The notes below the pieces were generated by a model. The model searched no databases, was not told the origin of the DNA, and saw only the letters and a program-made list of their open reading frames with translations. The position numbers were made by a program, and so were the translations under genes. This document shows, in pieces, positions 1 to 48,076 of a stretch of 48,076 nucleotides of DNA. The stretch's first letter is position 1. Every line of letters starts with the position of its first letter. Source of the DNA: Nitratireductor indicus C115 (GTDB lineage: Bacteria > Pseudomonadota > Alphaproteobacteria > Rhizobiales > Rhizobiaceae); contig NZ_AMSI01000020.1 in NCBI RefSeq assembly GCF_000300515.1, positions 1-48,076 of the forward strand, written 5' to 3'.

Positions 1-416
1 GATGGAGCAAGCGGACGCGACATCGCAGCCGAGCTGGCTTTGACCCATGAAGTGGTGCTTGCGGCTGGACGCAGCCGCCGTCTGTTTCCCGAGCGCATTC
101 TGGGCCAGAGTACATGGTGGTGGCTGCACACATTGGGCTTGATGAGAGCAAGGCCCGAATCGACGATAGGACGCGTGATGCGGCGCGCGGACCCCTTTCC
201 TGACAGGGATCGGAGCCTTGACGACTTGGAACGAAGGGGCGTAGCCGTCGCGAAACGCTTAGTCTCTTCACAAGACCGCCTCGCATTCTTTGCCGATGGA
301 TCGAAACGGGTGATCGATTCCGTCATCTGGTGCATCGGATATCGAGACGATAGCGCATGGCTCCAGATTCCAGGCAGTACCCGTTCCAACGGAAGCATTC
401 TGCAAGAAGGCGGCCT
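1..416 (+). pseudogene. Flavin-containing monooxygenase-like oxidoreductase, C-terminal fragment truncated by an IS
   Basis: The frame is open from base 1, so the gene starts outside the window. The first residues, DGASGRDIAAEL, look like the second (NADPH-binding) glycine-rich motif of flavin monooxygenases of the CzcO/YpeE type. The later VIWCIGYRDDSAWL matches the conserved 'ATGY' region that follows in this family. The match ends at GGL, where the IS6-family terminal repeat begins; reading through gives unrelated residues to a stop at 492. The usual C-terminal part (about 60-80 residues) is missing, so the protein is probably inactive. Substrate is unknown; relatives occur in metalloid-resistance and siderophore loci. 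Family assignment is moderately sure, truncation is clear. Confidence 0.6.
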
Positions 417-1225
417 GGCATTGCCAAGTTACTTGACGTTGATTGCAAGAGTGGTGATTTCTCGCAATCAGGCCGTCATCTCGGCGGCATAACCGTCCCA
501 CAGGCCGAAGGCATCGGCTCTGGCATGACGGTAGGAGATGGTGGAAAGTCGATAGCGGCGGGGGCGGAAGATGATGCTGATCTGGTCGTGGGCAGCAAGG
601 AACCTTTGCGCCTGCCTCGGCGATTTGAACCTTCCCATGATCTTTTCCCGTCGCCGCGTCGGCCGGTGTGATCCTTCGATCAGATTGTTGAGGCCTTTAT
701 GCGCGCGATGATCCGCGCCCGGCGCAAAATCGTGGACTGGCTTGAAATAGCTGCGGAGCTTGTCTGTGATCACAACGCGTGGGTGGCCGAATTGGGCGAC
801 AAGCCGCTTCAGGAAACGTCGCGCGGCTTTCGCGTTTCGCTGTGGCTGAACGAGAATGTCGAGTACAGCGCCGTCTGCGTCGACCGCCCGCCAAAGCCAG
901 TGTTTCACGCCATTGATCGGCACCACCACCTCGTCAAGATGCCACTTGTCTGCAGGTGTCGGTCGATCCCTTCGGATGCAGTTGGCAAAATGGGGACCGA
1001 ACCGGTTTACCCATAGCCGAACCGTCTCCCGGCTGACGACCACGCCACGCTCAGCAAGCAGATCCTCGACATCGGCCGTGCTGAGTGCAAACCGATGGTA
1101 AGCCCAGACGGCGTAGGAGATGATCTCGCGAGGAAAACGAAAGCCCTTCAGGCGCGGCATTGTTGGTGGAGTTCTCATAATGATCGCCTATCCCCACGCA
1201 AAGCCGTAATCAACTTGGCAATCCC
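417..1225 (-). mobile_element. IS6-family insertion sequence, 809 bp
   Basis: The ends are imperfect inverted repeats: GGCATTGCCAAGTT at the left, and GGGATTGCCAAGTT read inward from the right end at 1225. Between them is a single transposase gene on the minus strand, as expected for the family. The 8-bp flanks differ (GGCGGCCT on the left, GCTCATTG on the right), so there is no target-site duplication. IS6 elements move by cointegrate formation, and unlike flanks usually mean a deletion or inversion between two copies. The element truncates a monooxygenase gene on one side and trbE on the other. Confidence 0.85.
468..1178 (-). CDS. IS6-family DDE transposase
   Basis: Complete 236-residue transposase, the normal length for IS6 elements. 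A helix-turn-helix region lies near residues 30-60 (STADVEDLLAERGVVVSRETV). The DDE triad can be read as WHLDEV, VITDKL and LIEGSHRPTRRREK, the last with the K/R following E typical of IS6/IS26. The gene fills the element between its terminal repeats. No frameshift is seen, so it may be active. Confidence 0.92.
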   Translation of the reverse strand: MRTPPTMPRLKGFRFPREIISYAVWAYHRFALSTADVEDLLAERGVVVSRETVRLWVNRFGPHFANCIRRDRPTPADKWHLDEVVVPINGVKHWLWRAVDADGAVLDILVQPQRNAKAARRFLKRLVAQFGHPRVVITDKLRSYFKPVHDFAPGADHRAHKGLNNLIEGSHRPTRRREKIMGRFKSPRQAQRFLAAHDQISIIFRPRRYRLSTISYRHARADAFGLWDGYAAEMTA

Positions 1226-1397
1226 GCTCATTGCGCTCGAGATTGGTCGAGCTTTCCGAGTCCGGGCCGGCAAAATACCAGCCGGCCATCACCGACCCAT
1301 CCTTGAGCAGGATCACGCCGTCGTCGACCAGGCCCGCATAGGGCAGAAGGTCGGAGAAGGACGGCCGGGTGTTGCGGAACTGACGAAGCGCGACCAT
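1226..1397 (-). pseudogene. trbE: TrbE conjugation ATPase, N-terminal remnant
   Basis: The first 57 codons read MVALRQFRNTRPSF followed by SDLLPYAGLVDDGVILL, characteristic of the start of TrbE, the VirB4-like ATPase of the Trb type IV secretion system. Family members are about 800 residues, so well over 90 percent is gone: the frame enters the IS6 terminus right after LERNE and stops at 1188. GGAGG lies 11 bases upstream of the ATG; an ATG at 1418 is an alternative overlapping trbD. It is the fourth gene of the trbBCDE order. Mating-pair formation cannot be supplied from this copy. Confidence 0.85.
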
Positions 1398-1402
1398 TCC
1401 AG

Positions 1403-1702
1403 TCAGGGCCTCCGCCATGGTGAGGCGGTCGGACGGTAGCCCGCGCGGTAGCGAATATGGCGCAGATAGACCTGCCGCATCATCGGATCGGCTTTGGCCA
1501 TCATGCGAAGCGCAGCCAACACGGCGGTCCAGATAGCGATCCCGAGCAGCACGGAAAACCACGTCAGGACCACGAAGATCAGGATCACCGCGGCAAGACC
1601 GGTCAGCAACACCAGCTCCCGATCGGCCCCCATCAAATGGTTCGGGCGCGAAAGCGCCCGATGGATGCGGGATCGTGTGAGAGCAACGCCTGGCTCAGCC
1701 AT
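1403..1702 (-). CDS. trbD: TrbD, conjugal transfer membrane protein
   Basis: A 99-residue protein, the usual TrbD length, corresponding to VirB3 of type IV secretion systems. Two adjacent hydrophobic stretches (about residues 30-65) form the membrane anchor, and the C-terminus [15 protein letters not shown] is typical of rhizobial TrbD. The ATG at 1702 was chosen over a longer frame from 1828 because it immediately precedes [17 protein letters not shown] and follows the trbC stop by a few bases. It lies between trbC and the truncated trbE, so it is probably a relic of a broken transfer operon although intact itself. Confidence 0.85.
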
Positions 1703-2072
1703 CGCTCCCCTCCCCTGCCCCGGCCGGCGGCGCCTCGTCGGCCGGATAGCCGATCGAGGCGCCGCTCGCGCCGAATAGGCCAACGATCTGCGTGGCGCCG
1801 AGGAGGATGCCGGCGACCAACACGACATACATCAGCCGGCGCGCGAAATCGTTGAGCTCTCCGCCAAAGATGAGCATGCCGCCTGCGACCGCAACGGCGG
1901 CCAGCGCGATGAAGCCCGCAACCGGACCGGTGATGGACTGCTGTATCTGTTGAAGCGGCCCTTCCCAGGGCAGACCGCCGCCACTTGAGGCGAGCGCTGG
2001 CGTGGCAAGCGCGACAAGCAAGAGCGTTGCCGCGACCGGGACGGCGGCCAGAGCGCGGGTGTTATGCGGCAT
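1695..2072 (-). CDS. trbC: TrbC, pilin-like conjugal transfer protein
   Basis: A 125-residue protein with a signal peptide ([19 protein letters not shown], cleavage likely near ALAS-SGGG) and two further hydrophobic segments at about residues 50-70 and 78-100. This is the architecture of TrbC/VirB2 pilins, which are cyclised in RP4 and Ti conjugation systems. The open frame extends to 2192, but the ATG at 2072 puts the signal peptide at the N-terminus and overlaps the end of trbB by 11 bases, as in other trb operons. The C-terminus is rich in Ala, Pro and Gly. Its stop overlaps the start of trbD. Confidence 0.85.
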
Positions 2073-3033
2073 GACTTTCCTCGTCGATCTGGGGATGGTG
2101 ATCGGTTGCGTAGCGCGCGCCGTCGAAGGCCGTGACACGCATGACATCACGCACCCGCCGCCCGTGGCCGGCACGTTCGATCGAGACGACAAGGTCGACG
2201 GCTTCGCCGATGACCTCGCGCATCGGCTGCTGGCTGACCTCCGCGGTCAATTGCTCGAGGCGGCGAAGCGCGGAGACGGCGCTGTCGGCGTGAATGGTCG
2301 TCACGCCACCCGGATGGCCGGTATTCCATGCCTTGAGCAGGGTGAGCGCGGCACCGTCGCGGACTTCGCCGACGATGATCCGATCCGGCCTCAGTCGCAT
2401 CGTGCTCTTCAACAGCCGGGCCATGTCCACTGTGTCGCTGGTATGAAGGGCAACCGCGTTCTCGGCGGCACACTGGATCTCCGCGGTGTCCTCCAGGATG
2501 ACCAGACGGTCATCGGGCGACAGGGAGACGATCTCCGCAATCACGGCGTTGGCCAAAGTCGTCTTGCCCGACCCAGTGCCGCCGCTGATCACAATGTTCA
2601 TGCGCGAAGCAACAGCGCTCCGCAGCACGGTTGCTTGACGGTGGGTCATGATCCCGGCTCGCACATATTCCTCGAGCGGGATGAGCCGGGATGCCCGCCG
2701 TCGGATCGTGAACGTAGGTGCGGCGACAATCGGTGGGAGTAGGCCCTCGAAGCGGTGCCCACCGATCGGGAGTTCGCCCGAGATGATCGGCTGGCTTGCA
2801 TCCACTTCAGTCTGCAGAGCATGGGCAACGCTGCCGATGATAATCTCGGCGGCGCCGGGCGCGAGCTCGCCAATGGGCTCGACCCCCTGCCCGAGCCGTT
2901 CCACAAACAGCCGGCCGTCGGGATTGAGCATGATTTCGACTACCAGCGGATCCTTGAGTGCCCCGCAGATCGCCTCACCGAGCGCGTCCTGGAGTTTGCG
3001 CACGAGCCGATCGTGCGATCGCGCCCGGCTCAT
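2062..3033 (-). CDS. trbB: TrbB, conjugal transfer secretion ATPase (VirB11 family)
   Basis: Complete 323-residue VirB11-type hexameric ATPase. The Walker A motif is GGTGSGKTT near residue 152, followed by [11 protein letters not shown] (Walker B-like/Asp box) and [15 protein letters not shown], with [12 protein letters not shown] further on; these are hallmark blocks of TrbB. It powers assembly and substrate transfer of the Trb apparatus at the inner membrane. In Ti-type plasmids trbB follows traI, a LuxI-type autoinducer synthase. No traI lies upstream here; the next 480 bp are non-coding up to repA. Confidence 0.93.
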
Positions 3034-3177
3034 TCGGCAACTTCCACAAACTGGACCTCGCTAGACGCAGATCTCTCGTATCGAGCGGCTCTACACCGCT
3101 CTCGTCTCCATGGCATGTTTCCGTCCTACAAATGCGATCGACGGGCCTATCGATCATGGATAACTGCCTTCCGTCAG

Positions 3178-3195
3178 CCCGGCAGAATTGCCGGG
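3178..3195. repeat. 18-bp near-palindrome, copy 1
   Basis: CCCGGCAGAATTGCCGGG. Its exact reverse complement recurs at 3275-3292, 79 bp away, so the two copies form a perfect 18-bp inverted pair; each copy is also nearly self-complementary. Placed upstream of repA, they could be RepA operator or RepB partition sites, but they do not fit the usual repABC parS pattern. Function is inferred from position only. Confidence 0.7.
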
Positions 3196-3274
3196 TTCGG
3201 ACGGGGGTGAGTCGGGTTCCGGACGGCGGATTGGAGGATATTTGCTTTTCCCGGGCCCAACGGCCGGGCTCGGC

Positions 3275-3292
3275 CCCGGCAATTCTGCCGGG
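3275..3292. repeat. 18-bp near-palindrome, copy 2 (inverted)
   Basis: CCCGGCAATTCTGCCGGG, the reverse complement of the copy at 3178-3195. The flanks (GGGCCCAACGGCCGGGCTCGG) are also rich in short G+C palindromes. Together the two copies could fold into a large cruciform or bind a dimeric protein. Confidence 0.7.
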
Positions 3293-3513
3293 CCAGAATT
3301 TGCTCCAGGTATCATCGGGCAATGTTGGTAAGTGACTGAGAGAAAAGGAAAAAGGCCGCCAAGGTCACGGCCGCCGCCGATCTCGATCACGCTTCTGGCA
3401 ACCTTCTGTTAACCTAAAATCGCTTGCCAGAGAACGGGAATCGCTCATACTGGCGCCAGATTGGCCGAATGGCCGAATATGGCGCTATTTTCTCGTTCGG
3501 GGACAAAGCGGAG

Positions 3514-4701
3514 ATGGCATTTCTCCCAAGTTTTGAGTTTGACGACAAGATCCTCGCCCAAGGGGCCGAGATCTCGCGCAAGCTCGACCAACTGAGGGTC
3601 GAGAAGTTTCCGACCGAAGGGCAGAAGACGCTTCGGCGGTTCTCGATGGCCGAGGTCGCCCATTATCTCGGGATCAGTCCAAACAATCTGAAACGCCTCC
3701 ATCTTGAAAAGAAAGGCCCCGAGCCGTTCGTCGTTGCCGGTGGACGGCGCTTTTACTCCGCCGAGCAGATGACCGAGCTGCGGGACTATCTGGATAAGCA
3801 CGGGCGATCGGATTCCAAGAAGTATGTGCCCTACCGCAAACCCGGCGAAAAGCTGCAGGTCATTGCCGTGGTCAATTTCAAGGGCGGGTCGGGAAAAACC
3901 ACCACTACGGCACATCTCGCGCAGCACCTTGCGCTCACGGGTCACAGGGTCCTGACTGTGGATCTTGATCCGCAGGCTTCGCTATCGGCCCTCCATGGCT
4001 TCCAGCCCGAGCTCGACAAAAACCCCTCGCTCTACGATGCGATCCGATATGGTGACGCCGCCCCGGTCGAAGACGTTATTCGCAAGACGAACTTCCCGTT
4101 GCTCGACATCATCCCGGCGAACCTAGAACTGCAGGAATATGAGTACGAGACGCCACTTGCGATGCAGTCTCCGTCTCAAGAAGGAAAGCGGTTCTTCACG
4201 AGGGTCGCCAAGGCGTTGGATTCGGTCAGTGACCGTTATGACGTCGTGGTCGTCGATTGCCCTCCGCAGCTTGGCTATCTGACGCTCTCAGCACTCTCGG
4301 CCGCCACCTCGGTTCTGATTACAGTCCATCCGCAGATGCTGGACCTGATGTCCATGAGTCAGTTTCTGCTGATGCTGGGCAATATCATGAAGTCGATCAA
4401 GAATGCTGGCGCGCAGGTTCAGCTGGACTGGCTGCGCTATCTCATCACCCGATACGAGCCCACGGACATTCCCCAGGCGCAGATGGTCGGCTTCATGCAG
4501 TCGATGCTAGCCGAGGAGATCCTGAAGAACCCAATGCTCAAATCCACGGCGATTTCCGACGCCGGCCTCACCAAGCAGACGCTCTATGAGGTCGAGCGAT
4601 CGAACTTCAATCGGGATACCTACGATCGGGCAATCGACAGCATGGATGCCGTGAACTTCGAGATTCAGGGACTGATTCACCAGGCATGGGGGCGGCTGTG
4701 A
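3514..4701 (+). CDS. repA: RepA, plasmid partitioning ATPase (ParA family)
   Basis: ParA-type partition ATPase of a repABC replicon. It has an N-terminal winged-helix/HTH part (TLRRFSMAEVAHYLGISP) used for autorepression, a deviant Walker A motif (FKGGSGKTTTT), the VDLDPQASL block and VVDCPPQLGYLTL. With RepB it segregates the plasmid and represses repABC. I chose the ATG at 3514 because it puts the conserved N-terminus about ten residues before FDDKILAQGAEIS, as in relatives; ATG 3469 and TTG 3424 in the same frame are alternatives. Length is 395 residues, normal for RepA. The gene is followed 75 bp later by repB. Confidence 0.92.
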   Translation: MAFLPSFEFDDKILAQGAEISRKLDQLRVEKFPTEGQKTLRRFSMAEVAHYLGISPNNLKRLHLEKKGPEPFVVAGGRRFYSAEQMTELRDYLDKHGRSDSKKYVPYRKPGEKLQVIAVVNFKGGSGKTTTTAHLAQHLALTGHRVLTVDLDPQASLSALHGFQPELDKNPSLYDAIRYGDAAPVEDVIRKTNFPLLDIIPANLELQEYEYETPLAMQSPSQEGKRFFTRVAKALDSVSDRYDVVVVDCPPQLGYLTLSALSAATSVLITVHPQMLDLMSMSQFLLMLGNIMKSIKNAGAQVQLDWLRYLITRYEPTDIPQAQMVGFMQSMLAEEILKNPMLKSTAISDAGLTKQTLYEVERSNFNRDTYDRAIDSMDAVNFEIQGLIHQAWGRL

Positions 4702-4702
4702 T

Positions 4703-4718
4703 GTTGACTGCCGTCAAA
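4703..4718 (+). promoter_or_regulatory. Possible parS-like partition site between repA and repB
   Basis: GTTGACTGCCGTCAAA fits the general repABC parS pattern GTT-N2-C-N4-G-N2-AAC at every fixed position except the last base. Its arms GTTGAC and GTCAAA are inverted with one mismatch. Some repABC plasmids carry their centromere in exactly this repA-repB gap. It is a single imperfect copy, so this is a suggestion only. Confidence 0.35.
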
Positions 4719-4776
4719 ACCGCCAAAAAGGTACGCGGTTTCAAGCGCATAAGTCGGATAAGGGGGTGCTAGTCAA

Positions 4777-5787
4777 ATGGCGCGGAAAAATCCCTTTGCG
4801 AGCATTATGGACAACGGCAACGCTCCCGCCGAGCGCCCGGTCGCGCGAGACTACGCCTTCAAGGGTGCATCACGCTCGCTCATAAGCTCGATCGACGAAA
4901 TGGCAGCTCAGGCAGGCAAGCTGCTCGAGGGCGAGACGATAATCGAGGTTGACCCCGACTTGGTGGACCAATCCTTCGCCAACGACCGGCTCAACGTTGA
5001 TCAGGAAGACTACGAGGCCGACTACGCCCAGGTGCTGGAGTCGATCCGCAGTTCCGGTCAGAACTCCCCGGCCCTCCTTCGCCCTCATCCCGAGCGGTCC
5101 GGCCGCTACATGCTGGTCTTCGGTCGCCTCCGCTGGCGCGCCGCTAAGGAGCTTGGTCTCAAACTTCGCGCTGTCATCAAGGAGATCTCCGAGCGCGATC
5201 ATGTGATCGCCCAGGGACAGGAAAACAACGCGCGAGCGAACACGTCCTTCATCGAGAAAGCGCTGTTTGCCGCCGACATCGTTCAACGGAAATTCGACGA
5301 AGACAACGCGACCGCCCTCGCCGCGATCGGTGTCGATCGGCCGACACTTTCGAAGATGCTCTCTGTCGCGTCGATACCCAAGGACCTGCTCGAAGCGATC
5401 GGCCGCGCCAAAGCCGTTGGTCGTGATCGCTGGTACGAGCTCAAACTCCTCCTCGACAAGCCGGGCAATGTCGACACTGCCCTGGCTCTAGCGTCGAATT
5501 CCGATTTTCAGGGGATGCCAAGCGAAGCGCGGTTCGATGCGATCGTCGCGAAGCTGAAAGCCTCAAAGCCACGGCGCCGTGCCGCGCCGGCACCATCCAA
5601 ACGCACCTGGGCGCCGTCTGATGGGCGTGTTGCCGCGGAGATGGTGGCCAGTGGCAAGAAATTCACCATCGCCCTAAAGGCGAAGGGGACCGACGCAACA
5701 GCGTTCGGTGACTACCTCTCGGAAAATCTCAGCGAGTTGTATGAGGCTTTCCGTCGGGAAAAACGAGCAACCACAAACGGAGATTGA
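4777..5787 (+). CDS. repB: RepB, plasmid partitioning protein (ParB family)
   Basis: A 336-residue ParB-like centromere-binding protein. The ParB N-terminal nuclease-like block is visible as HPERSGRYMLVFGRLRWRAA near residues 104-124 and continues to the helix-turn-helix region around ALAAIGVDRPTLSKMLSVAS (about 182-200). The C-terminal segment after residue 255 is Lys/Arg-rich and probably mediates dimerisation. It sits in the canonical repA-repB-repC order; repA-repB spacing is 75 bp and repB-repC 165 bp, the latter carrying the antisense RNA. Length is normal. Confidence 0.93.
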   Translation: MARKNPFASIMDNGNAPAERPVARDYAFKGASRSLISSIDEMAAQAGKLLEGETIIEVDPDLVDQSFANDRLNVDQEDYEADYAQVLESIRSSGQNSPALLRPHPERSGRYMLVFGRLRWRAAKELGLKLRAVIKEISERDHVIAQGQENNARANTSFIEKALFAADIVQRKFDEDNATALAAIGVDRPTLSKMLSVASIPKDLLEAIGRAKAVGRDRWYELKLLLDKPGNVDTALALASNSDFQGMPSEARFDAIVAKLKASKPRRRAAPAPSKRTWAPSDGRVAAEMVASGKKFTIALKAKGTDATAFGDYLSENLSELYEAFRREKRATTNGD

Positions 5788-5790
5788 GCG

Positions 5791-5832
5791 CAAAAGAAAA
5801 AGGCCCCCGAAACGGCATTCCGGAAGACCTTC
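5791..5832 (-). terminator. Rho-independent terminator of the ctRNA
   Basis: Read on the minus strand: an imperfect hairpin with outer AAGG/CCTT and inner CCG/CGG pairs, followed by TTTTTCTTTT. In ctRNAs this hairpin is also the loop that contacts the repC leader. Confidence 0.65.
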
Positions 5833-5848
5833 TCTTTAAGTTTGGCGA
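5795..5848 (-). ncRNA. Candidate ctRNA: antisense incompatibility RNA of the repABC replicon
   Basis: repABC plasmids encode a small RNA on the opposite strand between repB and repC that lowers RepC synthesis. Here the minus strand carries a promoter with TTGACT (5882-5877), a 17-bp spacer and GATTCT (5859-5854). The predicted transcript starts near 5848 and ends about 50 nt later at a hairpin with AAGG/CCTT and CCG/CGG arms followed by TTTTTCTTTT (to about 5791). Position, strand, size and terminator all agree with known ctRNAs; exact ends are estimates. Confidence 0.75.
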
Positions 5849-5853
5849 CTGAG

Positions 5854-5882
5854 AGAATCCCACTTCCGCGAATCATAGTCAA
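5854..5882 (-). promoter_or_regulatory. Promoter of the antisense ctRNA
   Basis: On the minus strand a -35 TTGACT (5882-5877) is separated by 17 bp from a -10 GATTCT (5859-5854). It points into the ctRNA and away from repC. Confidence 0.6.
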
Positions 5883-5952
5883 GACCATTCAGGTCGGTTT
5901 GAGCGCCGATTCGGCGAGCAGGTTTCTTTTGCCTAGCGATAGGTGAAGAAAA

Positions 5953-7290
5953 ATGCAGACGCATACCCCAACGACGCCCTTTGGGCGGCGAACGATGTCG
6001 CTTGGCATGATGGCAAGCCAGGCTGTAGCAAAGACCGTGCCGGAAGGCGCGCAGGTTCAAAAGTGGCAGGTGTTCCACACGATCCGGGAAGCGCGCGACC
6101 TGATCGGTGCAACGGACCGCGCACTCGCCATTCTGAACGCCCTGCTCTCGTTCCATCCAGAAACGGAGCTCTCGGGCGACGGTGAATTGATTGTCTGGCC
6201 GTCGAACGAGCAACTCATGGCCCGTGCAAACGGCATGCCGGCGACAACGCTGCGGCGGCACCTGGCCGTTTTGGTCGACTGCGGGCTGATCATTCGTCGC
6301 GATAGTCCGAACGGCAAACGCTTCGCCCGCAAGGGCAGGGGCGGGCAGGTCGAACAGGCCTACGGGTTCGATCTGGCCCCGATCGTTGCCCGTGCGGAGG
6401 AGTTCGAGGAACTGGCGGACGCGGTTCGGGCCGAAAAGAATGCCTTTCGGCTTGCCAAGGAACGCCTGACGTTACTGCGCCGCGACGTCGTCAAGCTCAT
6501 TGAGACCGGCATCGAGGAGAACGTTCCGGGCAATTGGGGCAGGGTACAGCAGACCTACCAGGCTATTGTCGGCCGCCTGCCGCGCTCTGCCCCGAGGCAA
6601 CTAATCGAGGACATCTGCTGCGATCTCCACGGCCTCTACACGGAGATCCTCGAGGTGTTGGAATCATTTGCAAAAACACAGAATCCGGACGCCAATGAGT
6701 CCCATTCTGGTCGCCACATACAGAATTCAAACCCAGACTCCATATCTGAATCTGAAGAAGGCTCTCGAAAAGAGAATGAAGCGGGCGGCAGCGTCGCGGA
6801 AAACGATAACCTGCGGAGCTTGCCGAAGCGGGAGTTGCCCTTGGGGATCGTGCTTGACGCCTGCCCGGACGTGAAGGATTTGGTGCCAGGGGGCGAGATA
6901 CGCCACTGGCGGGACTTTCTGGCGGCCGCGGAGGTGGCTCGGCCACTGCTTGGGGTCAGCCCGAGCGCCTGGCGGGAAGCCTGCGAGGCGATGGGCGAGG
7001 TTCAGGCCGCTATTACGCTCGCGGCAATCCTGCAGCGCTCCGATCAGATCAACAGCGCCGGCGGTTATCTGCGCAGCCTGACGGACAAGGCAAGGGAGGG
7101 CAAATTCTCCACATGGCCGATGGTCATGGCGCTTTTGCGCGCCAAGCTCGATGCCGGCAAACGTGCTGAACTCAGCGGGGACCGAGGCGAACTAGCAACG
7201 TCTGACGCTTCTGACAGTGCTCCCGGCAAGCTCGAAGTTAGTGAGGCGCTTCTTCGCTCACTCAAAAAGCCGTCCGGGGGCAGGGGGTAA
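5953..7290 (+). CDS. repC: RepC, plasmid replication initiator
   Basis: A 445-residue initiator of the repABC family. The N-terminal DNA-binding region includes DRALAILNALLSFHPETEL and MARANGMPATTLRRHLAVLVDCGLI (winged-helix-like). A low-complexity, acidic, AT-rich linker (about residues 235-280) precedes a conserved C-terminal domain with INSAGGYLRSLTDKAREG near 370-390. In studied repABC plasmids the origin lies inside repC and RepC acts mainly in cis. AGGTGAAG precedes the start. Expression is probably limited by the antisense RNA upstream. The gene is intact. Confidence 0.95.
   Translation: MQTHTPTTPFGRRTMSLGMMASQAVAKTVPEGAQVQKWQVFHTIREARDLIGATDRALAILNALLSFHPETELSGDGELIVWPSNEQLMARANGMPATTLRRHLAVLVDCGLIIRRDSPNGKRFARKGRGGQVEQAYGFDLAPIVARAEEFEELADAVRAEKNAFRLAKERLTLLRRDVVKLIETGIEENVPGNWGRVQQTYQAIVGRLPRSAPRQLIEDICCDLHGLYTEILEVLESFAKTQNPDANESHSGRHIQNSNPDSISESEEGSRKENEAGGSVAENDNLRSLPKRELPLGIVLDACPDVKDLVPGGEIRHWRDFLAAAEVARPLLGVSPSAWREACEAMGEVQAAITLAAILQRSDQINSAGGYLRSLTDKAREGKFSTWPMVMALLRAKLDAGKRAELSGDRGELATSDASDSAPGKLEVSEALLRSLKKPSGGRG
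6655..6785. other. Predicted replication origin (AT-rich segment within repC)
   Basis: This segment of repC is clearly richer in A+T than its surroundings (for example AATTCAAACCCAGACTCCAT) and codes for the Ser/Glu/Asn-rich linker. In characterised repABC plasmids oriV maps to such an AT-rich stretch in the middle of repC. No iterons are seen, as expected for this family. The placement is inferred from the family. Confidence 0.55.
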
Positions 7291-7294
7291 TCCA

Positions 7295-7957
7295 ATGGAC
7301 GCGGACCTGAAACGAGATCTATTGCGGCTTTTTGAGGCCTGTATCGCTCAAATCAGAAGCGGAAAGCCCGGTCCGAGCCTCTTGGTGTCCCGGGAGTTTG
7401 AAGCCACTCTGCTGCACTACTGTGAGTGTCTTCGAGCAGAAATGGATGAAGCGACGTCGCCGTACCCCACCCCGCGCGTTCCAATCGAGCTGATTGTCAA
7501 GGCGAGCGCTCAAGATGCAAGGGATGGCCTTGACGATCTTCGGCACTGGCTGAGGGGCGCCGAGGAGGTGATCGTGTGCGACCCCTATTTTCTGCACTTC
7601 AAACCAACGGGAATGTTTCCGGACATTGAGAGCTATTCGGATGCCCTTGTGCGATTGTTTCCCAAGACGGCAATTCGGGTCGACCTTTATACCAACAGCT
7701 ATCAACGGACCGTTCGTCCAGCCGTGCTTCGTGCCTTGAAGGAAGGCCGCTCGGTGCGCCACTACATGTCGAGCGACCTTCATGACCGGTTCGTGATCAA
7801 AGACAGGTCGGAGGGCAAATCGATTGGAACTTCGTTCGGAGGCTTCGGTCGCAAGTTCTTCGCGATGACGGACCTCAGTCCGGTTGATGTCGCGTCGGTG
7901 ATGTCCGAACTGAAAAAGCTATGCCCCGAGCCGGTCCGTCCAGGGCGGCGGAGGTAA
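7295..7957 (+). CDS. PLD-like protein with an HDRF motif, function unknown
   Basis: A 220-residue protein starting 5 bp after the repC stop, so possibly co-transcribed with it. The ATG at 7295 was preferred over the longer in-frame ORF that overlaps repC. Residues 70-100 (DARDGLDDLRHWLRGAEEVIVCDPYF) and 163-193 (HDRFVIKD, then IGTSFGGFGRKFFAMTDL) resemble the core and single catalytic-type motif of phospholipase D-superfamily proteins; one motif per chain would imply a dimeric active site. Members include nucleases and defence proteins, but nothing here fixes the substrate. No signal peptide or membrane segment is seen. Confidence 0.6.
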   Translation: MDADLKRDLLRLFEACIAQIRSGKPGPSLLVSREFEATLLHYCECLRAEMDEATSPYPTPRVPIELIVKASAQDARDGLDDLRHWLRGAEEVIVCDPYFLHFKPTGMFPDIESYSDALVRLFPKTAIRVDLYTNSYQRTVRPAVLRALKEGRSVRHYMSSDLHDRFVIKDRSEGKSIGTSFGGFGRKFFAMTDLSPVDVASVMSELKKLCPEPVRPGRRR

Positions 7958-8045
7958 ATCGCTGCAAGAATTTCAGACGCTCCTGGACCCGCGCGATCGC
8001 CCATTGCGCGAAATCCTTCCGGCTGTTGACGGTCATCGTTTCCAT
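7875..8045 (-). pseudogene. Small reading frame, possible gene remnant
   Basis: A 56-codon minus-strand frame begins METMTVNSRKDFAQWAIARV and runs as a plausible amphipathic helix (QERLKFLQRF) before crossing into the 3' end of the PLD-like gene and stopping. The beginning looks protein-like, the end does not, which suggests the start of an older gene cut when the neighbouring gene was joined. The product is not recognised. Very tentative. Confidence 0.25.
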
Positions 8046-8142
8046 GGCAGCGCTCTCCGGATTTGTTTGGCGTGTGCTGCCGAAAGTCGGCCCTGCGATC
8101 TGTACAGCGCCGCCGCTCCCACGTTATTCCCAGCTTCCGCGC

Positions 8143-9066
8143 TCAGGCTGCCTCGAGCAAGCCGCTTCGCTTTGCCCGGTCGAGAAGGTTTTTGACGGAG
8201 GAGGGCGCCCATCTCGTACCGCCACGCGGTGTGCGCTCATGAAGGCGCTCGAGCTGGTTGGCGATTTCGCGCAAGGTGAGCTCTGGGTTGGAGGAATGGA
8301 TACCCGCTACAAGCGTCATCAGGCGGTCCTCGGGCGGCCGAGGCGGCGACTTTCTCAGGAGAGACTTATCGGCCATTCCTTCGCTGACCATCCATCTTAC
8401 CGCGCGCCGCAAGCGCTCAGGGGTCCAATCGAAGCCGCGTTGCTTGAGGACGCGCGAAATGTCGTCCCAGGTGTGGTCTGGTCGCATGCGCCGGACGACT
8501 GGAAGCCATTGATTGGCAGTGGACTGGATGCGCGCGCCGTAGGCCGCTTTCTGAGCAGCCGTCATCTTGGCCAGCATCTCCGGCCGACGTTCCCGAACCC
8601 CTGGGTTGCCTGGTAGCCGGCCATTTGCCTTCGCAGCTTTGACGCCTGCCTTCGTCCGCTCCGAGTTGAGAGCCCGTTCCAGCTGGGCGACGGCGCCAAG
8701 GACCTGCAGCGAAAACATGCCCTGCGGCGTCGTGGTATCGATGGGATCGCTCAGCGAGCGGAAATATGCGCCTTTGGCCGTCAGCTCCTCGATGACATCG
8801 AGCAGGTGGCTCACCGAGCGCGCCAGGCGGTCGAGCCGAACCACAACGAGAGTGTCGCCGGCGCCGATCTCACGGACCAGCCGGGCGAGGGCAGGGCGGG
8901 TCCGCGAGGCGCCGGACCCATGCTCCTGGATGATTGTGTCGCATCCGGCCGACCTCAGTTCCATCTCCTGCGCTTGCGTCGCCTGCTCGTCCGTGGAGAC
9001 GCGCGCATAGCCGATAAGCCGGCCCTGTGGCCGACGGGAAGAGGGATTGCGCGGTGTTTTGGCCAT
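8143..9066 (-). CDS. Serine recombinase (resolvase/invertase family) with a long C-terminal extension
   Basis: The N-terminal 140 residues are a resolvase catalytic domain: LIGYARVSTDEQ holds the nucleophilic serine (Ser24), and VVVRLDRLARSVSHLLDVI carries the conserved Arg residues. The remainder to residue 307 contains HTH-like blocks (TWDDISRVLKQRGFDWTPERL and TLREIANQLERL), longer than the single HTH of Tn3-type resolvases. Such proteins resolve plasmid multimers or excise mobile DNA. A perfect 9-bp inverted repeat upstream (9099-9139) could be its site. The gene is monocistronic and convergent with the PLD-like gene. Confidence 0.88.
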   Translation of the reverse strand: MAKTPRNPSSRRPQGRLIGYARVSTDEQATQAQEMELRSAGCDTIIQEHGSGASRTRPALARLVREIGAGDTLVVVRLDRLARSVSHLLDVIEELTAKGAYFRSLSDPIDTTTPQGMFSLQVLGAVAQLERALNSERTKAGVKAAKANGRLPGNPGVRERRPEMLAKMTAAQKAAYGARIQSTANQWLPVVRRMRPDHTWDDISRVLKQRGFDWTPERLRRAVRWMVSEGMADKSLLRKSPPRPPEDRLMTLVAGIHSSNPELTLREIANQLERLHERTPRGGTRWAPSSVKNLLDRAKRSGLLEAA

Positions 9067-9098
9067 TTGGAGAGCCTGAGAGCCGTGTTGAAGGCGAA

Positions 9099-9139
9099 TT
9101 TACAAACATAGAAGATACGGATAACCGATCGTTTGTAAA
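9099..9139. promoter_or_regulatory. Inverted repeat upstream of the recombinase: possible res site or operator
   Basis: TTTACAAAC (9099-9107) and GTTTGTAAA (9131-9139) are a perfect 9-bp inverted repeat with a 23-bp spacer, 33 bp upstream of the recombinase start. Serine resolvases bind inverted half-sites at res, which normally overlaps their own promoter. Only one pair is evident, so a simple operator is equally possible. Confidence 0.5.
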
Positions 9140-9348
9140 CGTCTCCTGAGTGCCTTTCTGACACTTGGAAGTGCGAAAAACCCCGGAAAAACAAGCTCTC
9201 TCGTCGATCTGAGCACGGATTGCCAGGTCTCTGTTCAATCCCGGAGGCCGCAGCGCTCATTATATATAGAGGGGCTGAAGAATTACTGGTGTGACGGAAG
9301 CGAAAAGCATGTTAGCTTCCGTAGTGAAATCGAAGCATCGTTATATCA

Positions 9349-10455
9349 ATGACTTATGAAATCGGGAAATTGACCCATGAGACCCTCTTGGGGCCGATTG
9401 CGGCCGCAGAGGACGCGCTTGCCCGGCTTGATGAGCGCGTTGCCCGATCCGAAGTCGGTGCCGGCTTCGCCGAGCGGGCAGATTTCTTCGATTCCGTCTC
9501 CAGTATGTGGGTCGGCGGCGAACTCGTCCATCTCGAGGATCTGGTTCTCCACGACGCACAGATGGACATTCGCGCGCCGAGCCATGAGCTCGTCATTGCG
9601 CACCGCATCGTCCGGGCCCGGCGCCGCGTGTCACGAAACGATCCCGGCTGGGCAGTTTCGCGATCGGGCATACTGGCGCTTGCCGGTGTTGCCGAAGAGC
9701 CACCGCTCGAGAGCGAACCGTCCGACAGGGGAGGGGAGGGGGTCGAACTCGACTTGGTCGATCACGATGCACTGTCGCCCGAGCTGGCCGAGATCGATGA
9801 GGTCCTCGCTCGCACGAAATGGCTGGTCGATGGCAATGACCCCGCAGAGACAAGGAAGCAGGAGCCCGAGCTCAGTGTCGGCGAGCTGCTCATTCGCGAT
9901 CCGGATTGGGACGAAGGCGAACGGATCGGCGAGTGGCTCGAGCTGGCCAAGCAGGTTGAACGGCTTCCAGCCACATTGGCGGCGGCCGTTCTCTGGGATG
10001 CATGGGAACATCTCGAACCCCTGCAGCGTCAGCACTGGCTCGGTCAGGTGCTTGTTTCGGGCTTCCTGAGAACTCGCAGAAAGGTCCGATCGCACCTGTT
10101 GGCGTATGCCGTGGGCTTGCGGGAAATTCCGCGTGAACGACGCCGCGCCCGTGATCGGACTGTACGATTGGTCGCCTTCCTAGATGCGATGAGTGCGGCC
10201 GCCGCAGCTGGAATGAAGGACATCGACCGACTGACTTTGGCAAAACGCCAACTCGAGCGGAAGGCAGCGGGCAAACGCACAACAAGTAGTCTTCCAGTTG
10301 CCATCGATCTTCTATTGTCGCGACCCATCGTGTCGGCACACATGGTCGCGAAGGTGGCAAGGATCACGCCGCGCGGCGCCCGGAATTTGGTCGAAGAACT
10401 AAGTGTTCGCGAGATGACCGGGAGGGGGCGTTATCGAGCTTGGGGGATCCTGTAA
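9349..10455 (+). CDS. RHE_PE00001-family protein (plasmid-associated, HTH domain)
   Basis: A 368-residue protein recognised from rhizobial plasmids, named for a Rhizobium etli p42e gene. The N-terminal half includes FAERADFFDSVSSMWVGGEL and VHLEDLVLHDAQMDIR; the C-terminal end (ITPRGARNLVEELSVREMTG) looks like a winged HTH. The middle is acidic and low in complexity. Function is not established; the wide occurrence next to repABC suggests a DNA-binding plasmid-maintenance or transposon-associated role. The gene is convergent with the ubiquitin-like operon (66 bp between stops). Confidence 0.8.
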   Translation: MTYEIGKLTHETLLGPIAAAEDALARLDERVARSEVGAGFAERADFFDSVSSMWVGGELVHLEDLVLHDAQMDIRAPSHELVIAHRIVRARRRVSRNDPGWAVSRSGILALAGVAEEPPLESEPSDRGGEGVELDLVDHDALSPELAEIDEVLARTKWLVDGNDPAETRKQEPELSVGELLIRDPDWDEGERIGEWLELAKQVERLPATLAAAVLWDAWEHLEPLQRQHWLGQVLVSGFLRTRRKVRSHLLAYAVGLREIPRERRRARDRTVRLVAFLDAMSAAAAAGMKDIDRLTLAKRQLERKAAGKRTTSSLPVAIDLLLSRPIVSAHMVAKVARITPRGARNLVEELSVREMTGRGRYRAWGIL

Positions 10456-10521
10456 CCGTCTTGTTCAGTCAACCCCGTTTGCGGCCTGCAGGCGATGTCG
10501 CGGGAAAGTGCTCTGTTCGGG

Positions 10522-10851
10522 CTAACACCATTTAATCCGGCCGTCGCGAAGCCAAAAATGGCTGCGGCAACCGGTCTTCCTCCAAATACTAGGATGCAAT
10601 GTGGGGTATCCACTTGCTTCCAATCTCACGGACCACCTTGGTCTAGCCTCCGGGATCAATAGCAGCTCGAGGCGATCGCCACATCCGCACGGACATCTAA
10701 GTGCAACTGCCCAGTCATCACCATCGTCACGAGCGAGGAAGATATCTCGTGTTCGGATGATGTCCGGTGGGGTGTCGGCGTCCACGACAATCATTTTTCG
10801 GGCGGGGGCAACCTTTGCCCAAAGCTTCAGGAACCAAAGTGGCAGTTTCAT
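10522..10851 (-). CDS. DUF6527-like small Cys-rich protein of the ubiquitin-like operon
   Basis: A 109-residue protein whose start overlaps the stop of the E1-JAB gene (ATGA), so translation is coupled. A CPCGCG cluster (Cys53, 55, 57) and a C-terminal set Cys95, His98, Cys109 could together bind zinc. This arrangement and the position beside E1/E2/Ubl genes agree with DUF6527 proteins, which recur in bacterial ubiquitin-like operons. A zinc-stabilised adaptor or E3-like role is possible but inferred; nothing in the sequence proves catalysis. The N-terminus (MKLPLWFLKLW) is a short hydrophobic helix. It is the last gene of a three-gene operon. Confidence 0.7.
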   Translation of the reverse strand: MKLPLWFLKLWAKVAPARKMIVVDADTPPDIIRTRDIFLARDDGDDWAVALRCPCGCGDRLELLLIPEARPRWSVRLEASGYPTLHPSIWRKTGCRSHFWLRDGRIKWC

Positions 10852-12236
10852 GCGGCTTCGTCCTGTAGTTCCGCAAGAGAAGGCATCCCGAGCAGAGGTT
10901 CAGCGAGTCCTCTGCCGAGCAGTGGCTTTGGACTGTGTTCGAACGCGCTTTCGGGGAAGTAGTCTTCGTCCATGGCGGCGAGCGAAAACAGGGTACGCGC
11001 ATACGGCCAGTTTCCGTCGAGACGGAACTTGAACAACCTCGAAAGCCATTCGTTTACAGCTGCACTTGCAGCACGCATGTTGAGACTGATCACTGAGGGG
11101 GCCTCGTCGGGAATACCTTTTAAATAACCCTCTTTGAGCTGATCCTCTGCCTCCTCGGGTGCATGTCGAAGGAGATACTCCCGGCGTAGCGCTTCAGGTG
11201 TTACCACGCGCCGGTCTTGCAGGGACGGACCACCCGGCCTCACAAAGTCGATTCGGCCGCAAACATCTGCAATGAGACGGCCTCCTTCCGATGCAAGTCT
11301 TGTTGGTATCGTCACCCCCACATCTATCAGGGGTACCAGAGCGCACTGGGCGATGTGATCGCAAAATAGCCGGCCTTCGGAACTGTCGACACAGCAGAAC
11401 ATGACGTCGGCGGTGCTGGCGGCTACAATGGCACCCGGCTCGCTGATGGGCCGGTCGATCTCAATGATCTCAATATCGCTTCGATAGGTGCGGATCGCCT
11501 TGGCCATCATTGTTACCTTCAGCGTCTTCGCCAGAGCGTCGTCGGCGGTCGAGTTGACGATCCGATTGAGATTCTTGCCTTCAACGATATCGAAATCGAT
11601 CAAAATCAGCCGACCTATTCCAAGTCGGGCAAGTATCTCCGCAACAATGGATCCGGTGCCGGAAACGCCGATAACGCAAGCGGTTCGGCGCGAAAGGCAT
11701 GCCCGCATAGCATCGGAGAAGGCAAGCACTGGCTGCAGGCCAACTGGCGAGAGTTCTGTAATGTCTTCGCCTACGAGCGTTGTAGTCAGGCGCAAAGGCC
11801 TCGCGCCAGGACGGGTGTACAGCCGAGCGCAAATGGCTCCGTCAGGAGTCATCGTCGCGCTGCCGTGCGGCCCGTCCGGCAAGGCTTGAAAAAGAGCAGT
11901 AATGGTCCTTTCGTCACTTTGATTGTCCACCTCTGAGAAACCGTAGAACCCACCGGGGTGAGAATGTATGAGGAAAACCGAGTCGCCGGTCGCTTCCGCC
12001 CGATCTATGGCTTCTTCGATGCGGCGACCTGGCCAGCTAATCTGTACATTGCTGCGATTGCTGCATTCGGCATACGGCACCAGAATTAGATCCCGGACGC
12101 AAAAGCGATACCTCGTCGAACCCGCGCGTCCACAAATGAGGATCGCCGCCGCTTCAAGCCCGTCGCCCGAAAATAGGTGGGTACGTAGGGCATCAAACTG
12201 TGGCTCCAACAGAACAAGGGTCGGCTCAGATCTCAT
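10848..12236 (-). CDS. JAMM (JAB) deubiquitinase-like protease fused to ThiF/E1-type activating enzyme
   Basis: Two-domain, 462-residue protein. Residues about 15-150 form a JAB/MPN domain with a perfect JAMM zinc signature: His91, His93, Ser101, Asp104 (HSHPGGFYGFSEVD). Residues about 170-400 form an E1/ThiF adenylation domain: VIGVSGTGSIVAEILARLG, then LIDFDIVEGKNLNR. The expected chemistry is ATP-dependent activation of a ubiquitin-like C-terminus (E1) plus Zn-dependent cleavage of Ubl precursors or conjugates (JAB). The ATG at 12236 overlaps the upstream stop by 11 bases and has GGGAAG upstream; a start at 12266 is possible. Where related ThiF proteins often read RPGGPC-x2-C, this one reads RPGGPSLQD, so the catalytic cysteine must lie elsewhere (Cys281, 282, 298 or 326). 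Confidence 0.88.
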   Translation of the reverse strand: MRSEPTLVLLEPQFDALRTHLFSGDGLEAAAILICGRAGSTRYRFCVRDLILVPYAECSNRSNVQISWPGRRIEEAIDRAEATGDSVFLIHSHPGGFYGFSEVDNQSDERTITALFQALPDGPHGSATMTPDGAICARLYTRPGARPLRLTTTLVGEDITELSPVGLQPVLAFSDAMRACLSRRTACVIGVSGTGSIVAEILARLGIGRLILIDFDIVEGKNLNRIVNSTADDALAKTLKVTMMAKAIRTYRSDIEIIEIDRPISEPGAIVAASTADVMFCCVDSSEGRLFCDHIAQCALVPLIDVGVTIPTRLASEGGRLIADVCGRIDFVRPGGPSLQDRRVVTPEALRREYLLRHAPEEAEDQLKEGYLKGIPDEAPSVISLNMRAASAAVNEWLSRLFKFRLDGNWPYARTLFSLAAMDEDYFPESAFEHSPKPLLGRGLAEPLLGMPSLAELQDEAA

Positions 12237-13374
12237 CGCCAACTTCCCGGAGCAGAGACTCCTCAATCACTGCCAAATGCGTCACGACACTGTCGGTTTG
12301 AGGATTCCAGCGAGTTTTTCCATTCAGATGCCGGGACCAGCGCTGATAGCTCACTCCCTCGATAGTCTTGGTAGACTCGGTTTTGGATATGGATGCGCCG
12401 CTTGCAAGTCTCAGGTGTGGGGCGCAGTAGAACATGTCAATTGCGGCGCTGGGGTAGGTGGCTGGGATGTCGATGGCGATATCGACCGACGAATGGTTGA
12501 AGCCCGCAGGTAGTCCCATCGAGCGGATGATCAGCCAGCGCCTTCCACCTTCGATGATTGAATCCCAAATCAGGGCACGCTTTGCCAGATAAGCTTCGTC
12601 CTTTTTCAGCAGTCGGAATTGACGGCGAAGGCCACTCGGGCCCTCGCCATTGTTGATCTCCGCAGGGGTAAGGCGGAGCTTCTCGATACCGGGCGTACTG
12701 AGATCGATAGTATCGGTGAGTGCCACCTGCTGTTTCGGCTGTCCTACCTTCTTGAGGATCGCGATCCATCCGGCGTCCGGGTCGAAGCCGGCTTGCGCCA
12801 GTGCGTCCTTAACGACGACCGAAGGGGTCATCAGAGTGATAATGACGCCCTGAACGTTCAGCTTCCAGCTGCGCGGTTTTGAATACAGCTTCTCCAATTC
12901 ACGGCCGCCCAGGTCGATGGAAGCGCCTGGAGCAATTTCCTCGTCCGGTTCGTCTGACCGCTCAAGGAAGAGTGCCTTGGTCTCTGGGATGCGCCCGATC
13001 AGCCGCACGAGATCTTCGGAGATCCTGCGCGCACCCCAAGCGTATCTTTTGCCGTCGATCGACCAGTTCCAGATGCGGTCGGTCTTGAAAGCGAAGAAGC
13101 GCTCGGCTCCGCTGGCGCGGATGTCGATCGTCTCGGTGAGGTCGACAACGATCAGGCCGTCGTCCCTTGTCAGCATGAGCAGGACGTAGTCCTCAGCCGG
13201 GTTGCGTTCGAAAAGCTCCAGTACCTGCCGCCCAGTCGGCATGGGATCGCTGAGAATACGCTTTTCGTCGAAGCCGTCGCCGTCCCACAGACGGACACGA
13301 TAGTGATTTGACTCGGGAATTGGCTGGCTACGGGTGCCGGCCGCGTACTGTTCGAGATCGATTGCGTCAGACAT
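12226..13374 (-). CDS. Three ubiquitin-like domains fused to an E2-type domain (multiubiquitin/Prok-E2 family E)
   Basis: A 382-residue polyprotein. Three beta-grasp repeats are visible, each ending in a related strand: TETIDIRASGAERFFAF (80-96), ASIDLGGRELEKLYSK (151-166) and TDTIDLSTPGIEKLRLT (220-236). A short linker with NNGEGPSG follows, then residues about 249-382 resemble prokaryotic E2 family E: a candidate catalytic Cys317 in FYCAPH and the block YQRWSRHLNGKTRWNP (343-358). The protein would supply both the modifier and the conjugating enzyme; the JAMM domain of the next gene may process it. No Ubl ends in a free Gly-Gly, so maturation by cleavage or a non-classical linkage is implied. 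First gene of the operon. Confidence 0.85.
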   Translation of the reverse strand: MSDAIDLEQYAAGTRSQPIPESNHYRVRLWDGDGFDEKRILSDPMPTGRQVLELFERNPAEDYVLLMLTRDDGLIVVDLTETIDIRASGAERFFAFKTDRIWNWSIDGKRYAWGARRISEDLVRLIGRIPETKALFLERSDEPDEEIAPGASIDLGGRELEKLYSKPRSWKLNVQGVIITLMTPSVVVKDALAQAGFDPDAGWIAILKKVGQPKQQVALTDTIDLSTPGIEKLRLTPAEINNGEGPSGLRRQFRLLKKDEAYLAKRALIWDSIIEGGRRWLIIRSMGLPAGFNHSSVDIAIDIPATYPSAAIDMFYCAPHLRLASGASISKTESTKTIEGVSYQRWSRHLNGKTRWNPQTDSVVTHLAVIEESLLREVGDEI

Positions 13375-13443
13375 AGCGTCATCCTTCTTTGGTTCGTTGC
13401 AGACCGTTTTGGCCGCCGTGGTACAGATATAGTAGCCAAAAAG

Positions 13444-13460
13444 TAGCTATACAATAGCTA
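13444..13460. promoter_or_regulatory. 17-bp palindrome in the divergent promoter region, probable operator
   Basis: TAGCTAT-ACA-ATAGCTA is a perfect inverted repeat in the AT-rich gap between the ubiquitin-like operon (minus) and the RHH gene (plus). Ribbon-helix-helix proteins bind such short palindromes and usually repress their own operon. The position suggests that one protein may control both operons. Confidence 0.6.
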
Positions 13461-13530
13461 ATAGATATATTTTTTATGTTGACTATTCAGCCAGAATTGC
13501 TATGTGAAGGGCTGTCAGGAGGTGATGCGT

Positions 13531-13740
13531 ATGGCAAAGAAGACAATGACTCTGAATCTCTCCGACGAGGAGATGGAAGTGCTGGAGCGCCTTTGTGAAA
13601 AGAAGGATCTCAGCAAGACAGCCCTGATCCGTCAGTCGCTACGGCTCTATCAGCGGATCGAAGAGCGGCTCGAAAAAGGTGACAAGCTGTTTTTTGAGCA
13701 CGAGGCCAGCAAGGAAAAGGCCGAGGTGATGATGCTATGA
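13531..13740 (+). CDS. Ribbon-helix-helix DNA-binding protein (CopG/antitoxin-like)
   Basis: A 69-residue protein beginning MAKKTMTLNLSDEEMEVLERL, with the beta-strand plus two-helix pattern of RHH proteins (strand TMTLNLS, helix EEMEVLERLCEKK, helix SKTALIRQSLRLY). A strong AGGAGG lies nine bases before the ATG at 13531; GTG 13504 and ATG 13525 in the same frame are less likely. The stop overlaps the GNAT gene start (ATGA). RHH-GNAT pairs form toxin-antitoxin modules such as TacAT, where the RHH protein neutralises the toxin and represses the operon. It probably binds the palindrome at 13444-13460. Confidence 0.8.
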   Translation: MAKKTMTLNLSDEEMEVLERLCEKKDLSKTALIRQSLRLYQRIEERLEKGDKLFFEHEASKEKAEVMML

Positions 13741-14384
13741 CGTCAGATCGAAAACCTGACGTGACCCCCGTGGGCCTGTTCGATGTGGCGGGCAATCGAA
13801 TGGTTGATGCGGAACTCTGGGACGCAATAGCGGAAAAGAACCTGGCTGATTGGGAAGCCGAGTGGATCCCGGAGCTTTTCAAGCTTCTGCAAGCGCTCAA
13901 TCGCAAAGGGGTCGAGCGGCGATTTTGGCCACAAAGTCGCCACTGGGACTGGCGCGATAAGATGAAAGCGATTGAAGGCCGATTGGCGAACCAGTCGTTT
14001 TCGATCGTGTGTCAGGATATGACTCAGGCGATGATGACCACAGACGTGACAAAGCGGGCACAGATTGCCAGCCAGAAAAATGATCATCTCGTTTATGTTG
14101 ACTTCCTGGAAGCGGCACCGTGGAACCGCCGCGAAATGACCCAGATGCCGCCGCGCTTTTCCGGAGCCGGCTCGATTCTTATCCTCGCCGCGATCGAGCA
14201 GAGTAAGATGGAGGGCTTCAGAGGCCGCATCGGATTGCATTCGCTTCCCCAAGCCAATGATTTCTACGCCAATAAGGTAGGCATGACGGATCTGGGGCAG
14301 GACGCGGCATATCAGAACCTTCGGTATTTCGAGATGACTCCCGAGCAGGCCGAAGCGTTCATAGAGAAAGGACGAAAGAAATGA
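13737..14384 (+). CDS. GNAT-like acetyltransferase, possible toxin of an RHH/GNAT module
   Basis: A 215-residue protein. The C-terminal half looks like a GNAT fold: YVDFLEAAPWNRR (strand), RFSGAGSILILAAIEQS as the acetyl-CoA-binding loop and helix, then GLHSLPQANDFYANKVGM, the usual C-terminal FY...GM block. The N-terminal 90 residues are less typical and include a WPQSRHWDW segment. It overlaps both neighbours by four bases (ATGA), so the genes are translated as one unit. Small GNAT toxins acetylate aminoacyl-tRNA; this protein is longer than TacT (about 160 residues), so that target is only a possibility. Confidence 0.65.
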   Translation: MTSDRKPDVTPVGLFDVAGNRMVDAELWDAIAEKNLADWEAEWIPELFKLLQALNRKGVERRFWPQSRHWDWRDKMKAIEGRLANQSFSIVCQDMTQAMMTTDVTKRAQIASQKNDHLVYVDFLEAAPWNRREMTQMPPRFSGAGSILILAAIEQSKMEGFRGRIGLHSLPQANDFYANKVGMTDLGQDAAYQNLRYFEMTPEQAEAFIEKGRKK

Positions 14385-14857
14385 AGATCGAAGTGACAAA
14401 GGACTGGTGCGAAGCCATGGCGCGGCAGGAAGCCGACGTCGAGGTCGGCGCTGGCCTTATCGCTGCTGATCCGATCTTCAATGGAGAAGCAGCACATGAC
14501 ACGACATTTGATGAATCGCGCATAGCGCTCGGTCGATTTGTTCATCTCATGCGGAGAAGGGATAAGCTTTCGTTGGAAGCATTGGCCGAACGCGCAGATG
14601 TAGACCTTGCCGAGCTGATGAGCATCGAGTTCGATGCCCATTATCTACCTGAGTCGCGGACGCTTTATCAGCTAGCGCATACCTTCAAGGTATCGCACAA
14701 AAAGCTGATGGGTTTGTCGGGACTGACCAAGCCCAAGGACGTTCAGTATGTCGAAGAGGCAGTGAGATATGCTGCTCGATCAGAGTCGATTGAGACGCTC
14801 AGCGCGGAGGAACAAGCCGCTTTGGAAGGGCTGATTTCCGTACTGAGTGAAAAGTAA
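14381..14857 (+). CDS. XRE-family helix-turn-helix protein with an N-terminal extension
   Basis: A 158-residue protein. A Cro/CI-type HTH spans about residues 45-105 (GRFVHLMRRRDKLSLEALAERADVDLAELMSIE). The preceding 40 residues are acidic, and the C-terminus (SIETLSAEEQAALEGLISVLS) is helical. XRE regulators paired with ImmA/IrrE proteases are usually cut or inactivated by the protease to release repression; the next gene is such a protease. Its start overlaps the GNAT stop (ATGA), so it may also act as a second antitoxin-like element. Confidence 0.8.
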   Translation: MKIEVTKDWCEAMARQEADVEVGAGLIAADPIFNGEAAHDTTFDESRIALGRFVHLMRRRDKLSLEALAERADVDLAELMSIEFDAHYLPESRTLYQLAHTFKVSHKKLMGLSGLTKPKDVQYVEEAVRYAARSESIETLSAEEQAALEGLISVLSEK

Positions 14858-14880
14858 TGCCGTGAAAGGACTACGATACG

Positions 14881-15810
14881 GTGGCGAAGAACGAAATACT
14901 GCGGGCGAGAACGGCCGCGGATATCGATGAACGCGTTGAACGTGTCCTAAACGGCTTGGGCAATCCCGAACCGCCTCTCGATTTGCGGACGGTTCGGGAA
15001 CTTCTCAAACTCGACCGCGGCTACTACTCGGCAAATGATCCGGGCCTCCTGCAAGAGACCGTTTCCAAACTGAGAATCGCTGGTAAGCAGGTGCTCCTGA
15101 GGCCAACTTTGCTCATTGAGGCAGTCCGGAAAATGGACATTCGTGCGCTATATATTCCAGATCAGAAGCGCATACTCATCGACAAATCACAGCCGAAGCT
15201 GAAGCACCGATGGAACGAGGCACACGAGATCGGGCATAGTGTCCTGCCTTGGCACGAAGGCGCAATGCTTGGCGATGATGAGTACACACTCATCCCTGCC
15301 TGCCATGCTCGACATGAAGCCGAAGCGAACTTCGCTGCTGCACGGTTGTTGTTTTTGCGAGAAAAGTTTGTCGAGGAAGCACAGGCTCATGAGGCCTGCA
15401 TCGAATCGATGAAGAAGCTCAAGGAGCGTTTCGGGAACACCTATACAACAACACTGTGGCGCTGCGTGGAGGCGTGGGGAGCATCAGTCCCAGTTGTAGG
15501 GCTGGTTACCGGACATCCACACCCTGATCAACGAAAACCGGACTTCGATCCTGAGAACCCGTGTCGGCATTTCATCCAGTCGCCTGCATTTGCGCGGCAG
15601 TTCTCAACAGTTCCAGAAACGAGCGTCTTTGAGGAAGTAGTCGAGTATTGCTCTCCAAAAGGCGGGGGCCCCTTGGGCGAAAGCGACGTGCTATTGGTCG
15701 ACGACAATGGAGACGGCCATATATTTGAGTTTGAGAGCTTCCATTTCTATCATCAAACGTTGACCATTGGCATATATCGGCGCCCCCGGAGAAATTTGGT
15801 TGCAGCATAA
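14881..15810 (+). CDS. ImmA/IrrE-type metallopeptidase
   Basis: A 309-residue zinc peptidase starting with GTG. The HEIGH motif (His115, Glu116, His119) lies in WNEAHEIGHSVLPWH, and HEAEANFAAARLLF (146-158) carries the third ligand Glu, as in ImmA of ICEBs1 and IrrE/PprI. Such enzymes cleave a partner XRE repressor after a signal. A C-terminal domain of about 120 residues (from HPHPDQRKPDF) is an extension, perhaps for sensing. It follows the XRE gene by 23 bp and ends the operon. Together the four genes could form a signal-relieved toxin switch. Confidence 0.85.
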   Translation: MAKNEILRARTAADIDERVERVLNGLGNPEPPLDLRTVRELLKLDRGYYSANDPGLLQETVSKLRIAGKQVLLRPTLLIEAVRKMDIRALYIPDQKRILIDKSQPKLKHRWNEAHEIGHSVLPWHEGAMLGDDEYTLIPACHARHEAEANFAAARLLFLREKFVEEAQAHEACIESMKKLKERFGNTYTTTLWRCVEAWGASVPVVGLVTGHPHPDQRKPDFDPENPCRHFIQSPAFARQFSTVPETSVFEEVVEYCSPKGGGPLGESDVLLVDDNGDGHIFEFESFHFYHQTLTIGIYRRPRRNLVAA

Positions 15811-15974
15811 TTTTTATCGATGATTGAGTTCAACTTCCCTGATCAGCGGAGATGTTGTCCAGCATATTCTAATAACGTTCGACTCCAAGAACAGGGCTAT
15901 TTCAACTGGGTCAAACCGGACAGCCCGACCTATCCGCGGCTCCGGAACCGAACAGACGCATACGTTGGTGGCTC

Positions 15975-18900
15975 TTACGCAATCTCATGAATTCTTGCAT
16001 TTGGCACGACTTGCACTGCAATCTCGCACAGGTGCCGGTGATGGGTGAGATATATCACCTGGCCCACCTGAGCCATCTGCCCGAATAGCCGAAAGACTTC
16101 CTCTGATCGCGGTTCGTCGAACGTTTCCATAATGTCATCAGCGACGAACGGTACAGAAGGCCTTGCTGCCGCGAATTCCTCGTATCCGGCTAATCGAAGA
16201 GCCAGGTACAGCTGAAACTGAGTGCCCTTGGACATTTCGACGGCGAGTTTGGAACCGCCTTGCCGCGACAGTCCGATCAACGCCTCACGATCCTTGTCCG
16301 GCCGTGTGGCAAGTCCGGAGTATTCATCACGCGTAATCAACCGGAAGGCTTCGGATGCCCGGTTCATCATCGCACTACGGTGTTTTTCCCGATATGCGCG
16401 GATACCGTGTTCAGCGACCAGGCTTCCGGTCTTCAGGCGTAGATATCGCAGCGCCAGATCCTCGATTTCCAGAAGTAATGTGCGGCGGTTTGCTTCGATG
16501 CGGGCGACAGCGTCATCGCCTCCGATCGCGTCCAATGCGTCAGTTGCGCGAGCCCTGTCAGCGAAGAGATCCTTTGCGCGTCCGTCGAGGTCGGCAAGGC
16601 GCGTATCGAGTTCAGCTTGTTCTGCCTGCAGTTCGCCGAGGTTGATATTGCGGAGGCCGGCTACCGCCTCCTCGATGAATTGCCTCTGCGTCTCCCCGAG
16701 AATCTGCCGCTCGAGTTTGCCGAGTTCCGTGATCAACTCGTCCCTTTTCTTGCAGCGCTCCAACGCCTGTCGGACATCGGCGAGCTCGTTGACCTGGAAG
16801 AATTCAGTCATCTCCTCCTTGCGGGAGTCATGCACCGCGACCTCTCCATCCAGATGCTCATACTCGAGTTTGAGATCGACAAGGGCCTGGTTTCGTTCCT
16901 GTCGTTTCGCGTCTGTCTGCCTGGCTTCTTCGTGCCGTCGGATTAGTTCCTTGGCTGCGGCGAGCGGATTGTTGCCATCGTACGCTTCTTCGAGCGCCGT
17001 ATGCAGCCGCTCGACTGTATCAGCGAAGGCTGACTGATCGGATTCCATCGACGCAATGCGATGACTCAGGTCTTCCTGCGCGCGCAACGCCTCGGGGAGA
17101 CCGGTCATCGCGTCGAGGAGTTCTCGTATCGCGCCGACACTGCTTTGGCGATCGGAAAACCAGGTGTTGGAGAGGGTGCTCCCCCAAGCACGCTGCCACT
17201 CTTCGAATGCGGCTACGGCTTCGTCCAATGCCGTTTTTCGCTGAGACGCTGCGGCTTGAAGCTCCGCGAGGCGTTTGTCCGCTTCGACGCGTCTGGTTCG
17301 GGTGGTAGCGTGTTCCGTGAGAATGTTGTCAGCTGCCTGCATCAATGCAGCCAAATCCAGTCCCTCGACATCGATCCCAAGCCTGATCAAGGATTCAGAG
17401 AGAAGACCCTTTTCCGTTTCTATAACTGACCTCGCTTCGTCAATGTCGCTCAGAGATCGACGGAGGTCATCATGTGCAACCAGTGCCGAGGTGCGGGCCT
17501 CGGCCCAGCTGCTGACTGTTTTTAGCCAGGCATGCGTGGGTTTGTCCGCAGGCAGTTCGATCTCGGTTGGCGTCTCGGACCGGATTTCGCGGCGCAAGGC
17601 TTCCAGTTCACTGTCGGTCTCCTGCAGCAATTGATCTTGCTGCTCGAGGTGCGCCTTTGCGACCGACAATGCCGCTGACAGAGACCGCAACTCCTCGAGC
17701 TCTTTGAGACCGTTTAGTCGTATATCGACGATCGCATCGGCCGATCGCATTTCCCTTTCGAAACGATCAGCCGTTTCTCGATCCAAGCTGGACAAGTGGT
17801 GTGCCCACGCTTCGTCACGTTGAACTAGGGCAGCTTTCGCCTCCTCGTCATCCTTGATGGCCGATGCTTCGCGCAGGGAAGAGATCCTGACGGTGTCCTC
17901 ATTGCACTTTGTTGAGAGCTCCCGCTTCCGCTCGCCGATTTGTGCGCGTCTCTTCTCGATCCCTTCAAAAATCAGTTTCCATGCGGCCAGTTGATCGGGT
18001 TGGGGCGGCGAGATCTTGCGTAGTTCCGTCCCCTCGCCAGCCCAGGGATGGAGGTTGTGGATAGCATTATCAAAGGCGCGTCTCTTCTCGGGAAGGGCTC
18101 GCTCCGCAAGGCGAAGTTCGGCAGCCAGATTTCCGTCGCGCAGGCGTTTCAGTACGGTTTGAAGCTGTGCGATCTTGCCCGCGTCGACCGCGACGCCTTG
18201 TCCGTCAAGCGCCTGTCGAGCGCGCTGCTCATCTTCCAGAGCCTGCCGGGCGGACGCTTCTTCCTTTTCGGCTGATTGGTGCGTGACATCGATGCCGGTT
18301 TTTTGGGTGATCAGATCACGAAGCGCTCCGATCGTGGAGGCTGAAACAAGAAGTGTCTTGGGGTCGTCGACATTGGATTGTCCCAAGGTCACGAGAATGA
18401 GATCGATCTTGCGGGTGCATTCAGCCAGCGCGTCGTTCCGTTTCGGGAGATCGTCTGCAGCCGTCGTGTAGCGTGCGGCGGCGTCTCCAAGCCGATCGAG
18501 ATCATCTGCCATCTCGAGCAGACGGTCCTCGACGATCAACCCCGCGAGTTCGTCACGAAGCTTCTGCTCACGCTGTTTGAGGCCGATAGTCTGTGTTTGA
18601 AGCCGCGTCTCCTCGACGATGAGCTCGGGAAGAGCGGTCGCCCATTCCGCCGGAGGGTTTGGCATGTCCTTGTATTCTGACAGCTTCTCCTGCCCCTGAA
18701 GGTATTCGGTCGCCAAAGGGTAGGCGCGCAGGGTACGGATTATCTCCTCATGACGCACCTTGGCTGCCGCGATCTCCTTCATGGCAGCGTCATAAGCAGT
18801 CTGTGCTTGCTCAAGTGCTGCCGTCAGAGCCTTGTAAGAGGAGGCCTGCACATCGATTTCGTCGCGCTTTGATTTCAGCTCCGCAATCTGTCGCTTCAGA

Positions 18901-19457
18901 CCTGCGATTGCGGTCGAACTCGCGCGCTTCCGGAAAATGCCGTCGGCTTCGGCCGCCGCGGTTTCGAGAATGGAATTGACGCCAGCCAGGCCTGCACTTG
19001 CCGAGAACAACAACTCGCCCAGATCGCCCTTGCTCTCCAGGATCGCGTTGCCTCCATCCTCGAGTGTCTGATCGTCGAGCGAAAACATCATGCGATAGGC
19101 GTCACGTGTCAGACCGGCGAGCGGGACGCTCAGAACCGCCTCGTTGACCGGCTGCCCGTTCGCATCCAGGAGGGAATTGCTGCGCTGCTTGACGCGCCTC
19201 AACTCGTGGGCCGATCCATCGAACTCCAGACAGGCGCCGATCTCCATGGCTTTGCCTTGATGAAGAAAGCTGTAGCGCGTGCGTTCCTCGATGCCGAACA
19301 GGAGATCGAGATAGGCGGAAAGCGCCGTCGATTTGCCGGCTTCGTTCAGGCCGTAGACGATATGCAGATCCGGTGTGTCGCTTTCATGCTCCCCGAAGTC
19401 GATTGAATAATCCGTGAACTTGCCGTAGCGGGTAAGATCGAGCCGGCGCAGGCGCAT
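15975..19457 (-). CDS. Large AAA/SMC-type ATPase with coiled coils (YhaN/Rad50-like)
   Basis: A 1160-residue protein. The N-terminus has Walker A GLNEAGKST near residue 40; the C-terminus has a signature-like block (GTQFQLYLALRLA) and Walker B FVADDIMETFDE. Long heptad-rich, Glu/Arg/Leu/Ala-rich coiled-coil stretches occupy roughly residues 190-1000. This is the ABC-type head plus coiled coil of SbcC/Rad50 and YhaN proteins. It follows the Mre11-like gene with a stop/start overlap at 19457, so the two are expected to form a DNA-end-processing complex. Plasmid carriage suggests a repair or anti-invader function. No break in the frame is seen. Confidence 0.85.
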   Translation of the reverse strand: MRLRRLDLTRYGKFTDYSIDFGEHESDTPDLHIVYGLNEAGKSTALSAYLDLLFGIEERTRYSFLHQGKAMEIGACLEFDGSAHELRRVKQRSNSLLDANGQPVNEAVLSVPLAGLTRDAYRMMFSLDDQTLEDGGNAILESKGDLGELLFSASAGLAGVNSILETAAAEADGIFRKRASSTAIAGLKRQIAELKSKRDEIDVQASSYKALTAALEQAQTAYDAAMKEIAAAKVRHEEIIRTLRAYPLATEYLQGQEKLSEYKDMPNPPAEWATALPELIVEETRLQTQTIGLKQREQKLRDELAGLIVEDRLLEMADDLDRLGDAAARYTTAADDLPKRNDALAECTRKIDLILVTLGQSNVDDPKTLLVSASTIGALRDLITQKTGIDVTHQSAEKEEASARQALEDEQRARQALDGQGVAVDAGKIAQLQTVLKRLRDGNLAAELRLAERALPEKRRAFDNAIHNLHPWAGEGTELRKISPPQPDQLAAWKLIFEGIEKRRAQIGERKRELSTKCNEDTVRISSLREASAIKDDEEAKAALVQRDEAWAHHLSSLDRETADRFEREMRSADAIVDIRLNGLKELEELRSLSAALSVAKAHLEQQDQLLQETDSELEALRREIRSETPTEIELPADKPTHAWLKTVSSWAEARTSALVAHDDLRRSLSDIDEARSVIETEKGLLSESLIRLGIDVEGLDLAALMQAADNILTEHATTRTRRVEADKRLAELQAAASQRKTALDEAVAAFEEWQRAWGSTLSNTWFSDRQSSVGAIRELLDAMTGLPEALRAQEDLSHRIASMESDQSAFADTVERLHTALEEAYDGNNPLAAAKELIRRHEEARQTDAKRQERNQALVDLKLEYEHLDGEVAVHDSRKEEMTEFFQVNELADVRQALERCKKRDELITELGKLERQILGETQRQFIEEAVAGLRNINLGELQAEQAELDTRLADLDGRAKDLFADRARATDALDAIGGDDAVARIEANRRTLLLEIEDLALRYLRLKTGSLVAEHGIRAYREKHRSAMMNRASEAFRLITRDEYSGLATRPDKDREALIGLSRQGGSKLAVEMSKGTQFQLYLALRLAGYEEFAAARPSVPFVADDIMETFDEPRSEEVFRLFGQMAQVGQVIYLTHHRHLCEIAVQVVPNARIHEIA

Positions 19458-20728
19458 CAGTCGACCTCCGGAGCGTTGGCTTTGAGCCGAGCAAGCATGT
19501 CCTCGCTTCCTTCGGACAGCAGCTGATCGACCAGCGCCTCGAACTCGTCTTCGTTGTTGCCGCTGAAACCGCGCGCTTCCGGCGGCAGGTCATCGCGCAG
19601 TTCCTTGACGAGGTCCTGCACGATTTGTCGAACGCCATGCTGTTGAATGATGTCGCCTCGCATCAACTCGCCGAGTTCAAGGACTGGATCAGCGGTCGCG
19701 CTTCCAACCGGTTTGCTGACCGGCGCCGTTGTCGCCAAATCGATCTTTTCGACCCAGGTGTTGCCCAAGCTCTCTGCGCGCTGCTCGGTTTCAGCCAGCA
19801 GCAAATCGCGATCGCGTCGCAGCCGCCACGACAACGGGGTCGCACCTGTCAATCGAAGACGAGCCACAAGATGCTGAGATCGTGTTTGCTCGCGTGCTCC
19901 AGAAATCCCTGCCTCAATCAGATCGGCTGCCTCTCGCCAGGTCTCCGCCGATGACATGTCGACCGGGACGCGTTCGAACTGGGCGGTGCTTGTCGTGCGT
20001 TCTTCGATCCTGAGGCTTTGATCGTCACTGACCGTAACGAGGGTGACTGTCTTTTCCCCGGCTTCATTGATGTCCCGTCCCTGAGGCATTCCTGGCATGA
20101 CCGCTACGCGATCGCCGGCGTATTCGGTCCGGACATGGACGTGTCCAAGTGCCCAATAATCGAATCCCCAGCCCTGGAGGTCGGATAGCTTGCAAGGCGC
20201 GTAAAGATCGTGCCCAGGAGCGCCCGCCAAGCTCGTATGCATGATCCCGATATTGACAGCATCCGGGGTAGGGCGGTGATACTTCTCAAGAAGGCTTTCC
20301 GGAGCCTGAGGCTTGGCGAAACTAAGGCCGTGAATAGAAAGTGCGAGCCCGTCCTTGGTGATGTCGACGCAATGAGCGCGCCCGCCGAATACTGTGACCG
20401 ATGGCGGCAGGATCAGTTCCTGCGTTATGCGCGAAAGGGCATCGTGATTGCCTCGAATGATAAAGGTCGCGATGCCGGCTTCGTTGAGCCGCTGCATCTG
20501 GCTGGCCAGAAACCGGGCGGTTTTCATCGACGTCTGGTCGCCGTCATAGAGATCGCCGGCGATAATCAGCGCATCCACCTGTTCATCAATACACAGGTTG
20601 ACGATCGTCACCAAAGCCTGCCGCGTGGCGTCTCCGATCAGCTCGGCGAGGCCGCGGCTACGCAGCGCCAACGAGCGCAACGGCGAGTCGAGATGAATAT
20701 CGGCTGTGTGGATGAACCTGAATGACAT
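19457..20728 (-). CDS. Mre11/SbcD-like exonuclease (YhaO family)
   Basis: A 423-residue calcineurin-like metallophosphoesterase. All phosphodiesterase motifs are visible: HTADIHLDSPL, AGDLYDGD, RGNHDALSR, IGIMHTSLAG and ALGHVHVR. These bind two metal ions for DNA cleavage in Mre11/SbcD. The ATG at 20728 (MSFRFIHTADIH) was chosen because the fold begins there; an in-frame ATG at 20770 adds 14 unlikely residues. The C-terminal part (from residue 270) is helical and probably contacts the ATPase encoded next. It is first in a two-gene operon. Confidence 0.87.
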   Translation of the reverse strand: MSFRFIHTADIHLDSPLRSLALRSRGLAELIGDATRQALVTIVNLCIDEQVDALIIAGDLYDGDQTSMKTARFLASQMQRLNEAGIATFIIRGNHDALSRITQELILPPSVTVFGGRAHCVDITKDGLALSIHGLSFAKPQAPESLLEKYHRPTPDAVNIGIMHTSLAGAPGHDLYAPCKLSDLQGWGFDYWALGHVHVRTEYAGDRVAVMPGMPQGRDINEAGEKTVTLVTVSDDQSLRIEERTTSTAQFERVPVDMSSAETWREAADLIEAGISGAREQTRSQHLVARLRLTGATPLSWRLRRDRDLLLAETEQRAESLGNTWVEKIDLATTAPVSKPVGSATADPVLELGELMRGDIIQQHGVRQIVQDLVKELRDDLPPEARGFSGNNEDEFEALVDQLLSEGSEDMLARLKANAPEVD

Positions 20729-20855
20729 CGCGGCATTCTGCCTATTTTGTGGTGAACGAGCAAAGGACATGTATTGGGTAAAGCTATATGAATTTTTAGC
20801 ATGTTCACTAGGCCACGTCGGTTTGTGTAACTATTTAATTTCAAGTCATAAGAAC

Positions 20856-22178
20856 TTAGCGAAACGATCGGTGGGCGTTTCCAATCCTTCGTGTTGTCTC
20901 GTCATCAACGCCGGCGTCCTGCGCATACTGCGGCCAGTTCGCAACAACCTCGCTGACATTGGAAATGAGTGTCTTTGCTTTGGCTGGCTTGATCGATGCG
21001 GTTTCCGCGAAGGCCAGCAGGTCGTCCACAGCGAAGCCGTCGCGTTTGCCGTTCAGGCTCATCTGATGTTGACCGGTCCAGTCGCCGCTCGGATTGTAGG
21101 AGTAGTTCACGTCGAATGCTGGCGACAACGTCCACTCGCCCGACTGATCCATCAGGAAAGCGATGTTTTTGACGTGATCATCCTGGTTTCTGGCGATGAT
21201 GTTGAAAATTGCCCGGAGAAACTGCTGCTCAAGCGCAGGCGCGCCGAGACCGAGTTCGCGGATTGTCAGGATGGCCTGCTCATAGGAGTAGCCACGCGGA
21301 TCGTTGAAGTCGTAATGCTGCAGGGCGCAAAGCGACTGCATGTGGAGCTTATGTGTCACGCCGTTCTCATCGACGGGTCTGTCAAAGCGCCGCGTCATGA
21401 AATGGCTGCGTCCACCCTCATGATGCAAACGGCATGGCGTCATTTCGATGCCCGCGGCCGTCGCCATCAGATAGTAGCCGTACTCGATCAAGCCGAACCC
21501 TTGCGGATCGGGTTCTTCCTTGTCGCGGTTATTGTCGATGCCATCGAATTTCATCAACCAGTGTTCGAAGCCGTCGCCAGCATCGATCTGGCCATGACGG
21601 AATTCGCCGGTGGTCTGGTTCCAGGCCAGGATAGCCTTGGCGCGCGCTCCTCCGGCCGATGTGCCAACTCTGAGAATATCGTCGATGGCGGCAATGTCGT
21701 TCTCGCCCTCGAGCACGCCCTCCAGACTGGCCTTCTCGTTCAGGACCAGATTGGCCAGGCGTACGAGGTTGGCGACCTCGACTTTTCGAGCCCTCCGGTT
21801 CGAGCCCATCAGCGCCGGCTTGAATTCAAGGGCGCCCATGCCTCGGGTTCCGACATAGCAAAGGCGCTCCACCGGATTGAAGCTTTCAGGTCTGCGGCCC
21901 TGTTCTGCCAGCCAAGCGTTGATCAGCCGATCGCCATATTTGTCGGGAAGAGCGTCCGCCAGCATTCCCGGTAGTCCTTTGAAGGTTGTCCGGGGCAGGG
22001 CAGGAAAGGAATAGGGGTCCGGACTCAAAGGCATGACCAACGGCGACAACTCTATCCCAGATTGGGCGAATTCGGGGTCATACTGGAAGACGGCAAACCC
22101 ATCGTCCGGCAGCCACGAAACGGCCGCGACCTCTCGCCCCCAGAGATTGATTGATGCATCGGTTGAAGGTTCAGCCAT
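20856..22178 (-). CDS. hipA: HipA-type serine/threonine kinase toxin
   Basis: A 440-residue HipA homologue, the usual length. The N-terminal HipA domain runs to about residue 120 (LPGMLADALPDKYGDRLINAWL). The kinase core has GTSAGGARAKAI as the ATP/P-loop region, the catalytic loop NQDDHVKN (331-338, Asp at 333/334) and the metal-binding SPAFDVNYSY (352-361). HipA of E. coli phosphorylates glutamyl-tRNA synthetase and causes persistence; the target here is unknown. It starts 3 bp after the hipB stop and is expected to be neutralised and repressed by HipB. Confidence 0.92.
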   Translation of the reverse strand: MAEPSTDASINLWGREVAAVSWLPDDGFAVFQYDPEFAQSGIELSPLVMPLSPDPYSFPALPRTTFKGLPGMLADALPDKYGDRLINAWLAEQGRRPESFNPVERLCYVGTRGMGALEFKPALMGSNRRARKVEVANLVRLANLVLNEKASLEGVLEGENDIAAIDDILRVGTSAGGARAKAILAWNQTTGEFRHGQIDAGDGFEHWLMKFDGIDNNRDKEEPDPQGFGLIEYGYYLMATAAGIEMTPCRLHHEGGRSHFMTRRFDRPVDENGVTHKLHMQSLCALQHYDFNDPRGYSYEQAILTIRELGLGAPALEQQFLRAIFNIIARNQDDHVKNIAFLMDQSGEWTLSPAFDVNYSYNPSGDWTGQHQMSLNGKRDGFAVDDLLAFAETASIKPAKAKTLISNVSEVVANWPQYAQDAGVDDETTRRIGNAHRSFR

Positions 22179-22181
22179 GGT

Positions 22182-22538
22182 CTACTTCTTTGTGCCCCAT
22201 TCCCATTGCTTGGTCTTCTTTGTTGGCTTGGTCGAACTCGATCGTTGACGCTCGACCCCCTTTGTCCGCACCCGCTCTATTGGCCTGACACGCGGATCGG
22301 GAACGAGGAGGTCGACGTTTTGCTGGATTTTCAGCGAAATCAGGACGCGGATGAGCGAGTCGAGTGTAGGATTATCTCCGGATTCAAGGCGTCTCAATGT
22401 GCGCTCGGAAATGCCTGCGTCCTGGGCGAGCTCGGCCTGCGTAATGTTTCGGGAGAGACGCAGCCGCTCGAGCTTTTCGCCGATGTCCCGCGAAATTGTT
22501 TCTGGTGTTTTCACGCCCATGTATCTATTATCGGCCAT
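22182..22538 (-). CDS. hipB: HipB-type XRE antitoxin and autorepressor
   Basis: A 118-residue XRE protein; the HTH reads LERLRLSRNITQAELAQDAGISERTLRRLESGDNPTLDSL. The ATG at 22538 is preceded by GAGG at a suitable distance and lies inside an operator copy, so bound HipB would block both transcription and ribosome access; ATG 22520 is an alternative. A basic C-terminal tail (VERQRSSSTKPTKKTKQWEWGTKK) is longer than in E. coli HipB and ends in Trp, as in HipB tails that target degradation. It is first in the hipBA operon and faces the AbiV-like gene. Confidence 0.88.
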   Translation of the reverse strand: MADNRYMGVKTPETISRDIGEKLERLRLSRNITQAELAQDAGISERTLRRLESGDNPTLDSLIRVLISLKIQQNVDLLVPDPRVRPIERVRTKGVERQRSSSTKPTKKTKQWEWGTKK

Positions 22539-22546
22539 ATATGACC
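22533..22546. promoter_or_regulatory. HipB operator repeat 1
   Basis: GGCCATATATGACC, one of four related 14-bp palindromes in this gap. It overlaps the hipB start codon and ribosome-binding site. Confidence 0.75.
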
Positions 22547-22573
22547 TCACAACCCGATTTCGCCGCGTTTACA

Positions 22574-22587
22574 GGCCATATATGGCC
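22574..22587. promoter_or_regulatory. HipB operator repeat 2
   Basis: GGCCATATATGGCC, a perfect 14-bp palindrome and the best copy of the set. Confidence 0.8.
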
Positions 22588-22619
22588 GTCTGCTATGCGC
22601 CAGTGAAAATCCTTCAATC

Positions 22620-22633
22620 GGTCATATAAGGCC
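22620..22633. promoter_or_regulatory. HipB operator repeat 3
   Basis: GGTCATATAAGGCC, an imperfect copy. Centres of the four copies are about 41, 46 and 40 bp apart, close to four helical turns, which suits cooperative binding. Confidence 0.7.
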
Positions 22634-22659
22634 GATTATGTTTAAAATCAATCATTATC

Positions 22660-22673
22660 GGCCGTAAATGGCC
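22660..22673. promoter_or_regulatory. HipB operator repeat 4, next to the AbiV-like gene
   Basis: GGCCGTAAATGGCC ends 7 bp before the start of the divergent plus-strand gene, so this repeat set probably controls that gene too. Confidence 0.7.
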
Positions 22674-22680
22674 GATTAAA

Positions 22681-23619
22681 ATGAGTTGGAGATTATCCCC
22701 TTACGGCTTTCGAGGATTGGACAGCGTCTTGAGCAACAAAAGAGCAAAGGGTCCCGACATTGGATTGCATCAAGCCAAACGGCTCTGTCAGTTACCCCAG
22801 CAGCAACGCTTAGACTTCATCGCAGAAGGCTTGCCCATCATCCTGGACAGCGCACAGGGCTTTTGGGCCGCGTCGCAGAAGCTGGAAGATCTCCCGCGCG
22901 AAGCCAAGGTCCTTGAAGGGTTCGCCGAAGAGGAGGCTGCGAAGATCCTCATTCTCATGGATGCGGTGCGGTGTCCGCCCAAACTGATATCCTCAAAGCT
23001 CAACCGTATCATCGGATGGTTCTACGACCATCTTGCGCGCCTCATCTACGCCGATGCGGTTAGCTGGAAACCGATGGACCTCGCTCAATTGCGCGAATAC
23101 GTCGACCACCAGCGCCGCGGACACTACGTCGAAGGATATGCGGGCGAATACATCATGCCCAATTGGGCAGTCTACGAGCGCGAAAGCGGTCTCTACGCTG
23201 ATGTTGAAGCCTACCAGGATGATACCCTTCTTTGGAGTGAGCCCCGTCGATCCGGGCACGATCGCTCGATATTCCCCTCAATGACGCCCGGCGCGCTGCG
23301 AGTGGCGGAGGCCATGCAGCACCTCGGCATCTTCACTTCGAAAGGCCTGAAGGCAACTTCGGAAATTTGGGGTTCACTTGAGTACCGGGAAAGCGAGGAT
23401 CACCACGATGGAAGGGTTCTTACCGAAAAGCTCCTGACCAGATTGGAGAAAGAGAAGCTTATCCGCGACACCGCGGAGGACCGGCATGTCGGAACGCTCT
23501 ACAACGATTGGCAGATCCCGATGTACAATCTCGACTTCTCAATCATTCCGGTGACCCTCGAAGAGCTGCAGGCCGAACAGGAGAGAGAGTATTGGGCAAT
23601 GGTTGGTGATCCGCGGTAG
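22681..23619 (+). CDS. AbiV-like (HEPN) protein, possible abortive-infection factor
   Basis: A 312-residue protein. Residues about 28-105 show the AbiV pattern of two long helices with a conserved acidic motif: GLPIILDSAQGFWAASQKL then EGFAEEEAAKILILMD (FAEEEAAK at 81-88). AbiV of Lactococcus blocks phage translation, and HEPN proteins are often RNases, but the RNase R-x4-6-H motif is not obvious here. No ribosome-binding site precedes the ATG, which suggests a leaderless message beginning right after operator repeat 4. The gene is divergent from hipBA and followed 2 bp later by a Cys-rich protein gene. Confidence 0.55.
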   Translation: MSWRLSPYGFRGLDSVLSNKRAKGPDIGLHQAKRLCQLPQQQRLDFIAEGLPIILDSAQGFWAASQKLEDLPREAKVLEGFAEEEAAKILILMDAVRCPPKLISSKLNRIIGWFYDHLARLIYADAVSWKPMDLAQLREYVDHQRRGHYVEGYAGEYIMPNWAVYERESGLYADVEAYQDDTLLWSEPRRSGHDRSIFPSMTPGALRVAEAMQHLGIFTSKGLKATSEIWGSLEYRESEDHHDGRVLTEKLLTRLEKEKLIRDTAEDRHVGTLYNDWQIPMYNLDFSIIPVTLEELQAEQEREYWAMVGDPR

Positions 23620-23621
23620 GC

Positions 23622-24065
23622 ATGATGGATCGGCTCACGCTCAACTATGTCTGGAATCAGAAAGTGACCCCGGTTGTCTTGCGACGCACCGGAAAGGGAG
23701 AGCGTCTGCGGGTGAGATTGCCATTTGCTGAGACGAATCGGCAATGGCTGCAGAACGGTCGAAGGACCCAACCCGAATGGATCGGTGGTAGGCACGCTTA
23801 TTGGGAACTGCCTAAAGCGTGGTTCAATGATTTCGTAGATCGGGCCCTGGAGCGTTTTGGCAAGGTCTACATTATCCAGCCTTACCGAGAACAGGAAATA
23901 TGCGCGCGCGCCTGCCAAGAGGCCCGCGGTCATGAGTGTCAATGTTCGTGCATGGGAGCGAATCATGGAGCCGGCAACGACGGCAGCTGGTTCGAAGTCT
24001 CCGAGACCTTTTCGACGCGTTGGGGTGACAGAGAGCTCGCCTGCCGCCTACTGACCGCACGCTAG
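23622..24065 (+). CDS. Uncharacterised Cys-rich protein paired with the AbiV-like gene
   Basis: A 147-residue protein starting two bases after the preceding stop (ATGATG), so the two are surely co-transcribed. The first 90 residues resemble a small beta-rich domain (VLRRTGKGERLRVRLPFAET, RHAYWELPKAWFNDFVDRAL). Then comes a cysteine cluster, CARACQEARGHECQCSCMGA, with five Cys in 17 residues, and a following HG. It looks like a zinc- or iron-binding module. I do not recognise the family. Its constant partner would be the AbiV-like protein if the pair is a defence system. Confidence 0.6.
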   Translation: MMDRLTLNYVWNQKVTPVVLRRTGKGERLRVRLPFAETNRQWLQNGRRTQPEWIGGRHAYWELPKAWFNDFVDRALERFGKVYIIQPYREQEICARACQEARGHECQCSCMGANHGAGNDGSWFEVSETFSTRWGDRELACRLLTAR

Positions 24066-24072
24066 GACGCTA

Positions 24073-24104
24073 CTGACCAAAGTTTCGATATAAATTTTGG
24101 TCAG
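24073..24104. repeat. Inverted repeat after the AbiV-like operon
   Basis: CTGACCAAA (24073-24081) and TTTGGTCAG (24096-24104) are perfect complements around a 14-base loop. It begins 7 bp after the stop codon and could end the message, but no T-tract follows; an operator is an alternative. The following 257 bases to 24361 hold only a weak frame (GTG at 24114 or 24178) that I cannot support as a gene. Confidence 0.5.
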
Positions 24105-24361
24105 TCCGTTGCCGTGGTCTTGTCGCTTCTTTGTCGTAGCAGGCCCCGATACTCAAACATCCGCGAAGGTGCCATTGTGGCTGAACGACGTCATCAAACG
24201 AAATACTCTCCCTGCGTCGATCAGACCGAGGACGAGATTGGAGCCTACTATCGCGCTGCCAAAGAGAAGGACAGAGCCGTCGTTCGACAAACGCAGGGCC
24301 ACATGTTGATCTACAAATTAACCGAAATCGAAGGGATCAACCCGTCGCGTGGCCGGGTGTA

Positions 24362-24472
24362 TCAGTTCCTCAGGTATTTCACCAACGCCGCTATAGCCAA
24401 AACCAGCAAAACGAGGACAAGCAACATCACCAGTCCGCCGCCAAAAAAGCCCATTTCTCCACCGTACATCAT
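24362..24472 (-). CDS. 36-residue membrane miniprotein, paralogue of the one at 43964
   Basis: ATGATG start with a strong GGAGGAGA upstream. The peptide begins MMYGGEMGFFGGGLVMLLVL, continues through a single hydrophobic helix and ends LAIAALVKYLRN. The 38-residue peptide at 43964-44080 has the same plan and the same ending (LAIAALVKYL). Two diverged copies in one copper island, each with a good ribosome-binding site and each last in a CueR-promoted operon, argue for real genes. A one-helix protein could modulate a transporter. Too short for most gene finders. Confidence 0.75.
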   Translation of the reverse strand: MMYGGEMGFFGGGLVMLLVLVLLVLAIAALVKYLRN

Positions 24473-24516
24473 AGCTCTCCTCCGTTGTTTTCATTTAACG
24501 GTCTGGGGGTGATTGG

Positions 24517-25821
24517 TCATCGCTCGTGGCTCGTGATCTTTCGATTCGACAGGAACCAGTACTCAAAAGCGAACACAGCGATAGTGGCCACCGCGGCAGT
24601 CACGACGATGGCCATATCTGTGCGGATCTTCATAACCACAAAGACAGCCAATACGATTGTGTCCAGGGATATTGCCGAAAGCAGAATGCTTCCGCGCGCT
24701 CCGATGTCATGGCGCAGGTTTCGGAAAACACCCCAATGAATGACGATGTCCATCACCAGATAGAAGAACACACCGAGAGACGCGATCCTGCTCAGGTCGA
24801 AGAAGATCGTAAGGAGTGCCGCTACGACGACCGTGTAGACCAGCGTATGTTTCTGAATTCTCCCGGCCATACCGAAATGGCTGTGCGGGATCAGCTTCAT
24901 GTTCGTAAGCATTGCGAGCATGCGTGATACAGCGAACACGCTTGCGAGCAGCCCCGATGCCGTGGCAACGATGGCAAGCACGATTGTGAGATAAAAGCCC
25001 GCTTGGCCGAGCGCCGGTTTGGCTGCCTGAGCGAGTGAGTAGTCCTTTGCCTGAATGATTTCCGGGATCGTCAGGTTGGATCCGACCGCGAATGCCACCA
25101 GCAAATAGACGACGACGCATATCGATACCGAGATAACAATCGCCCGGCCGACATTGCGGTGCGGGTCGACGATCTCGGCGCCGCTATTGGTTATCGTCGT
25201 AAACCCCTTGAAGGCGAGAATTGATAACGCGACCGACGCAACAAACCCCGCTAGAGGATAGTCGACTTCCGATTTCGACGGTTCAAATTGCAGACCGCTG
25301 GCCCAGAGCGCAGCAATCCCGAACAGGGCGATACCCCCTATTTTCAGGAGGGCCATGATCAATGAAAAAAGGCCGATCGAGCGGTTCCCGGATATGTTGA
25401 CCAGAAACGCGAACACTATCAGTCCGACGCCCAAAACCGGCACGAGCAATTTTGTGTTTTCAGTCCCAAACAGCTGAAGCGTGTAAGTCCCGAATGTGCG
25501 GGCCACCAAGCTCTCGTTGATCACCATCGAAAAAGCCATCAGCAAAGACGCGCTGGCGGCTACAACGCCGGGACCGTAAGCCTTTTCAAGGATCATCGCG
25601 ATACCGCCGGCAGACGGATAAGCGTTCGACATCTTGATGTAACTGTATGCGCTGAAAAACGTTACGACCGCGCCGACGAGGAACGACAAAGGAAACCAGG
25701 TGCCCGCCAGTTCAGCGATCTGACCGGTCAACGCGAAGATACCGGCACCGATCATCACTCCGGTCCCCATCGAGACTGCGCCAGTCAGCGATATGCTGTT
25801 TTTCTGATAGTCCGTCGTCAC
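24517..25821 (-). CDS. APC-family amino acid/polyamine transporter
   Basis: A 434-residue membrane protein with about 12 hydrophobic segments. The first helix carries the unwound GAGIFAL signature (MGTGVMIGAGIFALTGQIAE) of amino acid-polyamine-organocation transporters, and SAGGIAMILEKAYGPG follows as expected. The substrate cannot be read from sequence. It lies in a minus-strand unit copZ, DUF302, APC, miniprotein with gaps of 74, 36 and 44 bp behind a CueR-type promoter, so it is likely copper-induced. Uptake of a copper-ligating amino acid, or antiport, would fit that context but is inference. Confidence 0.85.
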   Translation of the reverse strand: MTTDYQKNSISLTGAVSMGTGVMIGAGIFALTGQIAELAGTWFPLSFLVGAVVTFFSAYSYIKMSNAYPSAGGIAMILEKAYGPGVVAASASLLMAFSMVINESLVARTFGTYTLQLFGTENTKLLVPVLGVGLIVFAFLVNISGNRSIGLFSLIMALLKIGGIALFGIAALWASGLQFEPSKSEVDYPLAGFVASVALSILAFKGFTTITNSGAEIVDPHRNVGRAIVISVSICVVVYLLVAFAVGSNLTIPEIIQAKDYSLAQAAKPALGQAGFYLTIVLAIVATASGLLASVFAVSRMLAMLTNMKLIPHSHFGMAGRIQKHTLVYTVVVAALLTIFFDLSRIASLGVFFYLVMDIVIHWGVFRNLRHDIGARGSILLSAISLDTIVLAVFVVMKIRTDMAIVVTAAVATIAVFAFEYWFLSNRKITSHER

Positions 25822-25857
25822 GCCGCAATCCTTGCTTTCATCCTGATTGCGTCGAAA

Positions 25858-26244
25858 TCAGGCCAGATCGATCGCTTTCTTCAGCATGTCACGGACATCT
25901 GCTGCGACAGCGTGAAGGTCAGGGTTGTCGACCGCCGCCATCGAAGCAACGGGATCGATGGCACTTAGCTCCGTTCCACCCTCGATAGTGCGTAGGATCA
26001 CGTTGCATGGAAGCATCGCTCCGATACGGGGCTCCATGCCGATGGCCTTGTAAGCCATGTTCGGATTGCAGGCGCCGAGGATGCGATAACCGTCCATCTC
26101 GGCGCCAATCTTCTTCTTCATCGTTTCCTTGACGTCGATTTCGGTAAGAACGCCAAAACCCTGCTCCTTAAGCGCCTCGCGAGTACGGGTATCCGCCTCG
26201 TCGATTGGGACGTCAGGAAGAATACGGTTGTAGGTGTATTTCAT
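25858..26244 (-). CDS. DUF302-domain protein
   Basis: A 128-residue DUF302 protein: EALKEQGFGVLTEIDVKETM and YRILGACNPNMAYKAI, followed by MLPCNVILRTIEGGTELSAIDP, are the family's conserved blocks. There is no signal peptide. DUF302 proteins often sit in metal or sulfur loci, but the activity is unknown; the Cys in GACNP and LPCNV are conserved and could bind a ligand. It lies between copZ and the APC gene on the minus strand. Confidence 0.88.
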   Translation of the reverse strand: MKYTYNRILPDVPIDEADTRTREALKEQGFGVLTEIDVKETMKKKIGAEMDGYRILGACNPNMAYKAIGMEPRIGAMLPCNVILRTIEGGTELSAIDPVASMAAVDNPDLHAVAADVRDMLKKAIDLA

Positions 26245-26318
26245 CTCAATTGCTCATTTCGACCAAGATCGGGACCGGCGCGGGTGACATTCGCGCGCAG
26301 TCGGATTGGATGGAATTC

Positions 26319-26522
26319 TCAAGCGGTCTCAAGAAGGCTAGAGTCGTATCCGGCCTCCTTGATCGCGACGTTCATATCTGAAGCCGACGAGCCGCTGTTG
26401 ATTTCCACGGTCTTGCTCGCCAGGTCGCAGGCGATTTCGGCGTCAGGATCGACGCTTTTCACCGCTTTTTCGATCGTCGCGACGCAATGACCGCAGCTCA
26501 TTTCAGGGACGCTGAATTTCAT
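26319..26522 (-). CDS. copZ: CopZ-type copper chaperone (HMA domain)
   Basis: A 67-residue protein that is a single heavy-metal-associated domain: MKFSVPEMSCGHCVATIEKA with the Cu(I)-binding CGHC pair. It would carry Cu(I) to CopA. The ATG at 26522 gives the exact domain start; the open frame continues to 26585 but that part lies inside the CueR promoter. The gene is divergent from copA, and both have their own CueR-type promoter. Confidence 0.9.
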   Translation of the reverse strand: MKFSVPEMSCGHCVATIEKAVKSVDPDAEIACDLASKTVEINSGSSASDMNVAIKEAGYDSSLLETA

Positions 26523-26554
26523 TTTTCTAATCTCCAATGGTGTTGACTGCGCGG

Positions 26555-26585
26555 AAAATAGAGATTCCACCAACTGGAAGGTCAA
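26555..26585 (-). promoter_or_regulatory. CueR/HmrR-type promoter of the copZ operon
   Basis: On the minus strand: -35 TTGACC (26585-26580), a 19-bp spacer containing the dyad arms TTCCA and TGGAA, and -10 TATTTT (26560-26555). The 19-bp spacer is the hallmark of MerR-family activation. Confidence 0.85.
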
Positions 26586-26621
26586 GGAAATTTGGCTCGG
26601 AAATAATCTTGCGTCTCTCCC

Positions 26622-26652
26622 TTGACCTTCCAGTCACTGGAACGACTATCTC
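26622..26652 (+). promoter_or_regulatory. CueR/HmrR-type promoter of copA-cueR
   Basis: -35 TTGACC (26622-26627), a 19-bp spacer with the perfect dyad TTCCAGT-C-ACTGGAA, and -10 TATCTC (26647-26652). It lies 29 bp upstream of the copA start. Confidence 0.88.
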
Positions 26653-26680
26653 GCTCAAAAGTTTTGAATTGGAGGCGTCG

Positions 26681-29191
26681 ATGACCGGCAACCAGTCTGT
26701 TTTACTTTCCATCGAGGGCATGTCCTGCGCATCCTGCGTCGGGCGGGTCGACCGAGCGCTTTCCGGGCTTGAAGGAATTGGAGACGTTTCGGTCAATCTC
26801 GCGAACGAAACCGCGAGGATGACCGTCGACGGTCCAGAGCGGCTCGCGGAGGCCGCCGACACGCTGGACAAGCTCGGCTATCCGGCACGGCGGGCGAGCG
26901 TCACGCTGAACATCGCATCAATGTCATGTGCATCCTGTGTTGGACGCGTGGACAAGGCTATCGCCGCCGTACCGGGTGTTCTGGAAGTCAACGTGAACCT
27001 GGCCTCCGAAACTGCGACTGTGACTTACCTCGAAGGGGTGACCGGCCCCGCCGCCTTCATCGCGACGGCCACTGAAATCGGCTATCCCGCTGAAATCGCG
27101 GAAGCGTCCAGTTCGGGCGACCGCGTCGCACGCAAGGAAGAGGAAGCGCGCGAGATCAGACACCGCACGATCCTGGCGGCTGTCCTCGCCCTGCCCGTGT
27201 TCGTGATGGAGATGGGCAGTCACTTGGTTCCTGGAATGCATGAATTCATCGGGGGCACGATTGGCCACGAGGCCAGCTGGGTTATCCAGTTCCTGCTGAC
27301 CACCGCTGTGCTGCTCGGGCCAGGCAGGGTGTTCTACCAGAAAGGCATCCCCGCTCTCATCAAGGGGGTACCAGACATGAACAGCCTTGTCGCGGTCGGA
27401 ACCGGCGCGGCTTACATCTACTCTGTCATTGCGACTTTCCTGCCCTCGCTTCTGCCGGATGCGGTTCGCGCGGTCTATTTCGAGGCCGCCGCGGTGATTG
27501 TGGTGCTGATACTTCTGGGACGGTTCCTCGAGGCGCGGGCAAAGGGCCGCACCGGCGCGGCCATCCAGAAATTGCTCGGGCTTCAGGTCAGAACCGCGCG
27601 TGTCTTGCGCGACGGCGAACCGGTGGAAGTGGCGATAGAGGAAATCCGGCTCGGCGATGTTCTCCTCGTGCGTCCGGGCGAGCGGATTGCCGTGGACGGC
27701 GAACTCGTCGAGGGCGAGAGCCACGTTGACGAGAGCATGATCACCGGGGAGCCGGTGCCCGTCACCAAGGCAACTGGTGATCCGGTAACCGGCGGCACGG
27801 TCAACGGGGCCGGAAGCTTTCGGTTCCGTGCAACGCGCGTCGGCGCCGACACGACCCTTTCGCAGATAATTCGTATGGTAGAAGAAGCGCAGGGTGCGAA
27901 GTTGCCGATCCAAGGCCTCGTCGACCGGATCACGCTCTGGTTCGTGCCGGCGGTCATGGCGATCGCTGCATTGACGGTATTGATTTGGCTGATCTTCGGC
28001 CCCGAGCCGGCGCTGACCCTTGCGCTGGTGGCAGGCGTGTCTGTCCTCATCATCGCATGCCCCTGTGCGATGGGTCTTGCCACGCCGACGTCGATCATGG
28101 TCGGCACCGGACGCGCGGCCGAGATGGGTGTTCTGTTTCGCAAGGGCGATGCATTGCAAATCCTGAGTTCGGTCGACGTGGTCGCATTCGACAAGACCGG
28201 CACTCTCACCGAGGGGCGCCCCGAACTCGTCGACGTGATCGTGGCCGAAGGCTTCGACCGCACTGATGTGCTGGGCCGCGTGGCCATGGTCGAAGAGCAG
28301 TCGGAACACCCCATCGCCGAAGCAATCGTGCGCGGCGCGCGTCGTGAAGGAGCAGCGCGTCATGAGGTGTCGGAATTCAACTCCATGACGGGATACGGGG
28401 TTCGCGCCCGCGTCGGAACGACCGAGGTTCTGGTAGGCGCCGATCGGCTGATGCAGCGCGAGGGCCTGGACCTGGGCGCTCTGGCCGCGGAGGAAGCGCA
28501 ACTGGCCCGGCGCGGTCATACCGCCCTCTACGCCGCGATTGATGGAAAGGTGGCTGCGGTATTCGGCGTGGCGGATCCGGTGAAATCCGCAAGCGCTGCG
28601 GCCATTCAAGAGTTGCACAAGCTCGGATTGAAAGTGGCGATGATCACAGGAGACAAGCCAGAGACAGCCGAAACCATCGCAAGGGAGACCGGGATCGATC
28701 ATGTGATCGCCAGAGTTCTTCCCGACGGCAAGGTCGCTGCGCTCGACGAACTGCGCACGAAGGGCCAGAGGATCGCTTTTGTCGGCGATGGCATCAACGA
28801 TGCGCCGGCGCTGGCCCATGCCGATGTCGGCATCGCAATCGGAACCGGGACCGACGTCGCCATCGAATCCGCAGACGTCGTGCTGATGTCGGGCGACCTT
28901 CGCGGCGTGGTCAACGCGTTCGAGGTTTCCCGCCGGACGATGCGCAATATCCGCGAGAACCTTTTCTGGGCGTTCGGATACAACACCGCCCTGATCCCGG
29001 TTGCGGCCGGCGTACTATACCCCGCGTTCGGTGTGCTTCTGTCACCCATTTTGGCGGCAGGTGCCATGGGACTGTCTTCTGTCTTTGTGCTGACGAACGC
29101 GTTGCGGTTGCGACGGATCGCTCCGGCAATGGATGAAAGGGCTTCTGCCCACCCAACTCCCGCACAACTCGTGCCGGCGCCGGCCGAATGA
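26681..29191 (+). CDS. copA: CopA, Cu(I)-exporting P1B-type ATPase with two HMA domains
   Basis: An 836-residue P1B-1 ATPase. Two N-terminal HMA domains carry GMSCASC (Cys16, Cys19) and SMSCASC. Then come the actuator TGEPVPV, the membrane copper site [12 protein letters not shown], the phosphorylation site DKTGTLTEG, the HP locus [12 protein letters not shown], and [16 protein letters not shown]. It pumps Cu(I) from cytoplasm to periplasm. The ATG at 26681 has GGAGG five bases upstream; the longer frame from 26537 would read through the promoter. Driven by the CueR-type promoter at 26622 and followed 14 bp later by the regulator gene. Confidence 0.96.
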
Positions 29192-29205
29192 GAAGGAAAC
29201 TGACG

Positions 29206-29643
29206 ATGAATATTGGTGATGTCTCACGAATTTCAGGCCTGCCTGCGAAGACCATACGCTACTATGAGGACATCGGCCTCATCCGGCCGCTAAGGGGCGA
29301 AAACGGCTATCGCAGTTTCCAAGACAAGGATCTGCACAAGCTGGCGTTTCTCGGCCGCGCCCGTGCATTGGGCTTCACGATCGAAGATTGTCGGAACCTG
29401 TTAGCTCTCTATGAGGATGATGGACGGGAGAGCGCTGCCGTGAAGCATATCGCCGAAGACCATTTGGCGAGGATCGACGAAAAGATCGCGCAGCTCCGTT
29501 CCATGCGGGCCACTCTCGCTGAACTCGTCAATGCTTGTGCGGGTGACCATCGTCCGGACTGCCCGATACTTAATGATCTTGGCCATGGAGATCGACCTGC
29601 AAGCGACCAATTGAAAAAGCCAGCAGGTAATTGCAGCCACTAA
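29206..29643 (+). CDS. cueR: CueR/HmrR, copper-responsive MerR-family activator
   Basis: A 145-residue MerR regulator: MNIGDVSRISGLPAKTIRYY is the HTH, a dimer helix spans about 75-110, and CAGDHRPDC near residue 113 is the metal-binding loop with two Cys and C-terminal His/Cys (NCSH), the pattern of Cu(I)-sensing CueR/HmrR. AGAAGGAAA precedes the ATG; the frame opens at 29188 but that overlaps the copA stop. It should activate the four TTGACC-19-bp promoters found in the window. Confidence 0.93.
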   Translation: MNIGDVSRISGLPAKTIRYYEDIGLIRPLRGENGYRSFQDKDLHKLAFLGRARALGFTIEDCRNLLALYEDDGRESAAVKHIAEDHLARIDEKIAQLRSMRATLAELVNACAGDHRPDCPILNDLGHGDRPASDQLKKPAGNCSH

Positions 29644-29772
29644 ATCCACCTCCAATGGAGGCCGACATTTAAAAGCCTTCACCGGTCGGAAAACGGTAGG
29701 TCAGGGTCGCGTTGATAGAGATCAAGGATCGCTTCGTTTTTGCGAGTAAGCTGAAAAAAAGTAGGTTATGAA

Positions 29773-30138
29773 ATGACCGTCAAAGCCCAAAGAGAAGCCC
29801 GATTGAGAGCGCTGCCGCGTTCGCGGTCGGTATTGTGGGCGATGATAGCAATGTTCTACGTCCTCGCGCCGTTATTCCACCAATTTAGCGAGAACATTGA
29901 CACTGGTTTGCACGCGGTCATCAGCGTGAGCCATTCATATGATGGTTCCGATGGCAATCGCGTTGTACCTGCTCATTCCAAGGTATGCAGTACGGCCAGT
30001 CATTGCCTGTTACCGGCTGTTCTCCTGGCCGGATTTTCTGGCATTGACGCAAGTCGTCAGCATCAGCACTTTATTACGAAACAGCTTCCGGAATGGCTGT
30101 TCCCGTCGTTTCCATCTCCCCCTCCAAAGTCTGCCTGA
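29773..30138 (+). CDS. Uncharacterised small membrane/periplasmic protein in the copper island
   Basis: A 121-residue protein with one N-terminal hydrophobic segment (VLWAMIAMFYVLAPLF) behind a basic start (AQREARLRALPRSRS) and a second near residue 77 (HCLLPAVLLAGFSGI). CSTASHC supplies two Cys and a His. Spacing and composition resemble small DUF2946-like proteins of copper loci, but I cannot assign it. The start has only a weak ribosome-binding site. The 129 bp before it contain a CCTCCA/TGGAGG palindrome and no clear CueR box. Confidence 0.5.
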   Translation: MTVKAQREARLRALPRSRSVLWAMIAMFYVLAPLFHQFSENIDTGLHAVISVSHSYDGSDGNRVVPAHSKVCSTASHCLLPAVLLAGFSGIDASRQHQHFITKQLPEWLFPSFPSPPPKSA

Positions 30139-30363
30139 AACATAGGGTAACCCTGTCCGGCTGACGATGGCGCCAACCCGCGTGAGCGAATACTGAGCGC
30201 CACTGCGGCTCTTTCCGCAATAGCTCAAGAGTCTGACTTGCCTCGTCGGATCTGCGATAGCGCCCGCTGAAATGCGGGACGCAATTCGCATTCGTCGCCC
30301 CTGTCGGTTCGGACAAAGCCGAAAATGCAACAGCCCGTGCGGGCGATGCATAAGGAGCGGATA

Positions 30364-30702
30364 ATGGAAGCAATAGTTTATTTTCTCGTCTGGGCCGGAC
30401 TGATCCTGCTCATGATGCGGTTTGGCTGTGGCGCCCATGTAATGGGACATGGCCACAACTCTCGAACAAAGCAGTCGGAGGGAGGTAGTAATACTGATCT
30501 GCGCTGGATCGCGCCTGAAAGTGCCATTGATCCCGTGTGCGGGATCACAGTCCATACGAATGCGGCGAAGTCCGCAGTGCATGACGGGCACGTGTTCTAC
30601 TTCTGCTCGCGAGAATGCCGCGAACGCTTTGAGGCGGCACCTGATACATATCTAAATCAGGAAACTGCGACCTTGGAGACAGGGGAGGCTGTTCATGGCT
30701 GA
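30364..30702 (+). CDS. YHS-domain protein with an N-terminal membrane helix
   Basis: A 112-residue protein: a transmembrane helix (MEAIVYFLVWAGLILLMM), a short CGAHVMGHGH metal-ligand-rich linker, then a YHS domain from about residue 55 (DPVCGITVHTNAAKSAV, VFYFCSRECRERFEA). YHS domains bind metals and appear next to copper ATPases. AAGGAGC lies upstream of the ATG at 30364. The stop overlaps the next gene by 8 bp. The 225-bp gap before it shows no gene. Confidence 0.82.
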   Translation: MEAIVYFLVWAGLILLMMRFGCGAHVMGHGHNSRTKQSEGGSNTDLRWIAPESAIDPVCGITVHTNAAKSAVHDGHVFYFCSRECRERFEAAPDTYLNQETATLETGEAVHG

Positions 30703-31018
30703 CTCACGCAACTCCAGTCCGGGCTACGCGATCAGGGTCGCTCCGCAGGTGTCGAACACACCGCGTATTCCGGTCATCGCATTCGGCATGAGCCTTGGCT
30801 TGTTTCTGGCGATCACGTTCGTCCTGTGCGTCGGCTTTGATCTCATCTTTCCGGGAATGGCGATGTACCAGACATGGCTGAAACTTCTTCCCGGATTCAC
30901 CTGGTTGAGTATCCCGAGCTTCCTGCTCGGTCTGGTCGAGGCATTTGCCTACGGCTGGTATGTCGCGCTGATTTTCGGCCCTCTCTTCAACTACTTCGCG
31001 GCACGCAGGTTCTGTTGA
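30695..31018 (+). CDS. DUF5676-like membrane protein
   Basis: A 107-residue protein with two predicted membrane helices (about 30-53, AFGMSLGLFLAITFVLCVGFDLI, and 75-100). The repeated aromatic/Gly pattern with PSFLLGLVEAFAYGWYVALIFGP is typical of DUF5676. These proteins accompany YHS and copper genes. No enzymatic motif is seen. It overlaps the YHS gene by 8 bases and is therefore co-translated. Confidence 0.72.
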   Translation: MADSRNSSPGYAIRVAPQVSNTPRIPVIAFGMSLGLFLAITFVLCVGFDLIFPGMAMYQTWLKLLPGFTWLSIPSFLLGLVEAFAYGWYVALIFGPLFNYFAARRFC

Positions 31019-31044
31019 ACACGGCCATATTAATGGAGACCAAA

Positions 31045-32106
31045 ATGAAAACAGAAATGAAATTCGCGTTAGCGACAGCAACTCTGACTTTGCTCGGAAC
31101 CGTGCCGACATTCGCGACCACCGTCTACATTCCAGAGGGGAGCGCTGGAGAAATCCTTGTTGTGGATGCCGACACCGGTTCGGTCGAGGCGCGCTGGCCA
31201 GGTTTTGAGGCTGTCCACGGTCTGGCCGGAGTACCAGGCGCACGTTACATCGTTGCGGGCAGTTATTCCGAGGTGGCGAAAGAAGAAGCAGAGGCGCCGG
31301 CGAAACCGGATGGCGTATCGCAAGACGAACACGAAGCGCATCACGCCTCTAGGGCGGCGAGTGTCATGCCCAAAGATGCCGGAGTAAGCATTCTAACGAT
31401 AGTCGAAGCGGAGACCGGCGCGGTAGTGCGCCGGATTGAGGTTCCCGGCGCCGTCCATCACGTGGCTATGTCTCCGGACGGCCGCTACGCCGCAGTTACA
31501 CATCCGACCACAGACGGGATCAGTATCATCGATCTCGACACCTTGGCATTCAAAGCGTTCGTGCCGACTGGAACGAGCCCAAACTATGCCGTGTTTGCGC
31601 GCGATGGTAGATCGGTATTCGTTACGAACGCCGACAGCGGAACCATTAGTGAGGTTGACGTCGACAAGACGTTCGTCAAGCGCAATATCCTTTCCGGCGA
31701 GGCGCCGGAGCATGTTGTCATTTCGCACGATGGCAAGCGGCTCTATGTCGCCGATGCCTATGCCGGCAAGGTCCACGAGGTCATCATCGCGGACGGGAAC
31801 ATTTCCCGGTCTCTGGATGTCGGTGGCGAAATCCATGGGCTGGATCTGTCGGACGATGATGGGACGCTATTCGTTAGCGGCAAGGGCGATGACAAGATTG
31901 CCGCTATTGACCTGAGCAGCGGCAAAGCAAAATTCGCAGCCTTAGCTCCCGCCCCCTATCACCTGACGACAATAGCCGGGACGAACAGCCTCTTCGTCTC
32001 AAGTCGCGAAGAGCCCAAGGTCTGGATCGTCGACCAGGAAAACCTCGCAGTAACGGGCGAGATCGCTGTTTCAGGTGAAGGTCACGAAATGGTGGTGCTC
32101 CCCTAA
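31045..32106 (+). CDS. Secreted YncE-like beta-propeller protein
   Basis: A 353-residue protein with a signal peptide (MKTEMKFALATATLTLLGTV, cleavage near TFA-TTVYIPEG) and repeats of the YVTN/PQQ-like propeller type: HHVAMSPDGRYAAVTH, NYAVFARDGRSVFVTN, EHVVISHDGKRLYVAD, HGLDLSDDDGTLFVSG. An insert with HEAHHAS could bind metal. The ATG at 31045 has GGAG seven bases upstream; ATG 31033 in frame is possible. Likely a periplasmic binding protein; the ligand is unknown. Confidence 0.8.
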   Translation: MKTEMKFALATATLTLLGTVPTFATTVYIPEGSAGEILVVDADTGSVEARWPGFEAVHGLAGVPGARYIVAGSYSEVAKEEAEAPAKPDGVSQDEHEAHHASRAASVMPKDAGVSILTIVEAETGAVVRRIEVPGAVHHVAMSPDGRYAAVTHPTTDGISIIDLDTLAFKAFVPTGTSPNYAVFARDGRSVFVTNADSGTISEVDVDKTFVKRNILSGEAPEHVVISHDGKRLYVADAYAGKVHEVIIADGNISRSLDVGGEIHGLDLSDDDGTLFVSGKGDDKIAAIDLSSGKAKFAALAPAPYHLTTIAGTNSLFVSSREEPKVWIVDQENLAVTGEIAVSGEGHEMVVLP

Positions 32107-32138
32107 GAGCAGCCGGAAAAAGACGAAAGGAGACTGTC

Positions 32139-32618
32139 ATGTACAGATATGCAACTTCAAACGCCATGACTTCAGCCCTTCTCGGTGGAGCGATCATGTT
32201 CGGCCTGGTGACCGCTTCGTTGGGCCAGGAAAGCGGCATGATGGACGACGGCATGATGAGCCCGGGTTTGATGATTCCTCAAATGAATCCGATACGAGGC
32301 AAGCAGCTGTTCGCGAGCAAGGGATGCGTTGTGTGCCATTCGATAAACGGTGTCGGCGGCGAGGACGCTCCGGCCCTTGATGCGTCGACGATGCCCCTAC
32401 CGATGAATCCGTTCGAATTTGCTGCGCGCATGTGGCGGGGTGCAGAGGCGATGGTCGCAATGCAGCGTGATGAACTCGGTGCGCCGATCGAGCTCGATGG
32501 TAGCGAACTGGCCGACATCATTGCGTTTGTCCACGATGCCGACGTTCAGGCCGAATTCTCCGAAGAGGACATTCCCGAGCGTATCGAGGAACTGATGCAC
32601 GAATCCGATGAAGAGTAG
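32139..32618 (+). CDS. Periplasmic c-type cytochrome
   Basis: A 159-residue protein with a signal peptide (ATSNAMTSALLGGAIMFGLV, cleavage near SLGQ) followed by a Met-rich stretch (MMDDGMMSPGLMIPQM) and one heme-binding CVVCH (Cys63, Cys66, His67). The axial Met could be in MPLPMNPF. The Met-rich segment could hold copper. It is the first of a run with the Rieske protein and another cytochrome and may pass electrons from them. Confidence 0.87.
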   Translation: MYRYATSNAMTSALLGGAIMFGLVTASLGQESGMMDDGMMSPGLMIPQMNPIRGKQLFASKGCVVCHSINGVGGEDAPALDASTMPLPMNPFEFAARMWRGAEAMVAMQRDELGAPIELDGSELADIIAFVHDADVQAEFSEEDIPERIEELMHESDEE

Positions 32619-32732
32619 ACGCCATCGCGGCGGTGGCGGTGCGTAGTCCGCCAAGCAGACCTTGAAACAGGAGCGAGAGGGAACGCCGGACAATCCGGCG
32701 TGAACTCCGTCCAAAGCGCAAGGAGCAATAAT

Positions 32733-33275
32733 ATGTCCGCAATAGTCTCAGATGCCGACAACTCGGTCACCAAACGCGATTTCATTTACGTTGCAACAGG
32801 GGCGATGGTGGTCGTGGGAGTAGGGGCGTTCGCCTGGCCGTTTATCGACAGCATGAATCCTTCGGCAAGTATACGAAGCCTCGCAACGGTCGAAATCCCG
32901 TTGGGCGGCATTGAGGTCGGCCAGCGAGTGACGGTCATGTGGCGTGGCCGTCCTGTGTTTGTCGACAGACGGACGGAAGCTCAAATCGATGCGGCAGTCG
33001 CTGACGACGATGCTGATCTTATCGATCCTCAAAGCGATGCAGATCGTGTGCAGAATCCCGAGTGGCTGATCGTGGTCGGGGTGTGCACGCATCTCGGCTG
33101 CATCCCACTCGGGCAGAAGGATTCCGATCCAAGGGGCAATTGGGGTGGCTGGTACTGCCCGTGCCACGGTTCGCAATACGACACGTCCGGGCGTGTAAGG
33201 CGGGGCCCTGCACCCAAGAACCTCGTCGTTCCGCCCTACGAGCTTATGGACGGCGAAAAGGTAATAATCGGCTGA
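32733..33275 (+). CDS. Stand-alone Rieske iron-sulfur protein (PetA-like)
   Basis: A 180-residue protein. The N-terminus (SVTKRDFIYVATGAMVVVGV) is a Tat-like signal-anchor of bc1 Rieske subunits. The [2Fe-2S] ligands are complete: CTHLGC (Cys118, His120) and CPCHGS (Cys142, His145), with Cys123-Cys144 as the usual disulfide. AAGGAG precedes the ATG at 32733. No cytochrome b or c1 gene is nearby, so it either joins the chromosomal bc1 complex or serves a separate chain with the flanking cytochromes c. Confidence 0.92.
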   Translation: MSAIVSDADNSVTKRDFIYVATGAMVVVGVGAFAWPFIDSMNPSASIRSLATVEIPLGGIEVGQRVTVMWRGRPVFVDRRTEAQIDAAVADDDADLIDPQSDADRVQNPEWLIVVGVCTHLGCIPLGQKDSDPRGNWGGWYCPCHGSQYDTSGRVRRGPAPKNLVVPPYELMDGEKVIIG

Positions 33276-33325
33276 TCTGAGACGTAGGGGTGGCGCCGAT
33301 GTTGTTAGGTTTTCCAGAAAGATAG

Positions 33326-33769
33326 ATGGAGAAGATGGTGAATATTCGAGGAAGTCTTCCAAAGGTTTTTGTGCTGGGATTTTTTGCGCTAGGAGCTGCG
33401 GTCCTGCTTTCAAAAGCGTTCCAGCCAGAACCGGAAGCGATGGTCGTGGCGGTGTCAATGCCGGAACTGTCGGGTGAAGCAAGCGTCGGTCAGATACTCT
33501 TCAATAACAACTGTGCCAGTTGCCATGGCGATCGTGCATCCGGAACGGACAAAGGGCCTCCGCTGATCCACGACATTTACAATCCGGGACATCACTCGGA
33601 TGATGCGTTCTATCTGGCAGCCATGAACGGTGTGGTCCAGCACCACTGGCCATACGGCAACATGCCGAAGCAGGAGCAGGTCACGCGGGACGAGGTGGCG
33701 AAGATTGTCCAATATGTTCGCGAGTTGCAGGTCGCCAACGGCATAACGTTCAAACCGCACAACATGTGA
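33326..33769 (+). CDS. Membrane-anchored c-type cytochrome
   Basis: A 147-residue protein with one N-terminal hydrophobic segment ([19 protein letters not shown]) and a heme motif CASCH (Cys63, Cys66, His67). [15 protein letters not shown] probably supplies the axial Met. It has the class I cytochrome c fold length. It follows the Rieske gene and ends just before the second ATPase gene. A start at the second ATG (33335) is possible. Confidence 0.87.
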
Positions 33770-33789
33770 CACGACAAGGAGCGATTGCG

Positions 33790-36015
33790 ATGACCTCCCA
33801 GCACGAGCACCATCATCACACGGCGGACGCCGAAGGCACCTCTTCTGCCGGCCAAGGCCAATATGACGAAGTTCCGGCCGGAAATAGCGGACCCGTCTAT
33901 ACCTGCCCAATGCACCCTCAAGTGCGCCGTACACATTCCGGATCATGCCCGATATGCGGCATGGGACTGGAACTGGAATCGGCAACGATGGTTGAAGAGG
34001 GGCCGAATCCCGAACTTGTCGATTTCACTCGGCGCTTATGGATTGGCGCGGCCCTGAGTATTCCACTCCTGATCCTGACCATGGGTCCCTTTGTGGGTCT
34101 TTCCGGCGTTCGCGAGATCTTCGGAGAACGAGCAACGCTGTGGATCGAACTTGTGCTCGGCACGCCAGTCGTTCTCTGGTCGGGTTGGCCATTCCTTGTC
34201 CGCGGCTGGAATTCCTTCCGTACGATGAATCTGAACATGTTCAGCCTGATCGCGATGGGCGTCATGGCGGCATGGACATTCAGTGTCGTCGCCGTGCTGT
34301 TTCCAGGTATCTTCCCCGATGGCTTCCGGGATCCAGAAGGTCATGTGGGTGTCTATTTCGAAGCAGCAGCCGTCATCGTTACCTTGGTGCTCCTCGGGCA
34401 GGTGATGGAACTGCGTGCTCGTGAGGGTACTGGCAAGGCAATCCGGGCACTCCTCGATATGGCGGCAAAAACGGCCCGCGTGATACGCGACGACGGCACG
34501 GAAGAGGAAATTCCGCTCGAACATGTTGGGGTTGGCGACCGCATTCGTGTGCGCCCCGGCGACAAGGTTCCCGTGGATGGCGTGGTGGTCGATGGTCGTT
34601 CATCGATCGACGAAAGCATGATCACCGGCGAACCCGTCCCAGTCGAGAAAGTTTCAGGCGATCCAGTGACGGGCGCAACCATCAACGGCACTGGCAGCCT
34701 TATCATGGAAGCTACACGCGTCGGCGCCGACACAATGCTGAGCCAGATCGTCGAAATGGTCGCCAACGCACAACGGTCCCGGGCGCCAATCCAGAAATAT
34801 GCCGACAAAGTATCCGGCTATTTCGTGCCGGCGGTGATCGCTATCGCTGTACTTGCTTTCCTGGGCTGGGCGTTTTGGGGCCCGGAACCCGCCCTTTCAT
34901 ATGCGCTCATCGCCGCGGTCGCGGTACTGATCATAGCCTGTCCCTGCGCCCTCGGTCTCGCCACCCCAATGTCGATCATGACGGCAACGGGACGCGGAGC
35001 TCAAGCAGGCGTGCTCATAAAGAATGCGGAGGCGCTCGAGAGGTTCGAGAAAGTTGATACGCTAATCGTCGACAAGACAGGCACGTTGACCGAAGGCAAG
35101 CCGCGATTGGTGGCAGTCGTGGCGGAGAATGGCCATGACGAGACCGAAGTGCTGCGTCTGGCGGCTTCCCTTGAACGGGGTTCGGAACACCCGCTCGCCG
35201 AAGCCATCGTAAGAGGAGCCGAAGAGCGAGGCGTGGAGTTGGCCGCGGCCGGCGACTTCGAGGCCGTTACCGGCAAAGGCGTCAAGGGTACAGTGGATGG
35301 CAGAGCCGTGGCGCTCGGCAATCTCGCGATGATCCGCGAACTTGGCCTGGAGGCGGGGGGCTTGACCGAAAAAGCCAATGGCCGCCGTGACGAGGGCGAG
35401 ACGGTCATGTTCGTTGTCGTCGACAATGGCGTCGCCGGACTCGTATGCGTCGCCGATCCGGTGAAAGAAACAACCCCCGACGCGCTGAAGGCTCTGCATG
35501 AACTTGGATTCCGCATTATCATGGCGACCGGAGATAACGAACGAACGGCGAAAGCCGTTGCTGCGCGCCTGGGCATCGACGAGATCCGCGCCGACGTGCT
35601 TCCCGAAGACAAGGCGCGCATCATCCAGGAATTGCAGCAGCAGGGTCGCAAGGTCGCGATGGCCGGCGACGGCGTGAACGACGCTCCGGCTCTGGCTCAG
35701 GCCGACGTTGGAATCGCGATGGGAACCGGGGCGGATGTCGCGATCGAAAGCGCTGGGTTTACCCTGGTCAAAGGAAATCTTGACGGCATCGTCAGGGCTC
35801 GCCGTCTGGCCCACGGAACGATGCGCAACATACGGCAGAACCTGTTTTTCGCCCTGATCTACAATACGTTGGGCGTTCCGGTAGCTGCAGGCGTACTCTT
35901 CCCGTTCTTCGGCATCCTGATTAGTCCGATGTTCGCCGCCTTTGCGATGAGCGCTTCTTCGATCTCAGTTGTCGTCAATTCGCTCAGACTGCGGCAATTG
36001 GATCTGAAATCCTGA
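33790..36015 (+). CDS. Second P1B-type copper ATPase with His-rich and heavy-metal-binding N-terminus
   Basis: A 741-residue ATPase. The N-terminus has HEHHHHTAD and a metal-binding module [15 protein letters not shown] then CPICGMGLE (two Cys pairs with His), instead of HMA domains. The core has [40 protein letters not shown] and [16 protein letters not shown]. This is the CopB/CopF-like subtype. AAGGAG precedes ATG 33790; the frame opens at 33766. It is diverged from the copA at 26681, so the two are old paralogues with different metal-loading domains. No frameshift. Confidence 0.93.
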
Positions 36016-36104
36016 TGGAGCCGTTGTCCTGGTCTTGTCGGAGAACGGTCGCGGCCAAGCTTGTCGTTATTGACTCGGTTTCGGCGTGACGTCAGGGTAA
36101 TTGT

Positions 36105-36312
36105 TCACACGGTTCCCGCGATGCCGAGCGCGAAGCGGGATGAAAAGGGAATGTGACGGGTGGACCCAGACCGGGCATCCAAACCACAGCCGACCCCGCG
36201 ACTGTAGAATGGCGCGGCGCCATAACTCCCGAAAACGGGAGCGCCACTGGAAACATCCGGGAAGGCGATAGCGCTGGAAAACCGCCATGAGCCAGGAGAC
36301 CTGCCATGTGAA
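36105..36312 (+). promoter_or_regulatory. Cobalamin (adenosylcobalamin) riboswitch
   Basis: The leader shows the core elements in order: GGTTCCCGC, GGGAATGTGACGGG, CCGACCCCGCGACTGTA, the B12-box-like GCCACTGGAAACATCCGGGAAGGCG, and GAGCCAGGAGACCTGCC at the 3' end. This is a complete match to the conserved B12 element. It lies 49 bp before cbtB and would lower cobalt-uptake expression when cobalamin is plentiful. In Rhizobiales this element commonly precedes cbtBA. Confidence 0.93.
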
Positions 36313-36360
36313 CGGACGGAGAGATGTTCAAGTGACTGAATGAGCAACACGGAGGTTGTC

Positions 36361-36537
36361 ATGCTCGCAACACAATCTGTTTCGCTGCGGGTTTCGGCAT
36401 CAGCACGTCTGACGACTACGCTGTTCGCTGCAATATTTGGCATAGCGTTGCTTTATTTCGCTGCGTTTGCTCATTCCGACGCACTGCACAACGGCGCCCA
36501 CGACACGCGCCACGCAATCGTCGCGCCCTGCCACTAA
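36361..36537 (+). CDS. cbtB: CbtB, small cobalt transporter subunit
   Basis: A 58-residue protein with one membrane helix (LTTTLFAAIFGIALLYFAAF) and the CbtB C-terminus HSDALHNGAHDTRHAIVAPCH, whose His and Cys bind metal. GGAGG is five bases upstream of the ATG at 36361; an ATG at 36340 in the same frame is less likely. It follows a cobalamin riboswitch, as expected for the CbtAB uptake system, and precedes cbtA by 15 bp. Confidence 0.93.
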   Translation: MLATQSVSLRVSASARLTTTLFAAIFGIALLYFAAFAHSDALHNGAHDTRHAIVAPCH

Positions 36538-36552
36538 GGCGCCACGACGTAG

Positions 36553-37149
36553 ATGTTGACCCGGGTAATTCTGGCCGCGCTTGTAGCGGGATTGCTCGCT
36601 GGTGTGTTCGCGACCGCGGCGCAATCAGTGCGGGTTATCCCGTTGATCCTCCAAGCCGAAGCTTATGAAGAGGGGGTGTCACACGCTGAGACCGAGGACG
36701 AAGTCTGGGCGCCCGAAGAAGGCTTGCAGCGGACGTTTTTTACGTTGCTCTCGAATCTCGTGACCGGTGTTGCATTCGCACTGATTCTAACGGCTATCAC
36801 TCTGATATTAGACCAACCGGTGTCGCTCCGGCATGGCGCGCGTTGGGGGGCGGGTGGGTTCGCGGTTTTCGTTCTCGCCCCAAACTTCGGTCTTCCGCCT
36901 GAATTGCGCCTGCATGGATCGGACAGTCTGCCCGATGGCGGTAAATCCCCTTCGATCAGGGCGGATGTGCTGAAGGAAAAGGGCTGGACTGTGTCCAATC
37001 TGGCTTATGCGCTGAAAACAGGCATCCAACCGGACGGCGACGCTTTTGGTGGTTCGATGGGGGAAGTGGTGCGTGACGGAACTTCCTTTCTCAGTCAGGA
37101 CGATCTGACGGCAATCGCGACCTTTCTGCTGGAGCGGGAGAATGATTGA
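36553..37149 (+). CDS. cbtA: CbtA N-terminal half fused in frame to the tail of a c-type cytochrome (chimera)
   Basis: Residues 1-118 are CbtA (MLTRVILAALVAGLLAGVFA, helices near 63-90, and FVLAPNFGLPPEL), which normally runs to about 230-260 residues. From about residue 119 the sequence changes to the C-terminus of a diheme-type cytochrome: SLPDGGKSP, WTVSNLAYALKTG, PDGDAFGGSMGEVVRD and DDLTAIATFLLE. The heme CxxCH motifs are gone. The join (near 36907) keeps the frame. Cobalt transport is probably lost. The stop overlaps the multicopper oxidase start (ATGA), so the cytochrome end is the original upstream neighbour of that gene. Confidence 0.85.
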   Translation: MLTRVILAALVAGLLAGVFATAAQSVRVIPLILQAEAYEEGVSHAETEDEVWAPEEGLQRTFFTLLSNLVTGVAFALILTAITLILDQPVSLRHGARWGAGGFAVFVLAPNFGLPPELRLHGSDSLPDGGKSPSIRADVLKEKGWTVSNLAYALKTGIQPDGDAFGGSMGEVVRDGTSFLSQDDLTAIATFLLEREND

Positions 37150-38527
37150 CAGACGCAATTTCCTGGCGGGAACCGGGGTGCTCGTGTCAGCAGGCGTACT
37201 GCCCGGTCTTGCTGTGGCAAAGGCGGGTGCTCAGGAGTTTGATCTGATCGCCGGACCGGTCCGGCGAGCACTTTACGAGCAGCAGCTCTCAGATCTCTGG
37301 GCCTATAACGACATTGTACCCGGTCCTGAAATCCGGGCCCGAAAGGGCGAGCGGATACGCGTCAACTTTCGCAACAATCTTGAGGAGCCCACATCCATCC
37401 ACTGGCACGGAATCCGCATCGAAAATGCGATGGATGGGGTGTCCGGCTTGACCCAGGAACCCGTGCAGCCCGGAGACAGTTTCATCTATGAATTCGAGCT
37501 GCCGGATTCCGGTACATATTGGTATCACGCGCACAACAAGAGTTGGAATGAGGTCGGGCGTGGCTTGTATGGCCCGTTGATCGTGGAGGAGCGAATCTCC
37601 ACCTTTGATCGCGACCATGACATCACCCTCATCATTGATGACTGGCGCTTGCGCCAGCCTGGCGTTCTGGACACGGACAGCTTTGGCTCCTTGATGGATT
37701 GGAGCCACGGAGGGCGTCTCGGTAACTGGCTCCTTGTGAATGGCAAGTCACGTCCGGTTTTGAAGCTGCGCGGTGGCGACGCCTATCGCCTTAGACTGAT
37801 CAACGCCTCGAACGCACGTGTTCTGGAACTCGATCCCAATCGGTTCGGCGGAAAGGTAATTGCCTATGACGGAAAGGCGCTGCCGGAATCCGTCGTTCTG
37901 CCGTATTCCCCGCATCTTCTCGGACCAGCGCAACGGATCGACCTTATGGTTGTTCCGGACGCTGATTTCACGATCGAAGAGATTTCGGGCGATCAGCCAT
38001 TCCCCCTGGTCGACGGGATCGTCGACGGGATATCGCGTACAGCGCAGTCGACGCCTTCAATTCCGGTAAACCTGATACCGGAGCCCGATGTGACGGGCGC
38101 CCGGAAAGTGAAGGTCGTTATGGAAGGTGGCGCCATGGGCGGCTTTGTGGACATCACCTACAAGGGCAAGCGCCTTGAAGGCGAAGATTTCCGTAAAACG
38201 GGCCAGTCCTGGGCATTCAACGGCATAGCAAACCTGGCGGAGGCTCCGCTTTTCACGGTTCGGCGCGGCGAAACGGTTCTGCTGGAAACGATAAATCAGA
38301 CAGGTTGGGTACACGCCATGCATGTCCATGGTCATCACTTCCGTGTTCTCAGTCGATCCGGAGCCGACGTCGATGACGGCAAGCCCTGGCGCGACACATT
38401 CCTGATTGGACCTGAGCAGACGACGGAGGTTGCCTTCGTCGCTGGCAATCCCGGCAAGTGGCTGTATCATTGCCACATGCTGGAACACGCGGCAGCAGGT
38501 ATGACCACATGGTTCGAAGTCAGCTGA
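37142..38527 (+). CDS. Multicopper oxidase 1, periplasmic
   Basis: A 461-residue laccase-like protein with a Tat signal (DRRNFLAGTGVLVSAGVLPG). The four copper-binding blocks are complete: SIHWHG, WYHAHNKS, HAMHVHGHHF and HCHMLEHAAAGM. It would oxidise Cu(I) or another substrate with O2 in the periplasm. It lacks the Met-rich loop of CueO. Translation is coupled to the chimeric cbtA by ATGA overlap. The second oxidase (41521) is diverged, so the two probably differ in substrate. Confidence 0.93.
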   Translation: MIDRRNFLAGTGVLVSAGVLPGLAVAKAGAQEFDLIAGPVRRALYEQQLSDLWAYNDIVPGPEIRARKGERIRVNFRNNLEEPTSIHWHGIRIENAMDGVSGLTQEPVQPGDSFIYEFELPDSGTYWYHAHNKSWNEVGRGLYGPLIVEERISTFDRDHDITLIIDDWRLRQPGVLDTDSFGSLMDWSHGGRLGNWLLVNGKSRPVLKLRGGDAYRLRLINASNARVLELDPNRFGGKVIAYDGKALPESVVLPYSPHLLGPAQRIDLMVVPDADFTIEEISGDQPFPLVDGIVDGISRTAQSTPSIPVNLIPEPDVTGARKVKVVMEGGAMGGFVDITYKGKRLEGEDFRKTGQSWAFNGIANLAEAPLFTVRRGETVLLETINQTGWVHAMHVHGHHFRVLSRSGADVDDGKPWRDTFLIGPEQTTEVAFVAGNPGKWLYHCHMLEHAAAGMTTWFEVS

Positions 38528-38570
38528 GACGATTGTAGAAAATTTACGGAACCGGCGTTACGTTACTGAA

Positions 38571-38909
38571 ATGCGCAGACTTTTGCCATCGTTGATGATA
38601 CTGGTTCTGGTCCTCGGGGCCATGATGCCGGCTGTGATCCAATCGCATGCCGACATGACATCAACGAAAGTAACCGATCAGGTTCATGAGGTTCTGGCCG
38701 CTGACAAGACGGCCGCGATGAAGTGCTGTCAGAAGTCGAAAAGCGGCATGGATAACCGCCAAGGCAATTGTGCGGCCGATTGCCATTATCTTCCCGAATT
38801 CACACCGCTGCAAAATTCGCCTGTCTTGGCGTCGGTTGAAATCCCGGCACAGTCCGAGACGCTTCTGGAAGTGATATATTTCCAGATGAGGCCCCCCATC
38901 TCGATCTGA
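38571..38909 (+). CDS. Uncharacterised periplasmic Cys-rich protein
   Basis: A 112-residue protein with a signal peptide (LLPSLMILVLVLGAMMPAV) and a cysteine-rich middle: MKCCQKSKSGMDNRQGNCAADCHYLP, two Cys pairs that could bind Cu(I). No family is recognised; it resembles small DUF2946-type proteins of copper loci. It lies between an oxidase and an L,D-transpeptidase gene. Confidence 0.55.
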   Translation: MRRLLPSLMILVLVLGAMMPAVIQSHADMTSTKVTDQVHEVLAADKTAAMKCCQKSKSGMDNRQGNCAADCHYLPEFTPLQNSPVLASVEIPAQSETLLEVIYFQMRPPISI

Positions 38910-38967
38910 TCTTACTTCGCCAGCCATCAATGGCGTTCGTCGAGTAATTGGATTTGAGAGGGAAACC

Positions 38968-39525
38968 ATGCTTTCCAAACGTAGCTTAATGCTTGGCGCT
39001 TTGTCGTCGGCATTCCTGCCTGCCTCGTTGGCACAGGCACACAAACGCGTCTTCAAACTTGATCCGCGGTTCGAACCGCAGACTGTTCGATTCTCCGGAT
39101 ACAGTCCCGGCACGCTGGTGGTCGATCCAGGCAACCACTTTCTCTACCTGCAAACAAGCCGGACAACAGCAAGGCGATATGGGGTCGGCGTCGGCCGAGC
39201 TGGTCTTGCCTTTCGGGGCTCGGCCACCATCGGTCGGAAGGCAAAGTGGCCAAGTTGGACCCCGACCAAGAACATGATCAGGCGTGAGCCGGGCAAATAC
39301 GCCAGATATGCAAAAGGCGTTCCCGGCGGACCCGGAAATCCGCTTGGTTCACGCGCGCTGTATTTGTACCGCAGTGGCCGTGACACGATGTATCGGATTC
39401 ACGGCACCACCCAGCCATCTTCGATCGGGCGCTCCGTTTCGAACGGCTGCATCCGGATGATCAATGCGCATGTCGAGGACCTGTATGAAAGGGTTCCGGT
39501 GGGCGCAAAGGTGGTCGTGCTGTGA
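38968..39525 (+). CDS. L,D-transpeptidase 1 (YkuD family)
   Basis: A 185-residue periplasmic enzyme with a signal peptide (LMLGALSSAFLPASLAQA). The YkuD domain has the catalytic block HGTTQPSSIGRSVSNGCIRM, with Cys at the active site. It would make 3-3 crosslinks or tether proteins to peptidoglycan. Such enzymes are inhibited by copper in E. coli because of the catalytic Cys. It is clearly related to the one at 40306 (both have WP-x-WTP and PLG-x-RALY). A TGATG overlap leads into the next gene. Confidence 0.9.
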   Translation: MLSKRSLMLGALSSAFLPASLAQAHKRVFKLDPRFEPQTVRFSGYSPGTLVVDPGNHFLYLQTSRTTARRYGVGVGRAGLAFRGSATIGRKAKWPSWTPTKNMIRREPGKYARYAKGVPGGPGNPLGSRALYLYRSGRDTMYRIHGTTQPSSIGRSVSNGCIRMINAHVEDLYERVPVGAKVVVL

Positions 39526-39836
39526 TGGCTCAGGACCCGCAAAAACTATCGCCCTATGCACTTTCCTCCGGGGTGCCGAGAATTCGAGCACATGACGTCA
39601 CGGGCGTTCCCGAACCGCGGAAATTCGGCACCTGGATCATGATCGCTTGCTGCATTCCAATGGTCGGCGGCGCCGGATTGCTGCTTTGGGGCATGGGCGC
39701 TGGCGCAGGTTTGGCTGAACGCCTCGGCGCATTGGCGCCAATCGGCTTTTGTCTTGGGGCACACCTCGTCATGCACAAGATCATGGGCCGGACCTGTCAC
39801 GGCCATCAAACACACAAAGGACAAGACCAGAAATGA
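39525..39836 (+). CDS. Small membrane protein, DUF2933-like
   Basis: A 103-residue protein. Two membrane helices (IMIACCIPMVGGAGLLLWGMG and LGALAPIGFCLGAHLVMHKIM) are followed by a Cys/His tail (GRTCHGHQTHKG). This resembles the DUF2933 proteins found beside copper ATPases. The start is the ATG of a TGATG overlap with the transpeptidase gene; the stop overlaps the DUF411 gene. Function unknown; the Cys and His residues could be metal ligands. Confidence 0.65.
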   Translation: MAQDPQKLSPYALSSGVPRIRAHDVTGVPEPRKFGTWIMIACCIPMVGGAGLLLWGMGAGAGLAERLGALAPIGFCLGAHLVMHKIMGRTCHGHQTHKGQDQK

Positions 39837-40309
39837 AAACACTGATCAAAATCGCGGCCGCATCATGGTTGGCCGGCAACCTGCTGACGCTGCATGCACA
39901 TGCAGGCGAAACCGATGACAAGCATATCACCGTCTTCAAGACACCCTGGTGCGGGTGCTGTCAGGTCTGGGTCGATGCAGTCGAAAAAGCCGGCTACACC
40001 GTCGAAACAAAGGACATGGAAGACCTCTCCTCGATCAAGACGCAGGCGGGCGTGCCGGCAAAACTTGAAGCCTGTCATACGGCCGCCATCGGAGGCGATC
40101 GCAAATACGTTCTCGAGGGACACGTCCCGCTTGCAGCGATCAGCAAGCTCATGACTGAACAACCGGATATTCGCGGCATTTCCACCCCGGGTATGCCGAT
40201 GGGCTCTTTGGGCATGGGAGAAGATCCGAAGGCGAAATACGACGTCCTCGCCTTCACCGGCAAAACCGGAGAGACGCCGACCCTGTATTACCAGGCCGGC
40301 AAGCAATGA
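39833..40309 (+). CDS. DUF411-domain metal-binding protein
   Basis: A 158-residue periplasmic protein with a signal peptide (MKTLIKIAAASWLAGNLLTL) and the DUF411 core: TVFKTPWCGCCQVWVDAVEKAG, then GVPAKLEACHTA and GYFIEGHVP-like VLEGHVPLAAISKLM, GMPMGSLGM. The CGCC motif and Met-rich MGMGE loop could bind copper. It overlaps both neighbours (ATGA), so it sits in the tightly coupled 38968-40971 operon. DUF411 genes are common in copper and silver islands. Confidence 0.9.
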   Translation: MKTLIKIAAASWLAGNLLTLHAHAGETDDKHITVFKTPWCGCCQVWVDAVEKAGYTVETKDMEDLSSIKTQAGVPAKLEACHTAAIGGDRKYVLEGHVPLAAISKLMTEQPDIRGISTPGMPMGSLGMGEDPKAKYDVLAFTGKTGETPTLYYQAGKQ

Positions 40310-40971
40310 ATCGCAGGCAACTCCTGGGTGGGGCAGGCAGCCTGTCGTTGCTTGCCCTTTCCGGCTGTACAACCACCACACCCGAACAGGCGCTCGAGCC
40401 GCAACCGGCACCGAGAATCCCAGGCACGTATGCAACCATGTATGGGCCGATGCCCGGAGAGCGTTTTCCGATACCGGCCGTCGATCTGAACAAGGTCCCG
40501 GAGAGGTTCTGGCGTCGTCAGGTCGACTATTCGGGGCCTCATGCGGTTGGCACCCTGATTGTCGACACGCAGACGTTTTACCTTCATTTGATCCAGGAGG
40601 GCGGCAAGGCGATGCGGTATGGCGTCGGACTCGGCAGAGCGGGATTTTCGTGGTCGGGCCGCGGGGTCATCCAGTGGAAGCAGGCCTGGCCGAAATGGAC
40701 TCCGCCCGAGGAAATGATCGCGCGGGAGCCGGACCTCGAAAAATGGAGCGCACGCAATGGCGGCATGCCACCGGGGCTAGATAATCCGCTGGGAGCGAGA
40801 GCGCTCTACATTTTTCAGGACGGAGAGGACACGCTGTACCGGATTCACGGTTCGCCGGAATACTGGACCATCGGCAGGGCCGTCTCCAGCGGATGTGTTC
40901 GATTGATGAACCAGGACATTATCGATCTCTACAGCCGTGTCCCCAGCGGGTCTTCCCTGGTGGTCGTTTAG
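40306..40971 (+). CDS. L,D-transpeptidase 2 (YkuD family), lipoprotein-like
   Basis: A 221-residue protein. The lipobox LLALSGC (Cys21) suggests an outer-membrane-anchored lipoprotein. The YkuD domain carries HGSPEYWTIGRAVSSGCVRLM with the catalytic Cys. It shares WPKWTP, MIAREP and PLGARALYI with the enzyme at 38968, so the two are paralogues. The ATG overlaps the DUF411 stop by four bases. Confidence 0.9.
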   Translation: MNRRQLLGGAGSLSLLALSGCTTTTPEQALEPQPAPRIPGTYATMYGPMPGERFPIPAVDLNKVPERFWRRQVDYSGPHAVGTLIVDTQTFYLHLIQEGGKAMRYGVGLGRAGFSWSGRGVIQWKQAWPKWTPPEEMIAREPDLEKWSARNGGMPPGLDNPLGARALYIFQDGEDTLYRIHGSPEYWTIGRAVSSGCVRLMNQDIIDLYSRVPSGSSLVVV

Positions 40972-40979
40972 GTGAAGCC

Positions 40980-41483
40980 ATGTCGATGAGACGATTGAAG
41001 ATAATTTCCCTTGCCGGTCTGGCATTACTTGCGATCGGCGTCGTCGCCATGATTGGGGTCGGCCCAGGCAATGGGGAAAGCGCGGCTCTCCTCAGGCCGG
41101 ATGACCAGGAAAAAGTCTCGCTCGGCCAACAGGTCTACACTGTCAACTGTGCGTCCTGTCATGGAGCGGAATTGCAGGGCCAGGCAGAGGATTGGCGTTC
41201 CCCGGGACCCGACGGCTTGATGCCGGCTCCGCCGCACGATGAAACAGGACACACTTGGCATCATCCCGACGAGTTGCTCTTCAAGATCACCAAACTTGGG
41301 GTCGCCGAAGCGGCCAATCTGAAGGATTACACATCCGCGATGCCCGCTTACGAGGGCATTCTGTCGGATGAGGAGATCGTCGCCGTCTTGTCTTACATCA
41401 AGAGCACCTGGCCCGATGAAATCCGCGCCGGCCATGACGAGATGAACAAGCGCTACGCCTTGGAACCGCGGGACACGAGATGA
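40980..41483 (+). CDS. Membrane-anchored c-type cytochrome
   Basis: A 167-residue protein with an N-terminal hydrophobic anchor (LAGLALLAIGVVAMIGVG) and heme motif CASCH (Cys57, Cys60, His61). TSAMPAYEGILSDEEI holds a likely axial Met. The length matches single-heme cytochromes in copper-oxidase operons, where they can accept or give electrons to the oxidase. The ATG at 40980 starts 8 bp after the transpeptidase stop. Confidence 0.88.
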   Translation: MSMRRLKIISLAGLALLAIGVVAMIGVGPGNGESAALLRPDDQEKVSLGQQVYTVNCASCHGAELQGQAEDWRSPGPDGLMPAPPHDETGHTWHHPDELLFKITKLGVAEAANLKDYTSAMPAYEGILSDEEIVAVLSYIKSTWPDEIRAGHDEMNKRYALEPRDTR

Positions 41484-41520
41484 ACGCAGGTTGGGCAGAA
41501 AATGTTGAAGGGAGACGCCA

Positions 41521-42999
41521 ATGACAACACGGCGCGGACTGCTTGCAGGAGGTGTGGCTTTGGCCGCTGGCGCCGCCGCCTACGGCGTTTTGGGCGCACG
41601 GCCGTCCGTGAACCTTGCCAAGGCAACTGGCTTCCCTCGGCTTCAAATGCCGCCATTGCTCGATACCTCCGAATCGGGGCGTTTCGACGTGACCGCACAG
41701 TCCGGCACGACCAGTTTCATCGGCGGCAGGGCGACACCGACAATCGGATTCAACCAGCCTTATCTCGGGCCGGTTGTTCGCGTTCAAAAGGGGCCGTTGC
41801 AGCCGAAAGTCGCCAACGCCCTGTCATGGCCTGTCAGTTCCCACTGGCATGGATTGCTCGTACCTGGCGAACACGATGGCGGTCCGCATTTGCCGATCGG
41901 CCCAGGTTCCAACTGGACGCCTGATATGCAGATCGACCAGCCGCCTTGCACGGCCTTCTTTCACACACACATTCACGGGCGAACGGCACAGGATGTCTAT
42001 GCCGGGTTGGCCGGAGTGATCCACATCGTTGATGGCCACGATGCGGAGCGTGGATTGCCAGAAACCTATGGCACGGACGATCTCACACTGGTCATTCAGG
42101 ATCGCAGATTTGCCGGTGACGGGCGGCTGGCCTATGCGAATTCGATGATGGACATCATGCATGGCATGACCGGAGACACGATCCTGGTCAACGGCCAGAT
42201 TGGAACGGCGGCGCATGTACCGAAGGGGATTGTCAGGCTGCGGATTGTTAACGCTTCCAATGCCCGCATTTATTCGTTGCGCCTGAGCGACTCCCGCCCG
42301 ATGCATCTCATCGCGACCGATGGCGGGTATCTTGCCCGGCCGATCGCACTCGAAACGCTGCGAATGGGTCCCGGTGAGCGTGCTGAGATCCTGGTCGATT
42401 TCACGAGCGGGCATGACGTTTCTCTCGTGAGTGACGGTGATCCCAATCAGGGAATGGGCGGCATGATGGGCCGCGCCCGGGGAATGCTCGATGGTTTGAC
42501 GGGGGCGCGGCGTTTCGAGGTCCTGCCAATCCTTGTCGATGAACGCCTCCCGGTCGCGGTTGACAGAATCCCCGATACGATAGGAGGCAAAGCGCCCTCA
42601 CTTGCGGATTTTGAAATTGCCAAAACCAGGCGCTTCTCACTCGACATGGGCATGGGAGGAGGCATGATGGGCGGGTTTGCCATCAACGGAGATCCGTTCG
42701 AGATGGCCGTCGTCAACCAACGCGTGCGTCTTGGCGACACCGAAAAATGGGTCGTCAGCACAACCATGCTGGCCCATCCTTTCCACGTCCATGGCGTGTC
42801 GTTTCAGGTCGTCCGCGAAAACGGTCGTGATCCGCTGCCCGAAAGCAGTGGGTGGAAGGATACTGTCGTCATTGATGGCGAAACCGAATTGCTGATGCGC
42901 TTCACGCAGCCCGCAGGCGATCGAACGCCCTTCATGTATCACTGCCACATTCTCGAGCATGAGGATGGTGGCATGATGGGGCAGTTTACTGTGACCTAG
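41521..42999 (+). CDS. Multicopper oxidase 2, CueO/CopA-like with a Met-rich region
   Basis: A 492-residue protein. Tat signal (TTRRGLLAGGVALAAGAAAY). Copper blocks: SSHWHG, FFHTHIHGRT, HPFHVHGVSF and YHCHILEHEDGGMMG. A Met-rich segment (GMGGMMGRARGM and MGMGGGMMGG) lies near the cuprous-oxidase site, as in CueO. It would oxidise Cu(I) in the periplasm. A GGGAGACGCC ribosome-binding region lies just upstream. It differs clearly from oxidase 1 in length and Met content. Confidence 0.93.
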   Translation: MTTRRGLLAGGVALAAGAAAYGVLGARPSVNLAKATGFPRLQMPPLLDTSESGRFDVTAQSGTTSFIGGRATPTIGFNQPYLGPVVRVQKGPLQPKVANALSWPVSSHWHGLLVPGEHDGGPHLPIGPGSNWTPDMQIDQPPCTAFFHTHIHGRTAQDVYAGLAGVIHIVDGHDAERGLPETYGTDDLTLVIQDRRFAGDGRLAYANSMMDIMHGMTGDTILVNGQIGTAAHVPKGIVRLRIVNASNARIYSLRLSDSRPMHLIATDGGYLARPIALETLRMGPGERAEILVDFTSGHDVSLVSDGDPNQGMGGMMGRARGMLDGLTGARRFEVLPILVDERLPVAVDRIPDTIGGKAPSLADFEIAKTRRFSLDMGMGGGMMGGFAINGDPFEMAVVNQRVRLGDTEKWVVSTTMLAHPFHVHGVSFQVVRENGRDPLPESSGWKDTVVIDGETELLMRFTQPAGDRTPFMYHCHILEHEDGGMMGQFTVT

Positions 43000-43030
43000 C
43001 TCCGAACTGACCTGAGAGGAGGTAAAACCG

Positions 43031-43957
43031 ATGTCAGAAAACCATGCCGGTCATATGCCATCAAGCGGCCGGGCGCTCTCGATTTCCGCGTGGCTGACGG
43101 GCGTCTATTTTATCGTGGAGCTCGGCATTGGATTGTGGACCGGCTCGGTCGCAGTCATCTCCGACGCCTTTCATACATTCTCCGCGGTCGGAGGCGTTCT
43201 GGTTGCAATCATCGCTGCCCGCATCGCGAAAAGGCAGGCGGACGAACAGAAGTCCTTCGGCTGGTTTCGCGCCGAAATCATCGGCGCGCTCGTGAATGGC
43301 GCATTTCTTCTGATCATGGCCCTGGTTGTGATTGTCATGGGCCTGATGCGGCTCGGAAACCCGATCGATCTCCCCACCGGTCCGATGCTGATTGCAGCGG
43401 CGGGAGGCCTCGTTACGGAGTTCATTTCGCTGTATCTTTTGTACCGGCAACAGGGCAGTGATTTGAATGTACGGGGTGCCTATTGGCACATCATACAGAC
43501 ATTCGTCGGCAGTCTCATAATCATTGTCGCTGCACTGGTGATCCGATTTACCGGCTTCCTCGCAATTGATCCCCTGTTGGGGATTATCTTCGGGTTTGTG
43601 CTTCTGTGGGCCAGCTGGGGGATACTGCGCGACGCCATTCATCTTCTCATGGAGGGAACGCCTGATGAGATTTCGCTTGCCGAAGCCAAGGCCGCTCTCG
43701 CGGTAATTCCGGGTGTGAAGAATGTTCATCACGTCCACGCCTGGGCACTTACAAGCGGCAAGTATGTGTTCTCGGCACATGTCATGGTGGATAAACGCGC
43801 CGAAATTGATTCGGACGAGGTCTTGACGATTGCACAAGGAAAGCTCGTGGATGAGTTCGGATTTTTCTTTACCACAATCCAGGTGGAGACCCGATGTCAT
43901 GACGAGGAACGAGCGCGCGCAATCGATGCGCTCGTTGATCGGTCGATGGCGACGTGA
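43031..43957 (+). CDS. Cation diffusion facilitator family transporter lacking the usual metal-site aspartates
   Basis: A 308-residue protein with six membrane helices and a C-terminal cytoplasmic domain (VKNVHHVHAWALTSGKYVFSAHVMVD). In most CDF exporters TM2 has H-x3-D and TM5 H-x3-D. Here TM2 reads SDAFHTFSAVGG (Ala52 in place of Asp) and TM5 reads YWHIIQTFVGS (Thr157 in place of Asp), while the two His (48 and 153) remain. A short His-rich N-terminus (NHAGHM) is present. The substrate may not be zinc; copper is suggested by the context. GAGGAGG precedes the start. Confidence 0.88.
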   Translation: MSENHAGHMPSSGRALSISAWLTGVYFIVELGIGLWTGSVAVISDAFHTFSAVGGVLVAIIAARIAKRQADEQKSFGWFRAEIIGALVNGAFLLIMALVVIVMGLMRLGNPIDLPTGPMLIAAAGGLVTEFISLYLLYRQQGSDLNVRGAYWHIIQTFVGSLIIIVAALVIRFTGFLAIDPLLGIIFGFVLLWASWGILRDAIHLLMEGTPDEISLAEAKAALAVIPGVKNVHHVHAWALTSGKYVFSAHVMVDKRAEIDSDEVLTIAQGKLVDEFGFFFTTIQVETRCHDEERARAIDALVDRSMAT

Positions 43958-43963
43958 ATGCGA

Positions 43964-44080
43964 TCACTTCATCAGATATTTGACCAGGGCCGCAATCGCC
44001 AACAAAACGAGGATGCCGATCAGCAGCATCCCGATGCCACCAAATCCCATCATGCCGCTACCCAGACTGTTGTCCATCAT
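43964..44080 (-). CDS. 38-residue membrane miniprotein
   Basis: The peptide begins MMDNSLGSGMMGFGGIGMLL and continues as a single hydrophobic helix ending LAIAALVKYLMK. It shares plan and C-terminus with the 36-residue peptide at 24362. The ATG overlaps the stop of the upstream membrane-protein gene (ATGA), so it is translated with it. It lies on the minus strand, downstream of a CueR-type promoter at 44572-44602. The Met residues could bind Cu(I). Confidence 0.75.
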   Translation of the reverse strand: MMDNSLGSGMMGFGGIGMLLIGILVLLAIAALVKYLMK

Positions 44081-44541
44081 TGCTCGGTTTCCTTGACCTT
44101 GATTCCGACGATCTGTCTTCGCGTGATCCACAAGACAACTGTTGGAACGACCAGCCACTGCAACAGAGGGCTCAGACCTGTTCCAAACGGTGGCACCAGA
44201 GGCATCAGCTCCGAATAGGTCCAGCGCAGCGAGACCTGCGTGTAGTAATACTCGAAACCGACTGTCAGGCCGATCCCGATGCCGAGATACATCAGATACT
44301 GCCAAGCGGCAGGACGGAGAAACCACTGACGCGTCCGCGCTGCCAGGCTTGTGAGACCGAAAGCAACAAGGGCAAAGCCGACATCACCGAATGTCGCTGA
44401 CATGCAAAGCTTGATGCCGTCCCAATGGTTCATCTCGATCATCCCGGCATAGGTAGGTGCCTGGACGAATTCCCATACAAAATGGAGAAGAAAAGAGAAT
44501 ACGACGATGTTGAATTCGGGCTGGTACGTGATTGCGCGCAT
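44077..44541 (-). CDS. Uncharacterised four-helix membrane protein under CueR-type control
   Basis: A 154-residue integral membrane protein with about four helices: FNIVVFSFLLHFVWEFVQAP, FGDVGFALVAFGLTSLAA, WQYLMYLGIGIGLTVGFEYY and LQWLVVPTVVLWI. HFVWEFVQAPTYAGM has a His and Met that could bind metal. The family is unknown to me. A CueR-type promoter begins 31 bp upstream, and the 38-residue peptide gene follows with overlap, so the two are copper-induced together. Length and hydrophobicity suggest a transporter accessory or a small enzyme. Confidence 0.8.
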   Translation of the reverse strand: MRAITYQPEFNIVVFSFLLHFVWEFVQAPTYAGMIEMNHWDGIKLCMSATFGDVGFALVAFGLTSLAARTRQWFLRPAAWQYLMYLGIGIGLTVGFEYYYTQVSLRWTYSELMPLVPPFGTGLSPLLQWLVVPTVVLWITRRQIVGIKVKETEQ

Positions 44542-44571
44542 GGCAAGACCCTGGCTTTGGTTTTGCGGAAA

Positions 44572-44602
44572 AGCCTAAACGCTCCGGTGGGTGGAAGGTC
44601 AA
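44572..44602 (-). promoter_or_regulatory. CueR/HmrR-type promoter of the membrane-protein/miniprotein operon
   Basis: On the minus strand: -35 TTGACC (44602-44597), exactly 19 bp containing TTCCA and CGGAG arms, and -10 TAGGCT (44577-44572). The -10 is identical to that of the site at 45841. Confidence 0.82.
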
Positions 44603-44759
44603 ATCGGGCTGAACTGCGTCACGATCGGCCCTATTCGTTCATCAACTTCGCCAATCTCCATGATTGTATGCAGGGTTGTCTGTTCGCTTCCCGCGGTCCC
44701 TCCCCTGCATTGTATCCGGCGACCACGAGAAACGCCCGGGCCGAGTTCGTCGACGTCAT

Positions 44760-45623
44760 TCACCCTTTGTCGCCTGACTTTTTGCCAAAATCGGCGAAGA
44801 TCGTGAACGACCTTGCCCCTTTGGAAAGATTCGATTTTGCGATGCGCGTCTTGCCGATACGTTGCTGGAGATATGCACAAACGGGCTCAAAGTCCTCTAT
44901 CGCCAGCATCCTCCAAGGCGCTCCGAAAGATTTCTCAACATTTTTCGAGATGGCGCCATAACTGAATGTTGTTGCACGCGACCTGTCGGCGCTGGCGAAC
45001 TGGTTATACCTGCTGATCAGGTACTGGACATACCGACTGGCCTCCTGATCGGCACCGATCGTTCCAGCTGCCGGTTGGATATGTACCGCTTTGCGTGTCG
45101 TTCTCACATTGACGGTGTTGGCCTGAACCGCTCCAGGACTGTCGACAATGACATTGCCGCTGTCATTGTTAACGATGACGCGCCTTAGGTCGCCGAGCAG
45201 GATCTTTGCGAAGAAGGCGTCTGTCGCCTGTTCGGGTCTACCCATTTCCTTTTCTCGAATTTTCTTGAGTTCTTCCAGCGCCTCTGCCGAGAATGCCTCT
45301 GGTTGCGAGTCGACAATTCGGTGGTGACGTCGGCACAGCAGGATCAGGTTGTCGAATCCGTGGCGATCTTCCTCGGTTTGGGTGCTGTCAAATCGAGGTC
45401 CGCCTGCTTTCTGCGCATGAATGTGACAGATCTCGCCGGTGATCGTGCCGGCGCTTTCCACGATGGGAAGGGAACAACCCGGGAACGCACAAAGATTGCC
45501 CGATAGGGCGAACAGCCTCTTGATTGTTTTTTCTGTCGGCCCCAAAAGCGCACACTCCTGTTGTCCTAGATCTCTGCCGCTTTGGACAAGCCTTGCGGAC
45601 CGGCTCGCTTGAGTTTGTTCCAT
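44760..45623 (-). CDS. HNH endonuclease-domain protein
   Basis: A 287-residue protein. An HNH nuclease motif is visible: LCAFPGC, then GEICHIHAQ, and NLILLCRRHHRIVD, with the paired Cys of a zinc-binding HNH fold. The C-terminal part from about residue 150 has an unusual beta-rich segment (VNNDSGNVIVDSPGAVQANT) and ends in a helical domain. The ATG at 45623 was chosen as the start; the frame extends to 45767. It lies between two CueR-driven units and is not metal-related, so it is probably an inserted defence or homing gene. Confidence 0.75.
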   Translation of the reverse strand: MEQTQASRSARLVQSGRDLGQQECALLGPTEKTIKRLFALSGNLCAFPGCSLPIVESAGTITGEICHIHAQKAGGPRFDSTQTEEDRHGFDNLILLCRRHHRIVDSQPEAFSAEALEELKKIREKEMGRPEQATDAFFAKILLGDLRRVIVNNDSGNVIVDSPGAVQANTVNVRTTRKAVHIQPAAGTIGADQEASRYVQYLISRYNQFASADRSRATTFSYGAISKNVEKSFGAPWRMLAIEDFEPVCAYLQQRIGKTRIAKSNLSKGARSFTIFADFGKKSGDKG

Positions 45624-45840
45624 GCTAGTCCGGAATCCTGATCTTACTCGGCTGACTCGTGATGCAAAACTCTGTTCGGATTTATCCAATCTGGCGCACT
45701 CATCATTTGACGACTTGATGGCACGCGTCTTCGGCGAGCGGGAATGGGATGAAACCTCAATCAGCATCAGATCCGCGCCGCAGGACCCATCTCGTAAACC
45801 GACCTGGTCAGTGTCCCGCGCGTTTGTTGACGCTTGCCGC

Positions 45841-45871
45841 TTGACCTTTCCTGCGCTGGAAGGCGTAGGCT
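45841..45871 (+). promoter_or_regulatory. CueR/HmrR-type promoter of the cytochrome b561 unit
   Basis: -35 TTGACC (45841-45846), a 19-bp spacer with TTTCC and GGAAGG arms, -10 TAGGCT (45866-45871). It is followed 25 bp later by the small gene at 45897 and then the cytochrome b561 gene. Confidence 0.85.
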
Positions 45872-45896
45872 TTGATATGGCAAGGAGGCGATGCGT

Positions 45897-46145
45897 ATGA
45901 GATCAGAGACAGAGCAGATGGAACGGGACATTCTTCGAGTCTATCGTTGTGCCCGCGGGCAAGAGCGTCCGGATATTGCCGAATTCATGTTGGCCGCGCT
46001 GGAAAAGCTCGATCGAGAACGGGAAGGTTTCCCGCTGACGGAGCGGCCCCTGATGGAAGCCTATCGGGACATCGCCAGTCGCCCTGGCGAACCGAGATGT
46101 GCGGCGCAGCGACTTTCCACCTCGAAGTCTGAGCCGCACAGTTAG
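45897..46145 (+). CDS. Small uncharacterised protein, copper-promoter driven
   Basis: An 82-residue soluble protein (MRSETEQMERDILRVYRCAR, then helices through LEKLDREREGFPL). GGAGG lies nine bases upstream of ATG 45897; ATG 45891 is alternative. Only two Cys are seen and no known motif. The frame was preferred because a CueR-type promoter sits directly upstream and cytochrome b561 follows 8 bp downstream. Confidence 0.6.
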   Translation: MRSETEQMERDILRVYRCARGQERPDIAEFMLAALEKLDREREGFPLTERPLMEAYRDIASRPGEPRCAAQRLSTSKSEPHS

Positions 46146-46153
46146 AAACGCCC

Positions 46154-46753
46154 GTGTCGTCGATCATCGGAGGCCATTGGCAAGGAGCAAAATATACACG
46201 GTTGCAGATTGCCGTTCACTGGTCTGTGGTTCTGTTGCTGATAGGGCAATGGTATACCTCCGAGGCCATACCCCGAACGCATAATCCGCTTCTGCCTCCG
46301 TCCGAATCCGACCTGTTCCAGCATGCTGTCCACAATTATGCCGGGCTGCTGATCGGCGCGTTGGTGCTGTTGAGGATTGGGCTGCGAATGTTCCCGCCAC
46401 AATCGTTGCTGCCGCGACCGGCGAACTGGCGGGACCGCGCCTCGCAGGCAGTCCATTGGGCGCTGTATTTCTCTCTTCTCGGACAGGTTGCTGCCGGGTT
46501 TGTAACTTCCTATCTCTGGGCGCCTGCCGCGCGCTTTCATGTACTCTTCTGGAATGTCACGTTGATCCTGGTGGGGCTCCACATCGCCGCAGCCGCTTAT
46601 CACGCGTTTCGGGGAGACGGTGTGGTCTGGCGCATGATCCCGAGCACCCTCGAACTGCTTATCCGCCCGACTTTACGAAGTGAGGAACGGAACGCAGCTC
46701 ACGGTTCCAATGCCTCTCGCACCGGACAATCCGGCACATCCTCCCCGGATTAG
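46154..46753 (+). CDS. Cytochrome b561
   Basis: A 199-residue di-heme membrane protein. Four helices hold the heme-ligating His pairs: LQIAVHWSVVLLLIGQW, HAVHNYAGLLIGAL, QAVHWALYFSLLGQ and VGLHIAAAAYH. It would pass electrons across or at the membrane between quinol and periplasmic cytochromes. It starts with GTG at 46154. The C-terminus is hydrophilic and Ser-rich. It is second in the CueR-promoted unit. Confidence 0.9.
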   Translation: MSSIIGGHWQGAKYTRLQIAVHWSVVLLLIGQWYTSEAIPRTHNPLLPPSESDLFQHAVHNYAGLLIGALVLLRIGLRMFPPQSLLPRPANWRDRASQAVHWALYFSLLGQVAAGFVTSYLWAPAARFHVLFWNVTLILVGLHIAAAAYHAFRGDGVVWRMIPSTLELLIRPTLRSEERNAAHGSNASRTGQSGTSSPD

Positions 46754-47182
46754 CGCGGGACAGTCGTCACTCCCTTTTATCCGCTTATGATCTGCGATCT
46801 TCACATGCGCGGTTTTGCGGCATGGAAAGTTTTCACTTACTGGTACGCTGGCATTGGATTTACGTTTGGGCGTCGCCCTTTGGGCCGGGCTGTTGGCAAA
46901 GCTGAAGCCCGCAAGCGGTCTTCCCCCATCCGGGCGGCCATCCCTGACGCGGGGCGACCGGGGGGATTGGAGGACCGGAAAGTTGATGGGTGCCGCTTGC
47001 GCGCCGCGGCCGGCAAGGGAAGCTGGCGCCGCTTCTTGCCCCGAAAACCGCGACCCGGCACAAATGCCGGCTTGCCAGACGCGCCCTTGTCCTGCCTTGC
47101 TCTTCGCGGCCGCCGGGTTGCCGCCCCTACAGAATAGGGAGCGGAAACCGGACAGAGGACCGCGCGAAACGCGGAAGAGTAA
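46754..47182. other. 429-bp gap between cytochrome b561 and the TOPRIM gene, no gene supported
   Basis: G+C-rich sequence with open frames in several phases but no protein-like composition and no clear ribosome-binding site. A small CCGCG/CGCGG hairpin (47160-47174) lies just before the TOPRIM start. It may be the boundary of the copper island, but no terminal repeat was found. Confidence 0.5.
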
Positions 47183-48073
47183 ATGGAAAAAGCAGACCTT
47201 GAAGAGTTGAAGGGAAAGGTCGCCTGCGGCGCGGTGCTGGAAACCGCCGGCTTTGCCGTCGACCCCAAGGAAAGCACGCGCCGCGCGGTCAAATACCGGC
47301 GCGGCGACGAGATCATCATCGTCATCCATGACGGGCAGGGTTGGTTCGATCCCCTGTCCGACGCCAAGGGCGACGTCTTTCGTCTCGTCGAGCATCTCGA
47401 CGGCCTTCCCTTTGCGGCGGCGCTTTATGTCGTTGCCGACCTGATCGGCTTCGTTCCTTCAGAACCGGAATGGAAGCGGCAATCGCGCGAGCGCTCGCCC
47501 GACCTTACTATACCTGAACGCTGGAACTCGCGGCGCAGGCCTTGGCGCGGATCAGCCACATGGCGCTATCTGCGCGACGAGCGTGGCATTCCCGAAGCGA
47601 TCCTTAGATCGGCCATCACCCAGGATATCCTGCGCGAAGGCCCCAGGGGGAGCATGTGGGCGGCGCACCGCGATCGCACGGGGGCCGTGACCGGCTGGGA
47701 AGAGCGCGGGCCGGACTGGCGTGGTTTCGCGACCGGTGGCGCGAAAGTGCTCTTCCGGCTCGGGCCCGTCGATGGGCCGCGGCTTTGCGTTGCCGAGGCG
47801 GCGATCGACGCCATGAGCCTCGCCGCACTCGAGGACCAGCGTCCCGACACGCGCTATTTGAGCACCGGCGGCGGTTGGTCGCCGGCGAGTTCCGAGGCCC
47901 TGCTCGATCTTGCCGTCCAGGCGGACGCTCTCCTGGTCGCGGCCACCGACAACAATGCGCAAGGGGAGAGTTTTGCCGCGCGGCTCGAGGCGCTCGCCGC
48001 CGATGCCGGTTGCGGGTTCGTGCGGCTGCGGCCGGAGCTGGAGGACTGGAACGGGTTTTGTTGCAACGGCTGA
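47183..48073 (+). CDS. DUF3991/TOPRIM-domain protein, 3' end cut by an IS
   Basis: A protein with a zinc-finger-less DUF3991 N-terminal part (HDGQGWFDPLSDAKGDVFRLVEHL), then RYLRDERGIPEAIL and a TOPRIM domain (LCVAEAAIDAMSLAAL, LVAATDNNAQGE). Such proteins are plasmid primase-like factors linked to conjugation in rhizobia. The usual C-terminus continues DWNE-x-L; here DWNG is followed by FCCNG and a stop inside what looks like an IS6 terminal sequence. Only the last few residues are lost. Confidence 0.82.
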   Translation: MEKADLEELKGKVACGAVLETAGFAVDPKESTRRAVKYRRGDEIIIVIHDGQGWFDPLSDAKGDVFRLVEHLDGLPFAAALYVVADLIGFVPSEPEWKRQSRERSPDLTIPERWNSRRRPWRGSATWRYLRDERGIPEAILRSAITQDILREGPRGSMWAAHRDRTGAVTGWEERGPDWRGFATGGAKVLFRLGPVDGPRLCVAEAAIDAMSLAALEDQRPDTRYLSTGGGWSPASSEALLDLAVQADALLVAATDNNAQGESFAARLEALAADAGCGFVRLRPELEDWNGFCCNG

Positions 48074-48076
48074 TTT
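48054..48076 (+). mobile_element. Probable left terminus of a second IS6-family element
   Basis: GGTTTTGTTGCAACGGC resembles the GGxxxTGTTGCAA terminal repeat of IS6/IS26-type elements and begins exactly where the TOPRIM protein loses its normal end. The rest lies outside the window. It is not the same element as the one at 417-1225, whose ends read GGCATTGCC. Confidence 0.6.

Follow-up and report, generated by a model that had tools for sequence, protein, structure and literature searches.

The window, that is, the whole 48,076-nt stretch of DNA that was analysed, carries a plasmid-borne operon of three genes on the minus strand (10522-13374, from the ORF calls). Divergent from it lies a second operon, RHH-GNAT-HTH-ImmA/IrrE (13531-15810). 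The features of both operons and of the intergenic region between them are collected in Table 1.

Table 1. Features of the bub locus and the adjoining cassette (positions in the window)
Feature	Position	Strand	Basis
DUF6527 protein (BubE position), 109 aa	10522..10851	-	Pfam; alignment; model
BubCD, JAMM peptidase + ThiF/E1, 462 aa from its ATG	10848..12236	-	phmmer vs 9ea4; conservation
Ubl-E2 fusion (BubA-BubB), 382 aa	12226..13374	-	Pfam Multi_ubiq + Prok-E2_E; PDB 9d59, 9eav_D, 9ea8_B; junction and conservation
E2-like domain	12229-12645	-	Pfam, PDB matches
Three Ubl domains, ending at G243	12646-13374	-	Pfam, PDB matches, junction comparison
Putative bub promoter TTGTAT-17-TATATC, holding the first two hexamers	13426..13454	-	Register test, 58 loci
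Operator TAGCCA-N5-TAGCTA-N5-TAGCTA, period 11 bp	13433..13460	.	Intergenic repeat search
RHH (CopG-type) protein, 69 aa	13531..13740	+	Pfam RHH_1 2.7e-6; RefSeq start in a near-identical plasmid
GNAT acetyltransferase, 215 aa	13737..14384	+	
HTH protein, 158 aa, CapH position	14381..14857	+	Pfam HTH_19 5.7e-9
ImmA/IrrE metallopeptidase, 309 aa, CapP-like, HEIGH motif	14881..15810	+	Peptidase_M78 6.9e-8; PADLOC capP 1.7e-11

The Bub operon and its gene products

An earlier note, made from the letters alone, had read the first gene as three Ubls and an E2 in one chain and the second as a JAMM signature fused to a ThiF/E1 domain, with a DUF6527-like protein encoded by a third, coupled gene. Pfam profile searches bore out this domain content: three Multi_ubiq stretches (6e-23) together with Prok-E2_E at residues 255-375 (1.4e-36) in the first protein, Prok-JAB (6.3e-8) and ThiF (4.2e-21) in BubCD, and DUF6527 (6.6e-25) in the third. 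The starts overlap upstream stops as had been noticed, the ATG of gene 2 (12236) lying 11 nt inside gene 1 and that of gene 3 overlapping the stop of gene 2 (ATGA).

The suggested kinship with Bub operons was also upheld. The three-Ubl half matched the solved BubA 9d59 (E 3.9e-43), the E2 half matched the solved BubB 9eav_D (6e-31), and BubCD aligned nearly end to end with the solved Citrobacter BubCD 9ea4 (phmmer, E 3e-124), over residues 7-456 of a 463-residue query that includes one extra leading codon. Because BubCD and both halves of the fusion match solved Bub proteins, we assign the operon by sequence similarity to Bub (bacterial ubiquitination-like), a family already described. Its order of multi-Ubl, Prok-E2_E E2, JAMM-E1 and DUF6527 is that of Bub operons (Gong 2025, Structure; Ye 2026, NSMB) as they appear in passages of PMC13373217 and in PDB titles. 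The Bub operon of Citrobacter freundii pOZ181 likewise has a fused Ubl-E2 ORF and a downstream DUF6527 gene.

Fusion of Ubl and E2 is common, with 36 of 58 Multi_ubiq-matching ORFs also matching E2. Among 17 distinct separate BubA ORFs, eight stop exactly at ...TEG, the Gly being equivalent to G243, and three extend one or two residues past this Gly where fused ORFs continue; the BubA chain deposited in the PDB terminates ...NNG. Since eight of the 17 stop at the equivalent Gly, G243 is the likely cleavage point of the fusion, and the natural fused and split bub genes point to this glycine as the mature Ubl end. The earlier note had offered either JAMM processing or conjugation in cis; these ends argue for processing, and we found no support for cis conjugation. 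That the fusion stays uncut and conjugates in cis would agree with the frequency of fused ORFs, but it is very unlikely in light of where the separate ORFs and the deposited chain end and of the intact JAMM in the operon. BubCD has the JAMM residues E28, H91, H93, S101 and D104, and 45-46 of 48-49 aligned relatives conserve them. In the E1 domain of BubCD, C282 is the sole strictly conserved Cys (49/49).

Bub chemistry may proceed through an oxyester rather than a thioester. The alignment of 50 distinct E2 domains contained no conserved Cys; S347 (in QRWSRH) is kept in 48 of them, the window's included, and is a candidate active residue of the E2. Cys317, which the earlier note had proposed as the E2 active site with ordinary thioester transfer, does have a Cys counterpart in 15 further domains besides the window's, but with C in just 16 of 50 domains and A (13), L (8), V (6) or others elsewhere, V in the solved Citrobacter BubB, this role is highly improbable. 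For Bub, the evidence thus favours Ser347 over Cys317. We propose that the JAMM domain of BubCD cuts the BubA-BubB precursor after G243, which would free the three-Ubl modifier and the E2, and that the E1 domain would then adenylate the G243 end and hand it to targets via the E2, through Ser347 rather than Cys317.

In the DUF6527 protein, the alignment revealed conserved C53, C57, C95 and H98, a possible metal site judging by these residues, as well as conserved P87-S88. Its model is small, mostly beta and confident (pLDDT 94.6), without a close PDB match, and we saw no sign of the adaptor or E3 function suggested for it earlier. We suppose that the protein may be an accessory factor, possibly metal-binding.

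The divergent cassette and its operator

The four-gene cassette lies just beyond the stretch covered by the earlier note (10522..13374). Its RHH protein, for which an earlier GTG at 13504 is a possible start, is not DUF1778-type: its Pfam matches to E 0.1 were RHH_1, DUF6290, RHH_9 and NikA-like. The acetyltransferase had no Pfam match; its fold is that of GNAT, and G143 is conserved in 49 of 54 sequences and G145 and Y177 in 54 of 54. We take the two glycines to be the acetyl-CoA loop and Y177 the catalytic Tyr. HExxH of the ImmA/IrrE protein is intact in 70 of 72 loci.

We surveyed the best 80 of 314 GNAT relatives, i.e. the nearer relatives, near-copies included, using profiles built from matches in the same loci. 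All four genes were present in 69 of these 80 loci and an HTH match in 78. Bub adjoins the cassette in 40 of the 80 (divergent in 38, on the other side in two), and HORMA/Trip13/SAVED-type CBASS, an immune operon different from Bub, adjoins the same cassette and operator pattern in 23, with the cyclase divergent; the CBASS genes were confirmed at one locus. Neither partner was found in 17, comprising three incomplete loci and 14 with more than 1.5 kb upstream, of which four were examined by Pfam. Because 13 of the 38 divergent Bub loci have no E2 match, not all of them are of the window's type. One divergent Bub locus, L036, is a remnant. On the cassette tree, where few branches are well supported, Bub- and CBASS-linked cassettes form mostly separate groups with two label changes; partner exchange therefore appears infrequent.

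TAGCTA repeats with an 11-bp period were found in 58 of 67 dereplicated cassette intergenic regions versus 1.1% of shuffles. Dereplication compared regions position by position, allowing no gaps, and reduced 86 of them to 67. The count covers loci with a detected RHH, 87 in all, from which L098 was left out for want of such a strand or of a start codon nearby. The operator is present in 43 of 46 Bub-linked and 23 of 25 CBASS-linked regions. In the divergent immune promoter, the repeats fall between the -35 and -10 elements: 28 of 58 loci score at least 8/12 in this register, and none of 12 slides brings more than two of the 58 to that score. Where a locus offered several positions, the best one was taken, for test and slid controls alike. 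In the window the promoter boxes are weak (7/12 to consensus by our own count), and no promoter in the window passed a strict scan. At a threshold of 10/12, the operator was absent from all 20 Bub promoters without RHH-GNAT. Two chance repeats passed the same threshold, in L003 and L135, both outside the Bub promoter.

Proposed control of the immune operon

Taken as a whole, the explanation that we propose, in which a mobile four-gene controller governs a Bub operon carried on a plasmid, has in our estimate a probability of about 0.8. The RHH protein, made together with the GNAT, would bind the TAGCTA repeats within the bub promoter and repress bub, probably its own operon too; the CapH+CapP-like pair of HTH and ImmA/IrrE proteins would release the repression upon DNA damage, and the GNAT may be a partner of RHH, a modifier or a toxin-like guard. 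The cassette is likely a mobile DNA-damage controller that resembles CapH+CapP and to which an RHH repressor and an acetyltransferase have been added. According to the main text of a 2026 paper (PMC13373217), control of both Bub and CBASS by CapH+CapP is established, damage-triggered control of Bub via CapK+CapS is published, and Bub operons are not shown to protect against phage; the anti-phage use that the earlier note had suggested is therefore no more than a possibility. The window shares with CapH+CapP an HTH protein and an ImmA/IrrE peptidase with intact HExxH, divergent from the immune operon, and adds RHH, GNAT and the TAGCTA operator. The neighbours of Bub on pOZ181 are two CapK+CapS-like genes by size, order and annotation, whereas the window has the four-gene cassette instead.

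Given the established role of CapH+CapP and the near-constant HTH match in the surveyed loci, the CapH-like HTH protein rather than RHH might bind the operator as in plain CapH+CapP, leaving RHH-GNAT as a passenger toxin-antitoxin pair. We consider this unlikely: three of the 20 operator-free Bub promoters have both HTH and ImmA matches without RHH-GNAT, the intergenic stretch of a second HTH-ImmA module in L029, read by eye, has no operator, and two loci (L061, L062) keep RHH, GNAT and operator with no HTH or ImmA match. An RHH gene beside a GNAT gene is how known toxin-antitoxin pairs are arranged, and the cassette could be an independent module of this or another defence type that is merely a neighbour of immune operons in defence islands. 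The 14 loci with ample upstream sequence and no Bub or CBASS match would suit such a module, as would three loci (L113, L114 and, from the order sample, L124, the single control locus that has RHH-GNAT) in which Bub stands on the other side, not divergent, and the operator lies beside the RHH gene, not at the Bub promoter. Nevertheless, 61 of the best 80 of 314 GNAT relatives (38 Bub, 23 CBASS) have the divergent arrangement with comparable spacing, and this, together with the register of the operator within the divergent promoter, makes independence just as improbable as binding by the HTH protein.

Only tentatively do we suggest that the preferred reading, control through RHH, describes a new kind of immune controller, RHH-GNAT-CapH-CapP, that connects a toxin-antitoxin-like pair with an immune promoter. 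The RHH antitoxin would also repress the partner immune operon, the DNA-damage protease pair would free immune operon and acetyltransferase together, and the cassette would take its own operator pattern along as it moves among Bub, CBASS, other Ubl operons and a Pycsar-type TIR effector. From the TacAT, AtaRT and KacAT pairs the window's cassette differs as a four-gene operon; its acetyltransferase shares the GNAT fold at ~10% identity, with other GNAT structures scoring equal or better, and its RHH protein is without the DUF1778 of the TacAT/AtaRT type. The Bub operon is of a known kind; the adjoining switch, which we did not find described, may be new. No RHH-GNAT controller was among the titles listed in literature searches, and the main text of PMC13373217 does not mention ribbon-helix-helix, RHH, GNAT, acetyltransferase or CopG.

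The locus bears on how bacterial immune operons stay silent and get switched on, and the cassette is a further switch open to testing: its operator is defined, and it encodes a small putative repressor, an enzyme and a protease. A single assay could serve for Bub and CBASS alike, since their promoters carry similar repeats. The RHH-GNAT cassette is rare, occurring in two of 397 genomes of the order sample, and the TAGCTA repeat may serve as a DNA signature for locating further immune operons; in the 4.99-Mb genome of the window, the operator was found once.

The Bub operon and its plasmid setting

The earlier note had read three genes at 10522-13374, each start overlapping the upstream stop, as (Ubl)3-E2, JAMM-E1 and a Cys-rich DUF6527-like protein. 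Both the gene arrangement, on the minus strand, and the domains were borne out, Pfam placing three Multi_ubiq domains and Prok-E2_E in the first protein, Prok-JAB and ThiF in the second and DUF6527 in the third. In the second protein, residues 7-456 of the query (463 residues) match Citrobacter BubCD, a solved structure (E 3e-124), and the first resembles the solved multi-ubiquitin protein 9d59 over residues 16-243 (E 3.9e-43) and Citrobacter BubB (9eav_D) over residues 242-379 (E 6e-31), and also matches the BubA fragment 9ea8_B. Given these matches, the three-gene observation lies far beyond chance. The operon is a Bub operon, of an already known kind, and the interest lies in its probable controller, the divergent RHH-GNAT-HTH-ImmA/IrrE cassette.

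The Ubl-E2 fusion is not unusual, since 36 Multi_ubiq-matching ORFs in the collected loci also match an E2 domain, versus 22 without such a match. Among 17 distinct separate BubA ORFs, eight end exactly in ...TTEG or ...QTEG, three extend one or two residues further, and six have no such ending. The fused ORFs continue beyond the corresponding glycine, G243 in the window's protein (...EINNG/EGPSG), and the BubA chain in the PDB likewise finishes with ...NNG. This comparison of split and fused ORFs, with eight of 17 ending at the equivalent glycine, supports the processing by the JAMM domain that had been proposed from the sequence as one of two options, with a predicted cleavage after G243.

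The Cys317 put forward as the E2 site did not prove to be conserved: across 50 distinct E2 domains this position is C in 16, A in 13, L in eight and V in six. S347 and H349 of the QRWSRH motif are conserved in 48 of the 50, and W356 and D361 in all of them. The sole strictly conserved cysteine of the E1 domain, C282 (49/49), is presumably a structural position of the ThiF fold. These patterns would fit oxyester chemistry, which Ye et al. 2026 reportedly described for Bub.

For the DUF6527 protein, assumed to be an accessory factor, an alignment of 30 sequences (some with uncertain starts) showed P87, S88, C95 and H98 to be invariant and C53, C57, W73, G104 and W108 to be conserved in at least 90% each; C53-x3-C57 and C95-x2-H98 may form a metal site. 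The structure model is confident (pLDDT 94.6), and no PDB structure stood out in comparison with it.

The window is most likely plasmid DNA because it encodes RepA-, RepB- and RepC-like proteins and a TrbB-like ATPase, whose counterparts are named in the record of a Nitratireductor rhodophyticola plasmid that is 99.5% identical over 19.4 kb and carries an identical first protein. By tblastn, 172 of the 72,556 plasmid records contain relatives of the fusion protein; 64 of the 172 have a single place covering at least 80% of the query.

Features of the window and of comparison loci (L-numbers) from other genomes or plasmids
Feature	Sequence	Position (strand)	Remark
repABC-type replication genes, TrbB-like ATPase	window	2062-7290	
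Operator-pattern matches	window	13433-13460	four, overlapping
AAA_27 ATPase and metallophosphoesterase pair	window	15975-20770 (-)	SbcCD/YhaNO-like; directly beyond cassette
HipA-type toxin gene	window	20856-22178 (-)	HTH gene adjoins counterpart in RefSeq
Two heavy-metal P-type ATPases, two multicopper oxidases	window	26537-42999	likely copper-resistance block
1002-aa ORF, Tn3-type-transposase-like by eye	L036, Rhodobacteraceae MAG	2796-5804	after Bub Ubl-gene remnant; matches to all four cassette genes persist
Second RHH (DUF1778)-GNAT pair	L024, Methylomagnum	9039-9946	adjoins cassette
ClpP-like protease gene	L139, Rhizobium	6820-7428	directly after DUF6527 gene of Bub operon
ClpP-like protease gene	L143, Rhizobium	6822-7706	directly after DUF6527 gene of Bub operon

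The operator and its probable binder

PMC13373217 lists 544 Bub operons, with CapW or CapH+CapP in 219 and CapK+CapS in 59, reports that ssDNA activates CapP and that CapP cleaves CapH, and states that phage protection by Bub has yet to be demonstrated; its main text gave no match for RHH or GNAT terms. The Bub operon is therefore known, as is the theme of its control by DNA damage; the RHH-GNAT extension and the operator that goes with it seem not to have been described within the literature searched.

The RHH gene is preceded by TAGCTA-N5-TAGCTA-NTCAA-TAGC, whose period is 11 bp. In 67 dereplicated regions, the hexamer pair matched at 10/12 or better in 58 (1.1% of shuffles), at 11/12 or better in 51 (0.1%) and at 12/12 in 31 (no shuffles). 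Over all 86 regions, the operator was present in 43/46 linked to Bub, 23/25 linked to CBASS and nine of the 15 others. Against 0.09 matches expected in the window, four were found; the remainder of the 4,991,032-base genome has no match to the pattern, even with one mismatch allowed. On the strand of the divergent operon, boxes resembling TTGA(A/C)T and TAT(A/T)AT, with 17 bp between them, enclose the two hexamers; such boxes reach at least 8/12 to consensus in 28/58 regions, compared with 0-2/58 for every one of the 12 slid versions. In the window itself the boxes are weak (7/12 by our own count) and were not called in a strict promoter scan.

Either the RHH protein or the CapH-like HTH protein might be the binder. 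Of 21 Bub-type control loci, the 20 without RHH-GNAT have no operator at the Bub promoter, including three (L129, L130 and L140) with HTH and ImmA matches. The remaining one, L124, has RHH-GNAT and an 11/12 operator adjoining the RHH gene, and its Bub operon, on the other side, is without operator. Two loci (L061 and L062) retain RHH, GNAT and operator with no HTH or ImmA matches. The operator thus accompanies RHH-GNAT, is missing where HTH and ImmA stand alone and is kept where neither gives a match, which makes the RHH protein the likely binder; its strand TMTLNL recurs in at least 86 of 87 RHH rows.

Partners and history of the cassette

Searching genome contigs from a GNAT alignment gave 314 relatives, the best 80 of which were surveyed with gene profiles built here. 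Among these 80, all four genes were matched in 69, seven had no ImmA match, two had RHH and GNAT alone and two had no RHH match. Bub was divergent from the cassette in 38 and on the other side in two; a CBASS cyclase was divergent in 23, two of them with Bub downstream; 14 had neither partner, and in three the upstream sequence ends too early. The 38 divergent Bub loci comprise 17 with a Ubl-E2 fusion, eight with separate Ubl and E2 and 13 without an E2 match, 12 of which carry E1 and DUF6527, L036 being the Ubl-gene remnant. Cyclase, HORMA, TRIP13 and SAVED-PDDEXK genes were confirmed in one CBASS locus.

Pfam was applied to 10 proteins from four of the 14 partnerless loci. Two, L048 and L104, have divergent Ubl-type operons with ThiF, JAB and DUF7665/Metal_CEHH matches (the L048 ThiF and JAB matches being under curated cut-offs), in which DUF7665 may be the E2-like part. 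Of the other two, L055 holds a CAP12/Pycsar TIR effector and L108 a gene of NurA type. Among plasmids, 51 records matched GNAT and 14 were retrieved: the near-identical plasmid and 13 others, of which six carry cassette and Bub (on the other side in Jiella), two cassette and CBASS, two the cassette with neither, and three, cyanobacterial, a GNAT homolog only.

In even genome samples, each including the window's own genome, GNAT was present in 2/397 (order), 2/385 (class) and 4/398 (phylum), and Prok-E2_E in 16/397. The second genome of the order sample is that of L124, with a complete cassette. Four further genomes have GNAT: one with cassette, operator and a divergent Bub-like operon without E2 match; one with the cassette genes, a GNAT match in two pieces and the operator, but no Bub or CBASS match within the stretch taken; and two with a GNAT homolog only. 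In a rapidly built tree of 54 GNAT rows, two changes account for the Bub and CBASS labels; with all four labels, 13 are needed versus a shuffled mean of 23.8. Since label changes are so few, the cassette would seem to have retained its partners over long periods, with few, weakly resolved exchanges.

In Jiella (L029/L113), the Bub operon is flanked by two HTH-ImmA modules, one within the four-gene cassette and one alone, the latter with no TAGCTA repeat in the stretch inspected. The ClpP-like gene of the two Rhizobium Bub operons might link conjugation to degradation.
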